Positions 1 through 64,000 of a stretch of 64,000 bases of DNA are shown one piece after another (the first letter of the stretch is position 1; every line of letters starts with the position of its first letter). The notes below the pieces were generated by a model. That model did no database searches. It was given only the letters and a program-made list of their open reading frames with translations, and had not been told where the DNA came from. The stretch is from assembly GCA_003725745.1 (NCBI GenBank), contig RHDP01000001.1, positions 248,001 to 312,000 on the forward strand, in the 5' to 3' direction. A program made the translations under genes and the position numbers. The stretch is from Streptomyces sp. I6. GTDB taxonomy: Bacteria > Actinomycetota > Actinomycetes > Streptomycetales > Streptomycetaceae.

Positions 1-2057
1 CCGAGATGACCCGGATGTACGAGCACCACGACGCCGTCCTCCACGCGGTGCGCGAGGGTGTGCTGATCATCGGCGGGGACGGCCGGCTGCTGCTCGCCAA
101 CGACGAGGCGCGGCGCCTGCTCGGGCTGCCGGCCGACGCCGACCGCCGGCCGGTGGCCGAGCTGGGCCTCGGCCCGGGCATCACCCGTCTGCTGGTGTCC
201 GGCACGGAGGTCTCCGACGAGGTGTTCCTGTCCGGGGACCGGCTGCTCGCCGTCAACACCCGGCCCACGAGCCCGTACGGCGGTGTGACGGGCCTGGTCG
301 CCAGCCTCCGCGACACCACCGAACTGCGCGCCCTGTCGGGCCGGGCGGAGGTGGCCAGGGAACGGCTGACGCTGCTGTACGAGGCCGGGGTGCGGATCGG
401 CACCACCCTGGACGTGCGCCGCACCGCGCGGGAGCTGGCCGACGTGGCCGTACCCCGGTTCGCGGACTTCGTCACCGTGGAGCTGCTCGACCCGGTGCTG
501 CGCGGCGACGAGCCCTCCGGCCTCGGCACGATGCGGCGCACGGCGCTCAGCGGCATCGCCGGCGACCATCCGCTGCAGCCGGTCGGGGACGCCATCCGGA
601 TCAACGTCACACCGATGAGCACGGCGCTGGAGAGCGGACGGGCGCTGCTCGAACCCGACCTCGCCGCGTCGGCGACCTGGGGCAGCGAGGACCCGGAAGG
701 ACGGCGGCAGGCGCTCGAGTACGGCATCCGGTCGCTGATCACGGTGCCGCTGCAGGCGCGGGGCGTCGTTCTCGGGCTGGTCAACTACTGGCGGTCCGGC
801 GACACGCCGCGGTTCGACGAGGACGACACCTCGTTCGCGGAGGAACTCGCGGCCCGCGCTGCCGTGGCCATCGACAACGCCCGGCGGTACACCCGCGAAC
901 ACGCGATGGCCGTGACGCTGCAGCGGAGTCTGCTGCCGCGCGACCTTCCGGAACAGGACGCCCTGGAGGTGGCGTGGCGGTACCTGCCGGCGCAGGCCGG
1001 CGTCGGCGGCGACTGGTTCGACGTCATCCCGCTGCCGGGGCTCCGGGTCGCCCTGGTGGTCGGGGACGTGGTGGGGCACGGGATGCACGCCGCGGCCACG
1101 ATGGGGCGGCTGCGCACGGCGGTGCTGAACTTCTCGTCCCTGGACATGCCGCCCGCCGATCTGGTGGCCCGCCTGGACGACCTGGTGCTGCGCATCGACG
1201 CGGACCAGCCCCCGGGGGCCGACAGCGAGCGGGCGCCGGTGACGGGTGCGACCTGTCTGTACGCGATCTACGACTCGGTGAGCGGGCGCTGCACCATCGC
1301 CCACGCCGGCCATCCGGCACCGGCGATCGTCGATCCCGGGGGCCGGGTGGTCTTTCCGGAGCTGCCCGTGTCACCCCCGCTCGGCGTGGGAGGACACCCG
1401 TTCGACGAGACCGAGCTGGATCTCGCCGAGGGCAGCCGGCTCGTCCTCTTCACGGACGGCCTGGTCGAGGACCGGTACCGGGACATCGACGAGGGGCTGG
1501 CGGGACTCCGCGACGCCCTCGCGCGGCCCGGGACGACGCCCGAGGAGACCTGCTCGGCCGTGATGAGCGCGCTGCTGCCCGACCAGCCGAGCGACGACAT
1601 CGCCCTGCTGGTGGCCCGCACACGGCTGCTCGACCGGGCCGGAACCGCGGAGTGGGAGGTGCCGCTCGACGTCTCGGCCGTGTCCCGCGTACGGGCCGAG
1701 GCGGGCCGGCGCATCTCCGAGTGGGGCCTGGGGGACTCCGTCTTCGTCGCCGAGCTGGTCCTCAGCGAACTGCTCACCAACGCCATGCGGTACGGGGCGG
1801 AGCCGGTCGGGGTGCGGCTGCTGCTCGGCCGGACGCTGGTCGTCGAGGTGTCCGACGGCAGCAGCACCTCTCCGCATCTGCGACGCGCCGCCGCGACGGA
1901 CGAGGGCGGCCGGGGGCTGTTCCTGGTGGCCCAGTTCTCCCAGCGCTGGGGAACGCGCTATGTCACCGGAGGGAAGATCATCTGGGCGGAGCTGGTACTG
2001 GGCGGCGAACTGCCCGAGGACGTGGTCATGACGTTCGACGAGGAGCCGGTCTGGTGA
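1..2057 (+). CDS. SpoIIE-family PP2C phosphatase with PAS, GAF and anti-sigma-type ATPase domains (5' end outside window)
   Basis: Cytosolic part of a sensor phosphatase that probably dephosphorylates an anti-sigma-factor antagonist. From the first Met at base 6 the visible protein has a PAS-like region (about residues 10-110), a GAF domain (about 125-295), the SpoIIE/PP2C core (GGDWFD near residue 334, GDVVGHG near 353) and a C-terminal HATPase_c domain (ELLTNAMRYG near 588, GGRGLFLV near 632) resembling RsbW-type anti-sigma kinases. The frame is open to base 1. The paralogue at 61942-64000 carries the same MTRMYEHHDAVLHAV stretch at its residue 223, after two membrane segments. Base 6 is therefore almost certainly internal, with about 220 N-terminal residues missing to the left. 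Family assignment is firm; the target is unknown. Confidence 0.93.
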   Translation, partial: EMTRMYEHHDAVLHAVREGVLIIGGDGRLLLANDEARRLLGLPADADRRPVAELGLGPGITRLLVSGTEVSDEVFLSGDRLLAVNTRPTSPYGGVTGLVASLRDTTELRALSGRAEVARERLTLLYEAGVRIGTTLDVRRTARELADVAVPRFADFVTVELLDPVLRGDEPSGLGTMRRTALSGIAGDHPLQPVGDAIRINVTPMSTALESGRALLEPDLAASATWGSEDPEGRRQALEYGIRSLITVPLQARGVVLGLVNYWRSGDTPRFDEDDTSFAEELAARAAVAIDNARRYTREHAMAVTLQRSLLPRDLPEQDALEVAWRYLPAQAGVGGDWFDVIPLPGLRVALVVGDVVGHGMHAAATMGRLRTAVLNFSSLDMPPADLVARLDDLVLRIDADQPPGADSERAPVTGATCLYAIYDSVSGRCTIAHAGHPAPAIVDPGGRVVFPELPVSPPLGVGGHPFDETELDLAEGSRLVLFTDGLVEDRYRDIDEGLAGLRDALARPGTTPEETCSAVMSALLPDQPSDDIALLVARTRLLDRAGTAEWEVPLDVSAVSRVRAEAGRRISEWGLGDSVFVAELVLSELLTNAMRYGAEPVGVRLLLGRTLVVEVSDGSSTSPHLRRAAATDEGGRGLFLVAQFSQRWGTRYVTGGKIIWAELVLGGELPEDVVMTFDEEPVW

Positions 2058-2170
2058 GCACACCGGCTGCGGAGGGCTCGGGGACCTCAGCAGCCGGTGT
2101 GCGTGGCGGCCCGGCGGTCCCACCGGGAGCCCCGCGAACTCGCGGGTGGGAGTGCGGCGGGAGGCCGGGC

Positions 2171-2207
2171 GTCAGCAGCGCCCGCCGGGCCGGCGGGCGC
2201 TGCTGAC
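2171..2207. terminator. Perfect 16-bp hairpin between convergent genes
   Basis: GTCAGCAGCGCCCGCC at 2171-2186 is exactly complementary to 2192-2207, with a 5-nt loop. It lies between the ends of the phosphatase gene and the convergent small gene, so a bidirectional terminator is the natural reading. There is no U-tract, as is usual in streptomycetes. Confidence 0.8.
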
Positions 2208-2236
2208 ACGGCCCGGCGGGCCCTGTGAAGCCGCCG

Positions 2237-2482
2237 TCAGGGCTGGACCACGGGCCTGGCCTCGACGCCGGACGCGGGCTGCTGGTGCCCGCCGCTGGCG
2301 ATCATCCGCACCTCACCGCGGTCGCTGATCTCCGCCTGGACGATGCCGGTGTCGTCGGCGTAGATCGGGTGCCCGCCGGGGCCCTTGCGCTCGGTGCGGT
2401 GCACGACCACCGCGTCCTCGCCGTCGGTCGCCGAGGCGACACCTCCCGCGAAGACCAGTTCGAAATCCTCGTCGCGACCCAT
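2237..2482 (-). CDS. Small conserved actinobacterial protein (DUF6296-like)
   Basis: An 81-residue soluble protein beginning MGRDEDFELVFAGG, with an internal stretch HPIYADDTGIVQAEISD and a C-terminal MIASGGHQQP. It resembles from memory the short Streptomyces family labelled DUF6296, whose function is unknown. I could not check the match, so the family name is tentative. The start is well supported: GAGGAGG lies about 7 nt upstream of ATG at 2482. No membrane segment or metal-binding motif is evident. It faces the preceding phosphatase gene convergently across a strong hairpin. The AT-rich stretch at about 2526-2570 probably holds its promoter. Confidence 0.7.
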   Translation of the reverse strand: MGRDEDFELVFAGGVASATDGEDAVVVHRTERKGPGGHPIYADDTGIVQAEISDRGEVRMIASGGHQQPASGVEARPVVQP

Positions 2483-2799
2483 GGGGCCTCCTCTGCGATA
2501 CGCCGCACATCACGTCCGGCTGCAGCACTGAATGGCCATTATGCGACTTTTATTCTATTTGCTCACCGCAAGATCGGCCCCCTCATGCCCACCGCCGACT
2601 CCCTCTCACTCACCGCCGGCCCCCTCCCGCGCGTACGGCCACGCCCACACCGGGCACACCGGGCGGGCGGACCGAGCACACCGGGCGGGCGGGCCGGGCG
2701 GGCGGGCCCGGACGGGGCGCCGAACGCCCGCACACGGCCGCGCCGAGGCGGGCGCGGCCGGCATCCACGAGAGGCGGTGAGGCCGCACCGGGGACCGCC

Positions 2800-2855
2800 C
2801 ATATACCCCGGGGGTAATAGTGCTACGGTGGATTCAATACCCCAGGGGTAATTTC
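2800..2855 (+). promoter_or_regulatory. Two CstR/CsoR-type operators upstream of the persulfide dioxygenase gene
   Basis: Two near-palindromes of the CsoR/CstR type occur here: TATACCCCGGGGGTAATA at 2802-2819 and AATACCCCAGGGGTAATT at 2836-2853. They lie 24-75 bp upstream of the GTG start at 2877. Matching sites flank the start of the repressor gene at 5685, which points to one regulon. The rest of the 2483-2876 gap is the AT-rich segment near 2530-2570 plus GC-rich sequence with no recognised gene. Confidence 0.85.
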
Positions 2856-2876
2856 CGTACGAAGGGAGTAATCCGC

Positions 2877-4234
2877 GTGTTCTTCGTCGACACCATCGAG
2901 CTGGAAGGTCTCGGCAACCGCAGCTACCTGGCAGGCGGTGAGCACACCGCGGTGGCCGTGGACCCACCGCGCGACATCGACCGGGTGCTCGCCGCGGCCG
3001 CCCGGCGAGGTGTGCGGATCTCCCACGTGGCGGAGACCCACATCCACAACGACTACGTCAGCGGCGGCCTGCAGCTGGCCCGGGTCGCCGGGGCCGCGTA
3101 CCTGGTACCGGCGGGCGCGCACGTCTCCTTCGCACGCGTCGCGGTGTCCGACGGCGACGCGGTCGAGATCGACGCGGGAGTGACACTGCGGGCGATGGCG
3201 ACGCCCGGTCACACACCGCACCACACTTCCTATGTGCTGCACGACGGGGACCGGCCGGTGGCCGCGTTCACCGGCGGTTCCCTCCTCATCGGCACGGTCG
3301 GCCGGCCGGACCTGGTCGAGCCGCGGCTCACCGAGCGGCTGGCCCGGGCGCAGCACGCCTCGGCGCACCGGCTGGCCGCCGAGCTGCCGGACGCCACGGC
3401 GGTGCTGCCCACACACGGTTTCGGCAGCTTCTGCTCCTCGGCGCAGGCCGAGGGGGACACGACCACCATCGGCGAGCAGAGGGCCGGCAACCCGGCGCTC
3501 GGCGTCGACGTGGACACCTTCGTCGCGGACCTGCTGGCGGGTCTGGACGATGTGCCCGCGTACTACGCCCACATGGGCCCGGCCAACACAGCGGGCCCCG
3601 CGCCGGTGGACCTGACCCCGCCCGCCGCCGCCGGCGCCGAGGAGATCGCCGCGCGCCTCGCGGCCGGAGAGTGGGTCGTGGACCTGCGCAACCGGGTGGC
3701 GTTCGCCGAGGGGCATGTGGCCGGCTCGTTCAACTTCGAGGCCGAGGGCAAGCTCGCCACGTACCTCGCCTGGATGATCCCGTGGGGCAAGCCGGTGACC
3801 CTGCTCGCGGAGTCGGCGGAGCAGCTGGCCGGCGCCCAGCGCGAACTGGTGCGGGTGGGCATCGACCGCCCGGCCGCCGCCGCCACCGGAGGCCCCGGCC
3901 GGTGGCTGCGCAAGGGGAGGAGGCCGCCTCGTTCCCCCGGTCCACCTTCGCCGGACTCGCCGAGCGGGGCGCCGGGCGCGTGGTCGTCCTCGACGTGCGC
4001 CGCGACTCCGAGCGCGCCGGCGGCTGGATCGAGGGCTCCGTGCACATCCCGGTCCACGAGCTGCACGACCGCCTCGGCGAGGTCCCCGGCGGAACGGTGT
4101 GGGTGCACTGCGCGGGCGGGATGCGGGCCGCCATCGCGGCCTCACTGCTGGATGCCGCGGGCCGGGAGGTGGTCGCCGTCGACGACGGCTTCGACGCCGC
4201 CCGCGACGCCGGCCTGCCCCTGACCTCCGGCTGA
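2877..4234 (+). CDS. MBL-fold persulfide dioxygenase fused to rhodanese domains (CstB-like); one suspected 1-nt assembly error
   Basis: Probably oxidises protein- or thiol-bound sulfane sulfur to sulfite or thiosulfate. The N-terminal metallo-beta-lactamase domain has the variant metal motif THIHNDY (about residue 52), the loop PGHTPHH (about 111) and PTHGFGSFC (about 178), typical of persulfide dioxygenases. A first rhodanese-like domain without an obvious catalytic Cys (VVDLRNRVAFAEGHVAGSF) follows, then a second with the active loop CAGGMRA. The reading frame changes at the GGGG run 3914-3917; adding one G joins GRWLRKG to EEAASFPRSTF and restores the second rhodanese. I chose GTG 2877 because GAAGGGAG lies about 8 nt upstream; an earlier in-frame ATG at 2820 lies inside the operators. 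It is the first gene of a sulfur module with the rhodanese and exporter downstream. Confidence 0.88.
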
Positions 4235-4270
4235 CTCCCGGCCGCACCCCCGAACCCAGGAAGGAGTGCG

Positions 4271-4636
4271 ATGTCCCTCTTCCGCCGGCACCAGCCGCGC
4301 GTCACGGTCGACGCGGCCCTCCGGCAAACCAGCGGTGACAGGCCCGACGCCGTACTGCTGGACGTCCGCGAGCAGCCCGAGTGGGACGACGGCCACGCCC
4401 CGGACGCCGTGCATCTGCCGCTGTCGCGGCTCCTCGCCGGAGGGGCCCTGCCGCCCGGAGCGGCCGGCCGGACACTGCTGGTGATCTGCCGCAGCGGGCG
4501 GCGGTCCGAGGAAGCGGTGAAGCTCCTCGCCGGACGCGGAGCGCGGGCGGTGGACGTCGAGGGCGGCATGATCGCGTGGGCCGCCGCCGGGCACCCGGTC
4601 GTCGGCGAACGCGGGAACGGCGACCGGACGAAGTGA
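4271..4636 (+). CDS. Single-domain rhodanese sulfurtransferase
   Basis: A 121-residue cytosolic rhodanese that would carry persulfide sulfur. The domain spans most of the protein (AVLLDVREQPEWDDGHAPDAVHLP), with the catalytic loop CRSGRRS and a C-terminal GGMIAWAAAGHPV. The usual length is about 100-120 residues, so it looks complete. AGGAAGGAG precedes the ATG. The stop overlaps the GTG of the exporter gene (GTGA at 4633-4636), so the two are translationally coupled. It lies between the persulfide dioxygenase and the TauE-type exporter, consistent with shuttling sulfane sulfur inside the same pathway. Confidence 0.92.
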   Translation: MSLFRRHQPRVTVDAALRQTSGDRPDAVLLDVREQPEWDDGHAPDAVHLPLSRLLAGGALPPGAAGRTLLVICRSGRRSEEAVKLLAGRGARAVDVEGGMIAWAAAGHPVVGERGNGDRTK

Positions 4637-5376
4637 GCCCGCTCGCCCTCGCCCTCGCGGCCGGAGCCGTCGTCGGCCTCGCACTCGGGGCTCTCGGTGG
4701 TGGTGGCGGCGTCCTCGCCGTACCGGCGCTGGTCTACCTGCTCGGTTTCACCCCGGCGGCAGCCACCACGGCCGCCCTGGTCATCGTCGCCGCCACATCC
4801 GCCACCGCCCTCTACGCGCACGCGCGTGACGGCGGTCTGGCGTGGCGGACCGGGGCGCTGTTCGCCGCGGCGGGCGTCGTCCCCGCCTTCCTCGCCGGAA
4901 CCGGGGCCGCACGGCTTCCCGAGGCGGTACTGACCGCGGCCTTCGCGGCAGTCGCCGCCCTCGCGGCCCTTCGTATGCTCCGCCCCTCCGCGGCCTCGGG
5001 GCCGGCCCGGGTCCGCCCCGGCGAGGTGGCCGCGGCCGGGGCCGGCCTGGGCGCCGTGACCGGGCTGCTGGGAGTGGGCGGGGGCTTCCTCGCCGTGCCG
5101 GCGCTGGTGAACGTGCTGGGGCTGCGGATGCGCCAGGCGGTGGGCACCAGCCTGCTCGTCATCACCGCCAACTCCCTCGTCGCGCTCACCGCACGCACGG
5201 GAACCGGCGGGGATCTGCGATGGGAGCTGGTCGCGCCCTTCGCCGGGGCCGCGATCCTCGGCGCGTGGGACGGCAGACGGCTCGCCGCGAGGCTCTCCGG
5301 CGCCCGACTGCAGAAGATCTTCGCCGTCCTGCTGCTCACGGTGGCCGCGTTCATGTTCGCCGACGTGATCGTGTGA
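4633..5376 (+). CDS. TauE/SafE-family sulfite/anion exporter
   Basis: A 247-residue polytopic membrane protein made of two homologous halves, each opening with a glycine-rich motif and AVPALV (GGGGGVLAVPALV near residue 25, GVGGGFLAVPALV near 150). This is the diagnostic pattern of TauE/SafE (TSUP) permeases. In this context it probably exports sulfite or another oxyanion made by the upstream persulfide dioxygenase. GTG 4633 is preferred because it overlaps the rhodanese stop by 4 nt and is followed at once by a membrane helix; a longer in-frame ORF upstream is only the rhodanese gene read in another frame. Confidence 0.9.
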   Translation: MSPLALALAAGAVVGLALGALGGGGGVLAVPALVYLLGFTPAAATTAALVIVAATSATALYAHARDGGLAWRTGALFAAAGVVPAFLAGTGAARLPEAVLTAAFAAVAALAALRMLRPSAASGPARVRPGEVAAAGAGLGAVTGLLGVGGGFLAVPALVNVLGLRMRQAVGTSLLVITANSLVALTARTGTGGDLRWELVAPFAGAAILGAWDGRRLAARLSGARLQKIFAVLLLTVAAFMFADVIV

Positions 5377-5397
5377 GCCGGCCGCCGGCGGAACCGG

Positions 5398-5694
<297 letters not shown>

Positions 5695-5699
5695 TCACG

Positions 5700-5740
5700 A
5701 AATACCCCCAGGGGTAATATAGAACCCCTGGGGGGAACCG
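5700..5740. promoter_or_regulatory. Two CstR-type operators in the divergent promoter region
   Basis: ATACCCCCAGGGGTAAT at 5702-5718 and the weaker GAACCCCTGGGGGGAAC at 5722-5738 lie between the repressor gene and the rhodanese-DUF2892 gene. The arrangement mirrors the pair upstream of 2877, implying autoregulation and shared control. Confidence 0.85.
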
Positions 5741-5765
5741 TCGACACCCAAGGATGACACCCGCC

Positions 5766-6337
5766 ATGACCACACCCACCGCCCTCGGTATCGACGAGGC
5801 CCGCACCCGCCTGCACGAGCTGACCGTCATCGACGTACGCACACCCGGCGAGTTCGCGGGAGGCCACCTGCCCGGCGCCCTCAACATCCCCTCGACCGGA
5901 TCCGGCGCGCGCTCCCCGACATCCGGCACGCCGCAGCACGCCGCGACGTCCTGGTCGTCTGCGCGTCCGGCGCCCGCTCGGGGAACGCCTGCAGGATCCT
6001 CGCCGAGAACGGTGTCGGCGCCGCCACGCTCTCCGGGGGACGGCGGCCTGGGCGGCCGGCGGCAACGAGCTGAGCCGCCCGAGGGGACCGCACGCGCCAC
6101 CTGGGGCATGGAGCGGCAGGTCCGTTTCACCGCCGGCACCCTCGTCCTGCTCAGCCTCCTGCTCGGGCTCCTCGTCCACCCGGCCTTCCAGCTCGTGTCC
6201 GCCGCGATCGCGGGCGGGCTGGTCCTCTCCGCCCTGACCGGCACCTGCGGCATGGCGGCGGTGCTGGCCAGACTGCCCCACAACCGGCCCGTGCCGCCGA
6301 CCTGGGCGCCACGCTGGAGGTACTGCGCGGCCGCTGA
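5766..6337 (+). CDS. Rhodanese-DUF2892 inner-membrane protein (YgaP-like); several suspected 1-nt assembly errors
   Basis: Read as one gene this is a membrane-anchored sulfurtransferase: an N-terminal rhodanese (ARTRLHELTVIDVRTPGEF, GGHLPGALNIP) with catalytic loop CASGARSG, then two close membrane helices of DUF2892 type (VRFTAGTLVLLSLLLGLLV and ALTGTCGMAAVLARL). The frame shifts at C5888-5891, G6035-6039 and G6083-6086, and probably at about 6288-6290. Adding one base at each restores a continuous protein ending at the TGA of 6335-6337, after ADLGATLEVLRGR. ATG 5766 is preferred over ATG 5754 because AAGGA abuts the latter. It completes the sulfur module and is probably CstR-controlled. If the indels were real it would be a pseudogene, but the same pattern in essential-looking genes nearby argues against that. 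Confidence 0.75.
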
Positions 6338-6924
6338 ACGGCCCGCGGGAGAGCCGGGGCCGACCCCGCCACCCGGTCCTCCCTCCGCGGCCGACCGGGG
6401 CACCGTCCGGCCCGCCCGGCCGAAGCGACACCCGCTCGACCTCGGTGAAGGCACCTGTCCGAGGAAGTGCGCGCCGAAGCGACGCCCGCGCGCCGGCCGA
6501 CGGACCGGCGCCGGAGAGAGCCGGGGCCGACCCCGCCGCTGAACCGCCTGCGGGGAGAGCCGAAGCCGACCGTCCCCGCCACCCGGTCCTCCCTCCGCGG
6601 CCGACCGGGGCACCGTCCGGCCCGCCCGGCCGAAGCGACACCCGCTCGACCTCGGTGAAGGCACCTGTCCGAGGAAGTGCGCGCCGAAGCGGCACCCGCG
6701 CGCCGGCCGACGGACCGGCGCCGGGGAGACCGCGAGGCGGCGGCATGCCGCGCACCGGTTGCCGGTGGATGCCCGGTCCCGTGTGAGGGAGACGAGCCCG
6801 TCTCGTGTGGGGAGAACGGCCCGCCCAACGTTCGTCGAGGCCCGGCCGCACAGGCGCCCGGGTCCCGGGCCGCCGGGAGGGGCGGGCGGCGCGGATCCCC
6901 GTGACGGAGCCCGCCCGGCGCGTG
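6338..6924. other. Non-coding gap with a tandem duplication
   Basis: No recognised gene on either strand. The gap is filled mostly by the 144-bp direct repeat at 6371-6514 and 6581-6724. Long open frames here are composition-driven and repeat-encoded. Confidence 0.6.
6371..6724. repeat. 144-bp direct repeat, period 210 bp
   Basis: Bases 6371-6514 recur at 6581-6724 with only two differences. The flanks to the left (from about 6338 and 6543) are also similar but diverged, so the original duplicated unit was about 205-210 bp. It begins directly after the end of the rhodanese-DUF2892 gene. Confidence 0.9.
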
Positions 6925-7572
6925 TCACACCGTCGTCAGGTGATCGACGACCTCGGTGACGTCGGCGAGCCCTTCGATCCGTTCGAGGAGCCGTCGCGCG
7001 TCGGCGTGGGCCATGCGCCCCCACACGTCCACGGTGCCGTTCCGGACGATGATCTCGACCGCGGGCCCGGCGCCGGGGAACTCCTCCGCGAGGATCCTGG
7101 ACTCGATCTCCTCCCGGATCCCCTCGTCGTCCCGTACGAGGGCCGCCAGCAGGGTGTCCCTGCGGACGACGCCGACGAGGTGGCCTTCCTCGTCCGCGAC
7201 GGGCATCCGCTTCAGGCGGGAGAGCGCGGCCAGCCATGCGGCCTCGGCGGCGGTGGCCTCGGGGAGCACCGTGATCGCGGGGGCCGTCATCAGGTCCTCC
7301 GCCGTGTAGGCGCGGGCGCGGTCGTTCAGGCGCCGGCGGGTCAGGGAACCGCGCGCACCGGGCCGGTGGCCGGTCGCCTCGACCGCGGCCTTCGCCAGCA
7401 GGTCGGACACCGACACCACACCCATGACCCGGCCGTCCGGACCGGTCACGGGCAGCGAGCCCACCCCGGCGTCGGTGAGGGTCCGGGCGATGGCCACGAA
7501 GGCGGAGTCCCGGGGTACCGATGTGGCCGGGGCGTCCATGACGTCCCGGACCAGCAGCGGCTCTGCTTCCAC
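6925..7572 (-). CDS. CBS-CBS-BON protein
   Basis: A 215-residue cytosolic protein with two CBS motifs (VRDVMDAPATSVPRDSAFV, and AEDLMTAPAITVLPEATA with LKRMPVADEEGHLVGVV) and a C-terminal BON domain (residues about 150-213, IIVRNGTVDVWGRM). CBS pairs usually bind adenine nucleotides; BON domains are lipid- or ligand-binding. Related proteins in Streptomyces and mycobacteria belong to stress/hypoxia sets. The GTG start at 7572 lacks a clear ribosome site, so the start is uncertain by a few codons. It is one of three such proteins in the window (also 14477-15247 and 23405-24079), and is divergent from a universal stress protein. Confidence 0.88.
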   Translation of the reverse strand: MEAEPLLVRDVMDAPATSVPRDSAFVAIARTLTDAGVGSLPVTGPDGRVMGVVSVSDLLAKAAVEATGHRPGARGSLTRRRLNDRARAYTAEDLMTAPAITVLPEATAAEAAWLAALSRLKRMPVADEEGHLVGVVRRDTLLAALVRDDEGIREEIESRILAEEFPGAGPAVEIIVRNGTVDVWGRMAHADARRLLERIEGLADVTEVVDHLTTV

Positions 7573-7973
7573 GTCGGACGACCGGTGGCCCGTCCGCCGG
7601 GACCGGGCCGGGACCCGGGTTCGGCGGGGCCCGGTCCGGCGGGGCTTCGGGGCACCCGCCGGGCGGCGGACATCGCCGCCATGGCGCCGAGGTACCGGAG
7701 CAGCATGTCCTCCCTCAGGGGCTGGTCGGTTCGGCCCGCCCTTCCGGGTACCGCACGACGCGCTTCCGCCCCGGCTGCGGGGCCTGCTCGCTCGTTCATG
7801 GCCGGCTTCCTCGCTCGGTCTCCCCCGCTGTCACATTCTCGCCCCGCGCCGGCAGCGGCGCCCCGGGCCGGTCGGCCCTTCCGTGGGCCGACCGGACTCT
7901 GCCGCCGTCGCCGCGGGCGGGGGATGCTGAGGGTGCGGCAGCCAGGCAGCCATCGCTCCGAGGAGTCTCGCCG
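7573..7973. other. Divergent intergenic region with inverted repeat
   Basis: Separates the CBS-BON gene (minus) and the universal stress protein gene (plus). It holds the 11-bp inverted repeat at 7868-7895 and a GGGACC-rich patch near 7600-7620. A short minus-strand frame from ATG 7797 has a GAGGA motif upstream, but no family is recognisable and it overlaps the CBS gene, so I do not call it. Confidence 0.5.
7868..7895. promoter_or_regulatory. Perfect 11-bp inverted repeat upstream of the USP gene
   Basis: CCGGTCGGCCC at 7868-7878 and its complement at 7885-7895 are separated by 6 nt, about 80-105 bp upstream of ATG 7974. It lies between divergent genes, so a terminator for either is unlikely. 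It could be an operator or a 5' leader hairpin. Confidence 0.5.
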
Positions 7974-8875
7974 ATGCCCCATCACGTGACCGCCGGTCTG
8001 GACGGATCGGCCGAGAGTGCCGCAGCGGCCGAGTGGGCGGCCCGTGAGGCGCGGTTGCGGCAGGTCGCGCTGCGCCTTCTGCTCGTGTCGGACGGCCCGG
8101 CGCCCTCGCGCCCCGCCACGGAGCCCGGCGGCGCCGGGGCGGGCGGGATCCGGGCGCGGAGTTCCTGGCCGGCACCGCGGACGCGCTGCGCGGCAGGCAC
8201 CCGGGTCTCGAGGTCCGCGCGGAGCGGCTGACCGGCAGGCCCGCGGCCGTGCTGGCCCGCGAAGCGGCCGGTGCCGACCTGATGGTGCTCGGCTCCCGCG
8301 GCCTGGGGAGTGTGCGGGGCTTCCTCCTCGGGTCCGTCGCGCTGGCGACGATCGTCAGGACCGGCCGTCCGGTCGTCCTCGTGCGCCCGGAGCACCGACC
8401 GGGGCCGGGGATCCGCGGGGAGTCCGGCGCTGCCGACGACCACGCTGCCGCCGCTGGCAGCGTGGTCGTCGGTGTGGACGTTCGCGAGACGTGCGACGCC
8501 ACCCTCGACTTCGCCTTCGGCGAGGCCGCGCTGCGCGGTGGCCGCCTCCGGGCGGTCCACTGCTGGTCGCTTCCGCCGTTCGGGAGGGACGCGTTGGCCC
8601 TCGACATGGCCCGGCGCGAGATGCTGCCGGACATCGCGAGAGGGCTCAGGAACGTCCTCGCCCCCTGGCGGCAGAAGTACCCTTCGGTCGAGGTGGCCGA
8701 GTTCACGCCGGTCGGTGGGGTCTCCGACCGCCTGCTGCGCTCCGCCGCGGGCGCCGCCCTCGTGGTCGTGGGCCGGCGGATGCGCACCGCACGTGCCGGG
8801 GCGCGCCTCGGCCCCGTCGCCCATGCGGTGATCCGCCACTGCACGGCTCCCGTGGCGGTCGTGGCCCACGACTGA
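7974..8875 (+). CDS. Universal stress protein, two UspA domains; one suspected 1-nt assembly error
   Basis: A tandem UspA protein of about 300 residues. Domain 1 begins MPHHVTAGLDGSAESA and includes the ATP-binding loop GSRGLGSVRGFLLGSVA. Domain 2 begins SVVVGVDVRETCDATLDFA and ends VVVGRRMRTARAGARLG, then HCTAPVAVVAHD. The first frame runs out after about 85 residues and the second picks up at once; one added base in the G-rich stretch 8130-8152 joins them (GGRDPGAEFLAGTAD). GAGGAG lies about 8 nt before ATG 7974. Double-domain USPs of this kind are typical members of actinobacterial dormancy regulons; their role is probably ATP-dependent signalling. A second copy lies at 18082-18976. Confidence 0.87.
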
Positions 8876-8889
8876 GCGCACACCCCGCC

Positions 8890-8917
8890 GGGGCCCGGGG
8901 GGCGGCACGCCGCCCGC
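8890..8917 (+). terminator. GC-rich hairpin after the USP gene
   Basis: GGGCGGCACGCCGCCC-type inverted repeat 15-40 bp after the USP stop. Short stem and tight loop; a probable but weak terminator. Confidence 0.4.
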
Positions 8918-9025
8918 ACGCGGCCTTCGCGACCTCCGCAACCTCCGCACCCTCTCCGCGACGTCCTCGGGCGACCCTGGCGTGTCCCGCCACCCACCGC
9001 ACCGCCCCGCCGTGATGCTTGCGCC

Positions 9026-9877
9026 ATGAACACCGCCGTCGCGGTGCCGGCCGCCCTGCTCTCCGCCCTCACCTTCGGCGTCGGATCGGTACTCCAGCAG
9101 CAGGCGGCGAGCGGGGCGCCCGCGGCGGCTTCCCTGCGGCCCCGGCTGCTGCTGGAGCTCGTCCGCCGTCCGCGGTGGCTGGCCGGGATGGCGCTCGTCG
9201 TCTCCTCGTTCGCGCTGCTGGGTCTCGCCCTGGCCTCCGGCCCGCTGGTGCTGGTCCAGCCGCTCGCGGCCACGGACCTCGTCTTCGCCCTCCCGTTCCT
9301 CGCCTACCGCCGCCGCGTCCCCCTGACCCGCGCGGAGGCCGTGGGAATCCTGTGCACCGCGGGCGGTGTGGCGCTGTTCCTGACGGTCCTGCCGGAGCCC
9401 GCCCAAGGGGCGGTCCCGGACATCGCCGACTGGGTGCCCGTACTCGCCGCCGTCGGCGGCGCCGTGGCCATCCTGGCTCCCGTCGGCCTGCGGCGCCGCG
9501 GCACGACGAGGACGGCCCTGTTCGCCGTCTGCGCCGCGCTGCTGTTCGCGCTGCTCGACAGCCTGACCAAGAGCACCGCGGAGAGGTTCCAGAGCGAGGG
9601 CACGGGCGCGTTCCTCGCCTGGGAGCCGTACTCGCTGATCCTCGTCGGCGTGCTGGGCCTGACCATGTCGCAGAGCGCGTACCAGGCCGGTTCGCTGGCC
9701 GTCAGCCTGCCGATCATCGACACGCTGGAACCGATCGGGGCCGTGCTGATCGGCATCGCCGTCTTCGGCGAACGGCTGGCGCAGTCCCCTGCGGCGCTGG
9801 CCGTACAGATGCTGGGCGCGGCCGTGGCCGTGGCCGGCATCATCGTCCTCGACCGCTCGCCCCTGGCCCGCGTCTGA
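9026..9877 (+). CDS. DMT-superfamily (EamA/NIPA-like) transporter
   Basis: A 283-residue integral membrane protein with about nine or ten hydrophobic segments starting at residue 5 (AVPAALLSALTFGVGSVLQQ). The two halves and the C-terminal motif LPIIDTLEPIGAVLIGIAVFGERL are typical of drug/metabolite-type permeases. In the actinobacterial members, QQQAA in the first helix and VQPLAATDLVFALP in the third are characteristic. The substrate is unknown. ATG 9026 has no strong ribosome-binding site but leads directly into the first helix. It stands alone, between the USP gene and the pyruvate phosphate dikinase gene. The family assignment is firm, the function open. Confidence 0.85.
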   Translation: MNTAVAVPAALLSALTFGVGSVLQQQAASGAPAAASLRPRLLLELVRRPRWLAGMALVVSSFALLGLALASGPLVLVQPLAATDLVFALPFLAYRRRVPLTRAEAVGILCTAGGVALFLTVLPEPAQGAVPDIADWVPVLAAVGGAVAILAPVGLRRRGTTRTALFAVCAALLFALLDSLTKSTAERFQSEGTGAFLAWEPYSLILVGVLGLTMSQSAYQAGSLAVSLPIIDTLEPIGAVLIGIAVFGERLAQSPAALAVQMLGAAVAVAGIIVLDRSPLARV

Positions 9878-9893
9878 GGGAGCCGTACCCCGC

Positions 9894-9940
9894 CCGTGGC
9901 GGCCCGGGGACCCGGCCGCCGTGCGGCCGCCCCGCCACGG
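9894..9940 (+). terminator. Nested hairpins after the DMT transporter gene
   Basis: CCGTGGCGG at 9894-9902 pairs with 9932-9940, enclosing an inner CGGCCG/CGGCCG stem. Position just after the stop at 9877 fits a terminator. Confidence 0.55.
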
Positions 9941-9974
9941 CCGCCGTCCGGGACTCCGCCCCGCCGGGTCCGAT

Positions 9975-10045
9975 CGTCCCCGCGGAGGGACGTTCGGCCC
10001 CTCACCCCCGCGGACCGCGTTCGGTGACAGTGGAACCAGTCACCG
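9975..10045 (+). promoter_or_regulatory. Two inverted repeats upstream of pyruvate phosphate dikinase
   Basis: CGTCCC-N6-GGGACG at 9975-9992 and CGGTGAC-N10-GTCACCG at 10022-10045 lie about 100 and 50 bp upstream of the ATG at 10092. Either could be an operator. No matching regulator can be named from sequence alone. Confidence 0.45.
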
Positions 10046-10091
10046 CCGGCCGTACGCGGAGGCCGGCTGGTCATCGCGGAGGCAGGCCGGC

Positions 10092-12788
10092 ATGACCGAG
10101 TACGTGTACGACTTCACCGAGGGCGGCCGCGGCATGGCGGACCTCCTCGGCAGCAAGGGCGCCAACCTCGCGGAGATGACCCGCCTGGGACTGCCCGTGC
10201 CGAGGGGGTTCACCATCACCACCGAGGCATGCCGCGTCTTCCTGACGACGGGTGAGCCTCCTCCCGAGCTGGAGCGGCAGCTCGCCGAGCACCTTTCGGC
10301 GCTGGAGCGGGCCGCCGGAAAGCGGCTCGGGCAGGCGGACGACCCGCTGCTCGTCTCGGTCAGGTCCGGGGCCCGGGTCTCGATGCCCGGAATGATGGAG
10401 ACCATCCTCGACGTCGGACTCAACGACCACTCGGTGCTCGGGCTGGCCGCGACGTCCGGGCGGGAGCGGTTCGCCTGGGACTCGTACCGGCGACTGGTGC
10501 AGATGTTCGGGACCACGGTGATGGGAGTGGACGCCTCGCTCTTCGAGGAGACGCTCGCCCGCGTCCGGGAACAGCATCATGTCCCCGACGACAGCCGGCT
10601 GGACGTCTGCGACCTCGTCCGGATCGTCGAGTCCTTCAAGGACCTGATCGCCGAGCGGACGGGCCGCCGGTTTCCGCACCCCGCCGCGGAGCAGTTGCGG
10701 CAGGCGGTCCTGGCCGTGTTCGCCTCCTGGAACGGCGAGCGCGCGAAGCTGTACCGGCACCGCGAGCACATCCCCGACGACCTGGGCACCGCGGCCGTCG
10801 TGCAGACCATGGTCTTCGGCAACCTGGGCCGGGACTCGGGCAGCGGCGTGGCCTTCACCCGGGACCCGGCGACGGGCCGTGCGGGGATGTACGGCGACTA
10901 CCTGCCGAGTGCCCAGGGCGAGGACGTCGTCTCCGGGGTGCGCAACACGCTGCCCCTCCGGGAACTGGCCGAGCTGGACCCGGTGTCCTTCGCACAGCTC
11001 CGGCAGCACCTGGACCGGCTGGAGGGGCACTACCGCGACCTGTGCGACGTCGAGTTCACGATCGAACGCGGCAGACTCTGGATGCTGCAGACCCGCGTCG
11101 GGAAGCGCACCGCCCAGGCGGCGTTCACCATGGCCTCGGACATGGCCGACGAAGGCCTGATCACGAGCCGTCGGGCCCTGACCCGCGTCGGGGGTGAGCA
11201 GCTCGCGCAGCTCATGTTCCCGCGCTTCGACACCACCGGCGCGTCCGACGCCCTCGTCAGGGGCGTCCCCGCCTCCCCGGGAGCCGCCGTGGGAGCGGTC
11301 GTCTTCGACTCGGCGGAGGCGGTGCGCAGGGCGGGCGCCGGGGAGAAGGTGGTACTCGTACGGAACGAGACCACGGCGGCGGACCTGCCCGGCATGATCG
11401 CCGCCCAGGCCGTGCTCACGGCTCGCGGAGGCAGGACCAGCCACGCGGCGGTGGTCGCACGAGGCATGGGCACCGTGTGCGTGTGCGGTGCGGAGGACAT
11501 GATCGTGGACGTACGAGCGCGCTGCCTCGTCGCCGGCGGATCGACCGTCGGCGAGGGCGCGGTCGTGTCCGTCGACGGCTCGGAGGGCGTCGTCCGGCTG
11601 GGAGCCCTGCCGCTGGTCGAATCCGACGTCATGCGCTACTTCGACAGCGCCGTGTCCGCCCGAGACGGGGCCGTGCCGGAGTCGGTGCGTCCCGTCCACC
11701 GACTGATGGCGGAGGCCGACGCGGCACGGCGGCTGCGGGTGCGGGCGAACGCGGACACCCCGCAGGACGCGGCCCGGGCGCGCCGCTACGGGGCCGAGGG
11801 AATCGGTCTCTGCCGCACCGAGCACATGTTCCTCGGTGACCGGCGACGGCTGGTCGAGGCCGTGATCCTCGCCAACGGCGACGCGGAGCGGAAGGCGGCG
11901 CTCGGCGCGCTCCTGCCGCTCCAGCGCGCCGACTTCACCGGCATCCTGGAGGCGATGGACGGGCTCCCGGTCACCATCCGGCTGCTGGACCCGCCGCTGC
12001 ACGAGTTCCTGCCCGACCCGACGGACCTGGCCGTCCGCGCCGCGGTGAGGGATGCCGCCGGAAAGCCGCCCGATCCGCGGGACACAGCCCTGCTCGCGGC
12101 CGTCACCCGCATGCACGAGGCGAACCCGATGCTCGGGCTGCGGGGCGTCCGCCTGGGGCTGGTCGTACCCGGGCTCCTCGCCATGCAGGTGCGTGCCGTC
12201 GCCGAGGCGGTCGCTGAGCGTACGCGCGCGGGCGGGACGCCACGCGCCGAGATCATGGTCCCTCTCGTGGCCGCGGTGGAGGAACTCCGCCTCGTCCAGG
12301 ACGAGGTGGCACGAGTGCTGGCGGCGGTCTCCGCGGAGAGCGGCGTGGACGTCGCGTGTCCGGTCGGCACGATGATCGAGTTGCCGAGGGCCGCGCTGAC
12401 CGCGGGCGAACTGGCCCGGGAGGCGGAGTTCTTCTCGTTCGGAACGAACGATCTGACCCAGACGACATGGGGTTTCTCACGCGACGACGTGGAGGGCGCG
12501 TTCTTCCCCGCCTATCTGGAGCGCGGCGTGTTCCAGGCGTCCCCGTTCGAGACGATCGACCGCGACGGGGTGGGCCGACTGGTGCGGATCGCGGTCACCG
12601 AGGGGCGTGCCGCACGCCCCGGGCTGGAGACCGGCGTGTGCGGGGAGCACGGAGGCGACCCGGCGTCGGTGCGCTTCTTCCACGAGGCGGGGCTCGACTA
12701 CGTCTCCTGCTCGCCGTTCCGCGTCCCGGTCGCACGGCTGGAAGCCGGCAGGGCAGCCGTACTGGGCGAGGCCGCCCCGGACCACTGA
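10092..12788 (+). CDS. ppdK: Pyruvate, phosphate dikinase
   Basis: An 898-residue enzyme interconverting pyruvate + ATP + Pi with phosphoenolpyruvate + AMP + PPi. It has the N-terminal nucleotide-binding domain (YVYDFTEGG, GSKGANLAEMTRLGLPVP), the swivelling phosphohistidine domain with GGRTSHAAVVARGMGTV (His near residue 451) and the C-terminal PEP/pyruvate TIM barrel (GTNDLTQTTWGFSRDD near 784; catalytic Cys in CGEHGGDP near 850). Length matches bacterial PPDK. ATG 10092 has GGAGG 9 nt upstream; the open frame extends further 5' but without a site. In S. coelicolor a PPDK gene sits in the OsdR/dormancy island, which suits a role in PPi-based metabolism under low energy. Confidence 0.96.
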   Translation: MTEYVYDFTEGGRGMADLLGSKGANLAEMTRLGLPVPRGFTITTEACRVFLTTGEPPPELERQLAEHLSALERAAGKRLGQADDPLLVSVRSGARVSMPGMMETILDVGLNDHSVLGLAATSGRERFAWDSYRRLVQMFGTTVMGVDASLFEETLARVREQHHVPDDSRLDVCDLVRIVESFKDLIAERTGRRFPHPAAEQLRQAVLAVFASWNGERAKLYRHREHIPDDLGTAAVVQTMVFGNLGRDSGSGVAFTRDPATGRAGMYGDYLPSAQGEDVVSGVRNTLPLRELAELDPVSFAQLRQHLDRLEGHYRDLCDVEFTIERGRLWMLQTRVGKRTAQAAFTMASDMADEGLITSRRALTRVGGEQLAQLMFPRFDTTGASDALVRGVPASPGAAVGAVVFDSAEAVRRAGAGEKVVLVRNETTAADLPGMIAAQAVLTARGGRTSHAAVVARGMGTVCVCGAEDMIVDVRARCLVAGGSTVGEGAVVSVDGSEGVVRLGALPLVESDVMRYFDSAVSARDGAVPESVRPVHRLMAEADAARRLRVRANADTPQDAARARRYGAEGIGLCRTEHMFLGDRRRLVEAVILANGDAERKAALGALLPLQRADFTGILEAMDGLPVTIRLLDPPLHEFLPDPTDLAVRAAVRDAAGKPPDPRDTALLAAVTRMHEANPMLGLRGVRLGLVVPGLLAMQVRAVAEAVAERTRAGGTPRAEIMVPLVAAVEELRLVQDEVARVLAAVSAESGVDVACPVGTMIELPRAALTAGELAREAEFFSFGTNDLTQTTWGFSRDDVEGAFFPAYLERGVFQASPFETIDRDGVGRLVRIAVTEGRAARPGLETGVCGEHGGDPASVRFFHEAGLDYVSCSPFRVPVARLEAGRAAVLGEAAPDH

Positions 12789-13232
12789 GGGGCCTGGCCC
12801 CGGCCCGACGCCTCACCGACCTCCTCAGCCACCCGGGCGTGCCCTGGAGATCCTGGAATCGCGCCCGGTTTGCACCAGTTCACGGCGATCGGCATCCACC
12901 GGCGACCCGGAGTGGTCCGGGTCGCCGCAGCAAGGTCCTCAGCGGTGTTCTCGTGGTGGTCACGGTGAGGCGGCGGAAGCGGGCCGCCCCCAACCCTTCC
13001 CTGCGCCAGGGTCGGCCCGCCTTGCTGCACCCGCTCGGTCCGGGCCGGGCGGCCGTTCGTGCTCGCCGTGGCCGTATTCCCGTCGGCCGGCGAGGCTGCC
13101 GTCACGCGGCCGCCGTCTCCAGTCCCGGAGCGGCCTGGTCTGCTGCGGCCGACGCGTTTCCCGCCCTTACACGAGGCGTCGAGGGCGTCGTCTCGGAAGC
13201 TCCCGACACGAGGGTCCGCTGTGCGGTTTCGG
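12789..13232. other. Intergenic region, nothing recognised
   Basis: Between the PPDK gene and the convergent lectin-like gene. No RNA gene, coding segment or repeat that I can support; only short GC-rich hairpins near 12790. Confidence 0.5.
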
Positions 13233-13541
13233 TCATACGGTGCCGGCGATCCAGCCGACGGTTTCGGTGGTGTGTGTCCCGTCCGCGGTGACCTTGCCGT
13301 GGGCGTGGAGTTCGTTGATGCGGATCTTGAAGCCGACGGTGGTGACGTCGGCGATGCGCAGCCCGGGCGTGTCGGGACCGTTGAAGGTCTGGACGAACGG
13401 GACCACCACCACCGTGGACCCGTCGGGGAACGCCGCCGGGAAGGTGACCTGCGTGAAGGAGGACGTGTCCCCGCCCACGGTGGCGACGGGGTGGGAGGAA
13501 CTCAGCTGGAGTTTGCCGGTCTGGAACATGCTCACGGGCAT
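13233..13541 (-). CDS. Small H-type-lectin-like protein
   Basis: About 102 residues. The central part (SFTQVTFPAAFPDGSTVVVVP, FVQTFNGPDTPGLRIADVTT, VGFKIRINELHAHG) has the alternating beta pattern of H-type lectin domains, which bind GalNAc-like sugars in eukaryotes and occur in some bacterial proteins. No signal peptide is seen. I choose ATG 13541 (MPVSMFQTGKL); an internal ATG at 13529 is an alternative, and the frame is open further upstream to 13640. An AT-rich stretch at 13635-13700 probably holds its promoter. The domain call is by pattern only and moderately sure. Confidence 0.6.
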   Translation of the reverse strand: MPVSMFQTGKLQLSSSHPVATVGGDTSSFTQVTFPAAFPDGSTVVVVPFVQTFNGPDTPGLRIADVTTVGFKIRINELHAHGKVTADGTHTTETVGWIAGTV

Positions 13542-13940
13542 CCGCCTCTCAGCAATCGGTACCGGCAGGACCGTCGACCGGCCTCGCGGTACCGGTGTTT
13601 CGGCCGCTTCTCGTGAACCGACCAGAGAGGAACTGCCCACAGAAATACCTGTTTAACGACCTATTCACTTCTTCAGCTGTTCTTTCCCGGAAGAACCCTG
13701 CTTACGTCCGTCGGGATGCTGTATTGGCAGGCTGGCTGCGATGCCCGGCGCGGCAGCCGCGGGGGTGCGGCCCACTTACTGATCGCCGTCAGGCAGCGGC
13801 CGCCGACCTGGTCCAGGACGAAGGAGCCGGTGCAGGGTCCGGTGTCCCCGGACAGCACGGTCACGGGGAAGGCGATGAGTTCCGCGATGGCCGGCAGCAG
13901 CCCCGGCAACGGCGCCGCCTCGGGTGCGAGCCGCGCCGCC

Positions 13941-14020
13941 GTGGCCTCGTGGCCTCGTGGCGCCGTGGCGCCGTGGCGCCGTGGCGCCGTGGCGCCGTGG
14001 CGCCGTGGCGCCGTGGCGCC
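13941..14020. repeat. Ten tandem 8-bp units
   Basis: Two copies of GTGGCCTC (13941-13956) followed by eight perfect copies of GTGGCGCC (13957-14020). Because the unit is 8 bp, gain or loss of a copy changes the frame of any gene running through it. Confidence 0.97.
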
Positions 14021-14080
14021 GTCTCCGATCTCCTCTCCACGGCGAGGACGTAGTCGACACCGAGCCGGACCAGGGGCGGT

Positions 14081-14164
14081 GGTGGCGGTGGCGGTGGCGG
14101 TGGCGGTGGCGGTGGCGGTGGCGGTGGCGGTGGCGGTGGCGGTGGCGGTGGCGGTGGCGGTGGC
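14081..14164. repeat. Fourteen tandem GGTGGC hexamers
   Basis: Perfect hexanucleotide array, 84 bp, 60 bp from the 8-bp array. Read on the minus strand it encodes polyproline. Confidence 0.97.
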
Positions 14165-14476
14165 GGTGAGGGAACGACCGGGGATACGGGCAGTTCCTGA
14201 CGTACGGTCGCCGTGCCGATCACGGTGACGCCTCAGCAGCCTCGGACGATCCCCCTGTGGACAGGCGCGGGCAAGCCCAAGGGCATCCTGGGCAAGCCCG
14301 CGCCCGTCGTCGGCGGCGGCGGCGAGGCGATGGGTACACGTACCGGACCCCGCCTGTCGGTACGACCTCCTCGCCCACCGCGGCCCGGAAGCCCGGGCAC
14401 GTCGCGCGGTGATCGGTCGCGTGCCCCCGTCGCACGTACCCGCGGGAGTGCGTCGGGAGCCGTGGCGTACGGCTCG

Positions 14477-15247
14477 TCAGGAGGGGCCGGCCCGGTCCGC
14501 CCGCGACTCGGGGGCCGCAGGGGTCTGGGGGTCCGCGCTGGACTCGGAGTCGGCCCGGCACCCGTAATCCGCCCGGCACTCGCAATCCGCCCGGGACGCG
14601 GCTGGACCGGCGAACTCGCAGCGAACCTCGACGACGCCCTCGACCGCCTGGGCCAGCCGGCCGACGACGGAGGCGAGGTCGCTCTCGCCGACCGTGCCGC
14701 CGAGCGTGACGACCCCGTCGGCGACGGCGACGCGTATCCCCTGGAGGGAGCCCGCGAAGAGACGGTCGACGAGGCCCTGGACGTCCCCCGCGATGTCCTC
14801 GTCGGGGCGGAGGAAGACCTTGAGGAGGTCCGTCCGGCTGACGACGCCCAGCAGTGCGCCGCGGCCGTCCACCACGGGCAGACGCTTCACGTGGTGCCGG
14901 GCCATGAGGCGGGCGGCGTGGGGCAGGGTCGCCGCGGCGCGGACCGTGATCGGCGGAGCGGTCATGAGGTCCTCGGCCCTCACGACCCCGGCCCCCGCGG
15001 CGCTACCCGGCAGCTTCCGGTTCCGGTCCACGGGCGCCGGGTCGGCGCCGCGGAGCTCCTCCCTCCGGAGGAGGTCGGCCTCGGACACGACCCCGACCAC
15101 GCGCCTCCCGTCGTCGACGACCGGGACCGCGCTCACATGCCACCGGCCCATCGCTGCCACCACGTCCTTGAACCGCGCGTGCGGGGCGACCGCGACGACG
15201 GTCCTGGTCATCACGTCCTCGACGGAGTACGGGGCGGAAGGCGTCAC
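14477..15247 (-). CDS. CBS-CBS-BON protein with Cys/Ser/Asp-rich tail
   Basis: A 256-residue protein: CBS1 (VEDVMTRTVVAVAPHARFKD, VSAVPVVDDGRRVVGVVSEADLL), CBS2 (AEDLMTAPPITVRAAATLPH, VKRLPVVDGRGALLGVVSRTDLL) and a BON domain (about 155-215, VAVADGVVTLGGTVGESDL). Unlike its two paralogues it carries a roughly 40-residue tail with repeated ADCECRADYGCRADSESSAD-type units. GTG start 15247 with GCGAGG 6 nt upstream. It is divergent from the XRE-PNPOx regulator at 15605. Probably an adenylate-sensing stress protein, as for the other two. Confidence 0.9.
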   Translation of the reverse strand: MTPSAPYSVEDVMTRTVVAVAPHARFKDVVAAMGRWHVSAVPVVDDGRRVVGVVSEADLLRREELRGADPAPVDRNRKLPGSAAGAGVVRAEDLMTAPPITVRAAATLPHAARLMARHHVKRLPVVDGRGALLGVVSRTDLLKVFLRPDEDIAGDVQGLVDRLFAGSLQGIRVAVADGVVTLGGTVGESDLASVVGRLAQAVEGVVEVRCEFAGPAASRADCECRADYGCRADSESSADPQTPAAPESRADRAGPS

Positions 15248-15604
15248 GGTGTGCCTCGCAGAGGAGCCGGCTGCCGGCAGTTCGCCGCGGACCGGGGTTC
15301 ACGGTCACCTGGGATCACTGTCACACGCACGGGCCGCTTCCCGGATGGGCCGACAGGGGCCGCCTCAGGGCCGTCCGGCCCAAGCGCCGCACGCTGCGCC
15401 CAGGACACCCTGTCGGTGGAGGTACCCGCGGCGAGGAGGGGTGGCGCGGCCGGGACGCATCGTCCCGGCCCGCGCGGACGGGCAGCGGGACTCCCTCCGC
15501 TGCAGGGGCACGCGAGGCCGCCCCGCTAGGCCCGGGCGCGCCAGGCGAGACCGCGCCTGACCGCCGGTGGTGCCCGAGCCGCCCATGAGGAGAGGTGTAC
15601 CAAG
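15248..15604. other. Divergent promoter region between CBS-BON and XRE-PNPOx genes
   Basis: No gene. Contains a palindrome GGGCC-GTCC-GGCCC at 15368-15381, a possible operator for either direction, and the ribosome-binding site GAGGAGAGG at about 15587. Confidence 0.5.
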
Positions 15605-16294
15605 ATGCCCAGCACGTCAGCGCACGGCTCCGGAGCCGCGACGCCGTCGCACTCGCGCACCGACCTCGGTCGCCGGCTCGCGGCCCGACGCGAGCAACTC
15701 GGCCTGAGCCGGGACGACGTGGCCGAGCGCAGCGGCGCCGCCGCCGGCTACATCCGGTACCTGGAGGAGCGGCCCGCGGCACCCGACACGGCCACCCTGC
15801 GGCAGATCGCCGCCGCCCTGGAAACGACGGTGGCCGAACTGGCCGGGGGGACGGCGGACCAGCCGCCGGGGCCGGGCGCCGCCCTGCGGGGTGCCGAACT
15901 CGCCGAGCTGGACGAGGCGGAGTGCCGAACCCTGATGGCCGGCCACGGTGTCGGACGGATCGGGGTACTCACGCCCGAGGGGCCGGCGGTGGTGCCGGTC
16001 AACTATGTCGTCGACGGAGCCTCCGTCGCCTTCCGTACCTCACTCGGCAAGGTCCCGTCCTTCGCTGCGGGAAGCGAGGTCGCCTTCGAGGTGGACCGTA
16101 TCGACGACGCCTTCAGCAGGGGCTGGAGCGTCCTCGCGGTGGGGCGGGCACGGGCCGTCACCGACGAGGACGCGATCCGCCGGCTGACCGCACTGGCCCC
16201 GACGGCGCCGTGGGCGGGAGGTGCCCGCGACCTGTGGATCGAGTTCGCGCCGTCCCGCGTCACCGGACGCAGAGTCGTCGCCCCGGACGGCTGA
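15605..16294 (+). CDS. XRE-family HTH fused to PNPOx-like flavin-binding domain
   Basis: A 229-residue protein. The N-terminal XRE helix-turn-helix (LGRRLAARREQLGLSRDDVA, YIRYLEERPAAPDTATLRQI; about 20-80) is joined to a pyridoxamine-phosphate-oxidase-like split barrel (about 100-225: RIGVLTPEGPAVVPVNYVVD, AFRTSLGKV, SEVAFEVDRIDD, GWSVLAVGRARAV). Such barrels bind FMN, F420 or heme, so redox- or cofactor-dependent DNA binding is inferred. ATG 15605 follows GAGGAGAGG with acceptable spacing. It is close kin of the DUF1918-containing protein at 22224-23191. It is divergent from a CBS-BON gene, a pairing that recurs at 23 kb. Confidence 0.92.
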   Translation: MPSTSAHGSGAATPSHSRTDLGRRLAARREQLGLSRDDVAERSGAAAGYIRYLEERPAAPDTATLRQIAAALETTVAELAGGTADQPPGPGAALRGAELAELDEAECRTLMAGHGVGRIGVLTPEGPAVVPVNYVVDGASVAFRTSLGKVPSFAAGSEVAFEVDRIDDAFSRGWSVLAVGRARAVTDEDAIRRLTALAPTAPWAGGARDLWIEFAPSRVTGRRVVAPDG

Positions 16295-16550
16295 ACCGGC
16301 TCGCCCGGACAGCACGTCGGGCCCGACCGGCGCGCGGGCCCGGCACAGTACGTAGGGGCCGGCACAGTGCACCCCGGATCGCGACGACCCTCCCGGGACA
16401 GCCGGCGCGACGACCGTGCTGCCCGACCGTGAGAGGTGGCACGGGGACGGCTGCCGGCCTGTGCGGCGGGCGTCGCGGGCGACCCCGATGCAGTGGTGCC
16501 AACGCGGTGGTTCCGGCGCGGCCCGGTGGTACCGGGGTGGTCACGCCCCG

Positions 16551-16620
16551 CTGACCGGTGGCATCGCGTCCGCCGCGTCACCCGATGCGGGACGCTGACC
16601 GGTGGCATCGCGTCCGCCGC
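16551..16620. repeat. 26-bp direct repeat, period 44 bp
   Basis: Bases 16551-16576 are repeated exactly at 16595-16620 (unit starts CTGACCGGTGGCATCG). Confidence 0.9.
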
Positions 16621-17010
16621 ATCGTCCCTCGGGTCCGCCGGTCGACACTTCGCCGGGCGTCACTCGGGGCCCGGTGCCACTCGGGGCGGGACGCAGGAGG
16701 CACCCGGACCCGCGCCGTCACGGCGGCGGTTCCCGGCCTCGTGGTACCGGCGCGGGGGCCGCTGCCGGGTCGTGTCCCGCGTCGTGGTGTAGGGGATCAA
16801 GCTTTACGCGTTCCGGTACGAGGCGCCTGACGATCTCCGCAGACGCGCCAGTCCACGAGGCGCCCTGCTGAGGCGAGTTGAACACCCGACCGAGCTCAGC
16901 CACCGTCCCCGACTGCGGATTCCGGTGCCTTGATCGGCTACACCATTCTGCGGACGCCATCCGCTGCTGCCGGTGCTGCTCTCGCCTACCGGCTCCGTTC
17001 GCCCCCTTCA

Positions 17011-17061
17011 CGGGAGACGACGTCGGGCATCGCGCACGGGAGACGACGTCGGGCATCGCGC
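17011..17061. repeat. 25-bp tandem repeat, two copies plus a degenerate third
   Basis: The unit beginning CGGGAGACGACGTCGGG occurs at 17011-17035 and 17037-17061; a decayed third copy follows from about 17065, at the end of the nitroreductase gene. Confidence 0.9.
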
Positions 17062-17076
17062 GAGCGGGAGAGGACG

Positions 17077-18060
17077 TCAGGCCATCTCCAGCACGTCCTC
17101 CACCGGACGGCGGGGCGTCCTCGGGCCCTCCGGGCCGTACCCGAGACGGATCACCATCTGTACGTGCCCCATCGAGGAGGCGGGGTCGCGCAGGGCCCAG
17201 CGCAGCTCGGGCCATTCCAGGGCCTGCGACGTCAGGGACGTGACCAGGCCGTCCAGAGTGGCCTGCAGCAGCACGCGTTGCAGTGCCTGTCCGGCCGTGA
17301 GCCAGTCGGCGGGGCCGTCGTGGGTCGTTCCCAGCAGGGCGAGCTGGGGGCGCTTCTCGAACGTGGCGCTGCCCCGCCCGGCCACCGTCCGGCCGGTGGC
17401 GAAGTCCCGTACCGGGGCGGTGACATCGTGCTGCCGGGGGCCGAAGGCGTTCGCGGGGATGCCCTCCCCCGGCGGGGTCGCGCCGCCCATGCCGGTCCAG
17501 CGCCGCAGCTCCTCCCGTGCCTCCGGGTCGAGCGACTCGCGGCCCTCCGCGTCGTGGAGCAGGTGAAGGACCTCCTGGACGTGCCAGGCGCCGGGCACTT
17601 GGAGCCGTGCGCCCTCCTTCCGCGCGGCGGCCCGCAGTCCGTCCAGCACACCGGTGGGGATGTCCTCCCCGGTGAACGGGAAGCGACTGGTGCGGCGCCG
17701 GTGAATCGCGGGGTGGAGCGCGGCGAGGTCGTCGTCCAGCCGTACCGGGCGGTCCAGGCGCACCTCCGCCAGCAGCCACGGATCGGCCGGATCGGGGAGC
17801 AGCGCGGTGTACGGCTCCCTCCCCGCACAGGCGGCCGCCACCCTCAGGTTGAACAGTGCAGCGCCGCACCCGAGGTGCAGTGCGCGGTGGTCCGGGTCGG
17901 ACTTCGCCATGGCCCGTTCCGGATCGCCGAAGAGCCGGATCGCGGAGCGGGCCCCGAGGTACCGGAACCGCCAGGGCTGGGCGTTGTGCACGGACGGTGC
18001 CGCCGTGGCATCCCGGACGAGGGAGGTGACGACGGCCGCCTCGAGGGGTTCTGCGGTCAT
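17077..18060 (-). CDS. Acg-like nitroreductase-family protein
   Basis: A 327-residue member of the actinobacterial Acg family, a nitroreductase fold thought to sequester FMN rather than turn over nitro compounds. Visible: DATAAPSVHNAQPWRFRYLG near the N-terminus (the conserved SxHNxQPW motif), IHRRRTSRFPF around 130, and the C-terminal GHVQMVIRLGYGPEGPRTPRRP. The M. tuberculosis homologue Rv2032 (Acg) belongs to the DosR dormancy regulon. ATG 18060 has GGAG 6 nt upstream. It lies 21 bp downstream of the USP gene on the same strand, so the two probably form an operon. Confidence 0.9.
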   Translation of the reverse strand: MTAEPLEAAVVTSLVRDATAAPSVHNAQPWRFRYLGARSAIRLFGDPERAMAKSDPDHRALHLGCGAALFNLRVAAACAGREPYTALLPDPADPWLLAEVRLDRPVRLDDDLAALHPAIHRRRTSRFPFTGEDIPTGVLDGLRAAARKEGARLQVPGAWHVQEVLHLLHDAEGRESLDPEAREELRRWTGMGGATPPGEGIPANAFGPRQHDVTAPVRDFATGRTVAGRGSATFEKRPQLALLGTTHDGPADWLTAGQALQRVLLQATLDGLVTSLTSQALEWPELRWALRDPASSMGHVQMVIRLGYGPEGPRTPRRPVEDVLEMA

Positions 18061-18081
18061 CAAGGGCTCCAGGGTCGGCGG

Positions 18082-18976
18082 TCAGTCATGGGCGATGACG
18101 GCCACCGGAGCGGTGGCGTGGTGGAGTACGGCGTGGGCGACGTGCCCGAGATGCCCGCCGACCGGAGGCCGCCGGATACGGCGGCCGACGGCCACGAGAT
18201 CGGCGTCGGCGGCCTCGTACAGCACCTGCTCGGCGGGGGCCCCGACCAGGACCCTCTCCTCGGACTTGACCGACGGGTAGCGCTCCCGCCAGGGGCGGAG
18301 CCGCTCGCTCAGCGCCTCGGCGACGCTGTCGGCCACCTCCTGGCGGACACCGGGATCGAGCTGCGGCGCGTAGCTGAACGCGAACGGCAGCGGCCATCCG
18401 TGCACGGCGCGGACGGAGCACCCCCGCCGTGCGGCCTCTTCGAAGGCAAAGGCGAGCAGCGGGTCGGTGTCCTCCCGGACGTCCACCCCACCACGACATC
18501 CCGGTACGGGGCCGCCGGCGGCGGGGCCGACTCCCCCGGCGGGCGCACCAGCACGACCGGAGTGGTCGTGAGCCCGACCGTCGCGGTGCCGACGGAGCCG
18601 AGCAGGAACCCCCCGACCAGGCCGCGCCCGCGCGACCCGAGAACCAGCATCTGCGAGTCGGCGGCCTGCACCGACAGGACCGCGGCGGCCCTGCCCGGCA
18701 TTCGGCGGGCCGACACCGGAAGGCCGGGGTAGCGCCGGCGTACGTCGTCCGCCACCTCCTCCAGCACCGCGTCCGCGCGGCGCCGCAGTCCCTCGGCCCC
18801 CACCGGGCCGGTGTTCTCCAACCGCTCGAAGGCAGGCGCATACGGCGCGCCCGTCCAGTCCTCGACGTGCACCAGACGCAGCGGCGCCTCTCTCAGCACG
18901 GCCTCACGCGCCGCCCAGTCCGCGGCGGCCCGGCTCTCGGGAAACCCGTCGACACCCACGGTCACAGGGGAGTCAT
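18082..18976 (-). CDS. Universal stress protein, two UspA domains; two suspected 1-nt assembly errors
   Basis: A double UspA protein of about 298 residues. Domain 1: VTVGVDGFPESRAAADWAAR to VLGSRGRGLVGGFLLGSVG. Domain 2: DVVVG then VDVREDTDPLLAFAFEEAAR to VAVGRRIRRPPVGGHLGHVA, ending HHATAPVAVIAHD. The frame is broken at the run 18486-18489 (one missing G on the coding strand separates DVVVG from VDVRED), and again at the start: adding one C at 18967-18970 gives ATG 18976 reading MTPPVTVGVDG, with AAGGAGG about 9 nt upstream. It is a close paralogue of the protein at 7974-8875 and probably co-transcribed with the Acg-like gene. Confidence 0.87.
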
Positions 18977-19344
18977 GTCTGTACGCCTCCTTCCGGGCCG
19001 CGACTGCGGCCACGTTCGTCGCAGGCAGGCCGAGAAGTCCGCCCGAGCCCACCGGGAACGTCCTCCCTCTCCGCTTCCGCTGCTTCCCTCCGCTTCCCCT
19101 GTTCCCTCCGCTTCCGCGGCTCCCCAGGGGTCCCTTCTCCACGATGCGACCGCGCGGCGGCGACCGCGAGAGGCCGAACGGTCCCCCGGCGGGGCCGACC
19201 GCCCCTCCTACCTCAGGCGGGCTCCGCTCCGCGGCGCCCGAACGCCCGTCTGGCCGACGCCTCGATGTCGTGCCGCGCCTGGCCGCCGTGACGGCGGCCA
19301 GGCGCGGCGGGGAGGGCACGGGAGGCGGCGGCCGCACGCCCGGT
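18977..19344. other. Intergenic, polypyrimidine-rich
   Basis: No gene recognised. A CT-rich imperfect repeat (TTCCCTCCGCTTCC-like) spans about 19075-19125 and precedes the remnant at 19345. Confidence 0.5.
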
Positions 19345-19795
19345 TGCGGGGTGCCGCATCCGGCAGGGACGCCGGGTCGGCCTCGAAGCCGGCCCGGGCG
19401 GCTTCGAGGGTGCCCGGTGGCCCGGTTCTGCGGCCGCCCCGCATCACGGTTCGCAGCAGCAGCGGCTCGCCGCCGTTCGGCGGTTCCTCCCCGTGCACCC
19501 CGATGACGTCCCGGCCGCCCGGTCCGCGGAACACCTGACCTGCTCGGGCGCGGGAGCGGTGGCCTTCGCCGAGGACAGCTTCATCACGGGCCGCCCAGGC
19601 GTACTCGACGAGTTGGTGGGCCGCGTCGAGGCAGGGCGCGTCGGGGCGGTCCCGACCCGGTGCCGACCGCGTGCAGGTCGATCGGCGCGCCGTGGCGCAC
19701 CGGTTCGTCGACGGCGTACTCGTCGCGGCCGCCGCCGGCGACGATGCGGACTTCGGTCAGCCCCGCCCGGTCGAGAACCGCCCGGGCCCGGTGGG
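19345..19795 (-). pseudogene. C-terminal remnant of nicotinate phosphoribosyltransferase
   Basis: Read on the minus strand, three frames together give a recognisable C-terminal third of a nicotinate phosphoribosyltransferase: RAVLDRAGLTEVRIVAGGG.DEYAVDE..RHGAPIDLHAVGTG, then DAPCLDAAHQLVEYA, then GRPVMKLSSAKATAPAPEQV, then VFRGPGGRDVIGVHGEE and LLLRTVMRGGRR. The N-terminal catalytic half is absent, and besides single-base shifts there is a 5-bp duplication (CAGGTCAGGTG). This is genuine decay rather than only base-calling error. NAPRTase genes sit among dormancy-regulon genes in mycobacteria, so this may be a lost member of the same set. Confidence 0.72.
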
Positions 19796-20448
19796 GGCCT
19801 GAAAGGCCCCGCCCGGGCAAGGGGAGGACGGGCACCGCGACCAGCCCCCGCGGCCTCCGGGCGGGCGGAGTGCATCTCGTGCTCGGCCCACTTCCTGGAG
19901 CTGGACATCGAGCGGAGTCCGGCACCCCGGGCTGATTCCGTGCCGGGGCGGTCCGGGAAGGCCGGACGACGGCACGTCCGGCGGAGCAGCCGGGCGTCGG
20001 CAGGCTCGGCGCCGGCGGCCGTCGGCAGGCACGACGGCAGGCACGACGGCGGGCACGGCGGCGGGAGAGGCCATCCACGTCCCGCGGATCCCGAATGCGC
20101 GGTGCACGGCGGCGTGTCGGCCGCGGACCGCCGCTCCCCCGCGCCCCCGGCCTCTCCCGTCATCTCCGGGGAAGCACCCGCGGTGGCACGGCCCCCAGGT
20201 CCGGGCCGGCCGGTGCGCCGGGCCGGTGGCCCCCTGTTCCGGCCCGACTCCCCGCCACGGGCCGGGGCGGTCCGGACGGGCGCCCGGGCGGACCGGACGG
20301 CGGACCCCGCTCACCGCGGGAGGCGGGTGATCGAGACGGTGGCCGGGTGGGACCATCGGGCCCCGCTACGGGCTGTTCGGCCCTGGGGGCGGGGGCGCGC
20401 GGCGGTTCACTGGTCGTGTCACAACCGCGAGACCGAGGAGGCCGGATC
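19796..20448. other. Upstream region of hsp20, no gene recognised
   Basis: About 650 bp where the missing part of the NAPRTase gene may once have been; no recognisable coding similarity remains. A partial palindrome GGGACCATCGGGCCC at 20349-20363 lies 86-100 bp upstream of the Hsp20 start and is a candidate operator. The ribosome site GAGGAGG is at 20435-20441. Confidence 0.5.
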
Positions 20449-20871
20449 ATGGCTGTACTCGCACGCAAGCAGAGGTTCCCGTTCTCCGACCTGCCGGACT
20501 GGTTCGAGGACTTCCCCGCCCGGTTCAGCATGCCGGGCATGGCCGACCTGCACAGCATGAGGATCGAGGAGTACACGGACGGCGGCAGGTACGTCATCCG
20601 CGCGGAGCTCCCGGGCATCGACGTGCGGGATCTGGACGTGACCGTGGAGGACGGCATCCTCACCATCAAGGCGGAACGTACCGAGCGCGAGCTGGACAAG
20701 CACCGCAGCGAGATCAGGTACGGATCCCTCACCCGTGCCCTCGCCCTGCCGAAGAGCGCCGACGAGAGCGACGTCCGCGCCGAGTACACGGACGGCATGC
20801 TCACGGTGAGCGTGGGGATGGGCGAGGAGAGGACGGAACCCCGGCACATCGAGATCAAGCACGCCGAGTGA
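20449..20871 (+). CDS. Hsp20/alpha-crystallin small heat-shock protein
   Basis: A 140-residue chaperone that holds unfolding proteins. The alpha-crystallin domain runs about 38-130: RIEEYTDGGRYVIRAELPGI, DLDVTVEDGILTIKAERT, then YGSLTRALALPKSADESDV and YTDGMLTVSVGM (the A-x-x-n-GvL-like motif). The N-terminal arm (FPFSDLPDWFEDFPARFSMPG) is short and aromatic, as in mycobacterial HspX/Acr-type proteins. ATG 20449 has GAGGAGG 7 nt upstream. A palindrome at 20888-20907 just after the stop probably terminates it. It is monocistronic and surrounded by gene remnants. HspX is a hallmark of the M. tuberculosis DosR regulon. Confidence 0.95.
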   Translation: MAVLARKQRFPFSDLPDWFEDFPARFSMPGMADLHSMRIEEYTDGGRYVIRAELPGIDVRDLDVTVEDGILTIKAERTERELDKHRSEIRYGSLTRALALPKSADESDVRAEYTDGMLTVSVGMGEERTEPRHIEIKHAE

Positions 20872-20887
20872 ACGGGGCGGCGCCGGC

Positions 20888-20907
20888 CGGCCCGTCCGGA
20901 CGGGCCG
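20888..20907 (+). terminator. 20-bp perfect palindrome after hsp20
   Basis: CGGCCCGTCC at 20888-20897 directly followed by its complement. Located 17 bp after the Hsp20 stop. Confidence 0.6.
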
Positions 20908-21317
20908 CTGCACGGCGATCCGTCGGGCGCTTTCGGGGCCCCGGCCAAGGACGGCGCGCGGCGCCCGTACGAGGGCCGTCCGCGGGCGGTGCGGGGCATG
21001 ACCCTTGACCGCCGTCCGCACGAGCGCCGAAGGACGATGCCGTCGTGGAGGAAACCCGCCACCCGCCGTGGTCGCATGGGCGGCCCACCCGCCGTGGACG
21101 GCACATCCGCGTCACCGGGTTCGCACCGCCCGGACTGCCGCCGGGAACGGGACGCGTCGGCGCGGCCCGGCGACCGGGTGCGCAGCGCCTGCGCGTCGGC
21201 GGGATCCCGGCGGATGCGGCCGCCGGGATCCCGCCGCGGTCTCGCGGCCCTCAGCCCGGCGCATTCCCTGCCGCCCCGCCGGGGCAACCGGAGAGGACCC
21301 GACCAATGGAGTAGATC
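20908..21317. other. Intergenic, nothing recognised
   Basis: About 410 bp of GC-rich sequence without a recognisable gene or repeat. Confidence 0.5.
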
Positions 21318-21559
21318 ATGATGGCCGCCGGAATCATCGCCGTGTGCGCGGTGCTGCTCGTCCTCGCGTTTCTCCTGCCGCGTCTGTCCAGGCACCCGCA
21401 GAACGGCGCCCAGCGGGCGCTGGGGACGGGGCCCGGGCGGGCGGGAAGGCCCCGGGTCTCGTCGGACGGCTGTTCAGCAGGTCGTTCCACAGCAGTTCGC
21501 GGGCGGTCGGGCGGTCCGGGTCGGCGGGGCGCAAGGCGAGGAGCCGCATGCCCTTCTGA
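21318..21559 (+). CDS. Small membrane protein (DUF6411-like); one suspected 1-nt assembly error
   Basis: About 81 residues. One N-terminal membrane helix (AAGIIAVCAVLLVLAFLLPRL) is followed by a basic, Ser-rich cytosolic tail. The first frame gives MMAAGIIAVCAVLL...LSRHPQNGAQRALG; a second frame, reached by adding one G/C base in the run around 21425-21447, gives GKAPGLVGRLFSRSFHSSS and ends RKARSRMPF. The whole resembles from memory the Streptomyces family DUF6411 (unknown function); the name is tentative. GGAG lies about 6 nt upstream of ATG 21318. Confidence 0.68.
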
Positions 21560-21894
21560 GGAGGCGCCGGGTCGGGCGCTCGCGCCCGGTCCCGTACCAC
21601 CGGGGCGGGCACCCGTGGCCACGCCCCGGCGAGGGCCCTCCGCACGGCGGACTGGGCGGCGGACCCGGTGGCGCCCGAGAGGAGCGGCCGGTCCGCCGCG
21701 AGGGCCGTCGGCGCGTCGGCGCGGTCCACGTCTACCGCGCCGGTTCCAGGCGGCGCCGGGGCGGGACGCTGGGGCAGGACGCCGGGGCAGGACGCCGGGG
21801 CAGGACGCCGGGGCAGGACGCCGGGGCGGCGGCCCGGGCCACGCGGGTGCGGACCGTGCCCCGAGCCGCCGCCCCGCTCCGGGCGCCGCCCGGA
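21560..21894. other. Intergenic with minisatellite
   Basis: No gene recognised; holds the 13-bp tandem repeat at 21771-21822. Confidence 0.5.
21771..21822. repeat. Four tandem copies of a 13-bp unit
   Basis: GGGGCAGGACGCC repeated four times exactly, with a degenerate copy just upstream. Confidence 0.95.
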
Positions 21895-22125
21895 TCAGCG
21901 TGCCGGCACCACGAGCGTGCAGGTCTCGCCCGGTGCGACGGTGACGGCCTGGTCGGTCAGCACCACGCGGATCGGGGACTCCCGCGACTCGGGTACGGCG
22001 ACCTCCGGTTGTCCGCTCCGCAGCCGCACCCCGACACCCCAGTGGCCGCGGTACCGCAGCGGGAACCCGTACTCGGACAGCGCGGGAAGCGGTACGGATC
22101 CAGCCACAGCGCGTCCGCACCCGGC
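21895..22125 (-). pseudogene. C-terminal remnant of a GH65-type glycoside hydrolase/phosphorylase
   Basis: About 75 residues on the minus strand (ADALWLDP, then PALSEYGFPLRYRGHWGVGV, RSGQPEVAVPESRESPIRVV and APGETCTLVVPAR) look like the C-terminal beta domain of actinobacterial GH65 enzymes (trehalose/kojibiose phosphorylase type). The (alpha/alpha)6 catalytic barrel is missing, since upstream sequence shows no similarity. At least one frame change lies within it. I treat it as a deletion remnant. The assignment rests on the pattern LRYRGHW...E-V and the APGETC ending. Confidence 0.6.
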
Positions 22126-22223
22126 TCCGGAGCACCGGCGGGGATACGGCCCTGCGCGCCCCGGCCCCGTCCGGTCCCGCCCTGGCCGCTCCGCCGTGCG
22201 GCCGGCCGGCCGCACGGGCCCGG

Positions 22224-23191
22224 TCACTCCCCGGCCGGGTCGATACGGCGGCCGGTGATGCGCCGGGGCCGGATGGACACCCACATCTCCCGCTCGCCGC
22301 CCGCCCACGGCCGGGTGTGCGCACCCTCGGCCAGCCGCCGCACCGCGCCGGGTTCCGTGACGTGCCGCGCCGGACCGACGACGAGGACACTCCAGCCCCG
22401 GCTTGCGGTCTCGTCCAGATGATCGACCTCGAACGCCACCTCGGTGCCCGCCGCGGCGGCGGGCACCGAGCCGGGCGCGGACCGGAAGGCGATCCGGTCG
22501 TCGATGACTTCGTAGTTGACCGGCACGACCGCCGGGCCGTCCGGGGTCGTGACGGCGACGCGGCCCACCCGTGGGTGGAGAGGCGGGCGCGGCATTCGTC
22601 CGTGCCGAGTTCCCGCAGCCCGGGGCGGAGCAGGGCCCGGCCCTGTCCCGGCGGCAGGTCGGTGCCACCCCCGCGGAGCGCCTCCACACTCGTGCCCAGA
22701 GCGCCGGCCAGACGCGCGAGGGCCCCGGGCCCGGGGTCGGCCGGGCGTTCCTCGAGGTAGGCCAGGTACTCCGGCGCCATGGCGGCACGGCCGGCCACGG
22801 TGACCCGGGTGAGCCCCTGCCGCTCGCGTGCGGCGGCCAGGCGCGCGCCGATGCCGCCGGGACCGGGAGGCCCGCCCGGCCCGGGTGCACCGGGCACCGC
22901 GCCCGCGGCCGTGCCCGGCGCGCCGCCGCCCGCCGCCTCCGCGCCCGGCACGTCCGTGCCCGGCCCGGAAAGCGGTGGCGCGGCCCCCGGTGGGTGTTCG
23001 GGATGCTCGAGGCGACGGACGCGGGCGTCGGCCCCGGGGAACACCAGCGTCACCTCGTCCGTGTCCGACCAGCGCACGTCGTAGGGGGGTGTTCCGTCCT
23101 CGTGACGGAGCCCGACGATCTCGCCCTCGCGCCTGGTGGCGCCGGTCGCGGGACTCTGGATGACGAGTCGGTCGCCGAGGTGAGCTCGCAT
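22224..23191 (-). CDS. DUF1918-XRE HTH-PNPOx fusion regulator; one suspected 1-nt assembly error
   Basis: About 322 residues in three parts. DUF1918 domain at 1-60 (MRAHLGDRLVIQSPATG, GEIVGLRHEDGTPPYDVRWS, DEVTLVFPGADARV); a Pro/Gly/Ala linker; XRE HTH about 112-170 (IGARLAAARERQGLTRVTVA, EYLAYLEERP); and a PNPOx-like barrel (VGRVAVTTPDGPAVVPVNYE, AFRSAPGSV, WSVLVVGPARHV, ending RRITGRRIDPAGE). The frame changes at GGG 22568-22570; one more G joins STHG to VGRVAV. ATG 23191 has only a weak purine-rich site upstream. It is related to 15605-16294 but with the extra N-terminal domain. It is divergent from a CBS-BON gene, as that paralogue is. Likely a flavin- or heme-responsive regulator. Confidence 0.85.
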
Positions 23192-23255
23192 GGTCGCCGC
23201 CGTTTCCCCAGACTGTTCCTGTATCCAACGTGCCCTTCGCGGCAGGCCGCCGCAC

Positions 23256-23269
23256 GGGCCGGAAGACCC
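23256..23269. promoter_or_regulatory. Candidate palindromic operator between the XRE-PNPOx and CBS-BON genes
   Basis: GGGCC-GGAA-GACCC, 65 bp upstream of the minus-strand regulator and 136 bp upstream of the CBS gene. It has the same GGGNC-N4-GNCCC layout as the mycobacterial DosR box core, though GC-rich background makes chance matches common. Confidence 0.3.
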
Positions 23270-23404
23270 TCGTCGCGGGGCCGGTCGGACCGCTTCCGAG
23301 ACGGCCGGGCGCGAGCCTGGACCACCCGCCCGCAGGCGGGCCGGGTCCCCCACTCCCGGTACATGACCGTGACCACCGTCACGAGGCTCGAAGGGACGGG
23401 TGAC

Positions 23405-24079
23405 ATGCAGCACCGAACGGTCGCAGAACTCATGACCCGGCAGGTCGTCCGGGCGCGGCGCGATCTGCCGTTCAAGGAGATCGTCAAGCTCCTGGCGGAC
23501 AACGACGTCACCGCCGTGCCGGTGGTGGACGAGCAGGACCGCCCCATGGGCGTGGTCTCCGAGGCGGACCTGTTGCGCAAGTCCGCGGACCAGGAGGACC
23601 CCTCCGGCCGTATGCCGATCCCTCGTCCGGAGGCGTGGGAGAGGGCCAAGGCCGAGGGGATCAGGGCCGAGGAACTGATGTCGGCCCCCGCGGTGTGCGC
23701 ACGCCCGGAGTGGAACGTCGTCGAGGCGGCCCGCCTCATGGAGGTGCAAGGCGTCAAGCGGCTGCCCGTCGTGGACGAGACGGACCGACTCCGGGGCATC
23801 GTCAGCCGGAGCGACCTGCTGCGGGTCTTCCTGCGCCGCGACGAGGCCATCCGGGACGAGATCACCCGTGATGTGCTGCAGCAGACTCTGGGCCTCGCGC
23901 CCTCGGCGGTGGCGGTCGATGTCCGGGAGGGCCAGGTCGCCCTGGACGGATCCGTCGAGGTCCGGAGCCTGGTCCCGATCATCGAGCGCCTGTGCAGGAG
24001 CGTGGACGGGGTGGTCTCGGTCTCGGCGCAGGTCACGTACCGCACCGACGACACCGGGAGGACCGCTGCGGGCATGTGA
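23405..24079 (+). CDS. CBS-CBS-BON protein
   Basis: A 224-residue protein with CBS1 (VAELMTRQVVRARRDLPFKE, VTAVPVVDEQDRPMGVVSEA), a spacer containing MPIPRPEAWERAKAEG, CBS2 (AEELMSAPAVCARPEWNVVE, VKRLPVVDETDRLRGIVSRS) and a C-terminal BON domain (about 150-212, VAVDVREGQVALDGSVEV). Best start is ATG 23405 (MQHRTVAELMT), with GAAGGGA upstream; an in-frame ATG at 23363 is an alternative. It is divergent from the DUF1918-XRE-PNPOx gene. It is the best-conserved of the three paralogues here. Confidence 0.92.
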   Translation: MQHRTVAELMTRQVVRARRDLPFKEIVKLLADNDVTAVPVVDEQDRPMGVVSEADLLRKSADQEDPSGRMPIPRPEAWERAKAEGIRAEELMSAPAVCARPEWNVVEAARLMEVQGVKRLPVVDETDRLRGIVSRSDLLRVFLRRDEAIRDEITRDVLQQTLGLAPSAVAVDVREGQVALDGSVEVRSLVPIIERLCRSVDGVVSVSAQVTYRTDDTGRTAAGM

Positions 24080-24219
24080 CACCCGTGTCCGGCGAGCGGG
24101 TTGTGGCGGCCCCCGGAATCAGCGCGCCCGCGCGGTGCCGCCGCTGTCCGCACCGCACCGGGCCCGCGCCCCGCGCCGCCACGAAGCCCCGGCCGGCTCA
24201 TGTGACGCACGACGCCGGG

Positions 24220-24249
24220 CCTCACGCCGGACCGGCCCGCCGGGTGAGG
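24220..24249. terminator. Hairpin between convergent CBS-BON and GH15 genes
   Basis: CCTCACGCCGG pairs imperfectly with CCGGGTGAGG at 24240-24249. It lies between two convergent genes and is probably a bidirectional terminator. Confidence 0.5.
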
Positions 24250-24280
24250 TGCGTTCGGGGCCCGCGGCGGGCGCGCCCGG

Positions 24281-26145
24281 TCACCCGCGGAACCAGGCGT
24301 GTGTGGAGAGCTCGGGACGTACGCCGCGCTGCGCCCGGGCGAGGACGACCGCGGTGGACATCAGGCCGACGTGGCTGATCGCCTGCGGGAAGTTGCCGAG
24401 GAAGGAACCGTCGGACGGGTCTATCTGTTCGGGCAGCAGCCCGAGCGGGCTCGCGTAGGAACACAGCTGTTCGAAGAGCTCCGCGGCCTCGTCGACGCGT
24501 CCCTGCCCGGCCAGGTTGTCCGCCATCCAGAAGCTGCAGAGGAGGAAGGCTCCTTCGGGCTCGTCCACGCCGTCCGGGAGACTCCCGGGAGGTAGCGGTA
24601 GAGCAGTCCGCCGCCGGCGCCGAGGGTCTCCGCGACGGCACGCGCGGTGGCGGCCATCCGGGGATGGTCGGCCGGCACCACTCGCCTGAGCGGGAGGGCG
24701 AGCAGCGAGGCGTCCAGGCCGCCCCCGCCCAGATGCTCGGTGAGGGCCCCCGCCTCGTCGTCCCATGCCTGCTCCAGGACCCGGTGGGCGAGACCCCGGG
24801 CGTCCCGCCGCCACCCCTCGACGTCGCCGGGCAGACCGAGCCGCCGGGCCAGGCGCGCCGCCCGGTCGAGGGCGACCTGGCACATCGCGGCGGAGTAGGT
24901 GAAGGGCCTCCCCGGAGTGCGGACCTCCCAGATGCCCTGGTCGGGCCGGCTCCACGCGGTACGGGCGCGTTCGGCGAGCAGGGCGAGGTGCTCCCACCGT
25001 CCCTGGTCGAGGCGGCCGCCCGTCGCGGCCCACTGGAACGCGCAGTCGAGCAGTTCGCCGTACACATCGTGCTGCACCTGCCGGGCAGCGGCGTTGCCCC
25101 AGCGCACCGGGGCGGACCTCCGGTAGCCCTCCAGGTACGGATCCTCCACCTCTTCGGGCGGTGGCAGCCCGTCGACGTCGTAGAGGACCAGGGGCTGTGT
25201 GCTGCGGCTCGCCGCGTTCAGTGCCCAGTTCAGGAAGCCCTTGGCCTCCATGGGCAGCCCGATGCGCCGGAGCGCGAAGACCGCGTAGGCGGTGTCCCTG
25301 ATCCAGGCGTACCGGTAGTCCCAGTTCCGGGATCCCCGGAGGTACTCGGGAAGGGAGGACGTCGCAGCGGCGATGATCGCTCCGTTCTCCATGTGGTCCA
25401 GGAGTTTCAGGGTGATCGCCGAACGCCGTACCAGGCCGGGCTGGGGCACGTCCGTCACCACATGGGAGGCCCATCCGCGCCAGACGCGGGCCGTGGCCTC
25501 CAGGTGTTCGCGGGCTCGGGACACCGGGTCACCGGCCGGCCGCGCACCGTTCCACACCAGGGACACGACCAGCTCGTCCCCCGCCTCCAGCACGACCGTG
25601 CCGGAGGGGCCCGGCAGGGGCCGGGACGCGTGGAACCATGCGGCGGGAACCCGGTCCGGCCCCCGCAGGACCCATCCGTCGCCGCTCGGCTCGACGGTGT
25701 GGCCGGGCCCGGGCCGCAGCTCACAGCGCAGTTCGGCGACGCCCTGTGTGACGCGCATCCGGCGCAGCAGCTCCCCGCGGCCGGCACGCGCGTCGTCCTC
25801 GAGCCTCGCTCCCGGCTCGAGCAGGAAGGCGTCGGTCAGTTCGGCGGCGCCTTCGGGCCCCCACATCTCCGTGACGAGCACGGCCGTGTCGGGCAGGTAC
25901 CTCTGCCTGCTCGCTCGCAGCCGCGCCGGAGCCAGCAGCAGCGTCCCGCCCCTGCGGTGGTCCAGGAGGGAGGCGAACAGCGGAGGCGAGTCGAAGCGCG
26001 GTACGCACATAAAGCTCACGGCGCCGTCCCGGCCGACCAGCGCACACGTGCGGCCGTCGCCGACGAGGCCGTGATCGGCGATGGGAAGGTAGCCCTGGGC
26101 ACGTTCCACCGGGTGCTGGTCTTCCATGAAGGGAGACATACCCAC
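24281..26145 (-). CDS. Glycoside hydrolase family 15 protein (glucoamylase/trehalase type); one suspected 1-nt assembly error
   Basis: About 620 residues. It has an N-terminal beta-sandwich (YLPIADHGLVGDGRTCALVG, VSFMCVPRFDSPPLFASLLD) and the GH15 (alpha/alpha)6 barrel with LPEYLRGSRNWDYRYAWIRD, EGYRRSAPVRWGNAAARQVQ and, near the end, FLLCSFWMADNLAGQGR and the catalytic-region GNFPQAISHVGL. Such actinobacterial GH15 proteins include trehalases and glucoamylases; the substrate cannot be told here. The frame shifts near 24589-24594; one C added joins YRYLPG to SLPDGVDEPEGAF. GTG 26145 has GAGGA 6 nt upstream; ATG 26139 or 26127 are alternatives. No signal peptide, so cytosolic, perhaps storage-glycan or trehalose turnover. 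Confidence 0.9.
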
Positions 26146-26669
26146 AATCGGTCCTCACGCCCCGGCCGTCCGCCAGGGTGTCCCTCCCCGGGCCTGGAGC
26201 GAAGGGCGGGCGAAGGGCGGGCACGGGGCCGGGGAGGCGCGGGGCGGGCACGGGGCCGGGGAGGCGGAATCGGCGAACCTCGCTCCGGGCCCGCCCCGGG
26301 CTGCACGCGCCCGGCGGGGCGGAGGCCGGTGCAGGCCGCCGGGGCGGAGTGCGCTGGTCCGCCGGCACGTCGAACGCCCCGGAGACCACCCCTGCTCGTT
26401 CCGGACGGGCTCCCTCCTCCATGGCCTTTCGGACAGACGGAAAGTGGCACTGGTCGGGGTCTCGTCCCAGGTCTCCGGACAAGCCGCAGGTCAGGGCCGA
26501 CCGGTCAAAGTCCGATCTTCGACGCACGACGGGGCACGCGCTTGCCCGTGGCGGATCCGGCTGCGAGCATCCCAGCGCGCGCTACGGCGGCCGGAGCACG
26601 GGCCAGACTCCGGTCGGCCCCCACCCGTTGGTTCTGCCCGTCGGATGACCAACACAGGAGTGCTTTCCC
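26146..26669. other. Divergent intergenic region, no gene recognised
   Basis: Between the GH15 (minus) and secreted-repeat (plus) genes. Contains a 27-bp GC-rich repeat at about 26214-26266 (two copies around GGGCGGGCACGGGGCC) and a lower-GC segment at about 26400-26530 likely to hold the promoter of the secreted protein gene. Confidence 0.5.
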
Positions 26670-27176
26670 ATGCTGCGCTCGAAACTCCGGTCCCTGTTCG
26701 TCGGCGCCGGCTCGGCCCTCGCCATGGCGGGTGTCGCCCTCGCCCCCACCACGGCGTCCGCCGCACCGGCGCTCCCTTCGCACACCGCCGCAAGCGCGTC
26801 CGAGACCGCGCCGGCATCGTCAGCCGCCGGGTTCTGGTCGTGCACGATCCCTTCCGGCTACACGTACACCAACACGCAGAACACGCTGAACTGCTCCACC
26901 AGCGGCGGATTCCGCACCATGTACTACGTGCAGCCCCCGGCGGACGGCCTGTGGGCCTGCACCACCATGCCCGGCTACACCTACAGCAACACGCAGAACA
27001 CGCTGAACTGCTCCGCCAGCGGCGGATTCCGCACCATGTACTACCTGCGCACCCCCCAGACGGGCCTGTGGGCCTGCACGGTCCCGCCCGGCTTCACCTA
27101 CACCAACACGCAGAACACGCTGAACTGCTCCACCAGCGGCGGATTCCGCACCATGTACTACCTCAGGGCGCTGTGA
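26670..27176 (+). CDS. Secreted protein with three tandem Cys-pair repeats
   Basis: A 168-residue exported protein. A signal peptide is clear (MLRSKLRSLF, hydrophobic core LAMAGVALAP, cleavage after ASA near 31). After a short Ala/Ser-rich spacer come three near-identical 36-38 residue repeats: W-[SA]-C-T-x3-G-[YF]-T-Y-[TS]-N-T-Q-N-T-L-N-C-S-x-S-G-G-F-R-T-M-Y-Y. Each has two cysteines 18-19 apart, probably one disulfide per repeat. I recall looser versions of this repeat in other bacterial secreted proteins but no function. AGGAG lies about 9 nt before ATG 26670. The near-identical repeats imply recent internal duplication. A 17-bp terminator hairpin follows. Not assigned a function. Confidence 0.88.
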   Translation: MLRSKLRSLFVGAGSALAMAGVALAPTTASAAPALPSHTAASASETAPASSAAGFWSCTIPSGYTYTNTQNTLNCSTSGGFRTMYYVQPPADGLWACTTMPGYTYSNTQNTLNCSASGGFRTMYYLRTPQTGLWACTVPPGFTYTNTQNTLNCSTSGGFRTMYYLRAL

Positions 27177-27200
27177 CGTCCCGCTCCGGAGCGCTGTGAC

Positions 27201-27243
27201 GTCCCGCTCCGCGCGCCTGTTCGGACGGCGCGCGGAGCGGGAC
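27201..27243 (+). terminator. Perfect 17-bp hairpin after the secreted-repeat gene
   Basis: GTCCCGCTCCGCGCGCC at 27201-27217 is exactly complementary to 27227-27243, with a 9-nt loop; 25 bp after the stop at 27176. A partial copy of the left arm occurs just upstream (27177-27190). Confidence 0.85.
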
Positions 27244-27270
27244 CGCGCGAGGGGCCGCCGCCAGCACGGG

Positions 27271-27340
27271 CGCGGCCGGTGCGGGCGCGGCCGGTGCGGG
27301 CGCGGCCGGTGCGGGCGCGGCCGGTGCGGGCGCGGCCGGG
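27271..27340. repeat. 15-bp tandem repeat, four full copies
   Basis: CGCGGCCGGTGCGGG at 27271, 27286, 27301 and 27316, with a partial fifth copy at 27331. Confidence 0.95.
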
Positions 27341-27579
27341 AGGCCCCCGGTGGGTTCGCCCGTATCCGGACGGGCATCCTGCCGAGCGGCGGCAACGTGC
27401 ACACGGGCGAGACGGCCTTCTCGGCGCACACGTGAGATCATCGACAGGACGGCAGGGGGTAGACCCCTGGTGAGGGACTCCGGGGACTGCACGGGGCCCG
27501 CCCGGCACAGTACTCCCGCAGGCCTCTCCTCTCGGGCAGCCGACGCTGCCACCGAGGCGCGAGGAAAGGAGGCGCTGAA

Positions 27580-27819
27580 ATGGACTGCCACGAGTGCCGC
27601 TCCCGGAAGCTCAGGACGACCGCCGTCGCCGTGTGCCGTGAGTGCGGTGTGGGCCTGTGCGGTGAGCACCTGTACCTCGGCATCCAGACCGTGCACGGCG
27701 ACGCCGGGCTCCGGAAGACGACGGGCGGCATCCCGGCACGCTGCGTGCTGTGCTCCGTGTGCCGGCGCGCCGAACACGGCGTCTGGCGCGCACCGCAGGC
27801 GACCCGTCAGCACGTGTAG
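27580..27819 (+). CDS. DUF2180-family zinc-ribbon-like small protein
   Basis: A 79-residue protein rich in Cys/His pairs: CHEC near the N-terminus, CREC then CGEH, and CVLCSVC toward the end. It probably binds one or two zinc ions. The layout fits the DUF2180 family of actinobacterial small proteins (function unknown), which often lie near CBS or USP genes. AAAGGAGG is well placed before ATG 27580. It looks complete. Confidence 0.82.
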   Translation: MDCHECRSRKLRTTAVAVCRECGVGLCGEHLYLGIQTVHGDAGLRKTTGGIPARCVLCSVCRRAEHGVWRAPQATRQHV

Positions 27820-28041
27820 CGAGGCGACCGGGGACTGCGGTGGGGAACCGTCGGCAGCGGACGCGAGAAGAGGCGGCCGCGTCACCCGCCGGCGACCGGC
27901 TCCCGCGAGACGGGCCCGCCTGCCGCCAACGGCCCGCGCCGGACGCGAACCCGGCCGTCAGCCGTCAAGTCGACGAAGACGCGGACCGCGGCACCGCCGC
28001 AACACGGCGGGCCGTGATCCACGAGCCCGGAGGTGCTTTCC

Positions 28042-28191
28042 ATGGATTGGTGGGTCTGGCTGATCATCGCGCTCGCCGTGCTGGCCGCGGTGGCGTCGTC
28101 GGTTGTCGCCCTGCAGGCGCGGCGCCGCAGCGGCAGTGTCATCGCCGGCGGCCGCAGGTCCCAGGGCGGCGGGAAGGGCGGACGGACATGA
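28042..28191 (+). CDS. 49-residue single-pass membrane micropeptide
   Basis: MDWWVWLIIALAVLAAVASS then VVALQARRRSGS and a basic Gly-rich tail. One N-terminal helix (residues 3-24) and a positively charged C-terminus predict N-out/C-in insertion. GGAGG lies 8 nt before the ATG. Its stop overlaps the ATG of the PRC-barrel gene (ATGA at 28188-28191), so it is the first gene of a three-gene operon. No named family recognised; it could recruit the PRC-barrel proteins to the membrane (inference). Confidence 0.78.
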   Translation: MDWWVWLIIALAVLAAVASSVVALQARRRSGSVIAGGRRSQGGGKGGRT

Positions 28192-28754
28192 GCACGTATC
28201 TGCGCGCACGGGAGATCGGCCAAGAGCCGGTGGTCACGCTCGCGGGCGAGGACGTCGCCCGGATCAAGGACGTCGTCTTCGACCCGATGCGCGGCTCCAT
28301 CACCTGCTTCACGCTCAGCGGCCAGGGACTGCTCGCCGGCCCGCTCAAGCGCGCGCTGCTGTGGAAGAAGGTCCATGCACTCGGCCCGGACGCGGTGATG
28401 ATCCGGGACGAGGACTCGCTGGAGGAGGACGACGAGGCGGCGAGGGAGCGGATCGAGGCGCCGGGCGGGGGCAGCGTGATCGGCGCCCGCGTGATGACCG
28501 AGGAAGGGACCGCTCTGGGCACGATCACCGACGTGATCATCGAGACCTCCGGGACTCCCAAGGTGATCGGGTACGAGGTCGGCCCCACCGCCCGGACGGG
28601 GCAGACGGTCTTCCTGCCGGTGATCAAACCGAAGTCCGTCTCGGGGGAGATGATGGTCGTACCGGCGTGCACGGCCGATTTCACGGCCGGGGACCCCGCC
28701 GGCCTCCCCGCCGCTGCCGAGGGCCTGCGGCGACGACTCGAGCAGGAGGCATGA
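28188..28754 (+). CDS. PRC-barrel domain protein
   Basis: A 188-residue soluble protein with two PRC-barrel-like units (about 8-70, VVTLAGEDVARIKDVVFDPM with LLWKKVHALGPDAVMI; about 95-165, GARVMTEEGTALGTITDVII with YEVGPTARTGQTVFLPVIKP). PRC barrels mediate protein or RNA binding, as in RimM and photosynthetic reaction-centre H subunits. It overlaps both the upstream micropeptide and the downstream PRC gene by 4 nt, implying coupled translation and perhaps one complex. Function unknown. Confidence 0.85.
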   Translation: MSTYLRAREIGQEPVVTLAGEDVARIKDVVFDPMRGSITCFTLSGQGLLAGPLKRALLWKKVHALGPDAVMIRDEDSLEEDDEAARERIEAPGGGSVIGARVMTEEGTALGTITDVIIETSGTPKVIGYEVGPTARTGQTVFLPVIKPKSVSGEMMVVPACTADFTAGDPAGLPAAAEGLRRRLEQEA

Positions 28755-29194
28755 TGCTGTTCAGCACCACCCAAGGCCGCACCGTGATCGCCCTGTCGAC
28801 CGCGGAACGGCTCGGGACCATCGCCGCCTGCACGCTCGCGCCTTCGCCGGCGCACATCTCCTCCCTCCACCTCAAGACCCGCGGCCGCCACGGCCACGTC
28901 ATGCTGTGGAAGAACGTCCAGTCCTTCGGCGAGGACGCCGTGACGGTCCGTTCGGCGGAGGGGCTGAAACCCGAGAAGGAGCTGGAGTCCGCGGAGGAGG
29001 CGCACAAGAGTCACGACCCGCTCGGCAAGCGCGTCCTCACGGAGGCCGGCGAGAGCATGGGAATAGTCGAGGACATCGACTTCGACGAGAAGGACGGCAG
29101 CCTCCGGGCACTTCTCACCACGGAGGGGAAGGTACCGGGGGACCGGCTCATGGGGGTCGGCAGCTACGCCGTCGTCGTCCACCGCCCCGGCTGA
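28751..29194 (+). CDS. PRC-barrel domain protein
   Basis: A 147-residue protein with a similar two-unit layout: TVIALSTAERLGTIAACTLA, HVMLWKNVQSFGEDAVTVRS, then GKRVLTEAGESMGIVEDIDF and VPGDRLMGVGSYAVVVHRPG. ATG 28751 overlaps the preceding stop (ATGA), and GCAGGAGGC sits just upstream. It is the last gene of the micropeptide-PRC-PRC operon. It appears to be a diverged paralogue of its neighbour. Confidence 0.85.
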   Translation: MMLFSTTQGRTVIALSTAERLGTIAACTLAPSPAHISSLHLKTRGRHGHVMLWKNVQSFGEDAVTVRSAEGLKPEKELESAEEAHKSHDPLGKRVLTEAGESMGIVEDIDFDEKDGSLRALLTTEGKVPGDRLMGVGSYAVVVHRPG

Positions 29195-29279
29195 GCCGGG
29201 CGGGTGTGCGGGACCGCGGCCTTTCCGCCGTCCGCGGAGTGACGGGGCGCGGTGCGGTGCGGCCGGCACGGCCGCGGCG

Positions 29280-29489
29280 TCAGTGGAACGGTGCCACCCC
29301 GCCGCCGCTCGGGCCCGGTCGCCCGTCGGCGTACCTCGGGCAGGACGGTTCCCGGCAGGGGCCGGGCTTCCACCGGGGCACATAGAGCCCCATCGTCTTG
29401 TGCCGCTGGACCTCCGCGGTCACGGGGCGGCGGCAGACGGGACACACCCGCGCCCCCTGCGGTGTCGTCGCGTCCTCGATGCTGCCCAT
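29280..29489 (-). CDS. Small zinc-finger-like protein
   Basis: From ATG 29489 about 69 residues: MGSIEDATTPQGARVCPVCR followed by RHKTMGLYVPRWKPGPC and EPSCPRYADGRPG. The CPVC and C-x4-C pairs suggest one zinc site. The frame remains open to 29552, so a longer start (via ATG at 29552) is possible. No clear ribosome site supports either. A direct repeat GCGTTCTCCTCACGA occurs twice in 29510-29555, overlapping the possible start and the TerC stop. No named family. Confidence 0.55.
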   Translation of the reverse strand: MGSIEDATTPQGARVCPVCRRPVTAEVQRHKTMGLYVPRWKPGPCREPSCPRYADGRPGPSGGGVAPFH

Positions 29490-29548
29490 GAACCAACGAT
29501 AGTGCGCGCGGTCGGCGTTCTCCTCACGAAGCGGGATCGGCGTTCTCC

Positions 29549-30573
29549 TCACGACTGGGCGGCTCCGCCGTCCTGCGGCGGGTCGCTCCCGTCCTGTGCG
29601 TCCCGCCGCGCGGAAGGCGCCTCCTCTCCGGCCGTTCCGCGGGAAGGAGGGCGCCGCAGGCTCAGCACGACGGACACCGCCAGCACCACCGCGATCACGG
29701 CCAGGCTCACCGGTGACGGGATCTCCGGGATGCTGCTGCTGATCAGTTCGTGGGACGCCTGCAGGATCAGCTTCACGGCGATGAAGGAGAGGATCAGCGC
29801 GAGGCCCGTGCCGAGGTAGTGGAACCGGTCCAGCAGCCCGGCGAGCAGGAAGTACAGGGCGCGCAGGCCGAGGATCGCGAACGCGTTGCTGGTGTAGACG
29901 ATGAAGGCGTCGTCGCTGATCGCGAGGACGGCGGGCACGCTGTCCACGGCGAAGATGAGGTCGGCCGCCTCGATCGCCACGACGACCGCGAGGAGCGGGG
30001 TGGCCACCCGCCGTCCCCCTCCCTGACGGTGAACCTCGTCCCGGCGTACTCGTCGCGCACCGGCATGACCCTGCGCAGCAGGCGCACGGCGATGCTCCTG
30101 CCCGGGTCGAAGCTGTCCTCCTCCTCCTTGAGGATCTTGTAGGTGCTGTAGAAGAGGACCACGGCGAAGGCGTACAGCACCGCGGTGAACCGGCTGACCA
30201 CGGCCACGCCCGCGGTGAGGAAGAGGCCCCGGAACACCAGGGCGCCGATGACGCCGAAGAACAGCACCCGGTGCTGGTAGGCGCGGGGAACCCTGAAGTA
30301 GGCGAAGATCAGGGCGAAGACGAACAGGTTGTCGACCGAGAGGCTCTTCTCCAGCAGCCAGGCGGTCGTGTACTCCACGCTGGGCGTCGTGCCCAGCACC
30401 AGGAAGACGACCCCGCCGAAGAGCAGGGCGAGGCCGACCCACACGCCGCTCCACACGGCGGCTTCCCTGAACCCGATGACGTGCGCCTCGCGGTGCGCCA
30501 GCAGGTCGACGGCCAGCGACACCACCACCGTGACGGCGAACGCCGCCCACAGCCAGATCGGCACGTCCAGCAC
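29549..30573 (-). CDS. TerC-family membrane protein; one suspected 1-nt assembly error
   Basis: About 341 residues and nine predicted helices. Family motifs: SVDNLFVFALIFAYFRVP, HRVLFFGVIGALVFRGLF, YKILKEEEDSF and, in the second half, EAADLIFAVDSVPAVLAISD and SNAFAILGLRALYFLLAGLL. The paired DN/D-S motifs in helices are the TerC/Alx signature, linked to Mn2+ export or metal loading and tellurite resistance. The frame breaks at C30015-30019; one added base joins TRFTVREG to GGRRVATPLLAVVVAIEAAD. GTG 30573 has GAGGGG about 7 nt upstream. Confidence 0.9.
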
Positions 30574-31127
30574 GAAGGCCCCCTCGCACGGGCGGGGGTT
30601 GAAGTGGGTCCTCGTGATGAGTGTGACGCAGCGGCCCGGGCTTGTCGCCCGCGCGGCGCTGCTCCGGCGGGCCGCCTCCCGGCCACTCGGGCGCGGTCCG
30701 GCTCGGCACGACGGAGTCGAGGGGGACGCGGTGCGGTGTGCGCCGCGCAGGCCGCGGGCGGCGCGATGCGGTGCGGTGTGCGCCGCACGCAGGCCGCGGG
30801 GTGCCCGGACGGCCGCCTGCGGCTGCGTGGTGGCGCGGCCCGCCCCAGGTGTGTGCGGGGGCACGTCGGGGTCCGTGCGGGTGGGAGCGCTTTCCTCCTC
30901 TCCCCGCGCGGGGCCGCGCGGGGCGCCGGAGCCGCTCCCTCGCGGACCGCCCTGCCCGCGACCTCGCACCGGGGCCGGACACGGGGTGCGGGGCCCCTGT
31001 TCGGGGAGTCGGTACCGGGCGGGTGGTGGGCCGGGGTCTGCTGCCGGCGGCGGCTTCCCGACGCCACCGTCCAGCGGGTGGGACGGGGTCCTCCGGGTGG
31101 GGGCGGGGCCCTCAGCGGGCCGGCGGT
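30574..31127. other. Intergenic with a direct repeat
   Basis: No recognised gene in 550 bp. Contains the roughly 30-bp direct repeat at 30729-30800. The leader of the TerC gene (30574-30640) shows no metal-riboswitch pattern I could recognise. Confidence 0.5.
30729..30800. repeat. About 30-bp direct repeat, period 40 bp
   Basis: The unit CGGTGCGGTGTGCGCCGC plus GCAGGCCGCGGG occurs at 30729 and again at 30769, with a 2-bp insertion in the second copy. Confidence 0.85.
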
Positions 31128-32270
31128 TCAACCGGTCCCGTCGCCGCGCAGCGTACGGCGCTGGGCGAGGCGGTCGAGGTCCCCCGCGGTGACGATGCCG
31201 GCGAGGAGCCCGCCGTCCATGACGAGGATCGGCAGGCCGCCGCCCCGGGGCCGCACGTTCTTGAGGACGTTCTCCAGCAGGTCGTCCGGTGCGCATGTGG
31301 TGCACCGGGACAGGGGGACGGCCACGTCGCGCAGGCGCAGCGTCTCCCGCCGGGCCACCGGGATCGCGGAGAGCCTGGGCACCTGGAGCAGGCCGCTGGG
31401 ACGGCCCTCGAAGTCGAGCAGCGGCACGTCCGAGTGGTGACCGTGCGCGGGGGAAGCGGAGGGTTCGTCGAAGTAGCGCTGCACGGTGATCCAGTCGGGG
31501 GCCGTCTCGACGGGACCGGCCATGACGTCGGCGGCACGCACGCCCCCCAGGGCCGTGGCCAGGGAAGCCTGCCGCCGCTCGGCGTTGGCGACGACGATGA
31601 CGAAGAACCCGAGGACGGCCAGCCACAGCCCGCTCCACGAACCGCGCAGCACGGCCAGCCACCCGAGGGCGACGAGCAGGATGCCGAGGATCTGCCCGCC
31701 GCGCCCGGCCGCCCGCTCGGCGCGCTCCCGGTCTCCGGTGCGCCACCACATCAGGGCCTGCACCACCCGGCCGCCGTCCAGCGGTGCCGCGGGCAGCAGG
31801 TTGAACACGGCGACGAGGAGGTTGACCCAGCCGAGCCACAACAGCACGGCGGTGGGAACCGCCCAGCCCGGTCCCGCGGCCAGTCCCATCCCGGCACCGA
31901 GTGCCGCTCCCCCGACGGCCAGGCTGGCGAGCGGCCCGCTCACGGCGACGAGGAAGGCCGCACCCGGCGCGGACGGCCTGTCCATCCGGGTCACGCCGCC
32001 GAGTGCCCACAGGGTGACGTCATGGACCGGGATCCCCTTGCGCCGGGCGGTGAGGGCGTGTGCGGTCTCGTGCGCGAGCAGGCTGAGGAGGAGCAGCAGG
32101 GCACCGGCGAGTCCGGCGACGGTGTAGGCGGTCGCCGAGCGCCCCGGGAGCCAGGCGGGGAGCGTCTGGCTGCCCAGGCTGTACCCGAAGAGGACGACCA
32201 GCAGGGGCACCGTCCAGTGGACGCTGAGCGGCACTCCGAAGACGCGTCCGATCCGGAGCGAGTTGTTCAT
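31128..32270 (-). CDS. Site-2-protease-like M50 metalloprotease with C-terminal CBS pair
   Basis: A 380-residue membrane protease. The zinc motif is AHETAH (about residue 65, HExxH), the third ligand motif is NLLPAAPLDGGR (about 160), and there are about six membrane helices. A C-terminal cytosolic CBS region follows (VRAADVMAGPVETAP to GLPILVMDGGLLAGIVTAGD). This is the group-III S2P/SpoIVFB-like layout, where CBS domains gate activity by adenylate binding. Substrates are unknown; anti-sigma or membrane regulators are the usual targets. ATG 32270 has AGGAGG 5 nt upstream; an in-frame ATG at 32285 would lie before that site. Confidence 0.92.
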   Translation of the reverse strand: MNNSLRIGRVFGVPLSVHWTVPLLVVLFGYSLGSQTLPAWLPGRSATAYTVAGLAGALLLLLSLLAHETAHALTARRKGIPVHDVTLWALGGVTRMDRPSAPGAAFLVAVSGPLASLAVGGAALGAGMGLAAGPGWAVPTAVLLWLGWVNLLVAVFNLLPAAPLDGGRVVQALMWWRTGDRERAERAAGRGGQILGILLVALGWLAVLRGSWSGLWLAVLGFFVIVVANAERRQASLATALGGVRAADVMAGPVETAPDWITVQRYFDEPSASPAHGHHSDVPLLDFEGRPSGLLQVPRLSAIPVARRETLRLRDVAVPLSRCTTCAPDDLLENVLKNVRPRGGGLPILVMDGGLLAGIVTAGDLDRLAQRRTLRGDGTG

Positions 32271-32720
32271 GGCCGCCTCCTGCACGCCCGGGCCGGGGCC
32301 GCTCGCAGCCGGACGGGTGGGCAGACGTCCGCCGCGGTGCCCGGGCGGCGCCCGCGAGGCGGTGTCCCCGGCGCGAAGCGGGGCTCGCTCTGGGTCGGTA
32401 CTCCCGCGCCGGGCCCTCGCGGGGTCCCGGGTTCGGATCGGCCCTCTCCGGGCTGCCGTTGAGAAGTGCGGTGAGGAAGAGGCCGAGGATCGCTGTGACG
32501 GCGAGCAGGGTGAGAGCGGTCATCCTCCCGTTGTGCCGCTTCTCGGGTTCCGCGGGTCCGGTCCCCCGGTCCGCCTCCGGCCCGTCGGCGGATCGCTCCC
32601 GTGGTTCGTCGGTGAACTGCCGGTTGAGGGCGTCCATGGTCGCCGCCAGCCGGGGTCGTCCCGGGCGAGGCGCCGTTCGAGGTGCGCCAGGATGCGCCCG
32701 TCGTCCCTACCGGAGTTCAT
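32267..32720 (-). CDS. DUF3040-family membrane protein; one or more suspected 1-nt assembly errors
   Basis: Begins MNSGRDDGRILAHLERRLAR (ATG 32720, GGAGGG 6 nt upstream). After one added base at 32652-32655 it continues RLAATMDALNRQFTDEPRER, then a linker and one helix MTALTLLAVTAILGLFLTAL. The short acidic/basic N-terminus followed by a TM segment is the DUF3040 pattern. The 3' end is unclear: in the present frame it runs into the protease gene. With one further added base it would stop at 32267, overlapping the protease ATG; I use that boundary with low certainty. Likely operonic with the protease. Confidence 0.65.
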
Positions 32721-33128
32721 GCCACACCCTCCGGAAGGGCGCGGACGAGCGCTGGAGCGGACCGGGTCCGGGGCAAGGCATCACACACCCTCGCTCGTCA
32801 GGTGGTTCTCCACCGGCTCTACTCACCGATTACCCGTGCGCCCCGGCCGGACCCGCTGCCCGCGGGGTGGCGAAGGCCGTCTCGGCCGCCGGTTCCTTGC
32901 CGACCCGCGGCAAGGAACCGGCGGGCGGGCGGAACGGCCGCCGGTTGGGGCTGGGGCGTGCCCGCACCGCGCCCGAGGGCCCGCCGGAGGGCCGGGATGC
33001 CGCTGCCCTGCGCACCGTCGAGGCCGGCACGGAGGACCGTTCAGCCGCAAGAGAAACTCCCGCACGGGTAAAGGAATTACAAAGCGGGCATAACCCCGAA
33101 CAACCTCGTTCCGGAGGAGGTGGCCGCC
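32721..33128. other. Divergent intergenic region with long hairpin
   Basis: Between DUF3040 (minus) and slipin (plus). Holds the hairpin at 32887-32923 and a lower-GC promoter-like segment at about 33055-33110 before the slipin start. Confidence 0.5.
32887..32923. promoter_or_regulatory. Perfect 16-bp stem-loop in a divergent intergenic region
   Basis: CGCCGGTTCCTTGCCG at 32887-32902 pairs exactly with 32908-32923 around a 5-nt loop. Its strength is that of a terminator, yet no gene ends here: both neighbours start away from it. Confidence 0.7.
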
Positions 33129-34064
33129 GTGGCCCAGGAACTCCTGACCGTGCTGGCCCTCGCGGGCTCCGGAGCCGTGCTGTACCTGGCGGCTGCGGCC
33201 CGAATCGTCAAACAGTACGAGCGAGGGGTGGTCCTGCGCTTCGGCCGGCTGCGCGAACGCGTACGCACCCCGGGGTTCACCATGATCATCCCCGGGGTCG
33301 ACCGTATGCACAAGGTGAACATGCAGATCGTGACGATGCCCGTACCCGCCCAGGACGGCATCACCCGGGACAACGTCACCGTGCGCGTCGACGCCGTCAT
33401 CTACTTCCGGGTCGTCGACCCGGCCGACGCGATCATCCGAGTCGAGGACTACCGCTTCGCCGTCTCCCAGATGGCCCAGACCTCGCTGCGCTCGATTCTC
33501 GGCAAGAGCGAGCTCGACGATCTGCTCTCCAACCGCGAGAAGCTCAACCAGGGCCTGGAACTCATGATGGACAGCCCCGCCGTCGAGTGGGGCGTCACCA
33601 TCGACCGCGTGGAGATCAAGGACGTGTCCCTGCCGGAGACCATGAAGCGCTCGATGGCCCGGCAGGCGGAAGCCGACCGCGAACGCCGAGCCCGTGTCAT
33701 CAACGCCGATGCCGAGCTGCAGGCCTCCAAGAAGCTCGCCGAGGCCGCCGGCGCGATGGCCGACCAGCCCGCGGCCCTGCAACTGCGGCTCCTCCAGACC
33801 GTCGTGGCCGTCGCCGCCGAGAAGAACTCCACTCTCGTCCTGCCGTTCCCGGTGGAGCTGCTGCGCTTCCTGGACCGGTCCACGCCGAGCCGGCCGGCGG
33901 GGGACGCCACGGCCGGGGCCCAGGTGCTCGACCCGGCCCGCGCCGAACCCTCCGAGGACCCGCGCCCGCCGGAGGGGCGGATAACCGAGCCGGCGGAAGT
34001 GGCCGAGCGGCCGCCGGGCCACCGCTCGATGGCGAGCATGGACAAGAGCCGGCGCCGCTCCTGA
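33129..34064 (+). CDS. Slipin/stomatin-like SPFH membrane scaffold
   Basis: A 311-residue prohibitin-superfamily protein. An N-terminal membrane hairpin (LLTVLALAGSGAVLYLAAAA) is followed by the SPFH domain (IVKQYERGVVLRFGRLRERV, PGFTMIIPGVDRMHKVNMQI, VRVDAVIYFRVVDPADAIIR, RSILGKSELDDLLSNREKLN) and a coiled coil (SMARQAEADRERRARVINAD). Typical slipin features are complete. It probably organises membrane microdomains and oligomerises. GTG 33129 is chosen because GGAGGAGG ends 8 nt upstream; the in-frame GTG at 33120 would overlap that site. An N-terminal NfeD partner was not seen nearby. Confidence 0.92.
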   Translation: MAQELLTVLALAGSGAVLYLAAAARIVKQYERGVVLRFGRLRERVRTPGFTMIIPGVDRMHKVNMQIVTMPVPAQDGITRDNVTVRVDAVIYFRVVDPADAIIRVEDYRFAVSQMAQTSLRSILGKSELDDLLSNREKLNQGLELMMDSPAVEWGVTIDRVEIKDVSLPETMKRSMARQAEADRERRARVINADAELQASKKLAEAAGAMADQPAALQLRLLQTVVAVAAEKNSTLVLPFPVELLRFLDRSTPSRPAGDATAGAQVLDPARAEPSEDPRPPEGRITEPAEVAERPPGHRSMASMDKSRRRS

Positions 34065-34241
34065 GCACCGGCACGGGCACGCGGACGCACGCGAGCACAC
34101 CCGGTCGCCGGCCCTACCCGGGCCATGCGTGCACCACGCCGGCACCGGTGCGAACGGAAACGCACGCCGCCCGGCCGCGCGAGCCGTGGAGTGGGGCACC
34201 ACCCGGGGCCCGGCGCATGGCCCGGTCGGCTACCGGCCACG

Positions 34242-34282
34242 GGTGGAGTGGAGTAGGGGTGGAGTGGAGTGGGGTGGGGTGC
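34242..34282. repeat. GTGGA/GTGGG-rich minisatellite
   Basis: Imperfect GGTGGAGTGGAGTA-like units upstream of the gene at 34320. Confidence 0.75.
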
Positions 34283-34304
34283 GGCGCAGCACCTTCCTGG
34301 GGCT

Positions 34305-34317
34305 TTGCATAATGCAA
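34305..34317 (+). promoter_or_regulatory. Palindrome TTGCATAATGCAA abutting a start codon
   Basis: Perfect 13-bp palindrome ending 2 bp before ATG 34320, with no ribosome-binding site between. It resembles MarR/TetR-class operators and the TTGCACTGTGCAA sites at 40388 and 40621. Confidence 0.6.
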
Positions 34318-34319
34318 GC

Positions 34320-34985
34320 ATGGACAGAAGCCGGCTGGACTCCCCTCGGCGCGCCCCCTCGCTCAGCGCAACGCTGTGGGGTGCGGCCGCGTACCGCGGG
34401 CGGCCGCCCGGGTGGCTGGTGGCGGAGGGCGTGCTGGTGGGTGTCGTGGGCTGGGCCGCCGTGGCGGCGCCCGGAGTCGCGGGCACCCTCCTCGGCTCGG
34501 ATGTCCTCAGGTCGGGCGAAGCCGGGATGGTCGTCGCGCTGGGCCTGGTGGTGTTCCTCCTGTTCCTCCGGGCGGGCAGGGCGCTCGTGGGCCCCATCGC
34601 CGTCCTCGGCGTGTGCTGGGCCGTCTCCGCGCCCAGGGCCGCGACCGAGGTTCTGCTGGCCTGGGGCGGCGAGGTCGGCAGCGCCGTCGTCACCTCCGTG
34701 GCGCCCGGGGAGGGCGAGGCACCGGAGCGGCACTACTGCTCGGTGCGGCACCCCGACGGCACGCCCGTACCAGGGCGCATCTGGCGGGGCTGCGGCGCGA
34801 CGACCGCACCCGGCGACCCGATCGGGCTCGTCTACGACCCGCAGGGCCGGGTGCCGCCGCGCGGGACGGTCGACTCCGGTCACGACCGCGAGCTGCTGGC
34901 GGACTCGCTGGGTGCGGGTCTCGCACTCGCGGCGCTCAGCACTGTCGCGGTCGTCCGCTCGTACCACATGGTCCCGGCCGGGTAG
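34320..34985 (+). CDS. Membrane protein of unknown function with extracytoplasmic Cys domain
   Basis: A 221-residue protein not assigned to a family. Four hydrophobic segments are visible: about 39-60 (GVLVGVVGWAAVAAPGVAGT), 71-90, 93-112 and a last one about 196-212 (SLGAGLALAALSTVAVV). Between the last two is a hydrophilic stretch with HYCSVRHPDGTPVPGRIWRG, in which two Cys (C140 region and GCGATT) could form a disulfide, and YDPQGRVPPRG. ATG 34320 lacks a ribosome site and sits directly behind the TTGCATAATGCAA palindrome, so the mRNA may be leaderless or nearly so and tightly repressed. Confidence 0.75.
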   Translation: MDRSRLDSPRRAPSLSATLWGAAAYRGRPPGWLVAEGVLVGVVGWAAVAAPGVAGTLLGSDVLRSGEAGMVVALGLVVFLLFLRAGRALVGPIAVLGVCWAVSAPRAATEVLLAWGGEVGSAVVTSVAPGEGEAPERHYCSVRHPDGTPVPGRIWRGCGATTAPGDPIGLVYDPQGRVPPRGTVDSGHDRELLADSLGAGLALAALSTVAVVRSYHMVPAG

Positions 34986-35939
34986 CGGCCCGCGCGGACC
35001 CGGCCCGCGTCCCGAAGGGCCCCGGCGGAAGGTGCGGCCGCGCCGCTCCCGTGCCGCCTGCCGGTGGTGCGGTCCGCGTGCCGCCTGCCGGCGGTCCGGT
35101 CCGCCCGGGCGGCGGCGGCAGCTGCCGTGGCCCCCGCCGACGGCCCGCGCGTCCGTCCGTCGCCGCCCGGGCGGACCGCGCGCGACCGGGCCGGGCGCTG
35201 CCCGTGCGTCCGCCCGCGCCGCACCCCCTCCGCTCCTCGTATGCACGCGTGGTCGAGGTTCCGGAGCCGCTGACCCCGTCCGGCGGCTCCGGAACCTCCG
35301 ACCGCCCCCTGGGCGGTCGGCTTTCGGCGGCGCCGTTCAGCGCGGCGGGCGGAAGCCGGCTCCCCGGCTTCTGCCGCGGTGTCCGCCGGGCGCCGGTGCG
35401 GGGCCGCGCCGCCTCCCGGGCCTCGCCGGCCTCGGGGCCCGCCAGGTGGCGCACATAAGCCGCGCGAACCGGGCCCCTCGGCGTCGCGGCCTCCACACCC
35501 GCAACCGCACCCGCACCCGCACCCGCACCCGCACCCGCACCCGCCCGGACGAACTCCAGGTACACGGCCATGACTCCCCTTCACCACTCCGCCGCACCGT
35601 ACGCACTGCCACCGGCACACAGCGCTTGCCCGGGCCCGGCAGTGAGCACTTCCCACCGCCTGCGCCGGGCTCACTCTGACAGGTCGGCGGCCCTGTCGGC
35701 ATTGCCGGACTCCGGCAATCTTTACGTGTCGTTGATTCCGGTGCCCGCTCATCGCCCGCGCCCGGGAGGACGTGGCCCCGCGGCGGGCCGCCGGTCCGCC
35801 CGTCGGCCCGCGGCAGGAGACCGCGGGTCTCCCCGACGGCGCCCGGCCCGAGACGTGCAGGGCCGAGCCCTCCGGCGCCGGCAGCACCGCCCAGCCGCCA
35901 GGCCGCGGCCCGCGGTCGGCGTGCCGCACCCGACGCGGA
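34986..35939. other. Long gap with hexamer repeat; no confident gene
   Basis: About 950 bp. Contains the CGCACC hexamer array at 35506-35541. A minus-strand frame from ATG 35571 (MAVYLEFVRAG then a Gly-Ala run) has GGGGAG 4 nt upstream but degenerates into composition-biased sequence, so I leave it uncalled. A lower-GC segment around 35690-35735 may be a promoter. Confidence 0.45.
35506..35541. repeat. Six tandem CGCACC hexamers
   Basis: Perfect array; encodes Gly-Ala repeats on the minus strand. Confidence 0.95.
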
Positions 35940-36791
35940 TCACCCCGGCGAACGGGACCGCCAGCCCTCCTCGTACAGGATCCTGCCTGCGAGCGCGCCG
36001 CCGTAGACGACGAACCCCACGGCGACCAGCCAGGACTGGACGACCAGCACGGCTCCGACCGGGCCGTAGGCGACGGCGTTCACCACGATCAGGGGAGAGA
36101 AGACGAAGTGCGAGAAGAGACGCAGCCCGAGCAGTCCGGCGGCGGTCAGGCACGCACCCGGCAGAAGCGCCGTCCACCCCACCCTGCCACCGAGGGCGAT
36201 CTTCTGGGAGGCCCACAGGAACAGCACGGTGATCACGATCGCGGCCGCGGTCCCATGCGGTGTGGAGACGACGTCCTGCCTCCGCAGAGGCGTGTTGGTG
36301 AAAAGGAGCAGATAGCCGGTCAGCAGACACAGCCACAGCACCTGGCCGCCCAGAACGCGTCCGTACGACGTGTCCCTGCGCGCCGGACCCAGCTCCCACA
36401 CCCGCTCGTAACCGGTCTGCACCGTCGCGGCGAACGTGACCCCGAAGACCGCGAGTGCGGCCAGACTGAAGCTCGTCGTGGTCCGCAGGGCCCGTCGCGG
36501 CGGCGCGAACAGCTGCCGGATCTCGAGCCGGGCCTCCTCCGAAGCACTCAGGGCCCTGCTGAGCCACTGCGCGAAGCTGGCGGCCTGTGTCGGGTCGGCC
36601 GCCGCGAGCACGATCAGCAGCGGCACCAGGGTGAGGAAGCCCATCGCCGCGAACCCCATGGAGCGGGCCATGAGTTCCTGCTCGCCGCCCCCGTCCCCCG
36701 GCCTGCCTCCCGCGGCCGTGCGGAGCCGGCGGACGAGCCGCCGGCCCAGGGACGCGCCTTGTCGATCTCCGGAGGACTCCACGCAAGTCAA
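35940..36791 (-). CDS. YihY/BrkB-family membrane protein
   Basis: 283 residues with six hydrophobic segments. Family features: ELMARSMGFAAMGFLTLVPL near the N-terminus, then QWLSRALSASEEA, RTTTSFSLAALAVFGVTFAA, TVQTGYERVWELG and the C-terminal FVFSPLIVVNAVAYGPVGAV. YihY proteins are conserved inner-membrane proteins of uncertain role; early annotation as ribonuclease BN is wrong. The start is ambiguous between TTG 36791 and GTG 36782, neither with a good ribosome site. Confidence 0.85.
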   Translation of the reverse strand: MTCVESSGDRQGASLGRRLVRRLRTAAGGRPGDGGGEQELMARSMGFAAMGFLTLVPLLIVLAAADPTQAASFAQWLSRALSASEEARLEIRQLFAPPRRALRTTTSFSLAALAVFGVTFAATVQTGYERVWELGPARRDTSYGRVLGGQVLWLCLLTGYLLLFTNTPLRRQDVVSTPHGTAAAIVITVLFLWASQKIALGGRVGWTALLPGACLTAAGLLGLRLFSHFVFSPLIVVNAVAYGPVGAVLVVQSWLVAVGFVVYGGALAGRILYEEGWRSRSPG

Positions 36792-37078
36792 CTACCACGC
36801 GGGCGCTCCCCGATCGGTGAACGGCGCGGACACGGCGCGCGGACACGGAACGATCACCACCGGCCTCCCCCGGCGGGGCGGCGAGCCGGCCGCCGCCTCG
36901 GAGGAGACGGCGCCCCCTTCCCCGCCGCCGGGCACGCGCCATGCGATCGGGTGGGGCGTTCGGCGTGCTCCACCCCGCGCCGGGGAGCGCGCCGGTGCGG
37001 GACCGCGGCGCCGGCCCGGTTCGGTCGCCCGTCCGGCCGCGCGCACCGCCGGCGGTGCCGCCCCGCAGAGCGGTACGC

Positions 37079-37584
37079 CTAGCGGTCGGCCCAGCCCAAG
37101 GGGTACATCGCGCTGTCCGCGGCAGGTGCGTTCGGCTCGCCCCCGCCTCGTTGAAGGCGGTGAGCGCCCCGACCAGCGCGGCGCGCTGGTCGCCGGCCAT
37201 CCTCTCCACGATCGTCGCGATCTCCCGCCGGCGCCGGTCGGTGACGTCCTCGACGAGAGAGCGGCCCTCGGGCGTGAGTCGCAGCACCGTCTCCCGGCGG
37301 TTCTCCGGGTTCGTCTGCCGGTCCGCCAGGCCCGCCGTGATCAGGCGGTCGATCATGCGCATCGCCGTGGAGGGGTTGACGCCGAGCCGCTCGGCGAGCA
37401 CCACGAGCTTGGCCGGTCCGTGCATGGAGAGCACCACCAGGAGCCGGAACTGCGGCAGCGTCACCCGGTCCTCGACAGCGGCCAGGGAGCGGGCGGAAAC
37501 GGCGACCAGCAGCCTGGACGCCGTGAGTACCGCACGCGTCACGGCGTCGACGTCGTCGACGTGCTGTTGCCCTTGTTCGGTCAT
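37079..37584 (-). CDS. MarR-family regulator; one suspected 1-nt assembly error
   Basis: About 168 residues. The winged helix is clear: VEDRVTLPQFRLLVVLSMHG, LVVLAERLGVNPSTAMRMID, RLITAGLADRQTNPENRRET, VLRLTPEGRSLVEDVTDRRR. The C-terminus is reached only after adding one G at 37140-37144, giving EPNAPAADSAMYPLGWADR and a TAG at 37079. ATG 37584 overlaps the stop of the upstream SpoIIE phosphatase gene (ATGA), so the two are cotranslated. Ligand unknown. It is a candidate binder of the TTGCA palindromes elsewhere in the window, though the PucR-type regulator is an alternative. Confidence 0.88.
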
Positions 37585-38713
37585 AGCCCTTTTCTACCCT
37601 CTGCCGTCGTGGTACCGGCCACGCCCGGCGCCCGGGGGCCGTGCCGCCGATCACATGCGCCGGGTGGTAGCGGAGCAGCAGCATGGCCGCGTCGTCGTGC
37701 AGCGGCCCCGCGGCGTGCTGGACCAGGTCGCCGCGCAGCGCCAGCAGGGCGGACTCGGGGTCGGGGTCCTTGAGCAGGTCGCCGCGCTCGCCGAGGGGAT
37801 AGAAGCGGTCCGCGGGGTCGCGGGCCTCGGAGACGCCGTCCGTGTACAGGAGGATCTGGTCACCCGGCGCGAAGTCCGCCCGGTACGGCTCGGGGCCTTT
37901 CGCCCCGTGCAGCCCGAGCCCCAGCGGCAGCGCGGGCACCGGTGGCTCCGCGAAGCCGACCCGGCCGTCCGGCCGCAGGAGCATGGGTGCGGGATGGCCG
38001 TAGTTGAGCAGTGTCACCATCCCGTCGTTCCCGACCTCGGCCAGAACGGCCGTCACGAACTTCTCGCCCTGCAGCTCCCGGTCGGCCACCCGCTCGAGTC
38101 TGGCACCGACACCGGCCAGGTCCGGCTCGTCGTGCGCGGCCTCCCGGAACGCGCCGAGCACGAGGGCGGCGGTCTCCACCGCGTCCAGACCCTTGCCCTG
38201 GACGTCCCCCACGATCACCCGCACGCCGGTGGGCGATGCCACCACCTCGTACAGGTCGCCGCCGATGCGCGCTTCGGCGACCGCGGAGGTGTACGAGACC
38301 GCCACCCGCAGGGGCCCGGCGCTGCGCGGAACCGGTCTCAGCAGCACCCGCTGGGCGACCTCGGCGATCGACCTGACACTGGCCAGTTCGGCTTCCCGCC
38401 GCTGCCTCATCACCGCGGCGACCAGCCCGGCCACGGTCACTCCCGCCACGGACGCCAGCGCCGTCCAGCCCCTCCGGCTGTCGAACAGACCGTCGTACAG
38501 GCCGAGCGTGAGACACAGCAGCATCGCGAGTCCACCGATCAGGGCCGTCCGGCGCCAGCCTCCGACCAGCCCGGCGAAGGCGGGGCCCAGGGAGACGAGC
38601 GGGAGGAACCCCACGGACGGGCCCGCCGTCACGTCGACGGCGGTGACGACGGCCATGACGCCGTACGGGAGGACGGACAGCACGGCGGAGCGCCGCGGAG
38701 TCGCTTCGGGCAT
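37581..38713 (-). CDS. Membrane SpoIIE/PP2C phosphatase (RsbU-like); one suspected 1-nt assembly error
   Basis: About 377 residues. The N-terminal half has about four membrane helices (AVLSVLPYGVMAVVTAV, VGFLPLVSLGPAFAGLVGG, TALIGGLAMLLCLTLGL, ASVAGVTVAGLVAAVM). A linker precedes the SpoIIE PP2C domain (ARIGGDLYEVVASPTGVRVI, GDVQGKGLDAVETAALVLGA, LLNYGHPAPMLLRPDG, FAPGDQILLYTDGVSEARD, DDAAMLLLRYHP). Adding one base at 37634-37638 makes the gene end at the TGA overlapping the MarR start. ATG 38713 has only a weak site. Family is firm: membrane-linked phosphatase of the partner-switching type. Confidence 0.88.
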
Positions 38714-38891
38714 GCGGGATCCCACGGTGTGCGAGGGGCGGTGCGGGCGGCTGCGAGCGAGGGATCCGGCACCACCGCGGACCGACGCTTGATTTAGCCT
38801 ATGCAAAACTTACCCTCCCAAAGCATTTCGGGGAGGTCTCGTTACCGAACCGACAGCCACCACGGCGCGGCCGCCTGAACCGGAGGTGCAT
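38714..38891. promoter_or_regulatory. Divergent promoter region with AT-rich core
   Basis: The stretch at about 38786-38830 (TTTAGCCTATGCAAAACTTA) is unusually AT-rich for this window and lies between the phosphatase (minus) and DDN-like (plus) genes, so it probably contains both promoters. It includes a TAGGCTAA half-site on the minus strand resembling actinobacterial iron boxes, too partial to claim. Confidence 0.5.
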
Positions 38892-39424
38892 GTGAACCAC
38901 TCCGCCCCCCGACCCCGGCGCCCCGCTCCACCGGCCGGCTGGCGGCGGTGGGCCGCCCGCCTGCCCGTCAAGCTGTTCCGGATAGGCCTGGGCCCGCTCT
39001 TCGGGGACGGCTGCTGCTGCTCATCCACACCGGAAGGCTGACCGGTGCCGCGCGCACCGTGGTTCTCGAGGTCGTCGAGCACACGGCGTCCCCGTGCTCG
39101 TGGACGGTCGCGTCCGGGTACGGCCCCGAAGCCCAGTGGTACCGCAACCTCGAGCACACCCCGCAGGCCACCGTGCAGTCCGGCAGACGCTTCCACGCCG
39201 TGAACGCCCGGTTCCTTCCCGCGGAGGACGGGGGCCGGATCATGGCACGCTACGCCGAGGGCCGCCCCCGCACGGCCGCACGCCTGTGCGCCTACCTGGG
39301 TCTGAGCACGGACGGGACGCCGGAGGGGTACCGCGAGGCGGGGCGGCTCATCCCCTTCGTCCGGCTGGAGTGCGACCCGGCGTGCCACCGCCCCCACGGC
39401 CGCAGGCGGGCGTCCGGCGGATGA
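38892..39424 (+). CDS. DDN/DUF385-family deazaflavin-type nitroreductase; one suspected 1-nt assembly error
   Basis: About 178 residues. Family layout: N-terminal amphipathic segment (ARLPVKLFRIGLGPLFG), then RLLLLIHTGRLTGAARTVVL, WTVASGYGPEAQWYRNLEHT, PQATVQSGRRFHAVNARFLP and the C-terminal YREAGRLIPFVRLE. These split-barrel proteins use F420 or bind quinones/flavins; M. tuberculosis Ddn is the best-known member. The frame breaks at G39003-39006; adding G joins PLFG to GRLLLLIH. GTG 38892 has GGAGG 5 nt upstream. Confidence 0.85.
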
Positions 39425-39591
39425 CGCGGGGATCCGCCGGGCCCGAGCCGGCGGCACGGGAAGCCTCACCGCCACCGGTGAACGCGCCCGCCGCCTGATC
39501 CGTACTGCTGACTGCGCGCCGTGCCAGCCGCCGTACCACAGTTCCCGGGCGACATGAACGAGCAAGTACTCCATGCCGACCGGGAGGCATC

Positions 39592-40341
39592 ATGCGTTCC
39601 AATCGAAGCGCAGCCGCATCCACCACCTCGAGGACGATAGGGGTGGTCCTGGCCGTCTGCGCCGTCATCGCCACCGTCCTGATCGTCACGAGGGGAGGCG
39701 ACGACGAGGCCTCGGCCTCGCAGACACCCGCCGGGACCACCGCGCAGAACGGCTACGGACAGTCCGGCACCGAGGGGTACGGGCACTCCTCCGACGCCGG
39801 GCACGGCACGGAGGCCGAGGGCAGCGCGGCCCAGGGCGGCCAGGCGGAGCGGTCCGGACCCCAGCCGGTGACCGAGGTGGACAAGACCTTCCTGGTCGCG
39901 GTCCGGCAGGCGGGCCTGTGGGAGATCCCCGCGGGCCGGCTCGCGCAGACGAACGCGTCCAGCGAAGCGGTCAAGCGCGCCGGGCTGCACCTGATGGACG
40001 GGCACAGCAAGCTCGACCAGCTGGTCCGCGAGGACGCCGAGATCCTCGGCGTCCCGATCCCCGACCAGGCCACGCCGGAGCAGCAGGGCTGGGTCAAGCA
40101 GATGGAGAACGCCCGGGGAGCCGAATTCGACCGCATCTTCGCGAACCTGCTGCGCGCGTCCCACGGAAAGATCTTCGCCACCATCGGCGAGGTCAGGGCG
40201 GCCTCGCAGAACGACCTCATCCGCCGCCACGCCCGGCAGGCCAACCAGACCGTGCTGGACCACCTGGAGGTCCTGGAGGACACCGGTCTGGTCGACAGCG
40301 CGACCTTCGCCGAAGTGGAGGAGGCCGTGACCTCGAAGTAG
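39592..40341 (+). CDS. DUF4142-family exported protein
   Basis: A 249-residue protein with an N-terminal anchor or signal (TIGVVLAVCAVIATVLIV, residues 15-33), a low-complexity Gly/Ser/Gln linker (35-85) and a four-helix DUF4142 domain (about 92-245: VDKTFLVAVRQAGLWEIPAG, VKRAGLHLMDGHSKLDQLVR, QNDLIRRHARQANQTVLDHL). DUF4142 is ferritin-like in fold; function unknown, linked to envelope stress. GGGAGG is 4 nt before ATG 39592. The TTGCACTGTGCAA sites begin 47 bp after its stop. Confidence 0.87.
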   Translation: MRSNRSAAASTTSRTIGVVLAVCAVIATVLIVTRGGDDEASASQTPAGTTAQNGYGQSGTEGYGHSSDAGHGTEAEGSAAQGGQAERSGPQPVTEVDKTFLVAVRQAGLWEIPAGRLAQTNASSEAVKRAGLHLMDGHSKLDQLVREDAEILGVPIPDQATPEQQGWVKQMENARGAEFDRIFANLLRASHGKIFATIGEVRAASQNDLIRRHARQANQTVLDHLEVLEDTGLVDSATFAEVEEAVTSK

Positions 40342-40387
40342 GCGCGGCCATGCGGCGGCCCCGGCGCAGTGGTACTGGATCATTCCT

Positions 40388-40400
40388 TTGCACTGTGCAA
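40388..40400. promoter_or_regulatory. Palindromic operator TTGCACTGTGCAA (site 1)
   Basis: Perfect 13-bp palindrome, identical to site 2 at 40621. Confidence 0.7.
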
Positions 40401-40620
40401 TCCTGCGGTGGGCGGCGCCGCCTCACCGGAGGAGCGGACCCGCTCGCCCGTGAGGCGCGCGAGAGGGTCCAGCCGTGACGCTCGGCGGCGCGGCGCCGCC
40501 CACCGGCTCCGGACACGCACTCCGGCCCGTTGCGGGCCGGCCGCAAGGAGGTGCGGTCCGGAGCCGGACCCCCGCCGGGCGATACCGGGAGACGCCGCAC
40601 CCCACCCCTGGCGTTTGATT

Positions 40621-40633
40621 TTGCACTGTGCAA
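40621..40633. promoter_or_regulatory. Palindromic operator TTGCACTGTGCAA (site 2)
   Basis: Identical to site 1, 233 bp away, embedded in an AT-rich patch TTTGATT...ATAATC. Confidence 0.7.
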
Positions 40634-40806
40634 TAATCTCGCCCGAGGAGGGCCCGTCAACAGGCAGGCCCATGCCTGGGAGCTGAGGCACTGGCACGGT
40701 GACGCAGCCTTCACGCGCCCGTCTGCTGCCGGCGGCCCTCCTCGCCAGGCACCGGGCGCACGCCCCGCGGACGGCCGTACGGGCCGGGGCGAGGGCGGGC
40801 GGCCGC

Positions 40807-40820
40807 CGTGCACTGTGCGG
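40807..40820. promoter_or_regulatory. Operator-like CGTGCACTGTGCGG (site 3)
   Basis: Shares the 10-bp core TGCACTGTGC with sites 1 and 2; 28 bp before the PucR-type start, a typical position for autorepression. Confidence 0.6.
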
Positions 40821-40847
40821 TCCGCCGTCCTTCGGCAGAATGACGGT

Positions 40848-42013
40848 ATGTCGATGGGCGAAGAGCCCCGAGGCTCGCGCTCCGCGGAGCGTCCCGACAC
40901 CGGCCCGCCGGGTGCGGTCCGGGGCGGGGACGCGCTGGAGCACCACTACCGGCTCCTCGCCGAGACGGCCCTGAGCGGACGGCGGCTGTCCGACGCGTCC
41001 CTCCAGGGCCTGCGGGAGCTGGGAGCCGCCGCGGCCGACCGGGGCACCACGCTCCACGCCGTGCTCGACGAGTACTTCACCGGTGCCCGCCGGGTCTGGG
41101 CCGGCCTGCGGTGTCCCCAGGGCGACGACCACCCCACCGGGCTTCGTGACCTGGCACAGGCGTTTCTGCGGGCGAGCGGCGAGTCGGCCGTGGCCCTGAG
41201 CGAGGGCTACGAAACCGCCCACCGGGCGGCGATCCGCCGGGAGGAGGCGAGCCGGCGCGAGTTCGTCGACGACCTTCTGGAGGGGCGCACCCCGCTGGGC
41301 CGGCTGGCGGAGCGGGCCGAGCGCTTCGGCCTGCGGCTCGTGGGACCCCACACCGTCAGCGTCGGGCGTGCCCGGGAGCGCTTCGAGGCGGGCGACGCCA
41401 CGACGCGGTACGTCGAGGACGCGCTCACCACACGGTTCGGGGTGGAACAGGTGCTGATCACCACCAAGGACGGCCTGCTGGTCTGCGTCGCGTCGGGCTC
41501 GGGGCGCAGGTTCCGGAGTTCTTCGCCGGACAGGCGGCAAGTGCGGTCGCAGGGCCGTGCCGGATCGCCGTGAGCAGGCCCGGAACGGGCCCCAGCGGCA
41601 TTGTCCGCTCCTACCAGGAGGCCAGCAGAGCCCTCGACGTGGCCCATCGGCTGGGCTTCACCGCCTCCGTGGTGCGGGCCTCGGACGTCCTGGTGTTCCA
41701 GGTGCTGGAGCGGGATCGCGCAGCGATCACGGATCTGGTGAGCACCGTTCTCGGGGGCCTCGAACAGGCCCGTGGAGGCCCGCACACACTGCTGGAGACG
41801 CTCGCCGCGTACTTCGCGACCGGCTGCAGCAACACCGGCACGGCGCGGCGGCTGGGACTGGGGGTCCGCACCGTCGGCTACCGGATCGCCCGCATACACC
41901 AGCTCACCGGCTACGACCCGACCGACCCCGACCAGCGGTACGTCCTGCAGACGGCGGTACTGGGAGCCCGCCTCCTGGCCTGGCCGACGACCCCGCTGCA
42001 GTCCGCCGACTGA
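40848..42013 (+). CDS. PucR/CdaR-type transcriptional regulator; one suspected 1-nt assembly error
   Basis: About 388 residues. An N-terminal helical region (about 25-150: HHYRLLAETALSGRRLSDAS, RDLAQAFLRASGESAVALSE) precedes a degenerate GGDEF-like middle (about 155-280) and the C-terminal PucR HTH (LLETLAAYFATGCSNTGTAR, RLGLGVRTVGYRIARIHQLT). The frame breaks at G41501-41504; adding G joins VASGSG to AQVPEFFAGQAASAVAGPCR. ATG 40848 has a weak site. The regulator lies directly downstream of three identical-core palindromes, so autoregulation is likely. Ligand unknown. A good hairpin at 42029-42050 ends the gene. Confidence 0.88.
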
Positions 42014-42028
42014 ACGGCGCACGGGAGC

Positions 42029-42050
42029 CCCCGGGCCGACGCGCCCGGGG
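42029..42050 (+). terminator. Hairpin after the PucR-type gene
   Basis: CCCCGGGC at 42029-42036 pairs with 42043-42050 across a 6-nt loop, 16 bp after the stop. Confidence 0.7.
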
Positions 42051-42431
42051 ATCCGGTCCCGGTGCCGCGTCAGGCGGGGTCTGCCCGTCAGGGAGCGGCG
42101 TCCGGTGCATGGGGATTCCCCCGGCCCTCCGGGCCGAGGGGAGGCAGCGCAAGGCGCCGGACCGGCCTCGTCGCGGGCCTACTCGGTTGATTCGGCGACG
42201 CGGCGACGCGGCCATGCGGCCATGCGGCGAGCCTGCCGTGCCGGCCGGTGCGACGGGGCGAACGCCGGCTGATGCGGCACCAGCGCGGCGGCCGCCGGCG
42301 CGGGAGCGGCGAGTGGTTCCGACCGTGCGGGGACGCCCCGCCCGGGCCACTCGCCGGCTCCGGCGGGGCACCGGCCGGACGGCGTACGGGGTGACGGCCC
42401 GTCGGGGCACCGCCGCCACCGTGCGCCGTGG
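42051..42431. other. Intergenic, short 8-bp repeats
   Basis: Convergent gap before the hydrogenase operon end. Holds CGGCGACG twice and CGGCCATG twice in tandem at about 42194-42226. No gene recognised. Confidence 0.5.
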
Positions 42432-43498
42432 TCAGCAGATGCGGGGCAGTTGCTCGCCGAGCGGCAGGTCGACCACGCGCGTGCCTCCCAGCCCGGTGCG
42501 GGCGACCACCATCCCGGGGTGGTCCGCCACCGCCTCGCCGATCACCGCCGCCTCCCGTCCGAGCGGGTGGGCGCGCATGGCCGCCAGCACGGCGTCGGCG
42601 TGCTCCCGGGGGACGAAGGCGACGAGCTTGCCCTCGTTGGCGACGTACATCGGGTCCAGCCCCAGCACGGCGCAGGCGTTCGCCACCGGGGCCGGGACCG
42701 GAACGGCCCGCTCCCGGACGACGACTCCGGTGCCGGAGGCCGCGGCGATCTCGTTGAGCGCGGCGGCCAGTCCACCGCGGGTCGGGTCGCGCAGGACGTG
42801 CAGGTCCTCCGTGACCGCGAGCATGGTCTCGACGAGGCCGGCGAGGGCGGCGCAGTCGCTCTCGATCTCGACCCCGAACTCCAGGCCCTCGCGCACACTC
42901 ATGACGGCCACGCCGTGGACGCCGATCGGACCGCTGACGATCACCACGTCACCGGGCACGACGCGCTGCGGCCGCAGGTCGACCCCGGGCCGGACCAGTC
43001 CGATGCCGGAGGTGTTGATATAGATCCCGTCGCCGTGACCCGCCTCGACGACCTTGGTGTCGCCGGTCGCCACCTCCACTCCCGCGGCGCGGGCCGCCTC
43101 GCCGAGTGCTTCGGCCACCCGCCGCACCACCCCGGTCTCGACGCCCTCCTCGAGGATGAACCCGCAGGAGAGGTACGCGGGGCGGGCTCCGCTCATGGCG
43201 AGGTCGTTGACGGTCCCGTTGACGGCGAGGTGCCCGATGCTCCCGCCGGGGAAGAACAGCGGGCGCACCACGAAGGAGTCGGTGGTGAACGCGAGCCGGG
43301 CGCCGCCGAGTTCGACCGTCGCGGAGTCGCCCATGGCGGACAGCGCGGGTCCGCCGTAGGCGGGCGCGAAGACGTCGCGGACCAGTTCCGCGGACAGGGC
43401 GCCGCCCCCGCCGTGGCCCATCACCACCCGGGGCTGGTCCCGCAGCGGAAGGGGCACGTCCAGGCGAGGACGTCCGGCGCTTCGGTGGTCTCAGACAA
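42432..43498 (-). CDS. hypE: HypE, carbamoyl dehydratase of [NiFe] cofactor synthesis; one suspected 1-nt assembly error
   Basis: Dehydrates its own C-terminal thiocarbamate to make the Fe cyanide ligands. AIRS-like fold: [100 protein letters not shown], and the essential terminal PRIC with Cys as last residue. Adding one base at 43451-43454 extends the N-terminus to [20 protein letters not shown] and a TTG start at 43498 behind GGGAGGG, overlapping the HypD stop. A shorter GTG start at 43457 is the alternative. It is the last gene of the operon. Confidence 0.94.
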
Positions 43499-44623
43499 CG
43501 GGGCTGCCCTCCCGGGGACGGGACGCGGCGGACGGCAGGTCCAGCCGCCGGTAGAGGTAGTAGGCCGCGCAGGCTCCCTCGCTGGAGACCATCGTGGCCC
43601 CGAGTGGCGAGCGCGGGGTGCAGTCGGTGCCGAACGCCTCGCACTCGTGGGGCTTCAGCAGGCCCTGCAGCACCTCCCCGCTGCGGCAGGCCGCCGGTTC
43701 GCGGGTGTCGATGCCGGTGACCTGGAAGCGGTGCTCGGCGTCGTACTCCCGGTACCGGGCAGAGAGCCGCCAGCCGCTGTCGGGGATGATGCCGATACCG
43801 CGCCAGGCGCGGTCGGTGACCTCGAAGACGTCGTCCAGCATCGCGCGGGCCGCCGGATTCCCCTCCGGCCGGACGGCGCGGGGGTAGGCGTTCTCCACGG
43901 AGTGCTCGCCGCGCTCCAGTTGCAGCACGGTGCGGCGCACGCCCTCGAGGATGTCCAGCGGCTCGAAGCCGGTGACCACGACGGGGACCCGGTGCCGCTC
44001 GGCGAGTTCGGGGTACTCGCCGGTGCCCATCACACTGCACACGTGTCCGGCGGCGAGGAAGCCCTGCACCCGGCAGTTCGGGGACCGCATGATGGCCTCG
44101 ATGGCGGGAGGCACCCGCACATGGGACACCAGCAGGCTGAAGTTCGGGATGCCGAGCCTGCGGGCCTGATAGACCGTCATGGCGTTGGGCGGCGCGGTGG
44201 TCTCGAAGCCGATACCGAAGAACACCACCTGACGGCCGGGGTTCTGCCGGGCGATGCGCAGCGCGTCGAGCGGCGAGTACACCACCCGTACGTCACCGCC
44301 CTCGCCGCGCACCTGGAAGAGGTCGCGGCCGGTCCCCGGCACCCGGAGCATGTCGCCGAAGGAGCAGAAGATCACCCCGGGGCGGGAGGCGATCTCCAGG
44401 GCCTTGTCGATGACCTCCAGCGGGGTGACGCAGACCGGGCAGCCGGGGCCGTGGATCAGTTCGACCTCGTCGGGGAGAAGCTGGTCGATGCCGTGCCGGA
44501 TGATGGTGTGCGTCTGCCCCCGCACACCTCCATCAGCGCCCACGGCCGGGTCACGGCGGACCGGATCTCGCCGAGCAGCCGCTCGGCCAGCGCCGGGTCC
44601 TGGAACTCCTCGATGTACTTCAT
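43491..44623 (-). CDS. hypD: HypD, Fe(CN)2CO scaffold protein; one suspected 1-nt assembly error
   Basis: Scaffold for assembly of the Fe(CN)2CO unit with HypC. About 378 residues: [20 protein letters not shown] at the start (ATG 44623, overlapping the HypC stop as ATGA), [68 protein letters not shown], and C-terminal [20 protein letters not shown]. All conserved Cys motifs are present. The frame is broken at C44517-44521, inside EVCGGQT; one more base restores it. Position between HypC and HypE is canonical. Confidence 0.95.
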
Positions 44624-44922
44624 CGCCGGGCCTCCTCGCGGGATGGGCCGAACCCTTCGGGCCCGCCCGACTCGTCCGGGTCGCCGAACTCCTCCTGGAG
44701 CAGCCCGAGGTTCTCGAACAGCTCCAGGGTCCGCCGGGCCGACTCCTCGTCCAGCCGCTGCAGCGCGAATCCCACGTGGACGACGGCGTACTCACCGACC
44801 CGGAGATCGGGCAGGTACTCCAGGCACACCTCCTTGACCACCCCGCCGAAGTCGACGGTGGCCATACGGGTGCCGTCCCGGTCCTCGATGTCCAGCACCC
44901 TGCCGGGTACCGCCAGGCACAT
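44620..44922 (-). CDS. hypC: HypC, hydrogenase maturation chaperone
   Basis: A 100-residue HypC/Hup[21 protein letters not shown] with the essential Cys2, then [20 protein letters not shown] and [20 protein letters not shown]. It binds HypD and the large-subunit precursor to deliver the Fe ligand set. The acidic/Gly tail [15 protein letters not shown] is longer than in E. coli HypC. Its stop overlaps the HypD ATG by 4 nt. There are 36 bp between the end of hypF and its ATG. Confidence 0.96.
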
Positions 44923-44958
44923 GCCGCTCTCCTCGCTGTCGTGCCGTGTACCGCTCGT

Positions 44959-47417
44959 TCATCTCGTGTCTCCCGCGGCCCGGGCGGCCACGACCAGCTG
45001 GCCGAGCGCCAGTCCCCCGTCGTTCGGCGGGATCCGGTGGTGCCGCAGTACGGTGAAGCCGTCGTCCCGCAGGCCCGCGGCGCACGCCGAGGAGAGCACC
45101 GCGTTGGCGAACACTCCGCCGGTCAGCGCGGCGGTCCGCAGCCCGTGCCGCTCCCGTGCCAGGGCGCAGACCCTGCGGACGAGCACGGCCACCGCGGCGT
45201 GGAAGCGCGCCGCGACCACGGGCGCCGGGGTGCCCGCGCGCACGTCGCCGGCGACGGCCGCCAGGACGGGGGCGGGGTCGGCGGTCATCGCGGCGGCGGG
45301 ACCGCCGCACGCGGGACGCAGTCCGAAGGCGTACGGCTCCCCGTAGCCGCCGTCCGCCAGGACGGCGGCCGCTTCGAGTTCGATCGCGGCCTGCGCCTCG
45401 TAGCCCGCGACGTGGCACACGCCCGCGAGGGAGGCGACCGCGTCGAAGAGGCGGCCCATGCTGGAGGTGGGAACGCAGTTGAGATTCCGCTCCAACTGCG
45501 TTCGCAGCAGCGGGAGTTCCTGCTCGGGGCAGGCGGCGGTGCACGGCAGCTCGCCGCTCCAGCCGATACCGGCCGCGCGCAGATGGGCGAGGGCCATGCG
45601 GTAGGGGAGCCGCACGGCCGCGTCACCGCCGGGCAGGGGGACGTAGGCGAGGTGCGCGAAGCGGTGGAAGCCGTCGTAGTCGGCGAGCAGGAACTCGCCG
45701 CCCCACACGGCGCCGTCGTCCCCGTAGCCGGTGCCGTCGAAGGCGACGCCGATCACGGGGCGGCCGCCGTCGAGGCCGTGTTCGGCCATCGCGGAGGCGA
45801 TGTGCGCGTGGTGGTGCTGGACGTGCACGACGGGCCGGCCGCCGGCGGCGTGTCCGGCCCAGCGGGCGGAGCGGTAGCCGGGGTGCCGGTCGGCGGCGAG
45901 CAGCTCCGGCCGCACTCCCGTGATCGCCTCCAGCTGCTCCTCCGCGCGGGCGAAGGCGTGCTGGGTGGCGAGGTCGTCCATGTCGCCGATGTGCGCCGAC
46001 AGCCATGCCTTGCGGTCCCGGCCCAGGCAGAAGGTGTTCTTCAGGTCCCCGCCGACCGCGAGGGCGGGCCGGACCGGCACCGGCAGGGTGACCGGCAGCG
46101 GGGCGTGTCCCCGGGAGCGGCGGAGGGTCAGGAGTTCCCCGTCGCAGACCCGCACCACCGAGTCGTCGCAGGGGACATGGATGGGGCGGTCGTGCAGCAG
46201 CCAGGCGTCGGCCAGGTCCGCCAGCCGCTCCAGCGCGTCCCCGTCGTCGGTGACGATCGGCTCCCCCGCCACGTTGCCGCTGGTCATGACGAGGAGCCGG
46301 GGACCGGTGTGCTCCTCGCCGGGAAGGCCGAGCAGCAGCTGGTGCAGCGGTGTGTACGGAAGCATCACGCCGAGGTCGGGGCTGCCGGGTGCCACCCCGT
46401 CCGCCGGCCACGGGACTCCGGGCGGGGCGTCCGCGGGCGGTACGCGGCGGCGCATCAGGACGATCGGCCGCGCGGGGCCGGTGAGCAGTTCCCGCTCCTC
46501 GGCTCCGAGGTGGACCAGATGCCCGATGTCCCCGATGTCCCGGGCCATCAGTGCGAACGGCTTGTCGCCGCGGGACTTGCGGCGGCGCAGCAGTGCCACG
46601 GCGCCCTTGTTGCCGGCGTCGCACGCGAGGTGGTAGCCGCCGAGGCCCTTCACGGCGAGGATCGCCCCGTCGGACAGCAGCTCTCGGGCCTCCCGGACCG
46701 GGTCGGCGGCTACCGGCCCGCCGAGGCTGCGGTCGTTGGGGTCCGGCGCGACCACGTGCCGGGGCGCAGCCCCGGGGCGGCGGGGGCCACCATCAGCCGC
46801 AGCCGCGGTCCGCAGGAGGGGCAGGCCACGGGCTGGGCGTGGAAGCGCCGGTCGCCCGGGTCGGCGTACTCCCGGGCGCAGTCGGGGCACATGGGGAAGC
46901 CGGCCATCGTCGTGTGTGCGCGGTCGTAGGGCAGGCCGGTGACGATGGTGAAGCGCGGACCGCAGTGCGTACAGGTGATGAAGGGGTGCCGGTGGCGCCG
47001 GTCGGCCGGGTCGGCGAGCTCCCGCAGGCAGTCGCCGCAGGTGGCGGTGTCCGGAGAGACCAGGGTGCGGACGGGCCCGTCCCGGTCCGAGGCGAAGATG
47101 AGGAATCCGCTGCCGCCGGCGACGGGCACCTCCTGGTCGTGGACGGACTCGACGACCGCGAGCGGCGGGGCGTCCTCGGCGATCCGGGCGCAGAAGCGGG
47201 CCACCGCGAGCGGGGCGCCCTCGACCTCGGCGACGACGCCGTCACCGGTGTTGGTCACATGGCCGGTCAGCTCCAGCCCGGTGGCGAGGCTGTGGAGGAA
47301 CGGGCGGAAACCCACCCCCTGCACGACTCCCCGCACGGTGACCCGCCGCCGCTGGACCGTCGCGGGTGCGGCGAGCCCGGGCCGGGAGGCGGCCGGGCCC
47401 GGCGCGGAGGTGGTCAC
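44959..47417 (-). CDS. hypF: HypF, carbamoyltransferase; one suspected 1-nt assembly error
   Basis: About 819 residues. It converts carbamoyl phosphate + ATP to the thiocarbamate on HypE. Domains: acylphosphatase ([20 protein letters not shown]), two zinc-finger pairs ([30 protein letters not shown]), YrdC-like ([20 protein letters not shown]) and Kae1-like with [20 protein letters not shown] and [18 protein letters not shown]. The frame breaks at 46770-46773; adding G joins MVAPAAPG to [21 protein letters not shown] 47417 overlaps the HypB stop (GTGA). Complete and canonical apart from that site. Confidence 0.95.
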
Positions 47418-48109
47418 GCCCGGGCCTGGGCCATCACCGGCATGTGGACCGCGGTGCCTTCCGCCGCGGCCAGGGCCCGGTCGAGCAGCACTCCCGCGCC
47501 GGCGCCGGTGCGGGCGGAGGTGAGGACCACGTCCACGCCCGGATTGACCTGCTCGACGTTGGCCCGGAAGGCGGCCTCGTCGAAGCCGACGGCCTCCGCG
47601 ATGTCGGTCTTGGTGACGATCACGAGGTGGGCGAGGCCGAAGGCCGTCGGGTACTTCAGCGGCTTGTCCTCGCCCTCGGTGACGGAGGCCAGCACCACCC
47701 TCAGAGCCTCGCCGAGGTCGTAGGAGGCGGGGCAGACGAGGTTGCCGACGTTCTCGACGAAGATCAGCCGGGTGTCCTCGGCCGGCCAGTTGCGGAGGTG
47801 TCCCGCGAGCATGTCGGCCTCGAGGTGGCAGAGCCCGTCGGTGAGCACCTGCTTGACGGGGAGTCCGGAGCGGGCCAGGCGCATGGCGTCGTTCTCGGTG
47901 GCGAGGTCGGCCGTGAGGGCTGCGGCGGTGACGCCCCGCTCCCGCGCGAGCAGGAGTTCGGCCTCGAGCAGGGCGGTCTTCCCGCTGCCGGGGCTGGAGA
48001 GCACGTTGACGACGGTCGTCCCGCGCGCGGCCAGTTCCCCGCGCAGGACGCCGGCCGTCGCGTCGTTCTTGGCCAGCACCGCCTGCTGCAGATCGACAAC
48101 ACGGCACAT
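47414..48109 (-). CDS. hypB: HypB, GTPase for nickel insertion
   Basis: 231 residues. SIMIBI GTPase with P-loop NVLSSPGSGKTALLEAELLL, switch region LTADLATENDAMRLA, HLEADMLAGHLRNW, FVENVGNLVCPASYDLGEAL, VIVTKTDIAEAVGFDEAAF. The His-rich nickel-storage N-terminus of some HypBs is absent; the protein starts MCRVVDLQQAVLAKNDATAG. It delivers Ni with HypA. Located 4 bp after the HypA stop and overlapping HypF by 4 nt. Confidence 0.96.
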   Translation of the reverse strand: MCRVVDLQQAVLAKNDATAGVLRGELAARGTTVVNVLSSPGSGKTALLEAELLLARERGVTAAALTADLATENDAMRLARSGLPVKQVLTDGLCHLEADMLAGHLRNWPAEDTRLIFVENVGNLVCPASYDLGEALRVVLASVTEGEDKPLKYPTAFGLAHLVIVTKTDIAEAVGFDEAAFRANVEQVNPGVDVVLTSARTGAGAGVLLDRALAAAEGTAVHMPVMAQARA

Positions 48110-48112
48110 GCG

Positions 48113-48505
48113 TCAGCCCTCCTGGGAGATCGGTTCGCGAACCCCGGGGTCCGCGGGGTCGTCGTGCCACTCCACGGCGGCGATCCGCAGCTCGCGGCCT
48201 GAGACCAGCTCCGCGGTGGCCCGGTCGCACACCGGGCAGGCCAGCCGCGGCGGCATGCCCACCGCCCACTCGCCGCCGCACGGGGCGCAGCGGGCCCGGG
48301 CCGGGACGGTCTCGACGACGAGTCCGGCGCCTGCCACGACGGTGCCGGCGCAGGCCAGCCCGAAGGAGAAGGTGAGCGCGTCGGGGACCACTCCGGCCAG
48401 TTCACCGACCAGCAGGCGTACGGTGCGCACCCCGGTGGCACCGTGCGACCGTGCCGCCTCCTCGACCTGGTCGACGACGGCGAGCGCGATGGACATCTCG
48501 TGCAT
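48113..48505 (-). CDS. hypA: HypA, nickel metallochaperone
   Basis: 130 residues. MHEMSIALAVVDQVEEAARS carries the Ni-binding His2. A zinc site is formed by CAPCGGEW and CPVCDRA. The expected VRLLVGELAGVVPDALTFSF core is intact. ATG 48505 is fixed by the conserved MHEMS start although the frame is open upstream. The extra ~230 bp between this gene and the micropeptide gene upstream is GC-rich and apparently non-coding. Confidence 0.95.
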   Translation of the reverse strand: MHEMSIALAVVDQVEEAARSHGATGVRTVRLLVGELAGVVPDALTFSFGLACAGTVVAGAGLVVETVPARARCAPCGGEWAVGMPPRLACPVCDRATAELVSGRELRIAAVEWHDDPADPGVREPISQEG

Positions 48506-48738
48506 CGGTCTCCGTCCTGCGGGGCGGTGGTCCGCCGCGCCCGGGCGGGCGCGGCCCCGCCCATTACAGGGGCCCCCGCCGGGCCGGTCCGACCGGCGCG
48601 CCGACGGCGCCCGGTCGCGTCCGCCGTTCGGTGCAGCGGCCGCGTGGCCGGGCGGAGGGGGTCCACCGGGCAGCGCGGGCCCCGGCTGCTCACGGCAGAC
48701 GGGCCGCATCCCGCGGGGCAGACGGGCCGGGCGGGCGG

Positions 48739-48846
48739 TCACATCCTGCGGATGCGCAGATAGCGTCTGAGGTCCGGAAGGAGTCCCCTCACGAGCGCGA
48801 CGACCGCGGTGGCGGCTGCGGCTCCGCCGATGACCTTCTTGATCAT
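48739..48846 (-). CDS. 35-residue micropeptide in the hydrogenase operon (DUF6893-like)
   Basis: MIKKVIGGAAAATAVVALVR followed by GLLPDLRRYLRIRRM. A short N-terminal helix (residues 4-20) and a strongly basic C-terminus suggest a membrane-associated amphipathic peptide. AGGAGG lies about 8 nt before ATG 48846. The ATG overlaps the stop of the maturation protease gene (ATGA), so it is cotranslated. It resembles from memory the annotated DUF6893 small-protein family of Streptomyces; the name is tentative and the function unknown. Too short for most gene finders. Confidence 0.75.
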   Translation of the reverse strand: MIKKVIGGAAAATAVVALVRGLLPDLRRYLRIRRM

Positions 48847-49400
48847 GGGTGTGCTCCTCCTGTGATGCCGGTTCGTGCCGGGGCTGACGGGTGCACCAGG
48901 TCCGTGATCATGCGAACGGCTCCGGGTACGGCGGCGGCGACCCGCGGGCTGAGTCCGATCCCCTCCTCGACGCAGGCGGGCTCGCAGCCGACGACGAGGA
49001 TGCGCCGCGGCGGCTGTGCGCCGGTACCGGCGCAGAGCGTGTCCAGCAGGGCGAGTACGGCGTCGGGGGACATCCCGTGGCCGTCGAGGGCGCCGGAGTC
49101 CGTGCCGGTGTCCGTGGGGACGCCGGTGCCGCCGCCGGGGTCCGGCTCGACGAGGTAGAGCGTGCCGGGTTCCCCGCCGCGCGCCGTCGCGTCGACCAGG
49201 ACGAGGGTGTCGTAGCCGTCCAGCAGCCGGTAGGCGAGGTGGACGCCGCGGATGCCGATGTCCGCGACCTCGACGTGGTCCGGCAGCGGCCGCCCGGCCA
49301 GCGCGCGCACGGTCTCCACGCCGAAGCCGTCGTCGCCGAGGAAGATGTTGCCGGCGCCGGCGACGAGGGTCCGGGGGCCGTCCTGCGCGGGCGCGTTCAC
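48843..49400 (-). CDS. HybD/HycI-family hydrogenase maturation protease
   Basis: 185 residues. The fold is recognisable from LVAGAGNIFLGDDGFGVETV (GNxxxGDDGxG motif with the metal-binding Asp), VEVADIGIRGVHLAYRLLDG, YDTLVLVDATARGGEPGTLY and ILVVGCEPACVEEGIGLSPR. It removes the C-terminal peptide of the large subunit after Ni insertion. GTG 49400 overlaps the preceding gene by 4 nt, and its own stop overlaps the micropeptide ATG. Confidence 0.93.
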   Translation of the reverse strand: MNAPAQDGPRTLVAGAGNIFLGDDGFGVETVRALAGRPLPDHVEVADIGIRGVHLAYRLLDGYDTLVLVDATARGGEPGTLYLVEPDPGGGTGVPTDTGTDSGALDGHGMSPDAVLALLDTLCAGTGAQPPRRILVVGCEPACVEEGIGLSPRVAAAVPGAVRMITDLVHPSAPARTGITGGAHP

Positions 49401-50841
49401 GCTGTCTCCAGGGGTTCGACCTCGTCGGGCTGGAAGTAGAGGAACCGGCCCTGTTCGCGGCGGATGTCGGCGCCCGGGTCGCCCTCTACGGTGACCGCGA
49501 TGTGCACACCGCCGTCCACGTCGTGCAGCACGGCCTCGACCAGGGCGGTGCGGCCCTGCAGGAAGAGGTCCTGCGCGTCGCTGTGCCGCAGCCCGGGCCG
49601 CAGCACGACCCGGCTTCCCGCGCCGACGGCGACGCCGTCCACCACCACCCGGTCGTGCTCCGGGTCGACGCCGGTGTCGCCGCCCGGGTCCCACCAGGGG
49701 GTGTCGGGGCGGGCGGTGCCGTGGTCGGAGGGGGCGGACGGAGCGGGGGATCCCCCTGCGACGCGGGGCCGGTGGCCTCCCGCAGGCTGCGCACGGCGCC
49801 GTGCAGCCGCTCCAGGACCTCCGCCGGCATGGTGTCGGCGAGTTCGATGACCGCGGCCGCACGCTCGTCGGTGCCCCTGGCCTCGCGCTTCTCCTCGTCG
49901 GTGAGGGCCGCGGTGCGCAGGGCGAGGATCTCGTCGATCTCGGTGGCGTCGTACAGGGCACCGGGGCTCTCCGGCGCGATGGCCGGGTGGTCCTCGAGGA
50001 TGATCGGTGAGGACAGTACGAGGTCCGTTCGGCCGGGCTCTCCCGCGAGTACGGGCCAGGTGTGGAGGTTGCGGCAGGCCGCGACGGCACCCCTGGCCCA
50101 TTCCGGCGGGTCGGTCATGGACAGGAACGCGCCGCGGTCGAGGCAGAGCAGCAGATGGCTGGCGACCAGTGAGTGCGGCAGGGCCGCGTCGCGGTCCCCG
50201 CCGGGTTCCGGCGTCCGGTCGCCGGTGTTCTCCACGACGGCCGTGAGCCGCATCGTCCGGTAGGGGCCGTCGAGTCCGGCCGCGGACAGCCGGACGACGC
50301 CGCTGATCTCCTCGCGGCGGCGCAGCAGGCGGCCGAGGGGGCGTCCTTCGCCGTCCAGGACCGGTTCGGTCTCCTCACGGGCCGGGCGGGTGAAGGGTAC
50401 GTCGACGCCGTCGCCCGCCAGGTCGGCGACGGGCACGGTCAGTTCGACGCGTTCCTCCACGCCCTCGTCCCAGGGGACCAGGACCCGGTCGTCCAGGCGG
50501 AGTTCGGGGACCGTTGCGAACCCGCCGTCCGGGGCCGCCCGCTGGACGGTGCGCCGCCGGGCGTGCAGGAAGCGGACCTCCACCGCGAGGTTCGCGCCGG
50601 GCCGGGGTTCCATCAGGCATTCGGTGCGCTGGAGCGCGTGCTCCCCGCAGCGTGCGCTCCACGCTGGCGGCACGAGCACCCCGAACTGCCAGCGCAGCCG
50701 GTTCTTGGCCGCCGAGGCCCGGTAGGGGTACAGCACATAGCCCTCGAACAGGACCGCGTCGGCGACCTGGCGGGCGGTGGCGAGCCGGGCCTCGGTCGCG
50801 GGGGCGAAGGCGGCGGTGGCGAAGGCTGCGGTGGCGTTCAC
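49397..50841 (-). CDS. Unrecognised 481-residue hydrogenase-operon protein; one suspected 1-nt assembly error
   Basis: Soluble, no signal or membrane segment. It begins VNATAAFATAAFAPATEARL (GTG 50841, overlapping the DUF6084 stop) and includes ADAVLFEGYVLYPYRASAAK and NRLRWQFGVLVPPAWS near residue 40. The middle is beta-rich (LTVPVADLAGDGVDVPFTRP, EISGVVRLSAAGLDG); then LPHSLVASHLLLCLDRGAFL, LVLSSPIILEDHPAIAPESP, YDATEIDEILALRTAALTDE. A C-terminal segment (VVVDGVAVGAGSRVVLRPGL, LFLQGRTALVEAVLHDVDGG, VHIAVTVEGDPGAD) is joined only after adding one base at 49745-49749. I know no function. It sits in the operon core among DUF5947/DUF6084 and is probably an accessory or assembly factor of this hydrogenase class. 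Confidence 0.82.
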
Positions 50842-51479
50842 GGGGCGGTCCTCCCGCCGGACGCGTCGAGCAGGGCGTCGACCGTGGACTCCCAGGAGGG
50901 CAGGGCCCGCCGCGAGCGGAAGGCGAGGAGGGCGTCCATGGTCTCGCGGGGCAGCCTGATCCACCCGCAGCCCGGGAAGTGCTGGTCGAGCATCTCCTGC
51001 CAGACCTTCACCGGCATCCGGAACGCGGCCTCCCGGTCCCAGGGAACCGGTTCGACGTGGAATCCGCCGGCGCCGGTGAACGCGGTGCCGGAGAAGAGCA
51101 TCAGCAGCGGCACCTCGCCTTCGGACAGGGCGCGGGCGTAGCGGGTCGCGGCGACGTCCATGTCGTAGGTGCAGGGGACGGGCAGTTCGGTCTCGGTCTC
51201 TCCGGTGAAGCCGGGCACCATGTGGGAGACCTGCGCGAACTGGACCGGGTGCAGGGAGCTGCCCCAGCGGGAGCGTTCGCCGAAGAGGTCCTTCAGTCCC
51301 TCGGCTTCCGCGTCGGCGTAGCCGCGACGGGCCGGTTCGATGCGCAACTGGCAGCGCAGGGCGAGTGCGTGGACCCGGGTCCCGGGGGTGGCGGTGATGC
51401 GCAGCCGGAAGACGAGCGTCGGGCCGGCGGCGTAGGGGTCGGCCCGTACGTCCGTGCAGTGGAAGGTGAATTCGGTCAT
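50838..51479 (-). CDS. DUF6084-like hydrogenase-operon protein
   Basis: 213 residues, mostly beta. MTEFTFHCTDVRADPYAAGP, TLVFRLRITATPGTRVHALA, LRCQLRIEPARRGYADAEAE, then MVPGFTGETETELPVPCTYD, FSGTAFTGAGGFHVEPVPWD and a C-terminal helical part LPRETMDALLAFRSRRALPS. The name DUF6084 is from memory of actinobacterial hydrogenase loci. ATG 51479 overlaps the DUF5947 stop, and its stop overlaps the next gene, both by 4 nt. Function unknown; the strict operon position suggests assembly or stabilisation of the hydrogenase. Confidence 0.83.
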   Translation of the reverse strand: MTEFTFHCTDVRADPYAAGPTLVFRLRITATPGTRVHALALRCQLRIEPARRGYADAEAEGLKDLFGERSRWGSSLHPVQFAQVSHMVPGFTGETETELPVPCTYDMDVAATRYARALSEGEVPLLMLFSGTAFTGAGGFHVEPVPWDREAAFRMPVKVWQEMLDQHFPGCGWIRLPRETMDALLAFRSRRALPSWESTVDALLDASGGRTAP

Positions 51480-52141
51480 GCCCGGCTCCCCCGGAGCGGT
51501 GTGGCCCGCTGTCGTACGCGGTCGAAGAAGGCGTCGAGTTCGGCGCGGGCCCGGGGGCCGCCGTCGAAGCCCTGCCAGGTGAGCCGCATCCGGCCCACGA
51601 GTTCGTAGGTGGTGTCCACCGGCACCAGATGGCACTCGGTGCGGCCGCCGGAGCGGCGCAGCAGCAGGGCCTCCACGTCGGGTTCGAGCATCCCGGCCAG
51701 CCCGGTGGCGGACAGCACCGTCTCCCAGGCGGACGGGTCCGGCTCGCTCTCGGTGGCGCCGGCCGGGCTCGGGTAGAGCGCGACGGGCCGTCCGAGTGCG
51801 GAGTTGTGGAAGAAGAAGGCGACGCCGACGGGGATCCGCAGCAGTTCCCAGGTGGTGTCGTCGATGCGGTGTCCGGGATCGGTGAGGTGGCGCGAGGGCA
51901 CGGCCCGGAAGCGGCCCCGGGACGCGCCGGGCCGGTCGAGGAGCTGGGTGCACGGACCGCAGGCGCAGGCCAGTGCCCGGTTCTCGGTGTCCACGAGGTG
52001 CCGGTGCGGTACGTCGGGGAGCGCCGCGCCGCAGAGTTCGCAGCGTTCCTCGCGGGGCGGCCGGGGCGCCGTGAACCGGCGCAGTCCGCGTCGGTCCGGG
52101 GCGGTCCGCGGCCGCCCCGGACCCGTCGGGAGCGCGCTCAC
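51476..52141 (-). CDS. DUF5947-like hydrogenase-operon protein with Cys motifs
   Basis: 221 residues. An N-terminal treble-clef-like pattern CELCGAALPDVPHRHLVD...ACACGPC (CxxC...CxCxxC, about residues 37-70) probably binds zinc or an Fe-S cluster. Then FRAVPSRHLTDPGHRIDDTT, IPVGVAFFFHNSALGRPVAL and YELVGRMRLTWQGFDGGPRA. The label DUF5947 is from memory. GTG 52141 overlaps the NifU-like stop and its stop overlaps DUF6084. Role unknown; the Cys motif and location suggest cofactor delivery to the hydrogenase (inference). Confidence 0.83.
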   Translation of the reverse strand: MSALPTGPGRPRTAPDRRGLRRFTAPRPPREERCELCGAALPDVPHRHLVDTENRALACACGPCTQLLDRPGASRGRFRAVPSRHLTDPGHRIDDTTWELLRIPVGVAFFFHNSALGRPVALYPSPAGATESEPDPSAWETVLSATGLAGMLEPDVEALLLRRSGGRTECHLVPVDTTYELVGRMRLTWQGFDGGPRARAELDAFFDRVRQRATPLRGSRA

Positions 52142-52725
52142 CGCGCGGTGGCCGGTGCCCGGCCCGCGGCGGAACCGCCGCCGGGCGGTCCGGCGCCGAT
52201 CTGCAGCAGGGCCGGTTCACGGGTGACCGGCTCCAGTTCGACGGCCGTCACCTCGGGTGCGAAGCAGGCGAGTGCCTCGACGGCCGCCTGCCGGGCGACC
52301 TCCCGGGTGCTGGGGCAGCCGCATCCGGTCGAGCCGGTGAGGCGCAGCCGCAGGACTCCGGTGGTCTCGTCGAAGCCGGCCGATTCGAGGGAGTGCCGGA
52401 CTCCGCGCAGCGCCCGGGTGATCCGGGTGGGCACGTCCTCGGGGTGCAGATCGTGCAGGACCAGCAGGCTGCTGACGAGTTCGTCGCCGAGCAGCCCGTT
52501 GAGCGGCGCCGGGGGGTGTCCTGCGGCGGACGCGTCGTCGCCGGGCCGGCCGAGCAGTTCCACGGTCCTGGCCAGGGCGGCGCCGTAGAAGTCCATGAGG
52601 ACCCGGACCAGTTCCTCGGCGGCCGTGCACGCCTGCTCGTCGCCGCCGGCGGCCAGCCGGTCGAGGATCTCCTCGACCCGCCGGCCCGCCCGCTCGGCAC
52701 TGACCGTGCCGGTGACCGGGCTCAT
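52138..52725 (-). CDS. NifU-like Fe-S protein of the hydrogenase operon
   Basis: 195 residues. The N-terminal half is helical (RRVEEILDRLAAGGDEQACT, LVRVLMDFYGAALARTVELL). The C-terminal part is a NifU_C-like domain with LRLRLTGSTGCGCPSTREVA, where GCGCPST replaces the usual CxxC scaffold motif, followed by VEALACFAPEVTAVELEPV. It may pass an Fe-S cluster to the small subunit or serve a structural role. ATG 52725 overlaps the large-subunit stop by 4 nt. It is conserved in group 1h loci as far as I recall. Confidence 0.85.
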   Translation of the reverse strand: MSPVTGTVSAERAGRRVEEILDRLAAGGDEQACTAAEELVRVLMDFYGAALARTVELLGRPGDDASAAGHPPAPLNGLLGDELVSSLLVLHDLHPEDVPTRITRALRGVRHSLESAGFDETTGVLRLRLTGSTGCGCPSTREVARQAAVEALACFAPEVTAVELEPVTREPALLQIGAGPPGGGSAAGRAPATAR

Positions 52726-54499
52726 CCGGCGAGGCCGCTCAGGCCGGTGGGCACGTGCATCGACTTCACGGTCCTGCCGTCGCCGACGTACATGTGGACG
52801 CCGCAGGGCAGGCACGGGTCGAAGCTGCGGACGGCCCGCATGATGTCGATGCCCTTGAAGTCCTCCGGGGAGTTCTCCTCGAAGATGGGCGTGTTCTGCA
52901 CCGCGTCCTCGTAGGGGCCGGGGGTGCCGTAGGTGTCGCGGGTGCTCGCGTTCCACGGGGTCGGCGGGTACGGGTGGTAGTTGGCGATCTTGCCGTCCCT
53001 GATGACCATGTGGTGGGAGAGGACGCCCCGGACGGCCTCGGTGAATCCGACGCCGATGGACTCGTCGGGCACGTCGAACTTCTCCCAGGTCTGGCTGCGT
53101 CCGGCGCGTACCTCTTCGAGGCCCTTCTCCGCGAAGTGCAGCGCGACGGCGGCGGCGTACGCCTGGAAGTAGGTGCGGGCGCGGTTGCGCTCCAGGGCGT
53201 TGCTCCACTGCGGGATCTTCCACTCGAAGGTGGTCTCCGGCTTGGTGAGCGAACGCGGCAGGTTGATGACGACGCTGTGCCCGGTGGCCTTGACGTAGCC
53301 GATGTCGACGAGGCCGGAGAGCGCGGTGGACCAGAGCCGGGCGATGGGGCCGCCGCCGGTGTCGAGCGGCAGGTGGTCCTTGCCGTCGAACCAGCGCGGG
53401 GACATCACCCAGCTGTACTTGTCCGCGAAGTCGCGCTTCTGGGGGCGGGGATGGTGTGCTGGTTCCACGGGTGGCGCGGGTCGACCGGGTTGCCGAGCGG
53501 GTCGTGGGTGACGAACTGCTCCTGGCCCTCCCAGTCCTCGTAGTACGAGCTGCCGAGCAGGATCCGGATGCCGAGGTTGATCTGCGTGAGGTCGTTGGTG
53601 ACCAGCTTGCCGTCCACGACGACGCCCGGGGTGACGAACATCCTCCGTCCCCAGTCGGTCATGTTGGCGTAGGTGAAGTCGCAGTACTCGGGGTCGTTCA
53701 GGGCGCCCCAGCAGCCGAGCAGCACGCGCCGGCGGCCGACCTCCTCGTAGCCGGGCAGGGCCTCGTAGAAGAAGTCGAACAGATCGTCGTGGAGCGGTAC
53801 GACCCGCTTCATGAACTCCACGTACCGCATCAGGCGGGTCATGTAGTCCGTGAAGAGCTGGACGGAGGCTACCGTGCCCACACCGCCCGGGTAGAGCGTG
53901 GAGGGGTGCACATGGCGGCCCTCCATCAGGCAGAACATCTCCCGGGTGTAGCGGCTGACCTGGAGGGCCTCGCGGTAGAACTCGCCCTCCAGCGGGTTGA
54001 GCGAGCGCATGATGTCGGCGATGGTGCGGTAGCCGTGCTCGGCGGCGTGCGGGGCCTCGGTGCGCTCGGCGAGTTCGAGGACGCCGGGGTTGGTCTCGCG
54101 GACCATCTTCTCGCAGTAGTCGACCCCGACCAGGTTCTCCTGGAAGATGTTGTGGTCGAACATGTACTCGGCGGACTCACCGAGGTTGATGATCCACTCT
54201 CCGAGGTGCGGCGGCTTCACCCCGTACGCCATGTTCTGGGTGTAGACCGAGCACGTGGCGTGGTTGTCACCGCAGATGCCGCAGATGCGGCTGGTGATGA
54301 AGTGCGCGTCGCGCGGGTCCTTGCCCCGCATGAAGACGCTGTAGCCGCGGAAGACCGACGAGGTGCTGTAGCACTCGGCGACCCGCTTCTGCTTGAAGTC
54401 GATCTTGGTGTGGATCCCGAGACTGCCCACGATCCGGGTGATCGGATCCCAGGACATCTCCACCAGGCCGTCGCCGGCCGCTTGTGTCTTCGGTGCCAT
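52722..54499 (-). CDS. hhyL: [NiFe]-hydrogenase large subunit, group 1h type; one suspected 1-nt assembly error
   Basis: 592 residues, the catalytic subunit. N-terminal Ni ligands in RICGICGDNHATCSVYTQNM (about residue 65); C-terminal ligands in SFDPCLPCGVHMYVGDGRTV, followed by a roughly 20-residue extension ending VPTGLSGLAG that would be removed by the maturation protease after His. The frame breaks at G53447-53450; one added base joins NQHTIP to RPQKRDFADKYSWVMSP. ATG 54499 (MAPKTQAAGDGLVEMSWDPI) is chosen; an in-frame GTG about 24 nt upstream is possible. The sequence style and gene neighbours match the actinobacterial high-affinity H2 oxidising enzymes (Hhy/Huc). Confidence 0.95.
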
Positions 54500-54570
54500 C
54501 GTGTGTGCGGTGCCCTTCTTCACGTCTTCACGTCGTCGAGCAGGAGGGGTGCCGGGGCCCCGGAGCGGGG

Positions 54571-55664
54571 TCACATGGGCCACGGGGGCCGGTAGCCGGT
54601 GGTGATCCTGTCGCCCGTGTGGCGCCACCTGGGCTCCTTGTCCACGGTCCTGGCGGTGATGCCGCGGAGCCTGCGGATCACGGCGCCGTAGGCGCCGCTG
54701 GCCGTGCTGGAGAGCTTTCCGCCGGGCGGCTCGTCCATGAACGGCATGAACTTGTCGGGGAAGCCGGGCATGGTGCAGGCGATGCAGATGCCCCCCACGT
54801 TGGGGCATCCGCCGATCCCGTTCATCCAGCCGCGCTTGGGCACGTTGCACTTGACGACGGGCCCCAGCAGCCGATCTTCACCAGGCACTCGGGCGAGTCG
54901 TACGTCTCGGCGAACTGGCCCTGCTCGTAGTAGCCCGCCCGGTCGCAGCCCTCGTGGACGGTCTGGCCGAACAGCCAGGTGGGGCGGAGCTTGTCGTCGA
55001 GCGGGATCATCGGTGCGGAGCCGGCCGCCTGGTACAGCAGGTACGTGAGGGTCTCCGCGAAGTTGTCCGGCTGGATCGGGCAGCCCGGGACGCACACGAT
55101 GGGGATGCCCGCCTTGGACTTCCAGTCCCAGCCGAGGTAGTCGGGCACGCCCATGGCACCGGTGGGGTTGCCCGCCATGGCGTGGATACCGCCGTACGTG
55201 GCGCAGGTGCCGATCGCCACCACGGCGAGGGCGTTGGGCGCCAGCCGGTCGATCCACTCGCTGGTGGTGATGGGCTGGCCGGTCTCGGGATCGTCGCCGA
55301 AGCCGCACCAGTAGCCCTCCTGCTTGATCGACTCATTGGGCACGGAGCCCTCGACGACCAGCACATAGGGGTCGATCTCCCCGCGCTCCGCCTTGAAGAA
55401 CCACTCGATGAAGGTGTCGGCGCCGCCCACCGGGCCGCACTCGAAGTCGATCAGCGGCCAGTGGACCTGGATCTTCGGCAGTCCCGGCAGGGCACCGAGG
55501 GCGATCTCCTCGATGCTCGGCTGCATGGCGGCGGTCAGCGCGACCGAGTCCCCGTCGCAGCTCAGTCCGGCGTTGATCCAGAGAATATGGATCGGCTTGT
55601 CTTCGGCGGTGGCCGCGCCGGACGAGGCCGCGGCGTCGACCGTGGTCGGCGTTCCTGCATCCAT
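54571..55664 (-). CDS. hhyS: [NiFe]-hydrogenase small subunit, group 1h type; one suspected 1-nt assembly error
   Basis: 364 residues carrying the Fe-S relay. No Tat signal, as in cytoplasm-facing group 1h enzymes. The proximal-cluster motif reads INAGLSCDGDSVAL: the usual first Cys is replaced and an Asp is next to the ligands. This matches the three-Cys/one-Asp proximal cluster known in the Ralstonia actinobacterial-type hydrogenase and linked to O2 insensitivity. Other cluster regions: GTCATYGGIHAMAGNPTG, CVPGCPIQPDNFAETL, CDRAGYYEQGQFAETYDSPE, CLVKIGCWGP then VVKCNVPKRGWMNGIGGCPN, GGICIACTMPGFPDKFMPF. The frame breaks at C54862-54865. ATG 55664 has AGGAGA 8 nt upstream. Confidence 0.95.
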
Positions 55665-55720
55665 GGGGGCATCTCCTGGGGATATGCGAGAGAAGATCCG
55701 TTCTAGGCTTTCGTCCCTTG
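55665..55720 (-). promoter_or_regulatory. Lower-GC gap upstream of the small-subunit gene
   Basis: This 56-bp spacer between HypX and the small subunit is less GC-rich than its surroundings and is one of the few real gaps in the operon. It could hold an internal promoter for the structural genes; it contains TAGAAC and a GGGACG element on the minus strand. Confidence 0.4.
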
Positions 55721-57427
55721 CTAACAGGCGGCCGTTGCCGCTGCCACCGAGGCCTCCTCCGGGCGGGTGTCCCCCGCGGACTCCTTCCGTACGAAGGCCC
55801 GCCGCAGCCGGTGGTACGGCGCGGCCGGGTCCGAGAACGTCCGCCGCATCCGGGCCAGCTCGTCGTCGCGGTACGCGGCCAGGGGCCGCACGCCCTCGTC
55901 GCGCTCCCGCGCGGCCTTCTTGGCCGCGATCCGGGACTGGGTGGAGGGATTGGGAGCGAGGCGTGCCGCCATCCGGGTGACCTCGCCCGGGAACTCCTCC
56001 GGACCGCATTCGACGACCCGCTCCACCAGACCGTGGCGGAGGGCCGCGGTCGCGGTCAGCGGCAGGGCCTGGGAGGTGAGGCGTTCGGCCATGGGACCGC
56101 CCACGCGGCGGGGCAGGGAGTACGTCCAGTACTCCGAGCCGTACAGGCCCATGAGCCGGTAGTGGGGGTTGAGGACCGCTCCCGCGCGGCACCACACCTC
56201 GTCGGCGGCCAGCGCCAGCATCACCCCGCCCGCGGCCGCGTTGCCGCCCACGGCGGCCACGACGAGCCGGTCCGTGGTGGTCAGCACGGCCTCCACGAGA
56301 TCGTCCATGGCGTTGATGTTGGCCCAGGACTCGGCCGCGGGGTCGGCGGCGGCCTCGATGACGTTGAGGTGGATGCCGTTGGAGAAGAAGTCCCGGGCCG
56401 CCCCGAGCACCAGCACCGAGGTGGGCCGGGAGCAGGCCACCCGGTAGGCGTCGAGCAGCCGCCGGCAGTGCTCCGTGCTCATCGCGCCGCCGGGGAAGGA
56501 GAACGACAGCACGCCGACGGGCCCCTCCTCCCGGTAGCGGATGTCGCTCCAGGTCCGGCGGCGGTCGCCGAGGCCGAGGGGCGCGGGGAGATCGGGCAGC
56601 GGCGGCAGCCGCCGCCCGAGCGCCAGGGTGGCGGGCAGCTTGAAGGAGCGCCCCCCGGCGTCGCGGCGGGGACGCAGCTCGGGGATCCACACGGCGCCGT
56701 CCGCGGTGGCCCGGCACAGGGCGCCCGCCCTGGTGGCCAGCAGTTCGCCGGGGCGGCCGCGCAGCCGGTCCTCCGGGTGGCCGCCGTGGAGGAACCACTC
56801 GCCGTCGAGCAGCTCGTCGAGCACCCCCGGCCGGGAGTCCGCGGCACGCAGCTTGCGCAGCACGGTCTCGGTGGAGTCGTCCTCCCAGGAGATCCGCCGG
56901 AAGTCCTGGCGGACGTACGGTCTGGCGCACACCCGGCCGCCCCCGGCGCTCTGCGGCCGGGGCACATGGGTACCTGAGGCGAAGCGGTCGACGGCGAGGA
57001 GGACGGCGGTGACGGCGGCGTCGGAGACCTCGCCGCGGTAGAGGTCGCTCTTGGCGAGCGGCGGGAGGGCGACGTTCGCCGTGGCCCAGACGTCTCCGGC
57101 GTCCATCTCCCCGTCGGCCTGCAGGACGGTCACGCCCCAGACCCCGGCGTCCTCCTGGACCGCGTAGTCCAGGGACGACGGGCCGCGGTCGCCCACCGGG
57201 CCGGGGTGGACGACGAGGCAGGTGTGCCGGGTCCAGACGTCGGCCGGGATGGCCGCCTTCAGCAGGGGCGCGAGCACGAGGGCCGGCTCGTGCCGCCGGA
57301 CCGCCTCGCGCACGGCGTCCCCGTCCGGGGTGCGCTCGACGGCGACGGTGTGGCCCCGGTCCCTCAACTCCGCGTGGACGCGCTGGGTGAGGCTGTTGTA
57401 GGCACTGGCGACGAGGAGGATGTGCAT
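55721..57427 (-). CDS. hypX: HypX, CO-ligand synthesis enzyme
   Basis: 568 residues in two parts. The N-terminal formyl-THF hydrolase/transferase-like domain (MHILLVASAYNSLTQRVHAE, LVVHPGPVGDRGPSSLDYAV, GVTVLQADGEMDAGDVWAT) is followed by a C-terminal crotonase-like domain (VGVLSFSFPGGAMSTEHCRR, NGIHLNVIEAAADPAAESWA, VVAAVGGNAAAGGVMLALAA). HypX makes the active-site CO from formyl-tetrahydrofolate in aerobic organisms. ATG 57427 has GGAAGG 7 nt upstream. Its presence fits a hydrogenase matured and working in air. Confidence 0.93.
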   Translation of the reverse strand: MHILLVASAYNSLTQRVHAELRDRGHTVAVERTPDGDAVREAVRRHEPALVLAPLLKAAIPADVWTRHTCLVVHPGPVGDRGPSSLDYAVQEDAGVWGVTVLQADGEMDAGDVWATANVALPPLAKSDLYRGEVSDAAVTAVLLAVDRFASGTHVPRPQSAGGGRVCARPYVRQDFRRISWEDDSTETVLRKLRAADSRPGVLDELLDGEWFLHGGHPEDRLRGRPGELLATRAGALCRATADGAVWIPELRPRRDAGGRSFKLPATLALGRRLPPLPDLPAPLGLGDRRRTWSDIRYREEGPVGVLSFSFPGGAMSTEHCRRLLDAYRVACSRPTSVLVLGAARDFFSNGIHLNVIEAAADPAAESWANINAMDDLVEAVLTTTDRLVVAAVGGNAAAGGVMLALAADEVWCRAGAVLNPHYRLMGLYGSEYWTYSLPRRVGGPMAERLTSQALPLTATAALRHGLVERVVECGPEEFPGEVTRMAARLAPNPSTQSRIAAKKAARERDEGVRPLAAYRDDELARMRRTFSDPAAPYHRLRRAFVRKESAGDTRPEEASVAAATAAC

Positions 57428-57634
57428 GACGGCCTTCCACCGGATCCGGCGGCTGGGCCGTGCCGCACGGCGGCGCCGCCTGCCCGGAGGGCCAGGCGGG
57501 ACTTCGCGGACGCGCCCCAGGGCCGGCGGGGAGTCCGGCCGACTGCGATGCTCCGGCACGGCGGGGCCCCGGAGCCGGTACGGAGCCGCGGGGGTCACTC
57601 GAAAGCGACCCCCGGCGGGACCGATCGGCGGCGC

Positions 57635-57924
57635 TCAGAACGCGGAGTACCGCTCCGGCATGGGCAGCTCCACACCGTCCAGCTCCAGGGTGCAGCCGGG
57701 TTTCACCCGGACCAGGTGCGGCTGGTGGACCCGGACGACGAACTCGCGGGCCGGGTCGTCGGGGAGCAGCCCGTTGAGCACCGTCGTGCCCGTCCCGTGC
57801 TCCCGCCGGTAGGCGATCACCTTGCCGTCGACCAGGAGCTCGATTCCCCCGGTCCTGCCGGGCCGACGTTGACGGTGATCGAGTGGTCGCCGCGGTCGAC
57901 GTGGAAGTGGTGGTTACGCGACAT
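57635..57924 (-). CDS. Conserved-looking small beta-rich protein upstream of hypX; one suspected 1-nt assembly error
   Basis: With one base added at 57846-57850 this reads as a 96-residue protein: MSRNHHFHVDRGDHSITVNV, GPAGPGGIELLVDGKVIAYR, then VLNGLLPDDPAREFVVRVHQ and a C-terminus LELDGVELPMPERYSAF. It alternates short beta strands; the His-rich start could bind metal. GGAGG is 6 nt before ATG 57924, so the start is strong. It is the first minus-strand gene of the hydrogenase locus and divergent from the Tm-1-like gene. Not assigned to a family. Confidence 0.75.
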
Positions 57925-58051
57925 GGCACACCTCCACGGTGGACAGCCGGTCCGGCCGGCGCCGCGGGGGTGCGGCCCCGGTCGCGGGAACGCGGCCGCG
58001 AGGCGCCTCCGCACCCTTGCCGCTGCGCCGGTACGCGCGGACAGTACCAGG

Positions 58052-59320
58052 ATGGCGATCGTCGTCCTGCTCGGCACCCTGGACACCAAAGGCCTCGAGT
58101 ACGCGTGGCTGCGGGAGCGGCTGCTGCGGCACGGTCTGGAGGTGGTGGTCGTCGACGCGGGGGTCACCGGCGAGCCGCGGCTGCGCGCGGACGTGCCGCG
58201 GTCGGAGGTGGCCCGCTCGGCGGGCGCGGACCTGGCGCGGCTGCGGGCCGAGGGTGACCGCGGCGCCGCCGTCGCCGCGATGGCCCGGGGCGCGGCCGCC
58301 ACCCTGCTCCGGCTGTACGAGACCGGGCGGCTGCACGGGGTGCTGGCGCTCGGCGGCAGCGGCGGGACGTCCATCGCGACCCGTGCCATGCGCGGACTGC
58401 CCCTCGGCGTGCCGAAGCTGATGGTGTCCTCGATGGCGTCGGGCGACGTGGCACCGTACGTCGGATCCGCGGACGTCACGATGATGTACAGCGTCGTCGA
58501 CATCGCCGGGGTCAACTCGGTGTCGGCCCCGGTCCTGGCCAACGCCGCCGACGCCGTGGCCGGAATGGCGAAGGGGTTCGCCGCGAGCCCCCGGGCGCTC
58601 CGGCCGGACCGGCTGGGGACGGGCGGCAGGCCGCTGGTGGCGGCGAGCATGGCGGGCGTCACGACGCCCGGGGTCGACGCGGCACGCGAGCGGCTGACCG
58701 GCCTCGGCTACGAGGTGCTGGTGTTCCACGCCAGCGGCACGGGCGGCCGCACCCTGGAAACCCTGGCCGGACAGGGGCTGTTCGCGGGCGTGCTGGACCT
58801 GACGCTCAGTGAGCTGGCGGACGAGCTGCTCGGCGGCACCATGACCGCGGGCCCCGGCCGGCTGACCGCCGCGGGCCGCCGGGGCACACCCCAGGTGGTG
58901 GGCCTCGGGGCCCTCGACATGGTGAAGTTCGGCCCTCCGCACACCGTCCCGGAGCGGCTGCGGGACCGCGACGTGCGGGTGCACAACCCGTCGGTGACCG
59001 TGGTCCGCACGACCGGGGCCGAGTGCGCCGAACTCGGCCGCGGCATCGCGGAGAAGCTGCGCGGCGCCAGGGGGCCGGCCGTGGTGTGCGTGCCGCTGCG
59101 CGGGCTGTCGACGCTCGGGGCGCCGGACGGGCCGTACCACGACCCGGACGCCGACGCGGCCCTGTTCGGTGCGCTGCGGGAGGGCCTGCGGGGCAGCGCG
59201 GTGAGGACGGTGGACTTCCCCACGCACATCAACGACCCGTCGTTCGGCCGGGCCGCCGCCGAGCGGCTGCACGCGCTGATCGGCCGCGCCGGGCGGGCGC
59301 CTGCCGCGGGCGGCGCATGA
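58052..59320 (+). CDS. Tm-1-like ATP-binding (UPF0261) protein
   Basis: 422 residues. Two-lobed UPF0261 protein: AIVVLLGTLDTKGLEYAWLR at the N-terminus, VLALGGSGGTSIATRAMRGL and KLMVSSMASGDVAPYVGSAD in lobe one; PLVAASMAGVTTPGVDAARE and EVLVFHASGTGGRTLETLAG in lobe two; GALDMVKFGPPHTVPERL near the end. The plant Tm-1 homologue binds ATP and inhibits viral replication; bacterial members have no settled role. ATG 58052 has a weak site. Divergent from the hydrogenase locus. Confidence 0.9.
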   Translation: MAIVVLLGTLDTKGLEYAWLRERLLRHGLEVVVVDAGVTGEPRLRADVPRSEVARSAGADLARLRAEGDRGAAVAAMARGAAATLLRLYETGRLHGVLALGGSGGTSIATRAMRGLPLGVPKLMVSSMASGDVAPYVGSADVTMMYSVVDIAGVNSVSAPVLANAADAVAGMAKGFAASPRALRPDRLGTGGRPLVAASMAGVTTPGVDAARERLTGLGYEVLVFHASGTGGRTLETLAGQGLFAGVLDLTLSELADELLGGTMTAGPGRLTAAGRRGTPQVVGLGALDMVKFGPPHTVPERLRDRDVRVHNPSVTVVRTTGAECAELGRGIAEKLRGARGPAVVCVPLRGLSTLGAPDGPYHDPDADAALFGALREGLRGSAVRTVDFPTHINDPSFGRAAAERLHALIGRAGRAPAAGGA

Positions 59321-59438
59321 GCGCACCGGCCCCGGCCGCGCCGGCGGGAACCGGACGGTGCCGTTCATGTGTCTGTCGTGGGGAGGACGGCGCGCGCGGC
59401 CGGCCGTGAACTCCGGCCGCGTCCGCCGAGGGGGTGGG

Positions 59439-61137
59439 ATGAACGCTTGGACGGTCCCGGGATACACCGAGTCCAGAGAACTCGGTTCGGGCGGCAGCGG
59501 ACGGGTCGTACTCGCCGTCCACGACGCCACCGGCACGCCGGTCGCGGTCAAGTACCTCGCCGAACGGCTGCGCCGGGACACCGCCTTCGTCCGCGCCTTC
59601 CGCGCGGAGGCGCGGCTGCTGAGCGGGCTGGACACCCCGCACGTGGTCCGGCTGTACGAGTACGTCGAGTGCCCCGGTGGCGCGGCCATCGTCATGGAGC
59701 TGGTCGACGGCATACCGCTGCGCGCCCTGCTGGCCAGGGAGGGGGCGACCGGCGCCGCACCGGCCCTCGTGGTGCTCAAGGGTTCCCTGCTGGGGCTCGC
59801 GGCGGCGCACCGGGCGGGGGTCGTGCACCGCGACTACAAGCCGGAGAACGTGCTCGTGGCGCCGGACGGCTCGTCGAAGCTCGTCGACTTCGGCATCGCC
59901 GCGGGGCGGGGCAGCACACCCGGGGTCGCGGGCACGCCCTCGTACATGGCACCGGAGCAGTGGAGCGGCGGGCCGGCCTCGCCCGCCGCCGACGTGTACG
60001 CGGCGACGGCGACGTTCTTCGAGTGCGTCACGGGTCGCAAGCCGTACTCCGGCGAGAACTTCGCGGAACTCGCGCTCCAGCACACCAGCGCGCCCGTACC
60101 GGTCGAGGGGGTGCCGCCGGAGCTGCGCCCGCTGGTCGTGCGCGGGATGGCGAAGGCGCCGGAGGAGCGGCCGGAGACCGCGGAGGCGTTCGTCGCGGAA
60201 CTGGAGTCGGTCGCGTGTGCGGCCGCCGGGCCCGACTGGGAGGAGCGCGGCAGGGGTGAACTCGCGGCGCTGGCGGCGCTGCTGCCGCTGCTGTTCCCGT
60301 CGGCAGCCGCCCCGCCCGTCTCGGTCTCGGCGCGGGCGTCCACCTCGCTGGGGCGCGGCCACCGGCTCGGCGGACTCCGGCCGGACCCGCAGGGTCTCCT
60401 CGCCGCGTCGCTCGCGCTCGTCCTGGGGCTGCTGCTGGTGATCGCGGCGCGGCCGGCCGGCGGGAGTCCCGGGGGCCCGGTGGCGGAGGCGGTCGCCACG
60501 ACCAGCGCGGGCCGTCCGCACCCGCCGCGGCCGACGGCCCCGCCTCCGCCGCACCGTCGCCGACCGCCGGCTCCGCGTCGCCCGCCACGCCGCCCTCCAC
60601 CTCCCCGACGGCCCCCTTCTCCCCGGCCTTCCCCTCCTCCCCGGCCTTTCCCCCGGCCTCTCCGTCCCCGGCGCCGCCCGCGGCGACCGGCAGCCCGTCC
60701 GGCCCCGCCGTCCCGCCCACCGGGCCCTCGACGGCCCGCCGGGCACCTCCGGCCCCCCGGCGGCACCGAAGCCGACGGAGCCAACGGAGCCGCCGGAGCC
60801 GCCGTCGGGCTCGGTGACGTCCGTGTCGATCGGGTCGCTGCGGCAGACGGGTACGGAGACCGCCTCGGCGACCGTCGAGGTCGTCACGGACGGCACCGGG
60901 CCCGTACGCATCGCCCTGGAGTGGGCGACCGCCGCGGCCAAGGGCGGCCCGGGCACCCCGGACGGAGCCCCCGGCAGCATCGAGCGCAGCGGCGCGACCC
61001 GGTACACGCTCGTCGTCGAGCACGTCTTCCAGAACTCCAGGGCCTGCTACTGGCGGCTCACGGCGACCGCGTCGCCCGGCGCCGGGAACGGCGGCTCGCG
61101 CCAGGAGATCCTGACCGGGAGGTGCACGATCGGATGA
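59439..61137 (+). CDS. Membrane Ser/Thr protein kinase (PknB type) with extracytoplasmic sensor; two suspected 1-nt assembly errors
   Basis: About 566 residues. The kinase domain is complete: P-loop LGSGGSG (about 16-22), VAVK lysine (about 37), HRDYKPENVL (about 131), VDFGIAAG (about 150), MAPEQW. A membrane helix (LLAASLALVLGLLLVIAA, about 320) is followed by a long Pro/Ser/Ala linker and a C-terminal beta-sandwich-like domain (SVSIGSLRQTGTETASATVE, VVTDGTGPVRIALEWATA, YTLVVEHVFQNSRACYWRL). Two frame changes occur in the linker, near 60521-60530 and 60722-60727; one base at each restores a continuous chain. ATG 59439 is chosen. Its stop overlaps the next ATG (ATGA at 61134). Confidence 0.88.
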
Positions 61138-61832
61138 ACGGCCCACACCTCCCCAGCAGCGACCCGTCCCCGCCCTACCGCGACCCGTCCCCGCCTCCCG
61201 GCGGTGCGGGGCACGGCCCACCGCCGGACGGGGACTACAGCGCCACCGTCCTCGCCAGTCACTGGTCCGAGCTGCCCGACACACCCCCGGACGCGGTCGA
61301 GGGCACGGTGCTGCGCTTCGGCCCCGGAGTCACGGCGGCCGCGAGGGAGAGGCACCGGCGGGACGGGACGACCGCCGTATGGCGCTCGGGCACGCTGCCC
61401 GGCGCCGCGGCGCAGCCGGACGCCACCGGACCGTCACGGCCGCCCGGACCGCGCCGCTACGCCCCGGCGGCCGCCATCCTGCTCGCCGTCCTCCTCCTTC
61501 TCGGCTGGCAGCGCTACGGACCCGGCCCCACGGTCCGGGGAGTCACGGTGGACACCGACCCGGCCGGGCCGGGCTGCGACGGCACCGCCGTCGTCACGGC
61601 CGTGGTGCGCACCGACGGCAGGCCGGGCACCCTGACGTACCGCTGGGTGCGCAACGACGGCACCGCGTCCGAGGAGCTGACGGAGCGGCTGGCACGCGGA
61701 CAGGACCGGGCGAGGCTGCGTCTGCTGTGGACGTTCCACGGCGAGGGCGCCTACCGGGCCCGTGCCTGGCTGCGCCTGAGCCCGCCGTCCGGGCACGACG
61801 CGTCGGCGGAGTTCACCTACGCCTGCGGCTGA
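61134..61832 (+). CDS. Single-pass membrane protein partnered with the kinase
   Basis: 232 residues. A Pro-rich cytosolic N-terminus (LPSSDPSPPYRDPSPPPGGA; several Thr/Ser that could be kinase targets) leads to a membrane helix at about 106-122 (YAPAAAILLAVLLLLGW) and an extracytoplasmic Ig-like domain (VTVDTDPAGPGCDGTAVVTA, LTYRWVRNDGTASEELTE, RLLWTFHGEGAYRARAWL, EFTYACG) with two Cys. The outer domain resembles in style the C-terminal domain of the upstream kinase. Start overlaps the kinase stop by 4 nt. Probably a substrate or co-receptor (inference). Confidence 0.78.
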   Translation: MNGPHLPSSDPSPPYRDPSPPPGGAGHGPPPDGDYSATVLASHWSELPDTPPDAVEGTVLRFGPGVTAAARERHRRDGTTAVWRSGTLPGAAAQPDATGPSRPPGPRRYAPAAAILLAVLLLLGWQRYGPGPTVRGVTVDTDPAGPGCDGTAVVTAVVRTDGRPGTLTYRWVRNDGTASEELTERLARGQDRARLRLLWTFHGEGAYRARAWLRLSPPSGHDASAEFTYACG

Positions 61833-61941
61833 ACCGTCCCTCCCGCCGGAACCTCCGAAGCCGCGCCCGGTGGGACATGGCGGCCGCACCTTGTGGGACG
61901 CGTATGGCCCGATGGGGCCAAGCGGTGCTAGAAAGGACAGC

Positions 61942-64000
61942 GTGATCAGGCCCGTCGACCGATTGCGGGGCGTGTCGGTACGGCAACTGATCGGCAAACG
62001 CCCCAAGAGCGTCGCCGGGCAGGTATTCGTCCTCCAGGTGGCGGTCGTCATCCTGCTCGTCCTCGGGACGATCCTCGCCCTGTTCCTGCAGACCCGGCAC
62101 GACGCGGACCGCGAGGCCCGCAACCGGTCCGTCGCCGTCGCCGAGGCCTTCGCCCACTCCCCCGGCCTGCTCACCGCCCTGCAGTCGCCGGACCCCGCCG
62201 CCGTCCTCCAGCCGATCACCGAGGAGGCGCGGAAGCGTGCCGGCGTCGACTTCATCGTGGTCATGGACACCAACGGGATCCGGTACACCCATCCCCTGCC
62301 CGAGCGGATCGGGCACCGCTTCGTCGGCACCATAGAACCGTCCCTGAGGGGCGAGGTGCTGCTGGAGAGCGTGGACGGCCCGCTGGGCAAGGAGGTCCAG
62401 GCGGTCGTGCCGGTCAACGGCCCGGACGGCAAGGTCGAGGCGCTGGTCTCGGCGGGTCTGACCGTCCGCAACGTGACGGGCGCGGTGAACCGTCAGCTGC
62501 CGGTCATCCTCGGTGCGGGAGCCGCCGGTCTCGCCCTGGCGACCGCGGGCACGGCCATGGCCACCAGGCGACTGAAACGCCAGACCCGCGGGCTCGGCCC
62601 GGTCGAGATGACGCGTATGTACGAGCATCATGACGCCGTCCTCCACGCGGTACGGGAAGGCGTCGTGATCGTCGGCGGGGACGGCACTCTCCTGCTCGCC
62701 AACGACGAGGCCCGCCGGCTGCTCGGTCTGGGCCCCGACTCCGAGGGGCGGCCCGTGCGCGAGCTGGCCGGTCTGGAGCCCTCGACGGCCCGGCTGCTGG
62801 CCTCGGGAAAGCCGGCCACGGACGAGGTGCTGACGGCCGGGGACCGGCTGCTGGTGGTCAACCAGCGCTCCACCGACGGCCCCAGCGGTCCGCTGGGCAC
62901 CGTGGCGACGATCCGCGACTCCACCGAGCTGCAGGCGCTCACGGGCCGGGCCGAGGTGGCGCGCAAGCGGCTCCAGCTGCTGTACGACGCCGGAGTGGGG
63001 ATCGGCACGACGCTGGACGTGGTCCGGACGGCCGAGGAACTGGCCGGGGTCGCGGTCCCCTCCTTCGCGGACTACGTCACCGTCGACCTCGCGCGCCCCG
63101 TGCTCGACGGGGAGGAGCCGAACGGATCCGCGGGCGACATGCGCCGCATCGCCGTCAGCGGCATCCGCGACGACCACCCGCTCTACGAACGCGGCAGGCA
63201 GATCGCCTTCCTGCCCTCCACGCCGCAGGCGCGCGGGATGGGTACCGGGCGGGCCGAGGTGGTGCCGGACCTGTCCAGGGCGCTGGGCTGGCGCGCCCAG
63301 GACCCCGAGCGGACGAAGGCGATCGTCGAGTACGGCATCCACTCGCTCATCACCGTGCCGCTCCAGGCCCGCGGTGTCGTCCTGGGAGTCGCCAACTTCT
63401 GGCGCTCGGAGAAGCCGGGCCCCTTCGAGGACGACGATCTGTCCCTCGCCGAGGAGCTGGTCGCCCGGGCCGCGGTGTCCGTGGACAACGCCCGCCGGTA
63501 CACGCGTGAGCACGCCCTGGCCGTGACGCTCCAGCGCAGCCTGCTGCCGAGGGTGCTGCCGGAGCACAGCGCCGTCGAGGTGGCCCACCGCTATCTGCCG
63601 GCCCAGTCCGGGGTGGGCGGCGACTGGTTCGACGTGATCCCGCTGCCGGGCAGCCGGGTGGCCCTGGTCGTCGGCGACGTGGTGGGGCACGGGCTGCACG
63701 CGGCGGCGACGATGGGGCGGCTGCGGACCGCGGTGCACAACTTCTCCACGCTCGATCTGCCCCCCGACGAGCTCCTGGGCCACCTCGACGATCTGGTCGG
63801 CCGTATCGACCAGGACGAGATGGGTCCCGGCGGCAGTCCCGACGGGCCGGCGATGACCGGAGCCACCTGCCTGTACGCGATCTACGACCCGGTGTCGCGG
63901 CAGTGCACGATGGCCCGGGCCGGGCATATGCTGCCGGCGCTGGTCCGCCCGGACGGCAGCGTCGAGTTCCCGGAACTCCCCGCCGGTCCGCCGCTCGGGC
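61942..64000 (+). CDS. Membrane sensor SpoIIE phosphatase (3' end outside window)
   Basis: The first 686 residues are visible. GTG 61942 has GAAAGGA 4-5 nt upstream. Layout: TM1 (about 30-50, LQVAVVILLVLGTILALFL), an extracytoplasmic Cache-like sensor (about 55-170, RAGVDFIVVMDTNGIRYTHP, LPERIGHRFVGTIEPSLRG), TM2 (about 178-200), then from residue 223 PAS (MTRMYEHHDAVLHAVREGV), GAF (GIHSLITVPLQARGVVLGVA) and the SpoIIE PP2C core (GGDWFDVIPLPGSRVALVVG). It is a close paralogue of the gene truncated at position 1. The sensor region looks like DcuS/CitA-type dicarboxylate sensors by pattern. It is 109 bp downstream of the kinase partner gene. Confidence 0.92.
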   Translation, partial: MIRPVDRLRGVSVRQLIGKRPKSVAGQVFVLQVAVVILLVLGTILALFLQTRHDADREARNRSVAVAEAFAHSPGLLTALQSPDPAAVLQPITEEARKRAGVDFIVVMDTNGIRYTHPLPERIGHRFVGTIEPSLRGEVLLESVDGPLGKEVQAVVPVNGPDGKVEALVSAGLTVRNVTGAVNRQLPVILGAGAAGLALATAGTAMATRRLKRQTRGLGPVEMTRMYEHHDAVLHAVREGVVIVGGDGTLLLANDEARRLLGLGPDSEGRPVRELAGLEPSTARLLASGKPATDEVLTAGDRLLVVNQRSTDGPSGPLGTVATIRDSTELQALTGRAEVARKRLQLLYDAGVGIGTTLDVVRTAEELAGVAVPSFADYVTVDLARPVLDGEEPNGSAGDMRRIAVSGIRDDHPLYERGRQIAFLPSTPQARGMGTGRAEVVPDLSRALGWRAQDPERTKAIVEYGIHSLITVPLQARGVVLGVANFWRSEKPGPFEDDDLSLAEELVARAAVSVDNARRYTREHALAVTLQRSLLPRVLPEHSAVEVAHRYLPAQSGVGGDWFDVIPLPGSRVALVVGDVVGHGLHAAATMGRLRTAVHNFSTLDLPPDELLGHLDDLVGRIDQDEMGPGGSPDGPAMTGATCLYAIYDPVSRQCTMARAGHMLPALVRPDGSVEFPELPAGPPLG

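Follow-up and report, generated by a model that had tools for sequence, protein, structure and literature searches.

An accessory gene set of group 1h hydrogenases in Streptomyces: HhyE metal motifs are absent in pairs, whereas the DUF5947 motif is invariant

The four genes lying between the large-subunit gene and the maturation protease gene of a hydrogenase in Streptomyces sp. I6 constitute the accessory set that is conserved with group 1h (actinobacterial-type) hydrogenases, in the order PHG066-069. The gene set is already on record from other bacteria, as Cupriavidus necator PHG066-069. What is new here is that both metal motifs of HhyE, the NifU-like member of the set, are jointly absent from four distinct regions of the HhyL tree, whereas the motif of the DUF5947 protein is invariant. 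We favor, with a probability of about 0.55, the reading that the four proteins are dedicated assembly factors of the small subunit and that DUF5947 is their metal site. This reading draws on the operon, co-occurrence, conserved and missing motifs and predicted folds computed here; that HhyE is needed comes from published work.

The window, by which we mean the whole 64,000-nucleotide stretch analyzed (positions 248,001 to 312,000 of contig RHDP01000001.1), carries the hydrogenase genes on its minus strand. The small-subunit gene hhyS (54571..55664) matches PF01058 and encodes a CDGD motif, which is found at 105 of the 106 loci scored and which we take to be the 3Cys-1Asp site. The large-subunit gene hhyL (52722..54499) encodes both group 1h motifs quoted in PMC5364354, L1 TSRICGICGDNH and L2 SFDPCLPCGVH. 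Between hhyL and the gene of a HycI-type maturation protease (48843..49400; PF01750, E 1.6e-12; TIGR00072) follow, at the positions of PHG066, PHG067, PHG068 and PHG069, respectively, a short NifU-like protein (52138..52725; 195 aa), a DUF5947 protein (51476..52141; 221 aa), a DUF6084 protein (50838..51479; 213 aa) and a fourth protein, P4 (49397..50841). From hhyL through to the protease gene, each of the five junctions is a 4-nt overlap of the form ATGA or GTGA, and Hyp genes such as hypF and hypD share the cluster. This layout agrees with an earlier note on this DNA, and so do the two family assignments that the note proposed: the DUF5947 protein matches PF19372 (E 1e-68, 230.9 bits) and the DUF6084 protein PF19562 (E 1.7e-96, 322.2 bits), both against a curated cut-off of 25.

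The fourth protein had been described as an unrecognised protein of 481 residues. At E 0.01 its two open pieces indeed have no match in Pfam or NCBIfam, but the frame is not intact: the gene spans 1,445 nt, which is no multiple of three, and reading is interrupted near 49740, at an insertion of 8 bases relative to S. wuyuanensis. Compared with the same species, single bases are missing in G/C runs of hhyS (near 54861), hhyL (near 53441), hypF (near 46761) and hypD (near 44516), breaking the frames of hhyS and hhyL at these points. Judged from these comparisons, the breaks in all five genes are probably assembly errors, and we disfavor gene decay into pseudogenes. P4 is a single open frame at 82 of the 84 loci from L128 to L211. 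Among 27 additional stretches, 16 likewise have it as one frame and seven have no complete P4. In four stretches, all of family f15 (L114, L115, L116 and L124), the two halves of P4 are separate frames, so the position of the break in the window is also a natural joint of the protein.

The module is tightly linked to the group 1h enzyme. Our survey of 198 Actinomycetota genomes includes 24 that are HhyL-positive, and among these DUF5947 is present in 22, DUF6084 in 21 and P4 in 22, an association exceeding chance. One surveyed genome without a detected HhyL still has all three, and all three are absent from seven genomes of the survey whose best HhyL match is 38-45% identical, which also distinguishes the module from the extended hyp operon/HucE. 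Nor are the homologues mostly located away from hydrogenases: among 84 inspected loci, found through DUF6084 itself (80 being the best of 430 matches), the order DUF5947, DUF6084, P4, protease is kept in all 84, and HhyL is present and precedes this run in 83, the remaining locus being cut by the start of its contig. Loci and co-occurrence together support a module dedicated to the group 1h hydrogenase. Records from Cupriavidus, Methylocystis, Mycobacterium and Kitasatospora show an identical module order. In genomes G171 and G128, DUF6084 is missing and the P4 gene precedes hhyS; G182 has a shortened P4, and the protease was not found on the stretch examined.

The earlier note took the module to be undescribed, which is wrong. 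In C. necator H16, PHG066-PHG069 on pHG1 were reported as four ORFs "of unknown function", followed by the putative protease PHG070 (PMC4377017); the order of NifU-like protein, DUF5947, DUF6084 and P4 between large subunit and protease is the same as in the window, the PHG numbers having been assigned to families by gene order. The NifU-like protein of C. necator lacks the Cys motif yet matches PF01106, whereas that of the window has GCGC and no such match. In Thermomicrobium roseum, the hhyLS operon contains conserved hypothetical proteins named hhaABC (PMC6776052); these are three genes against four in the window, and the likeness rests on the operon description. HhyE of Mycobacterium smegmatis, like the protein in the window, is NifU-like, encoded downstream of the structural genes and associated with a group 1h enzyme (PMC6883350). 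A NifU-like gene also lies between the uptake hydrogenase and the hyp genes of Nostoc, in the extended hyp operon asr0689-alr0693, and was proposed to act in small-subunit assembly; it is accompanied by TPR proteins, NHL proteins and a pair of small proteins containing transmembrane regions, partners unlike those of the window module (PMC2408588). In Methylacidiphilum fumariolicum, the group 1h enzyme is reported to be active and the hypothetical proteins of the operon to have no homologues (PMC7174314). Among the papers listed by one literature search, only PMC9361827 names DUF5947 or DUF6084; in the literature found, hhyE is the sole module gene with a published deletion (PMC6883350).

By its sequence, the NifU-like protein of the window is a degenerate HhyE. 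Full-length HhyE combines a NifU CxxC with a Rieske-like tail, a C-terminal domain with two CxxC; with M. intracellulare (L129) standing in for M. smegmatis in the alignment, the window protein has neither. It has GCGC in place of the NifU CxxC, within the altered GCGCPST motif noticed earlier, and only 24 residues after the domain; in its own genome, a search with full-length HhyE gives a single match. The region is nevertheless homologous to HhyE and occupies the identical operon position; the short copy of G000 is 49% identical to the full-length HhyE of G182 (E 1.6e-28). PF01106 matches neither the window protein at E 0.01 nor anything in the window's own genome at E 0.001. Truncated HhyE lacking the C-terminal domains has been mentioned before (PMC6883350). 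Both metal motifs are missing at 87 of 105 loci, their paired absence is spread over four separate regions of the HhyL tree, including that of the window, and the motif states require at least four changes on this tree. When G000, G023, G171 and G128 were searched with full-length HhyE, the sole match was the short copy of the operon itself. G140, with a degenerate HhyE, is the exception: full-length HhyE has three additional matches, including one over the tail (E 1.6e-4), and the tail may therefore be supplied from elsewhere in this genome. PF00355 (Rieske) scores above its cut-off in two of the four full-length tails scanned; the NifU and, in part, Rieske matches point to Fe-S chemistry. 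We rejected a reading of HhyE as a NifU-like protein fused to DUF5947: full-length HhyE has a tail of its own, and DUF5947 is encoded separately, by the gene that follows. A search for compensating residues in the lineages with degenerate HhyE turned up one Cys of HhyL adjoining the L1 motif.

The DUF5947 motif CxxC..HxH..CxCxxC, with five Cys and two His, is intact in all 106 complete copies, which points to DUF5947 as the module protein whose putative metal-binding motif never changes among the copies compared. A fold search with the DUF5947 model gave no match under E 0.001; several weaker matches are roadblock or longin-type folds, on which we place no weight. Profiles of DUF5947, DUF6084 and P4 found no credible match in a sequence search of the PDB, the P4 profile is unrelated to the other two, and the DUF6084 and P4 alignments contain no conserved Cys cluster. 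Pfam families of the small-subunit maturation proteins HupGHIJ/HoxOQRT were matched neither by the window proteins at E 0.01 nor by 20 P4 proteins at E 1.

For P4 there are leads, seen in relatives: an N-terminal region resembling DrmA of DISARM and an SH3-like domain at the C-terminus. Pfam gave scattered weak matches in 20 P4 proteins (Phage_TAC_7 in three, best E 0.0013; DUF6439 and DUF4836 in one each). Alignment A3 holds 20 P4 proteins and was built without the broken, split or cut copies of the window, L102, L114, L115, L116, L122 and L124; A5 holds 78 of 80 rows, L133 and L175 being excluded for broken frames, A4 the window and all 80, and A6, built from 53, had no further use. Residues ~49-298 of P4 align to positions ~76-310 of PDLC02573 (best E 2.3e-6), and the DrmA profile matches 9 of 20 and 47 of 78 P4 proteins at E up to 1, again with 2.3e-6 as the best value. 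The top Foldseek match of the P4 model is 7s9v_A (E 3.2e-5, probability 1.00), with a low TM-score (0.23 by query). The reverse search, with P4 profiles against 12 DrmA-like proteins, was weak (best E 0.0023 for the diverse and 0.77 for the Streptomyces profile; hhalign probability 13). The possible likeness concerns the N-terminal region of P4 and the N-terminal half of DrmA, in profile and fold matches; P4, at about 480 aa, differs in having no helicase match.

Most likely, the four proteins are no subunits of the finished enzyme. In keeping with this, the Huc oligomer is described as HucS, HucL and HucM, and "HucE" is absent from the main text of PMC10017518. The four would act on the Fe-S small subunit, their presumed target, at a stage preceding its assembly with the large subunit processed by the protease. 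DUF5947 would be the putative metal-binding core, HhyE a docking or scaffold partner whose own metal motifs are optional, and DUF6084 and P4 scaffold or chaperone proteins, of which DUF6084 may be dispensable. Loading of the 3Cys-1Asp cluster, suggested earlier, is a possible role for the module. When hhyE (MSMEG_2718) is deleted in M. smegmatis, Hhy staining disappears, also if an artificial electron acceptor is supplied (PMC6883350), a result more in keeping with assembly than with electron transfer downstream. Its authors prefer HhyE as an electron acceptor, leaving an assembly role possible; they also report co-localisation of HhyE with HhyLS on native gels, which would suit a stable partner (PMC6883350). 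Since Thermomicrobium and Methylacidiphilum make their group 1h enzymes in the absence of HhyE (PMC6883350), the protein is not needed universally.

The main rival of the assembly reading, which we regard as possible but rather unlikely, is that DUF5947, along with the NifU- and Rieske-like centres of HhyE where present, directly accepts the electrons of HhyS or links HhyS to the respiratory chain. The conserved Cys/His motif of DUF5947 and the Rieske matches would fit such a relay, and no cytochrome b was found in the Hhy operon of M. smegmatis, with HhyE and MSMEG_2717, a homologue of PHG067, named as candidate acceptors (PMC6883350). Against it stand the loss of dye-linked staining, the absence of the HhyE metal motifs in four parts of the tree that retain the gene, and, G140 excepted, the lack of a second HhyE copy in the genomes searched. 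That P4 and DUF6084 form a scaffold for oligomer building or membrane docking, in which the other two proteins play minor parts, seems improbable. Here the model would be HucM, which serves Huc in this way. Neither family has a conserved Cys cluster, one end of the P4 model is similar to PetP, a subunit of cytochrome b6f (TMt 0.79, E 0.019), and several group 1h enzymes associate with the membrane while having no anchors (PMC7174314); however, the C. necator enzyme is described as cytoplasmic (PMC7174314, PMC4377017) although its operon has all four genes, and some operons lack DUF6084. Help in large-subunit processing, by Ni insertion or presentation to the protease, is very improbable: the module overlaps hhyL at one end and the protease at the other, but Hyp genes for that processing are already in the cluster and HhyE suggests Fe-S chemistry.

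Group 1h hydrogenases allow soil bacteria to survive on trace H2 from air and are linked to soil as a sink of atmospheric H2. That the HhyE metal motifs are repeatedly absent as a pair represents a natural experiment, separating a dispensable metal motif from that of DUF5947, retained in all complete copies examined. Only tentatively do we go further, to the proposal that DUF5947 is the irreplaceable metal protein in assembly or electron exit, that the HhyE motifs are one removable unit, given up jointly on several occasions, and that P4 shares a domain with the phage-defence helicase DrmA. If this were true, hydrogenase assembly and DISARM would have a scaffold domain in common through P4 and DrmA.

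Translations and family searches place a group 1h [NiFe] hydrogenase operon on the minus strand of the window, in the order hhyS, hhyL, a NifU-like gene, DUF5947, DUF6084, P4 (the fourth accessory protein; 50841-49397), a HycI-type protease, a DUF6893 protein, and genes that, from their translations, we take to encode HypA, HypB, HypF, HypC and HypD. The 4-nt-overlap order claimed earlier for the module was borne out: every one of the five gene boundaries between hhyL and the protease is an ATGA or GTGA overlap. The 35-residue DUF6893 protein (PF21833; 48739-48846, minus strand) overlaps the end of the protease gene. Upstream of the operon lies an ORF (55721-57634, minus strand), presumably HypX, with formyltransferase and enoyl-CoA hydratase halves read from the sequence; comparably, a Kitasatospora record has a 'hydrogenase maturation protein' upstream of the small subunit.

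The module, which the earlier note held to be undescribed, is already in print. According to the available portions of the published accounts, the Cupriavidus necator cluster comprises hofKG, maturation genes, four ORFs of unknown function (PHG066-069) and a putative protease, PHG070 (PMC4377017); the Thermomicrobium hhyLS operon encodes the hypothetical proteins hhaABC (PMC6776052); and alphaproteobacterial methanotrophs have, next to hhyL, four functionally uncharacterised coding sequences, the NifU-like domain missing in one species (PMC12319191). The HhyE of Mycobacterium smegmatis combines a NifU-like CxxC with two CxxC at its C-terminal end, and truncated HhyE also occurs (PMC6883350). 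These four accounts, as far as available, make the module a known but mostly uncharacterised one.

Its predicted link to group 1h HhyL proved tight in 198 Actinomycetota genomes common to the HhyL, DUF5947, DUF6084 and P4 searches. The N-terminal 350 residues of the window HhyL matched 24 of them at 63-100% identity. DUF5947 was found in 23 genomes, DUF6084 in 22 and P4 (profile A3) in 23, that is, in 22, 21 and 22 of the 24 HhyL genomes, respectively, plus, each time, G189; all three were absent from the other 173. No HhyL was found in G189, whose 6,878-base contig stops inside DUF5947. Among the HhyL genomes, G042 is without DUF5947 and its contig stops in DUF6084, G128 and G171 are without DUF6084 and have P4 upstream of hhyS, and in G182 P4 is truncated and the stretch yielded no protease. 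In G184 (L119) HhyL is cut and runs into an apparent HypE, and no module gene was found on the contig, reflecting either a deletion or a misassembly. None of the three proteins occurred in G076, G081, G111, G114, G130, G141 and G163, where the best HhyL match reached only 38-45% identity. The loci of G171 (L117) and G128 (L118), both of the window's genus, represent a second operon lineage with HhyL 72-74% identical to that of the window.

Gene order was compared as well. A DUF6084 scan of species genomes gave 430 encoding stretches, the best 80 of which, all from Streptomyces and near kin, were combined with four plasmid records; in these 84 loci, found through DUF6084 itself, the order DUF5947, DUF6084, P4, protease was universal (84/84). 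HhyL and the NifU-like gene precede DUF5947 in 83 of 84 and HhyS does as well in 82, the two loci short of the full set (L134 and L196) being cut by contig ends. The same order is annotated in the plasmid records compared (4 of the 10 with DUF6084), from C. necator H16, Mycobacterium intracellulare, Methylocystis parvus and Kitasatospora. The M. intracellulare plasmid (NZ_CP012886.2) is typed as mobilizable, and a nuo gene set lies downstream of its group 1h operon.

The intact 481-residue P4 previously proposed did not stand: the P4 region is 1,445 nt long and changes frame near 49740, where it has an 8-base insertion relative to Streptomyces wuyuanensis, the nearest named relative among those met (95% for DUF6084, 99% for the compared part of HhyL); the host was accordingly treated as a Streptomyces. 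The window hhyS, hhyL, hypF and hypD are each one base short, in G/C runs, against this relative, and the 18-kb alignment of window 42403-60462 with its locus (L132) contains 16 single-base deletions, some intergenic and at least four within these hydrogenase genes, and several small insertions, which suggests a poorly polished assembly; the genome completeness score is 87.42%. An uninterrupted P4 frame is present in 82 of the 84 loci, the exceptions being L133 and L175 with broken frames, and in 16 of 27 further stretches (L101-L127); 7 of these 27 have no complete P4. Assembly error explains the frame breaks most simply, although gene decay or natural splitting of P4 may instead be responsible. 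In the remaining four stretches (L114, L115, L116 and L124, all of family f15), the beta-rich N-terminal and SH3-like C-terminal parts of P4 are adjoining separate frames; P4 is thus a two-domain protein also found as two genes.

The metal motifs of the NifU-like protein vary. NifU (PF01106) matched all four full-length HhyE relatives scanned against Pfam, the tail of which matched Rieske above the cut-off in L115 and L107, under the cut-offs in L106 and not at all in L129; for counting, the tail was scored by pattern (two CxxC beyond the NifU domain). Among 105 loci with the gene, 15 have CxxC and tail, 3 CxxC only, 87 neither and none the tail alone; for the 26 diverse loci (window, fetched diverse stretches and four plasmids) the figures are 15, 3 and 8. 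The pattern GCGC occupies the NifU-like Cys position in 75 of the 79 further Streptomyces-type loci. On a 33-row HhyL tree, which includes eight of those 79 and omits L120 (no usable large-subunit segment), the 16 rows with neither motif need four changes, as many as the well-supported branches alone force: in the main Streptomyces clade, the second lineage (G128, G171), G140 and two Proteobacteria. We infer that these changes were losses; the tree is rooted for drawing only. With the full-length HhyE of G182 as query, G000, G023, G171 and G128 each gave a single match, located at the operon (and crossing a stop in G000, G128 and G171), so no second copy was seen in these four. In G140 one of four matches covers the tail alone (E 1.6e-4), so a tail-like protein is present elsewhere in that genome. 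A Cys (CSC pattern) just after RICGICGDNH in HhyL occurs in 10/15 loci with full-length and 0/12 with degenerate HhyE, a distribution partly lineage-bound.

Of the module's metal-type motifs, that of DUF5947 (CxxC..HxH..CxCxxC) alone occurs in all complete copies examined. The five Cys and both His do not vary among 22 diverse and 81 Streptomyces-type sequences. Across the loci retrieved for the operon the motif is intact in all 106 complete copies; the remaining copy, the 107th (L126), breaks off at a contig end before reaching it. The AlphaFold2 model (mean pLDDT 78) had no PDB match at E < 0.001.

In the P4 model (mean pLDDT 75) the N-terminal half is rich in beta structure, the middle is poorly predicted, and the C-terminus forms a small, presumably SH3-like beta domain; PetP from the cytochrome b6f complex also fits at one end of the model (TMt 0.79, E 0.019). 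The top Foldseek match was the DISARM helicase DrmA (7s9v_A; E 3.2e-5, probability 1.00, TM-score by query 0.23); one further match had E < 0.001, at probability 0.18. At E up to 1, the PADLOC DrmA profile matched 9/20 diverse and 47/78 Streptomyces-type P4 proteins (best 2.3e-6), and none of the DUF6084 (0/21) or DUF5947 (0/22) controls. In reverse, the diverse P4 profile weakly matched one of 12 DrmA-like proteins (L233, E 0.0023; no other below 0.5), the Streptomyces profile none below 0.7, and the profile-profile probability was 13. The P4-DrmA similarity is a lead, not a proof.

What might the module do? Its proteins may serve as an electron relay via DUF5947, a serious rival that we consider less likely than the reading below; MSMEG_2717, homologous to PHG067, has been proposed as an electron acceptor (PMC6883350). 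HhyE deletion in M. smegmatis, however, lowers H2 uptake 8.4-fold and abolishes Hhy staining, even with an artificial acceptor (PMC6883350). This staining loss, the make-up of the Huc oligomer (HucS, HucL and HucM; PMC10017518), the repeated absence of HhyE metal motifs and the constancy of the DUF5947 motif lead to our best reading (probability about 0.55), namely that the module proteins would assemble the Fe-S small subunit, DUF5947 providing a putative metal site. Methylacidiphilum, described in the available part of PMC7174314 as without homologues, argues against a strict need for the module in every group 1h enzyme.

Overall, the accessory module is real, tightly linked and already on record; the window holds a new example of it, in which HhyE is degenerate. 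In the portions of the papers available, our literature search found truncated HhyE mentioned but otherwise no prior account of three features: the joint absence of both HhyE motifs in parallel lineages, the invariance of the DUF5947 motif, and the link to DrmA. It is these three that are worth following.
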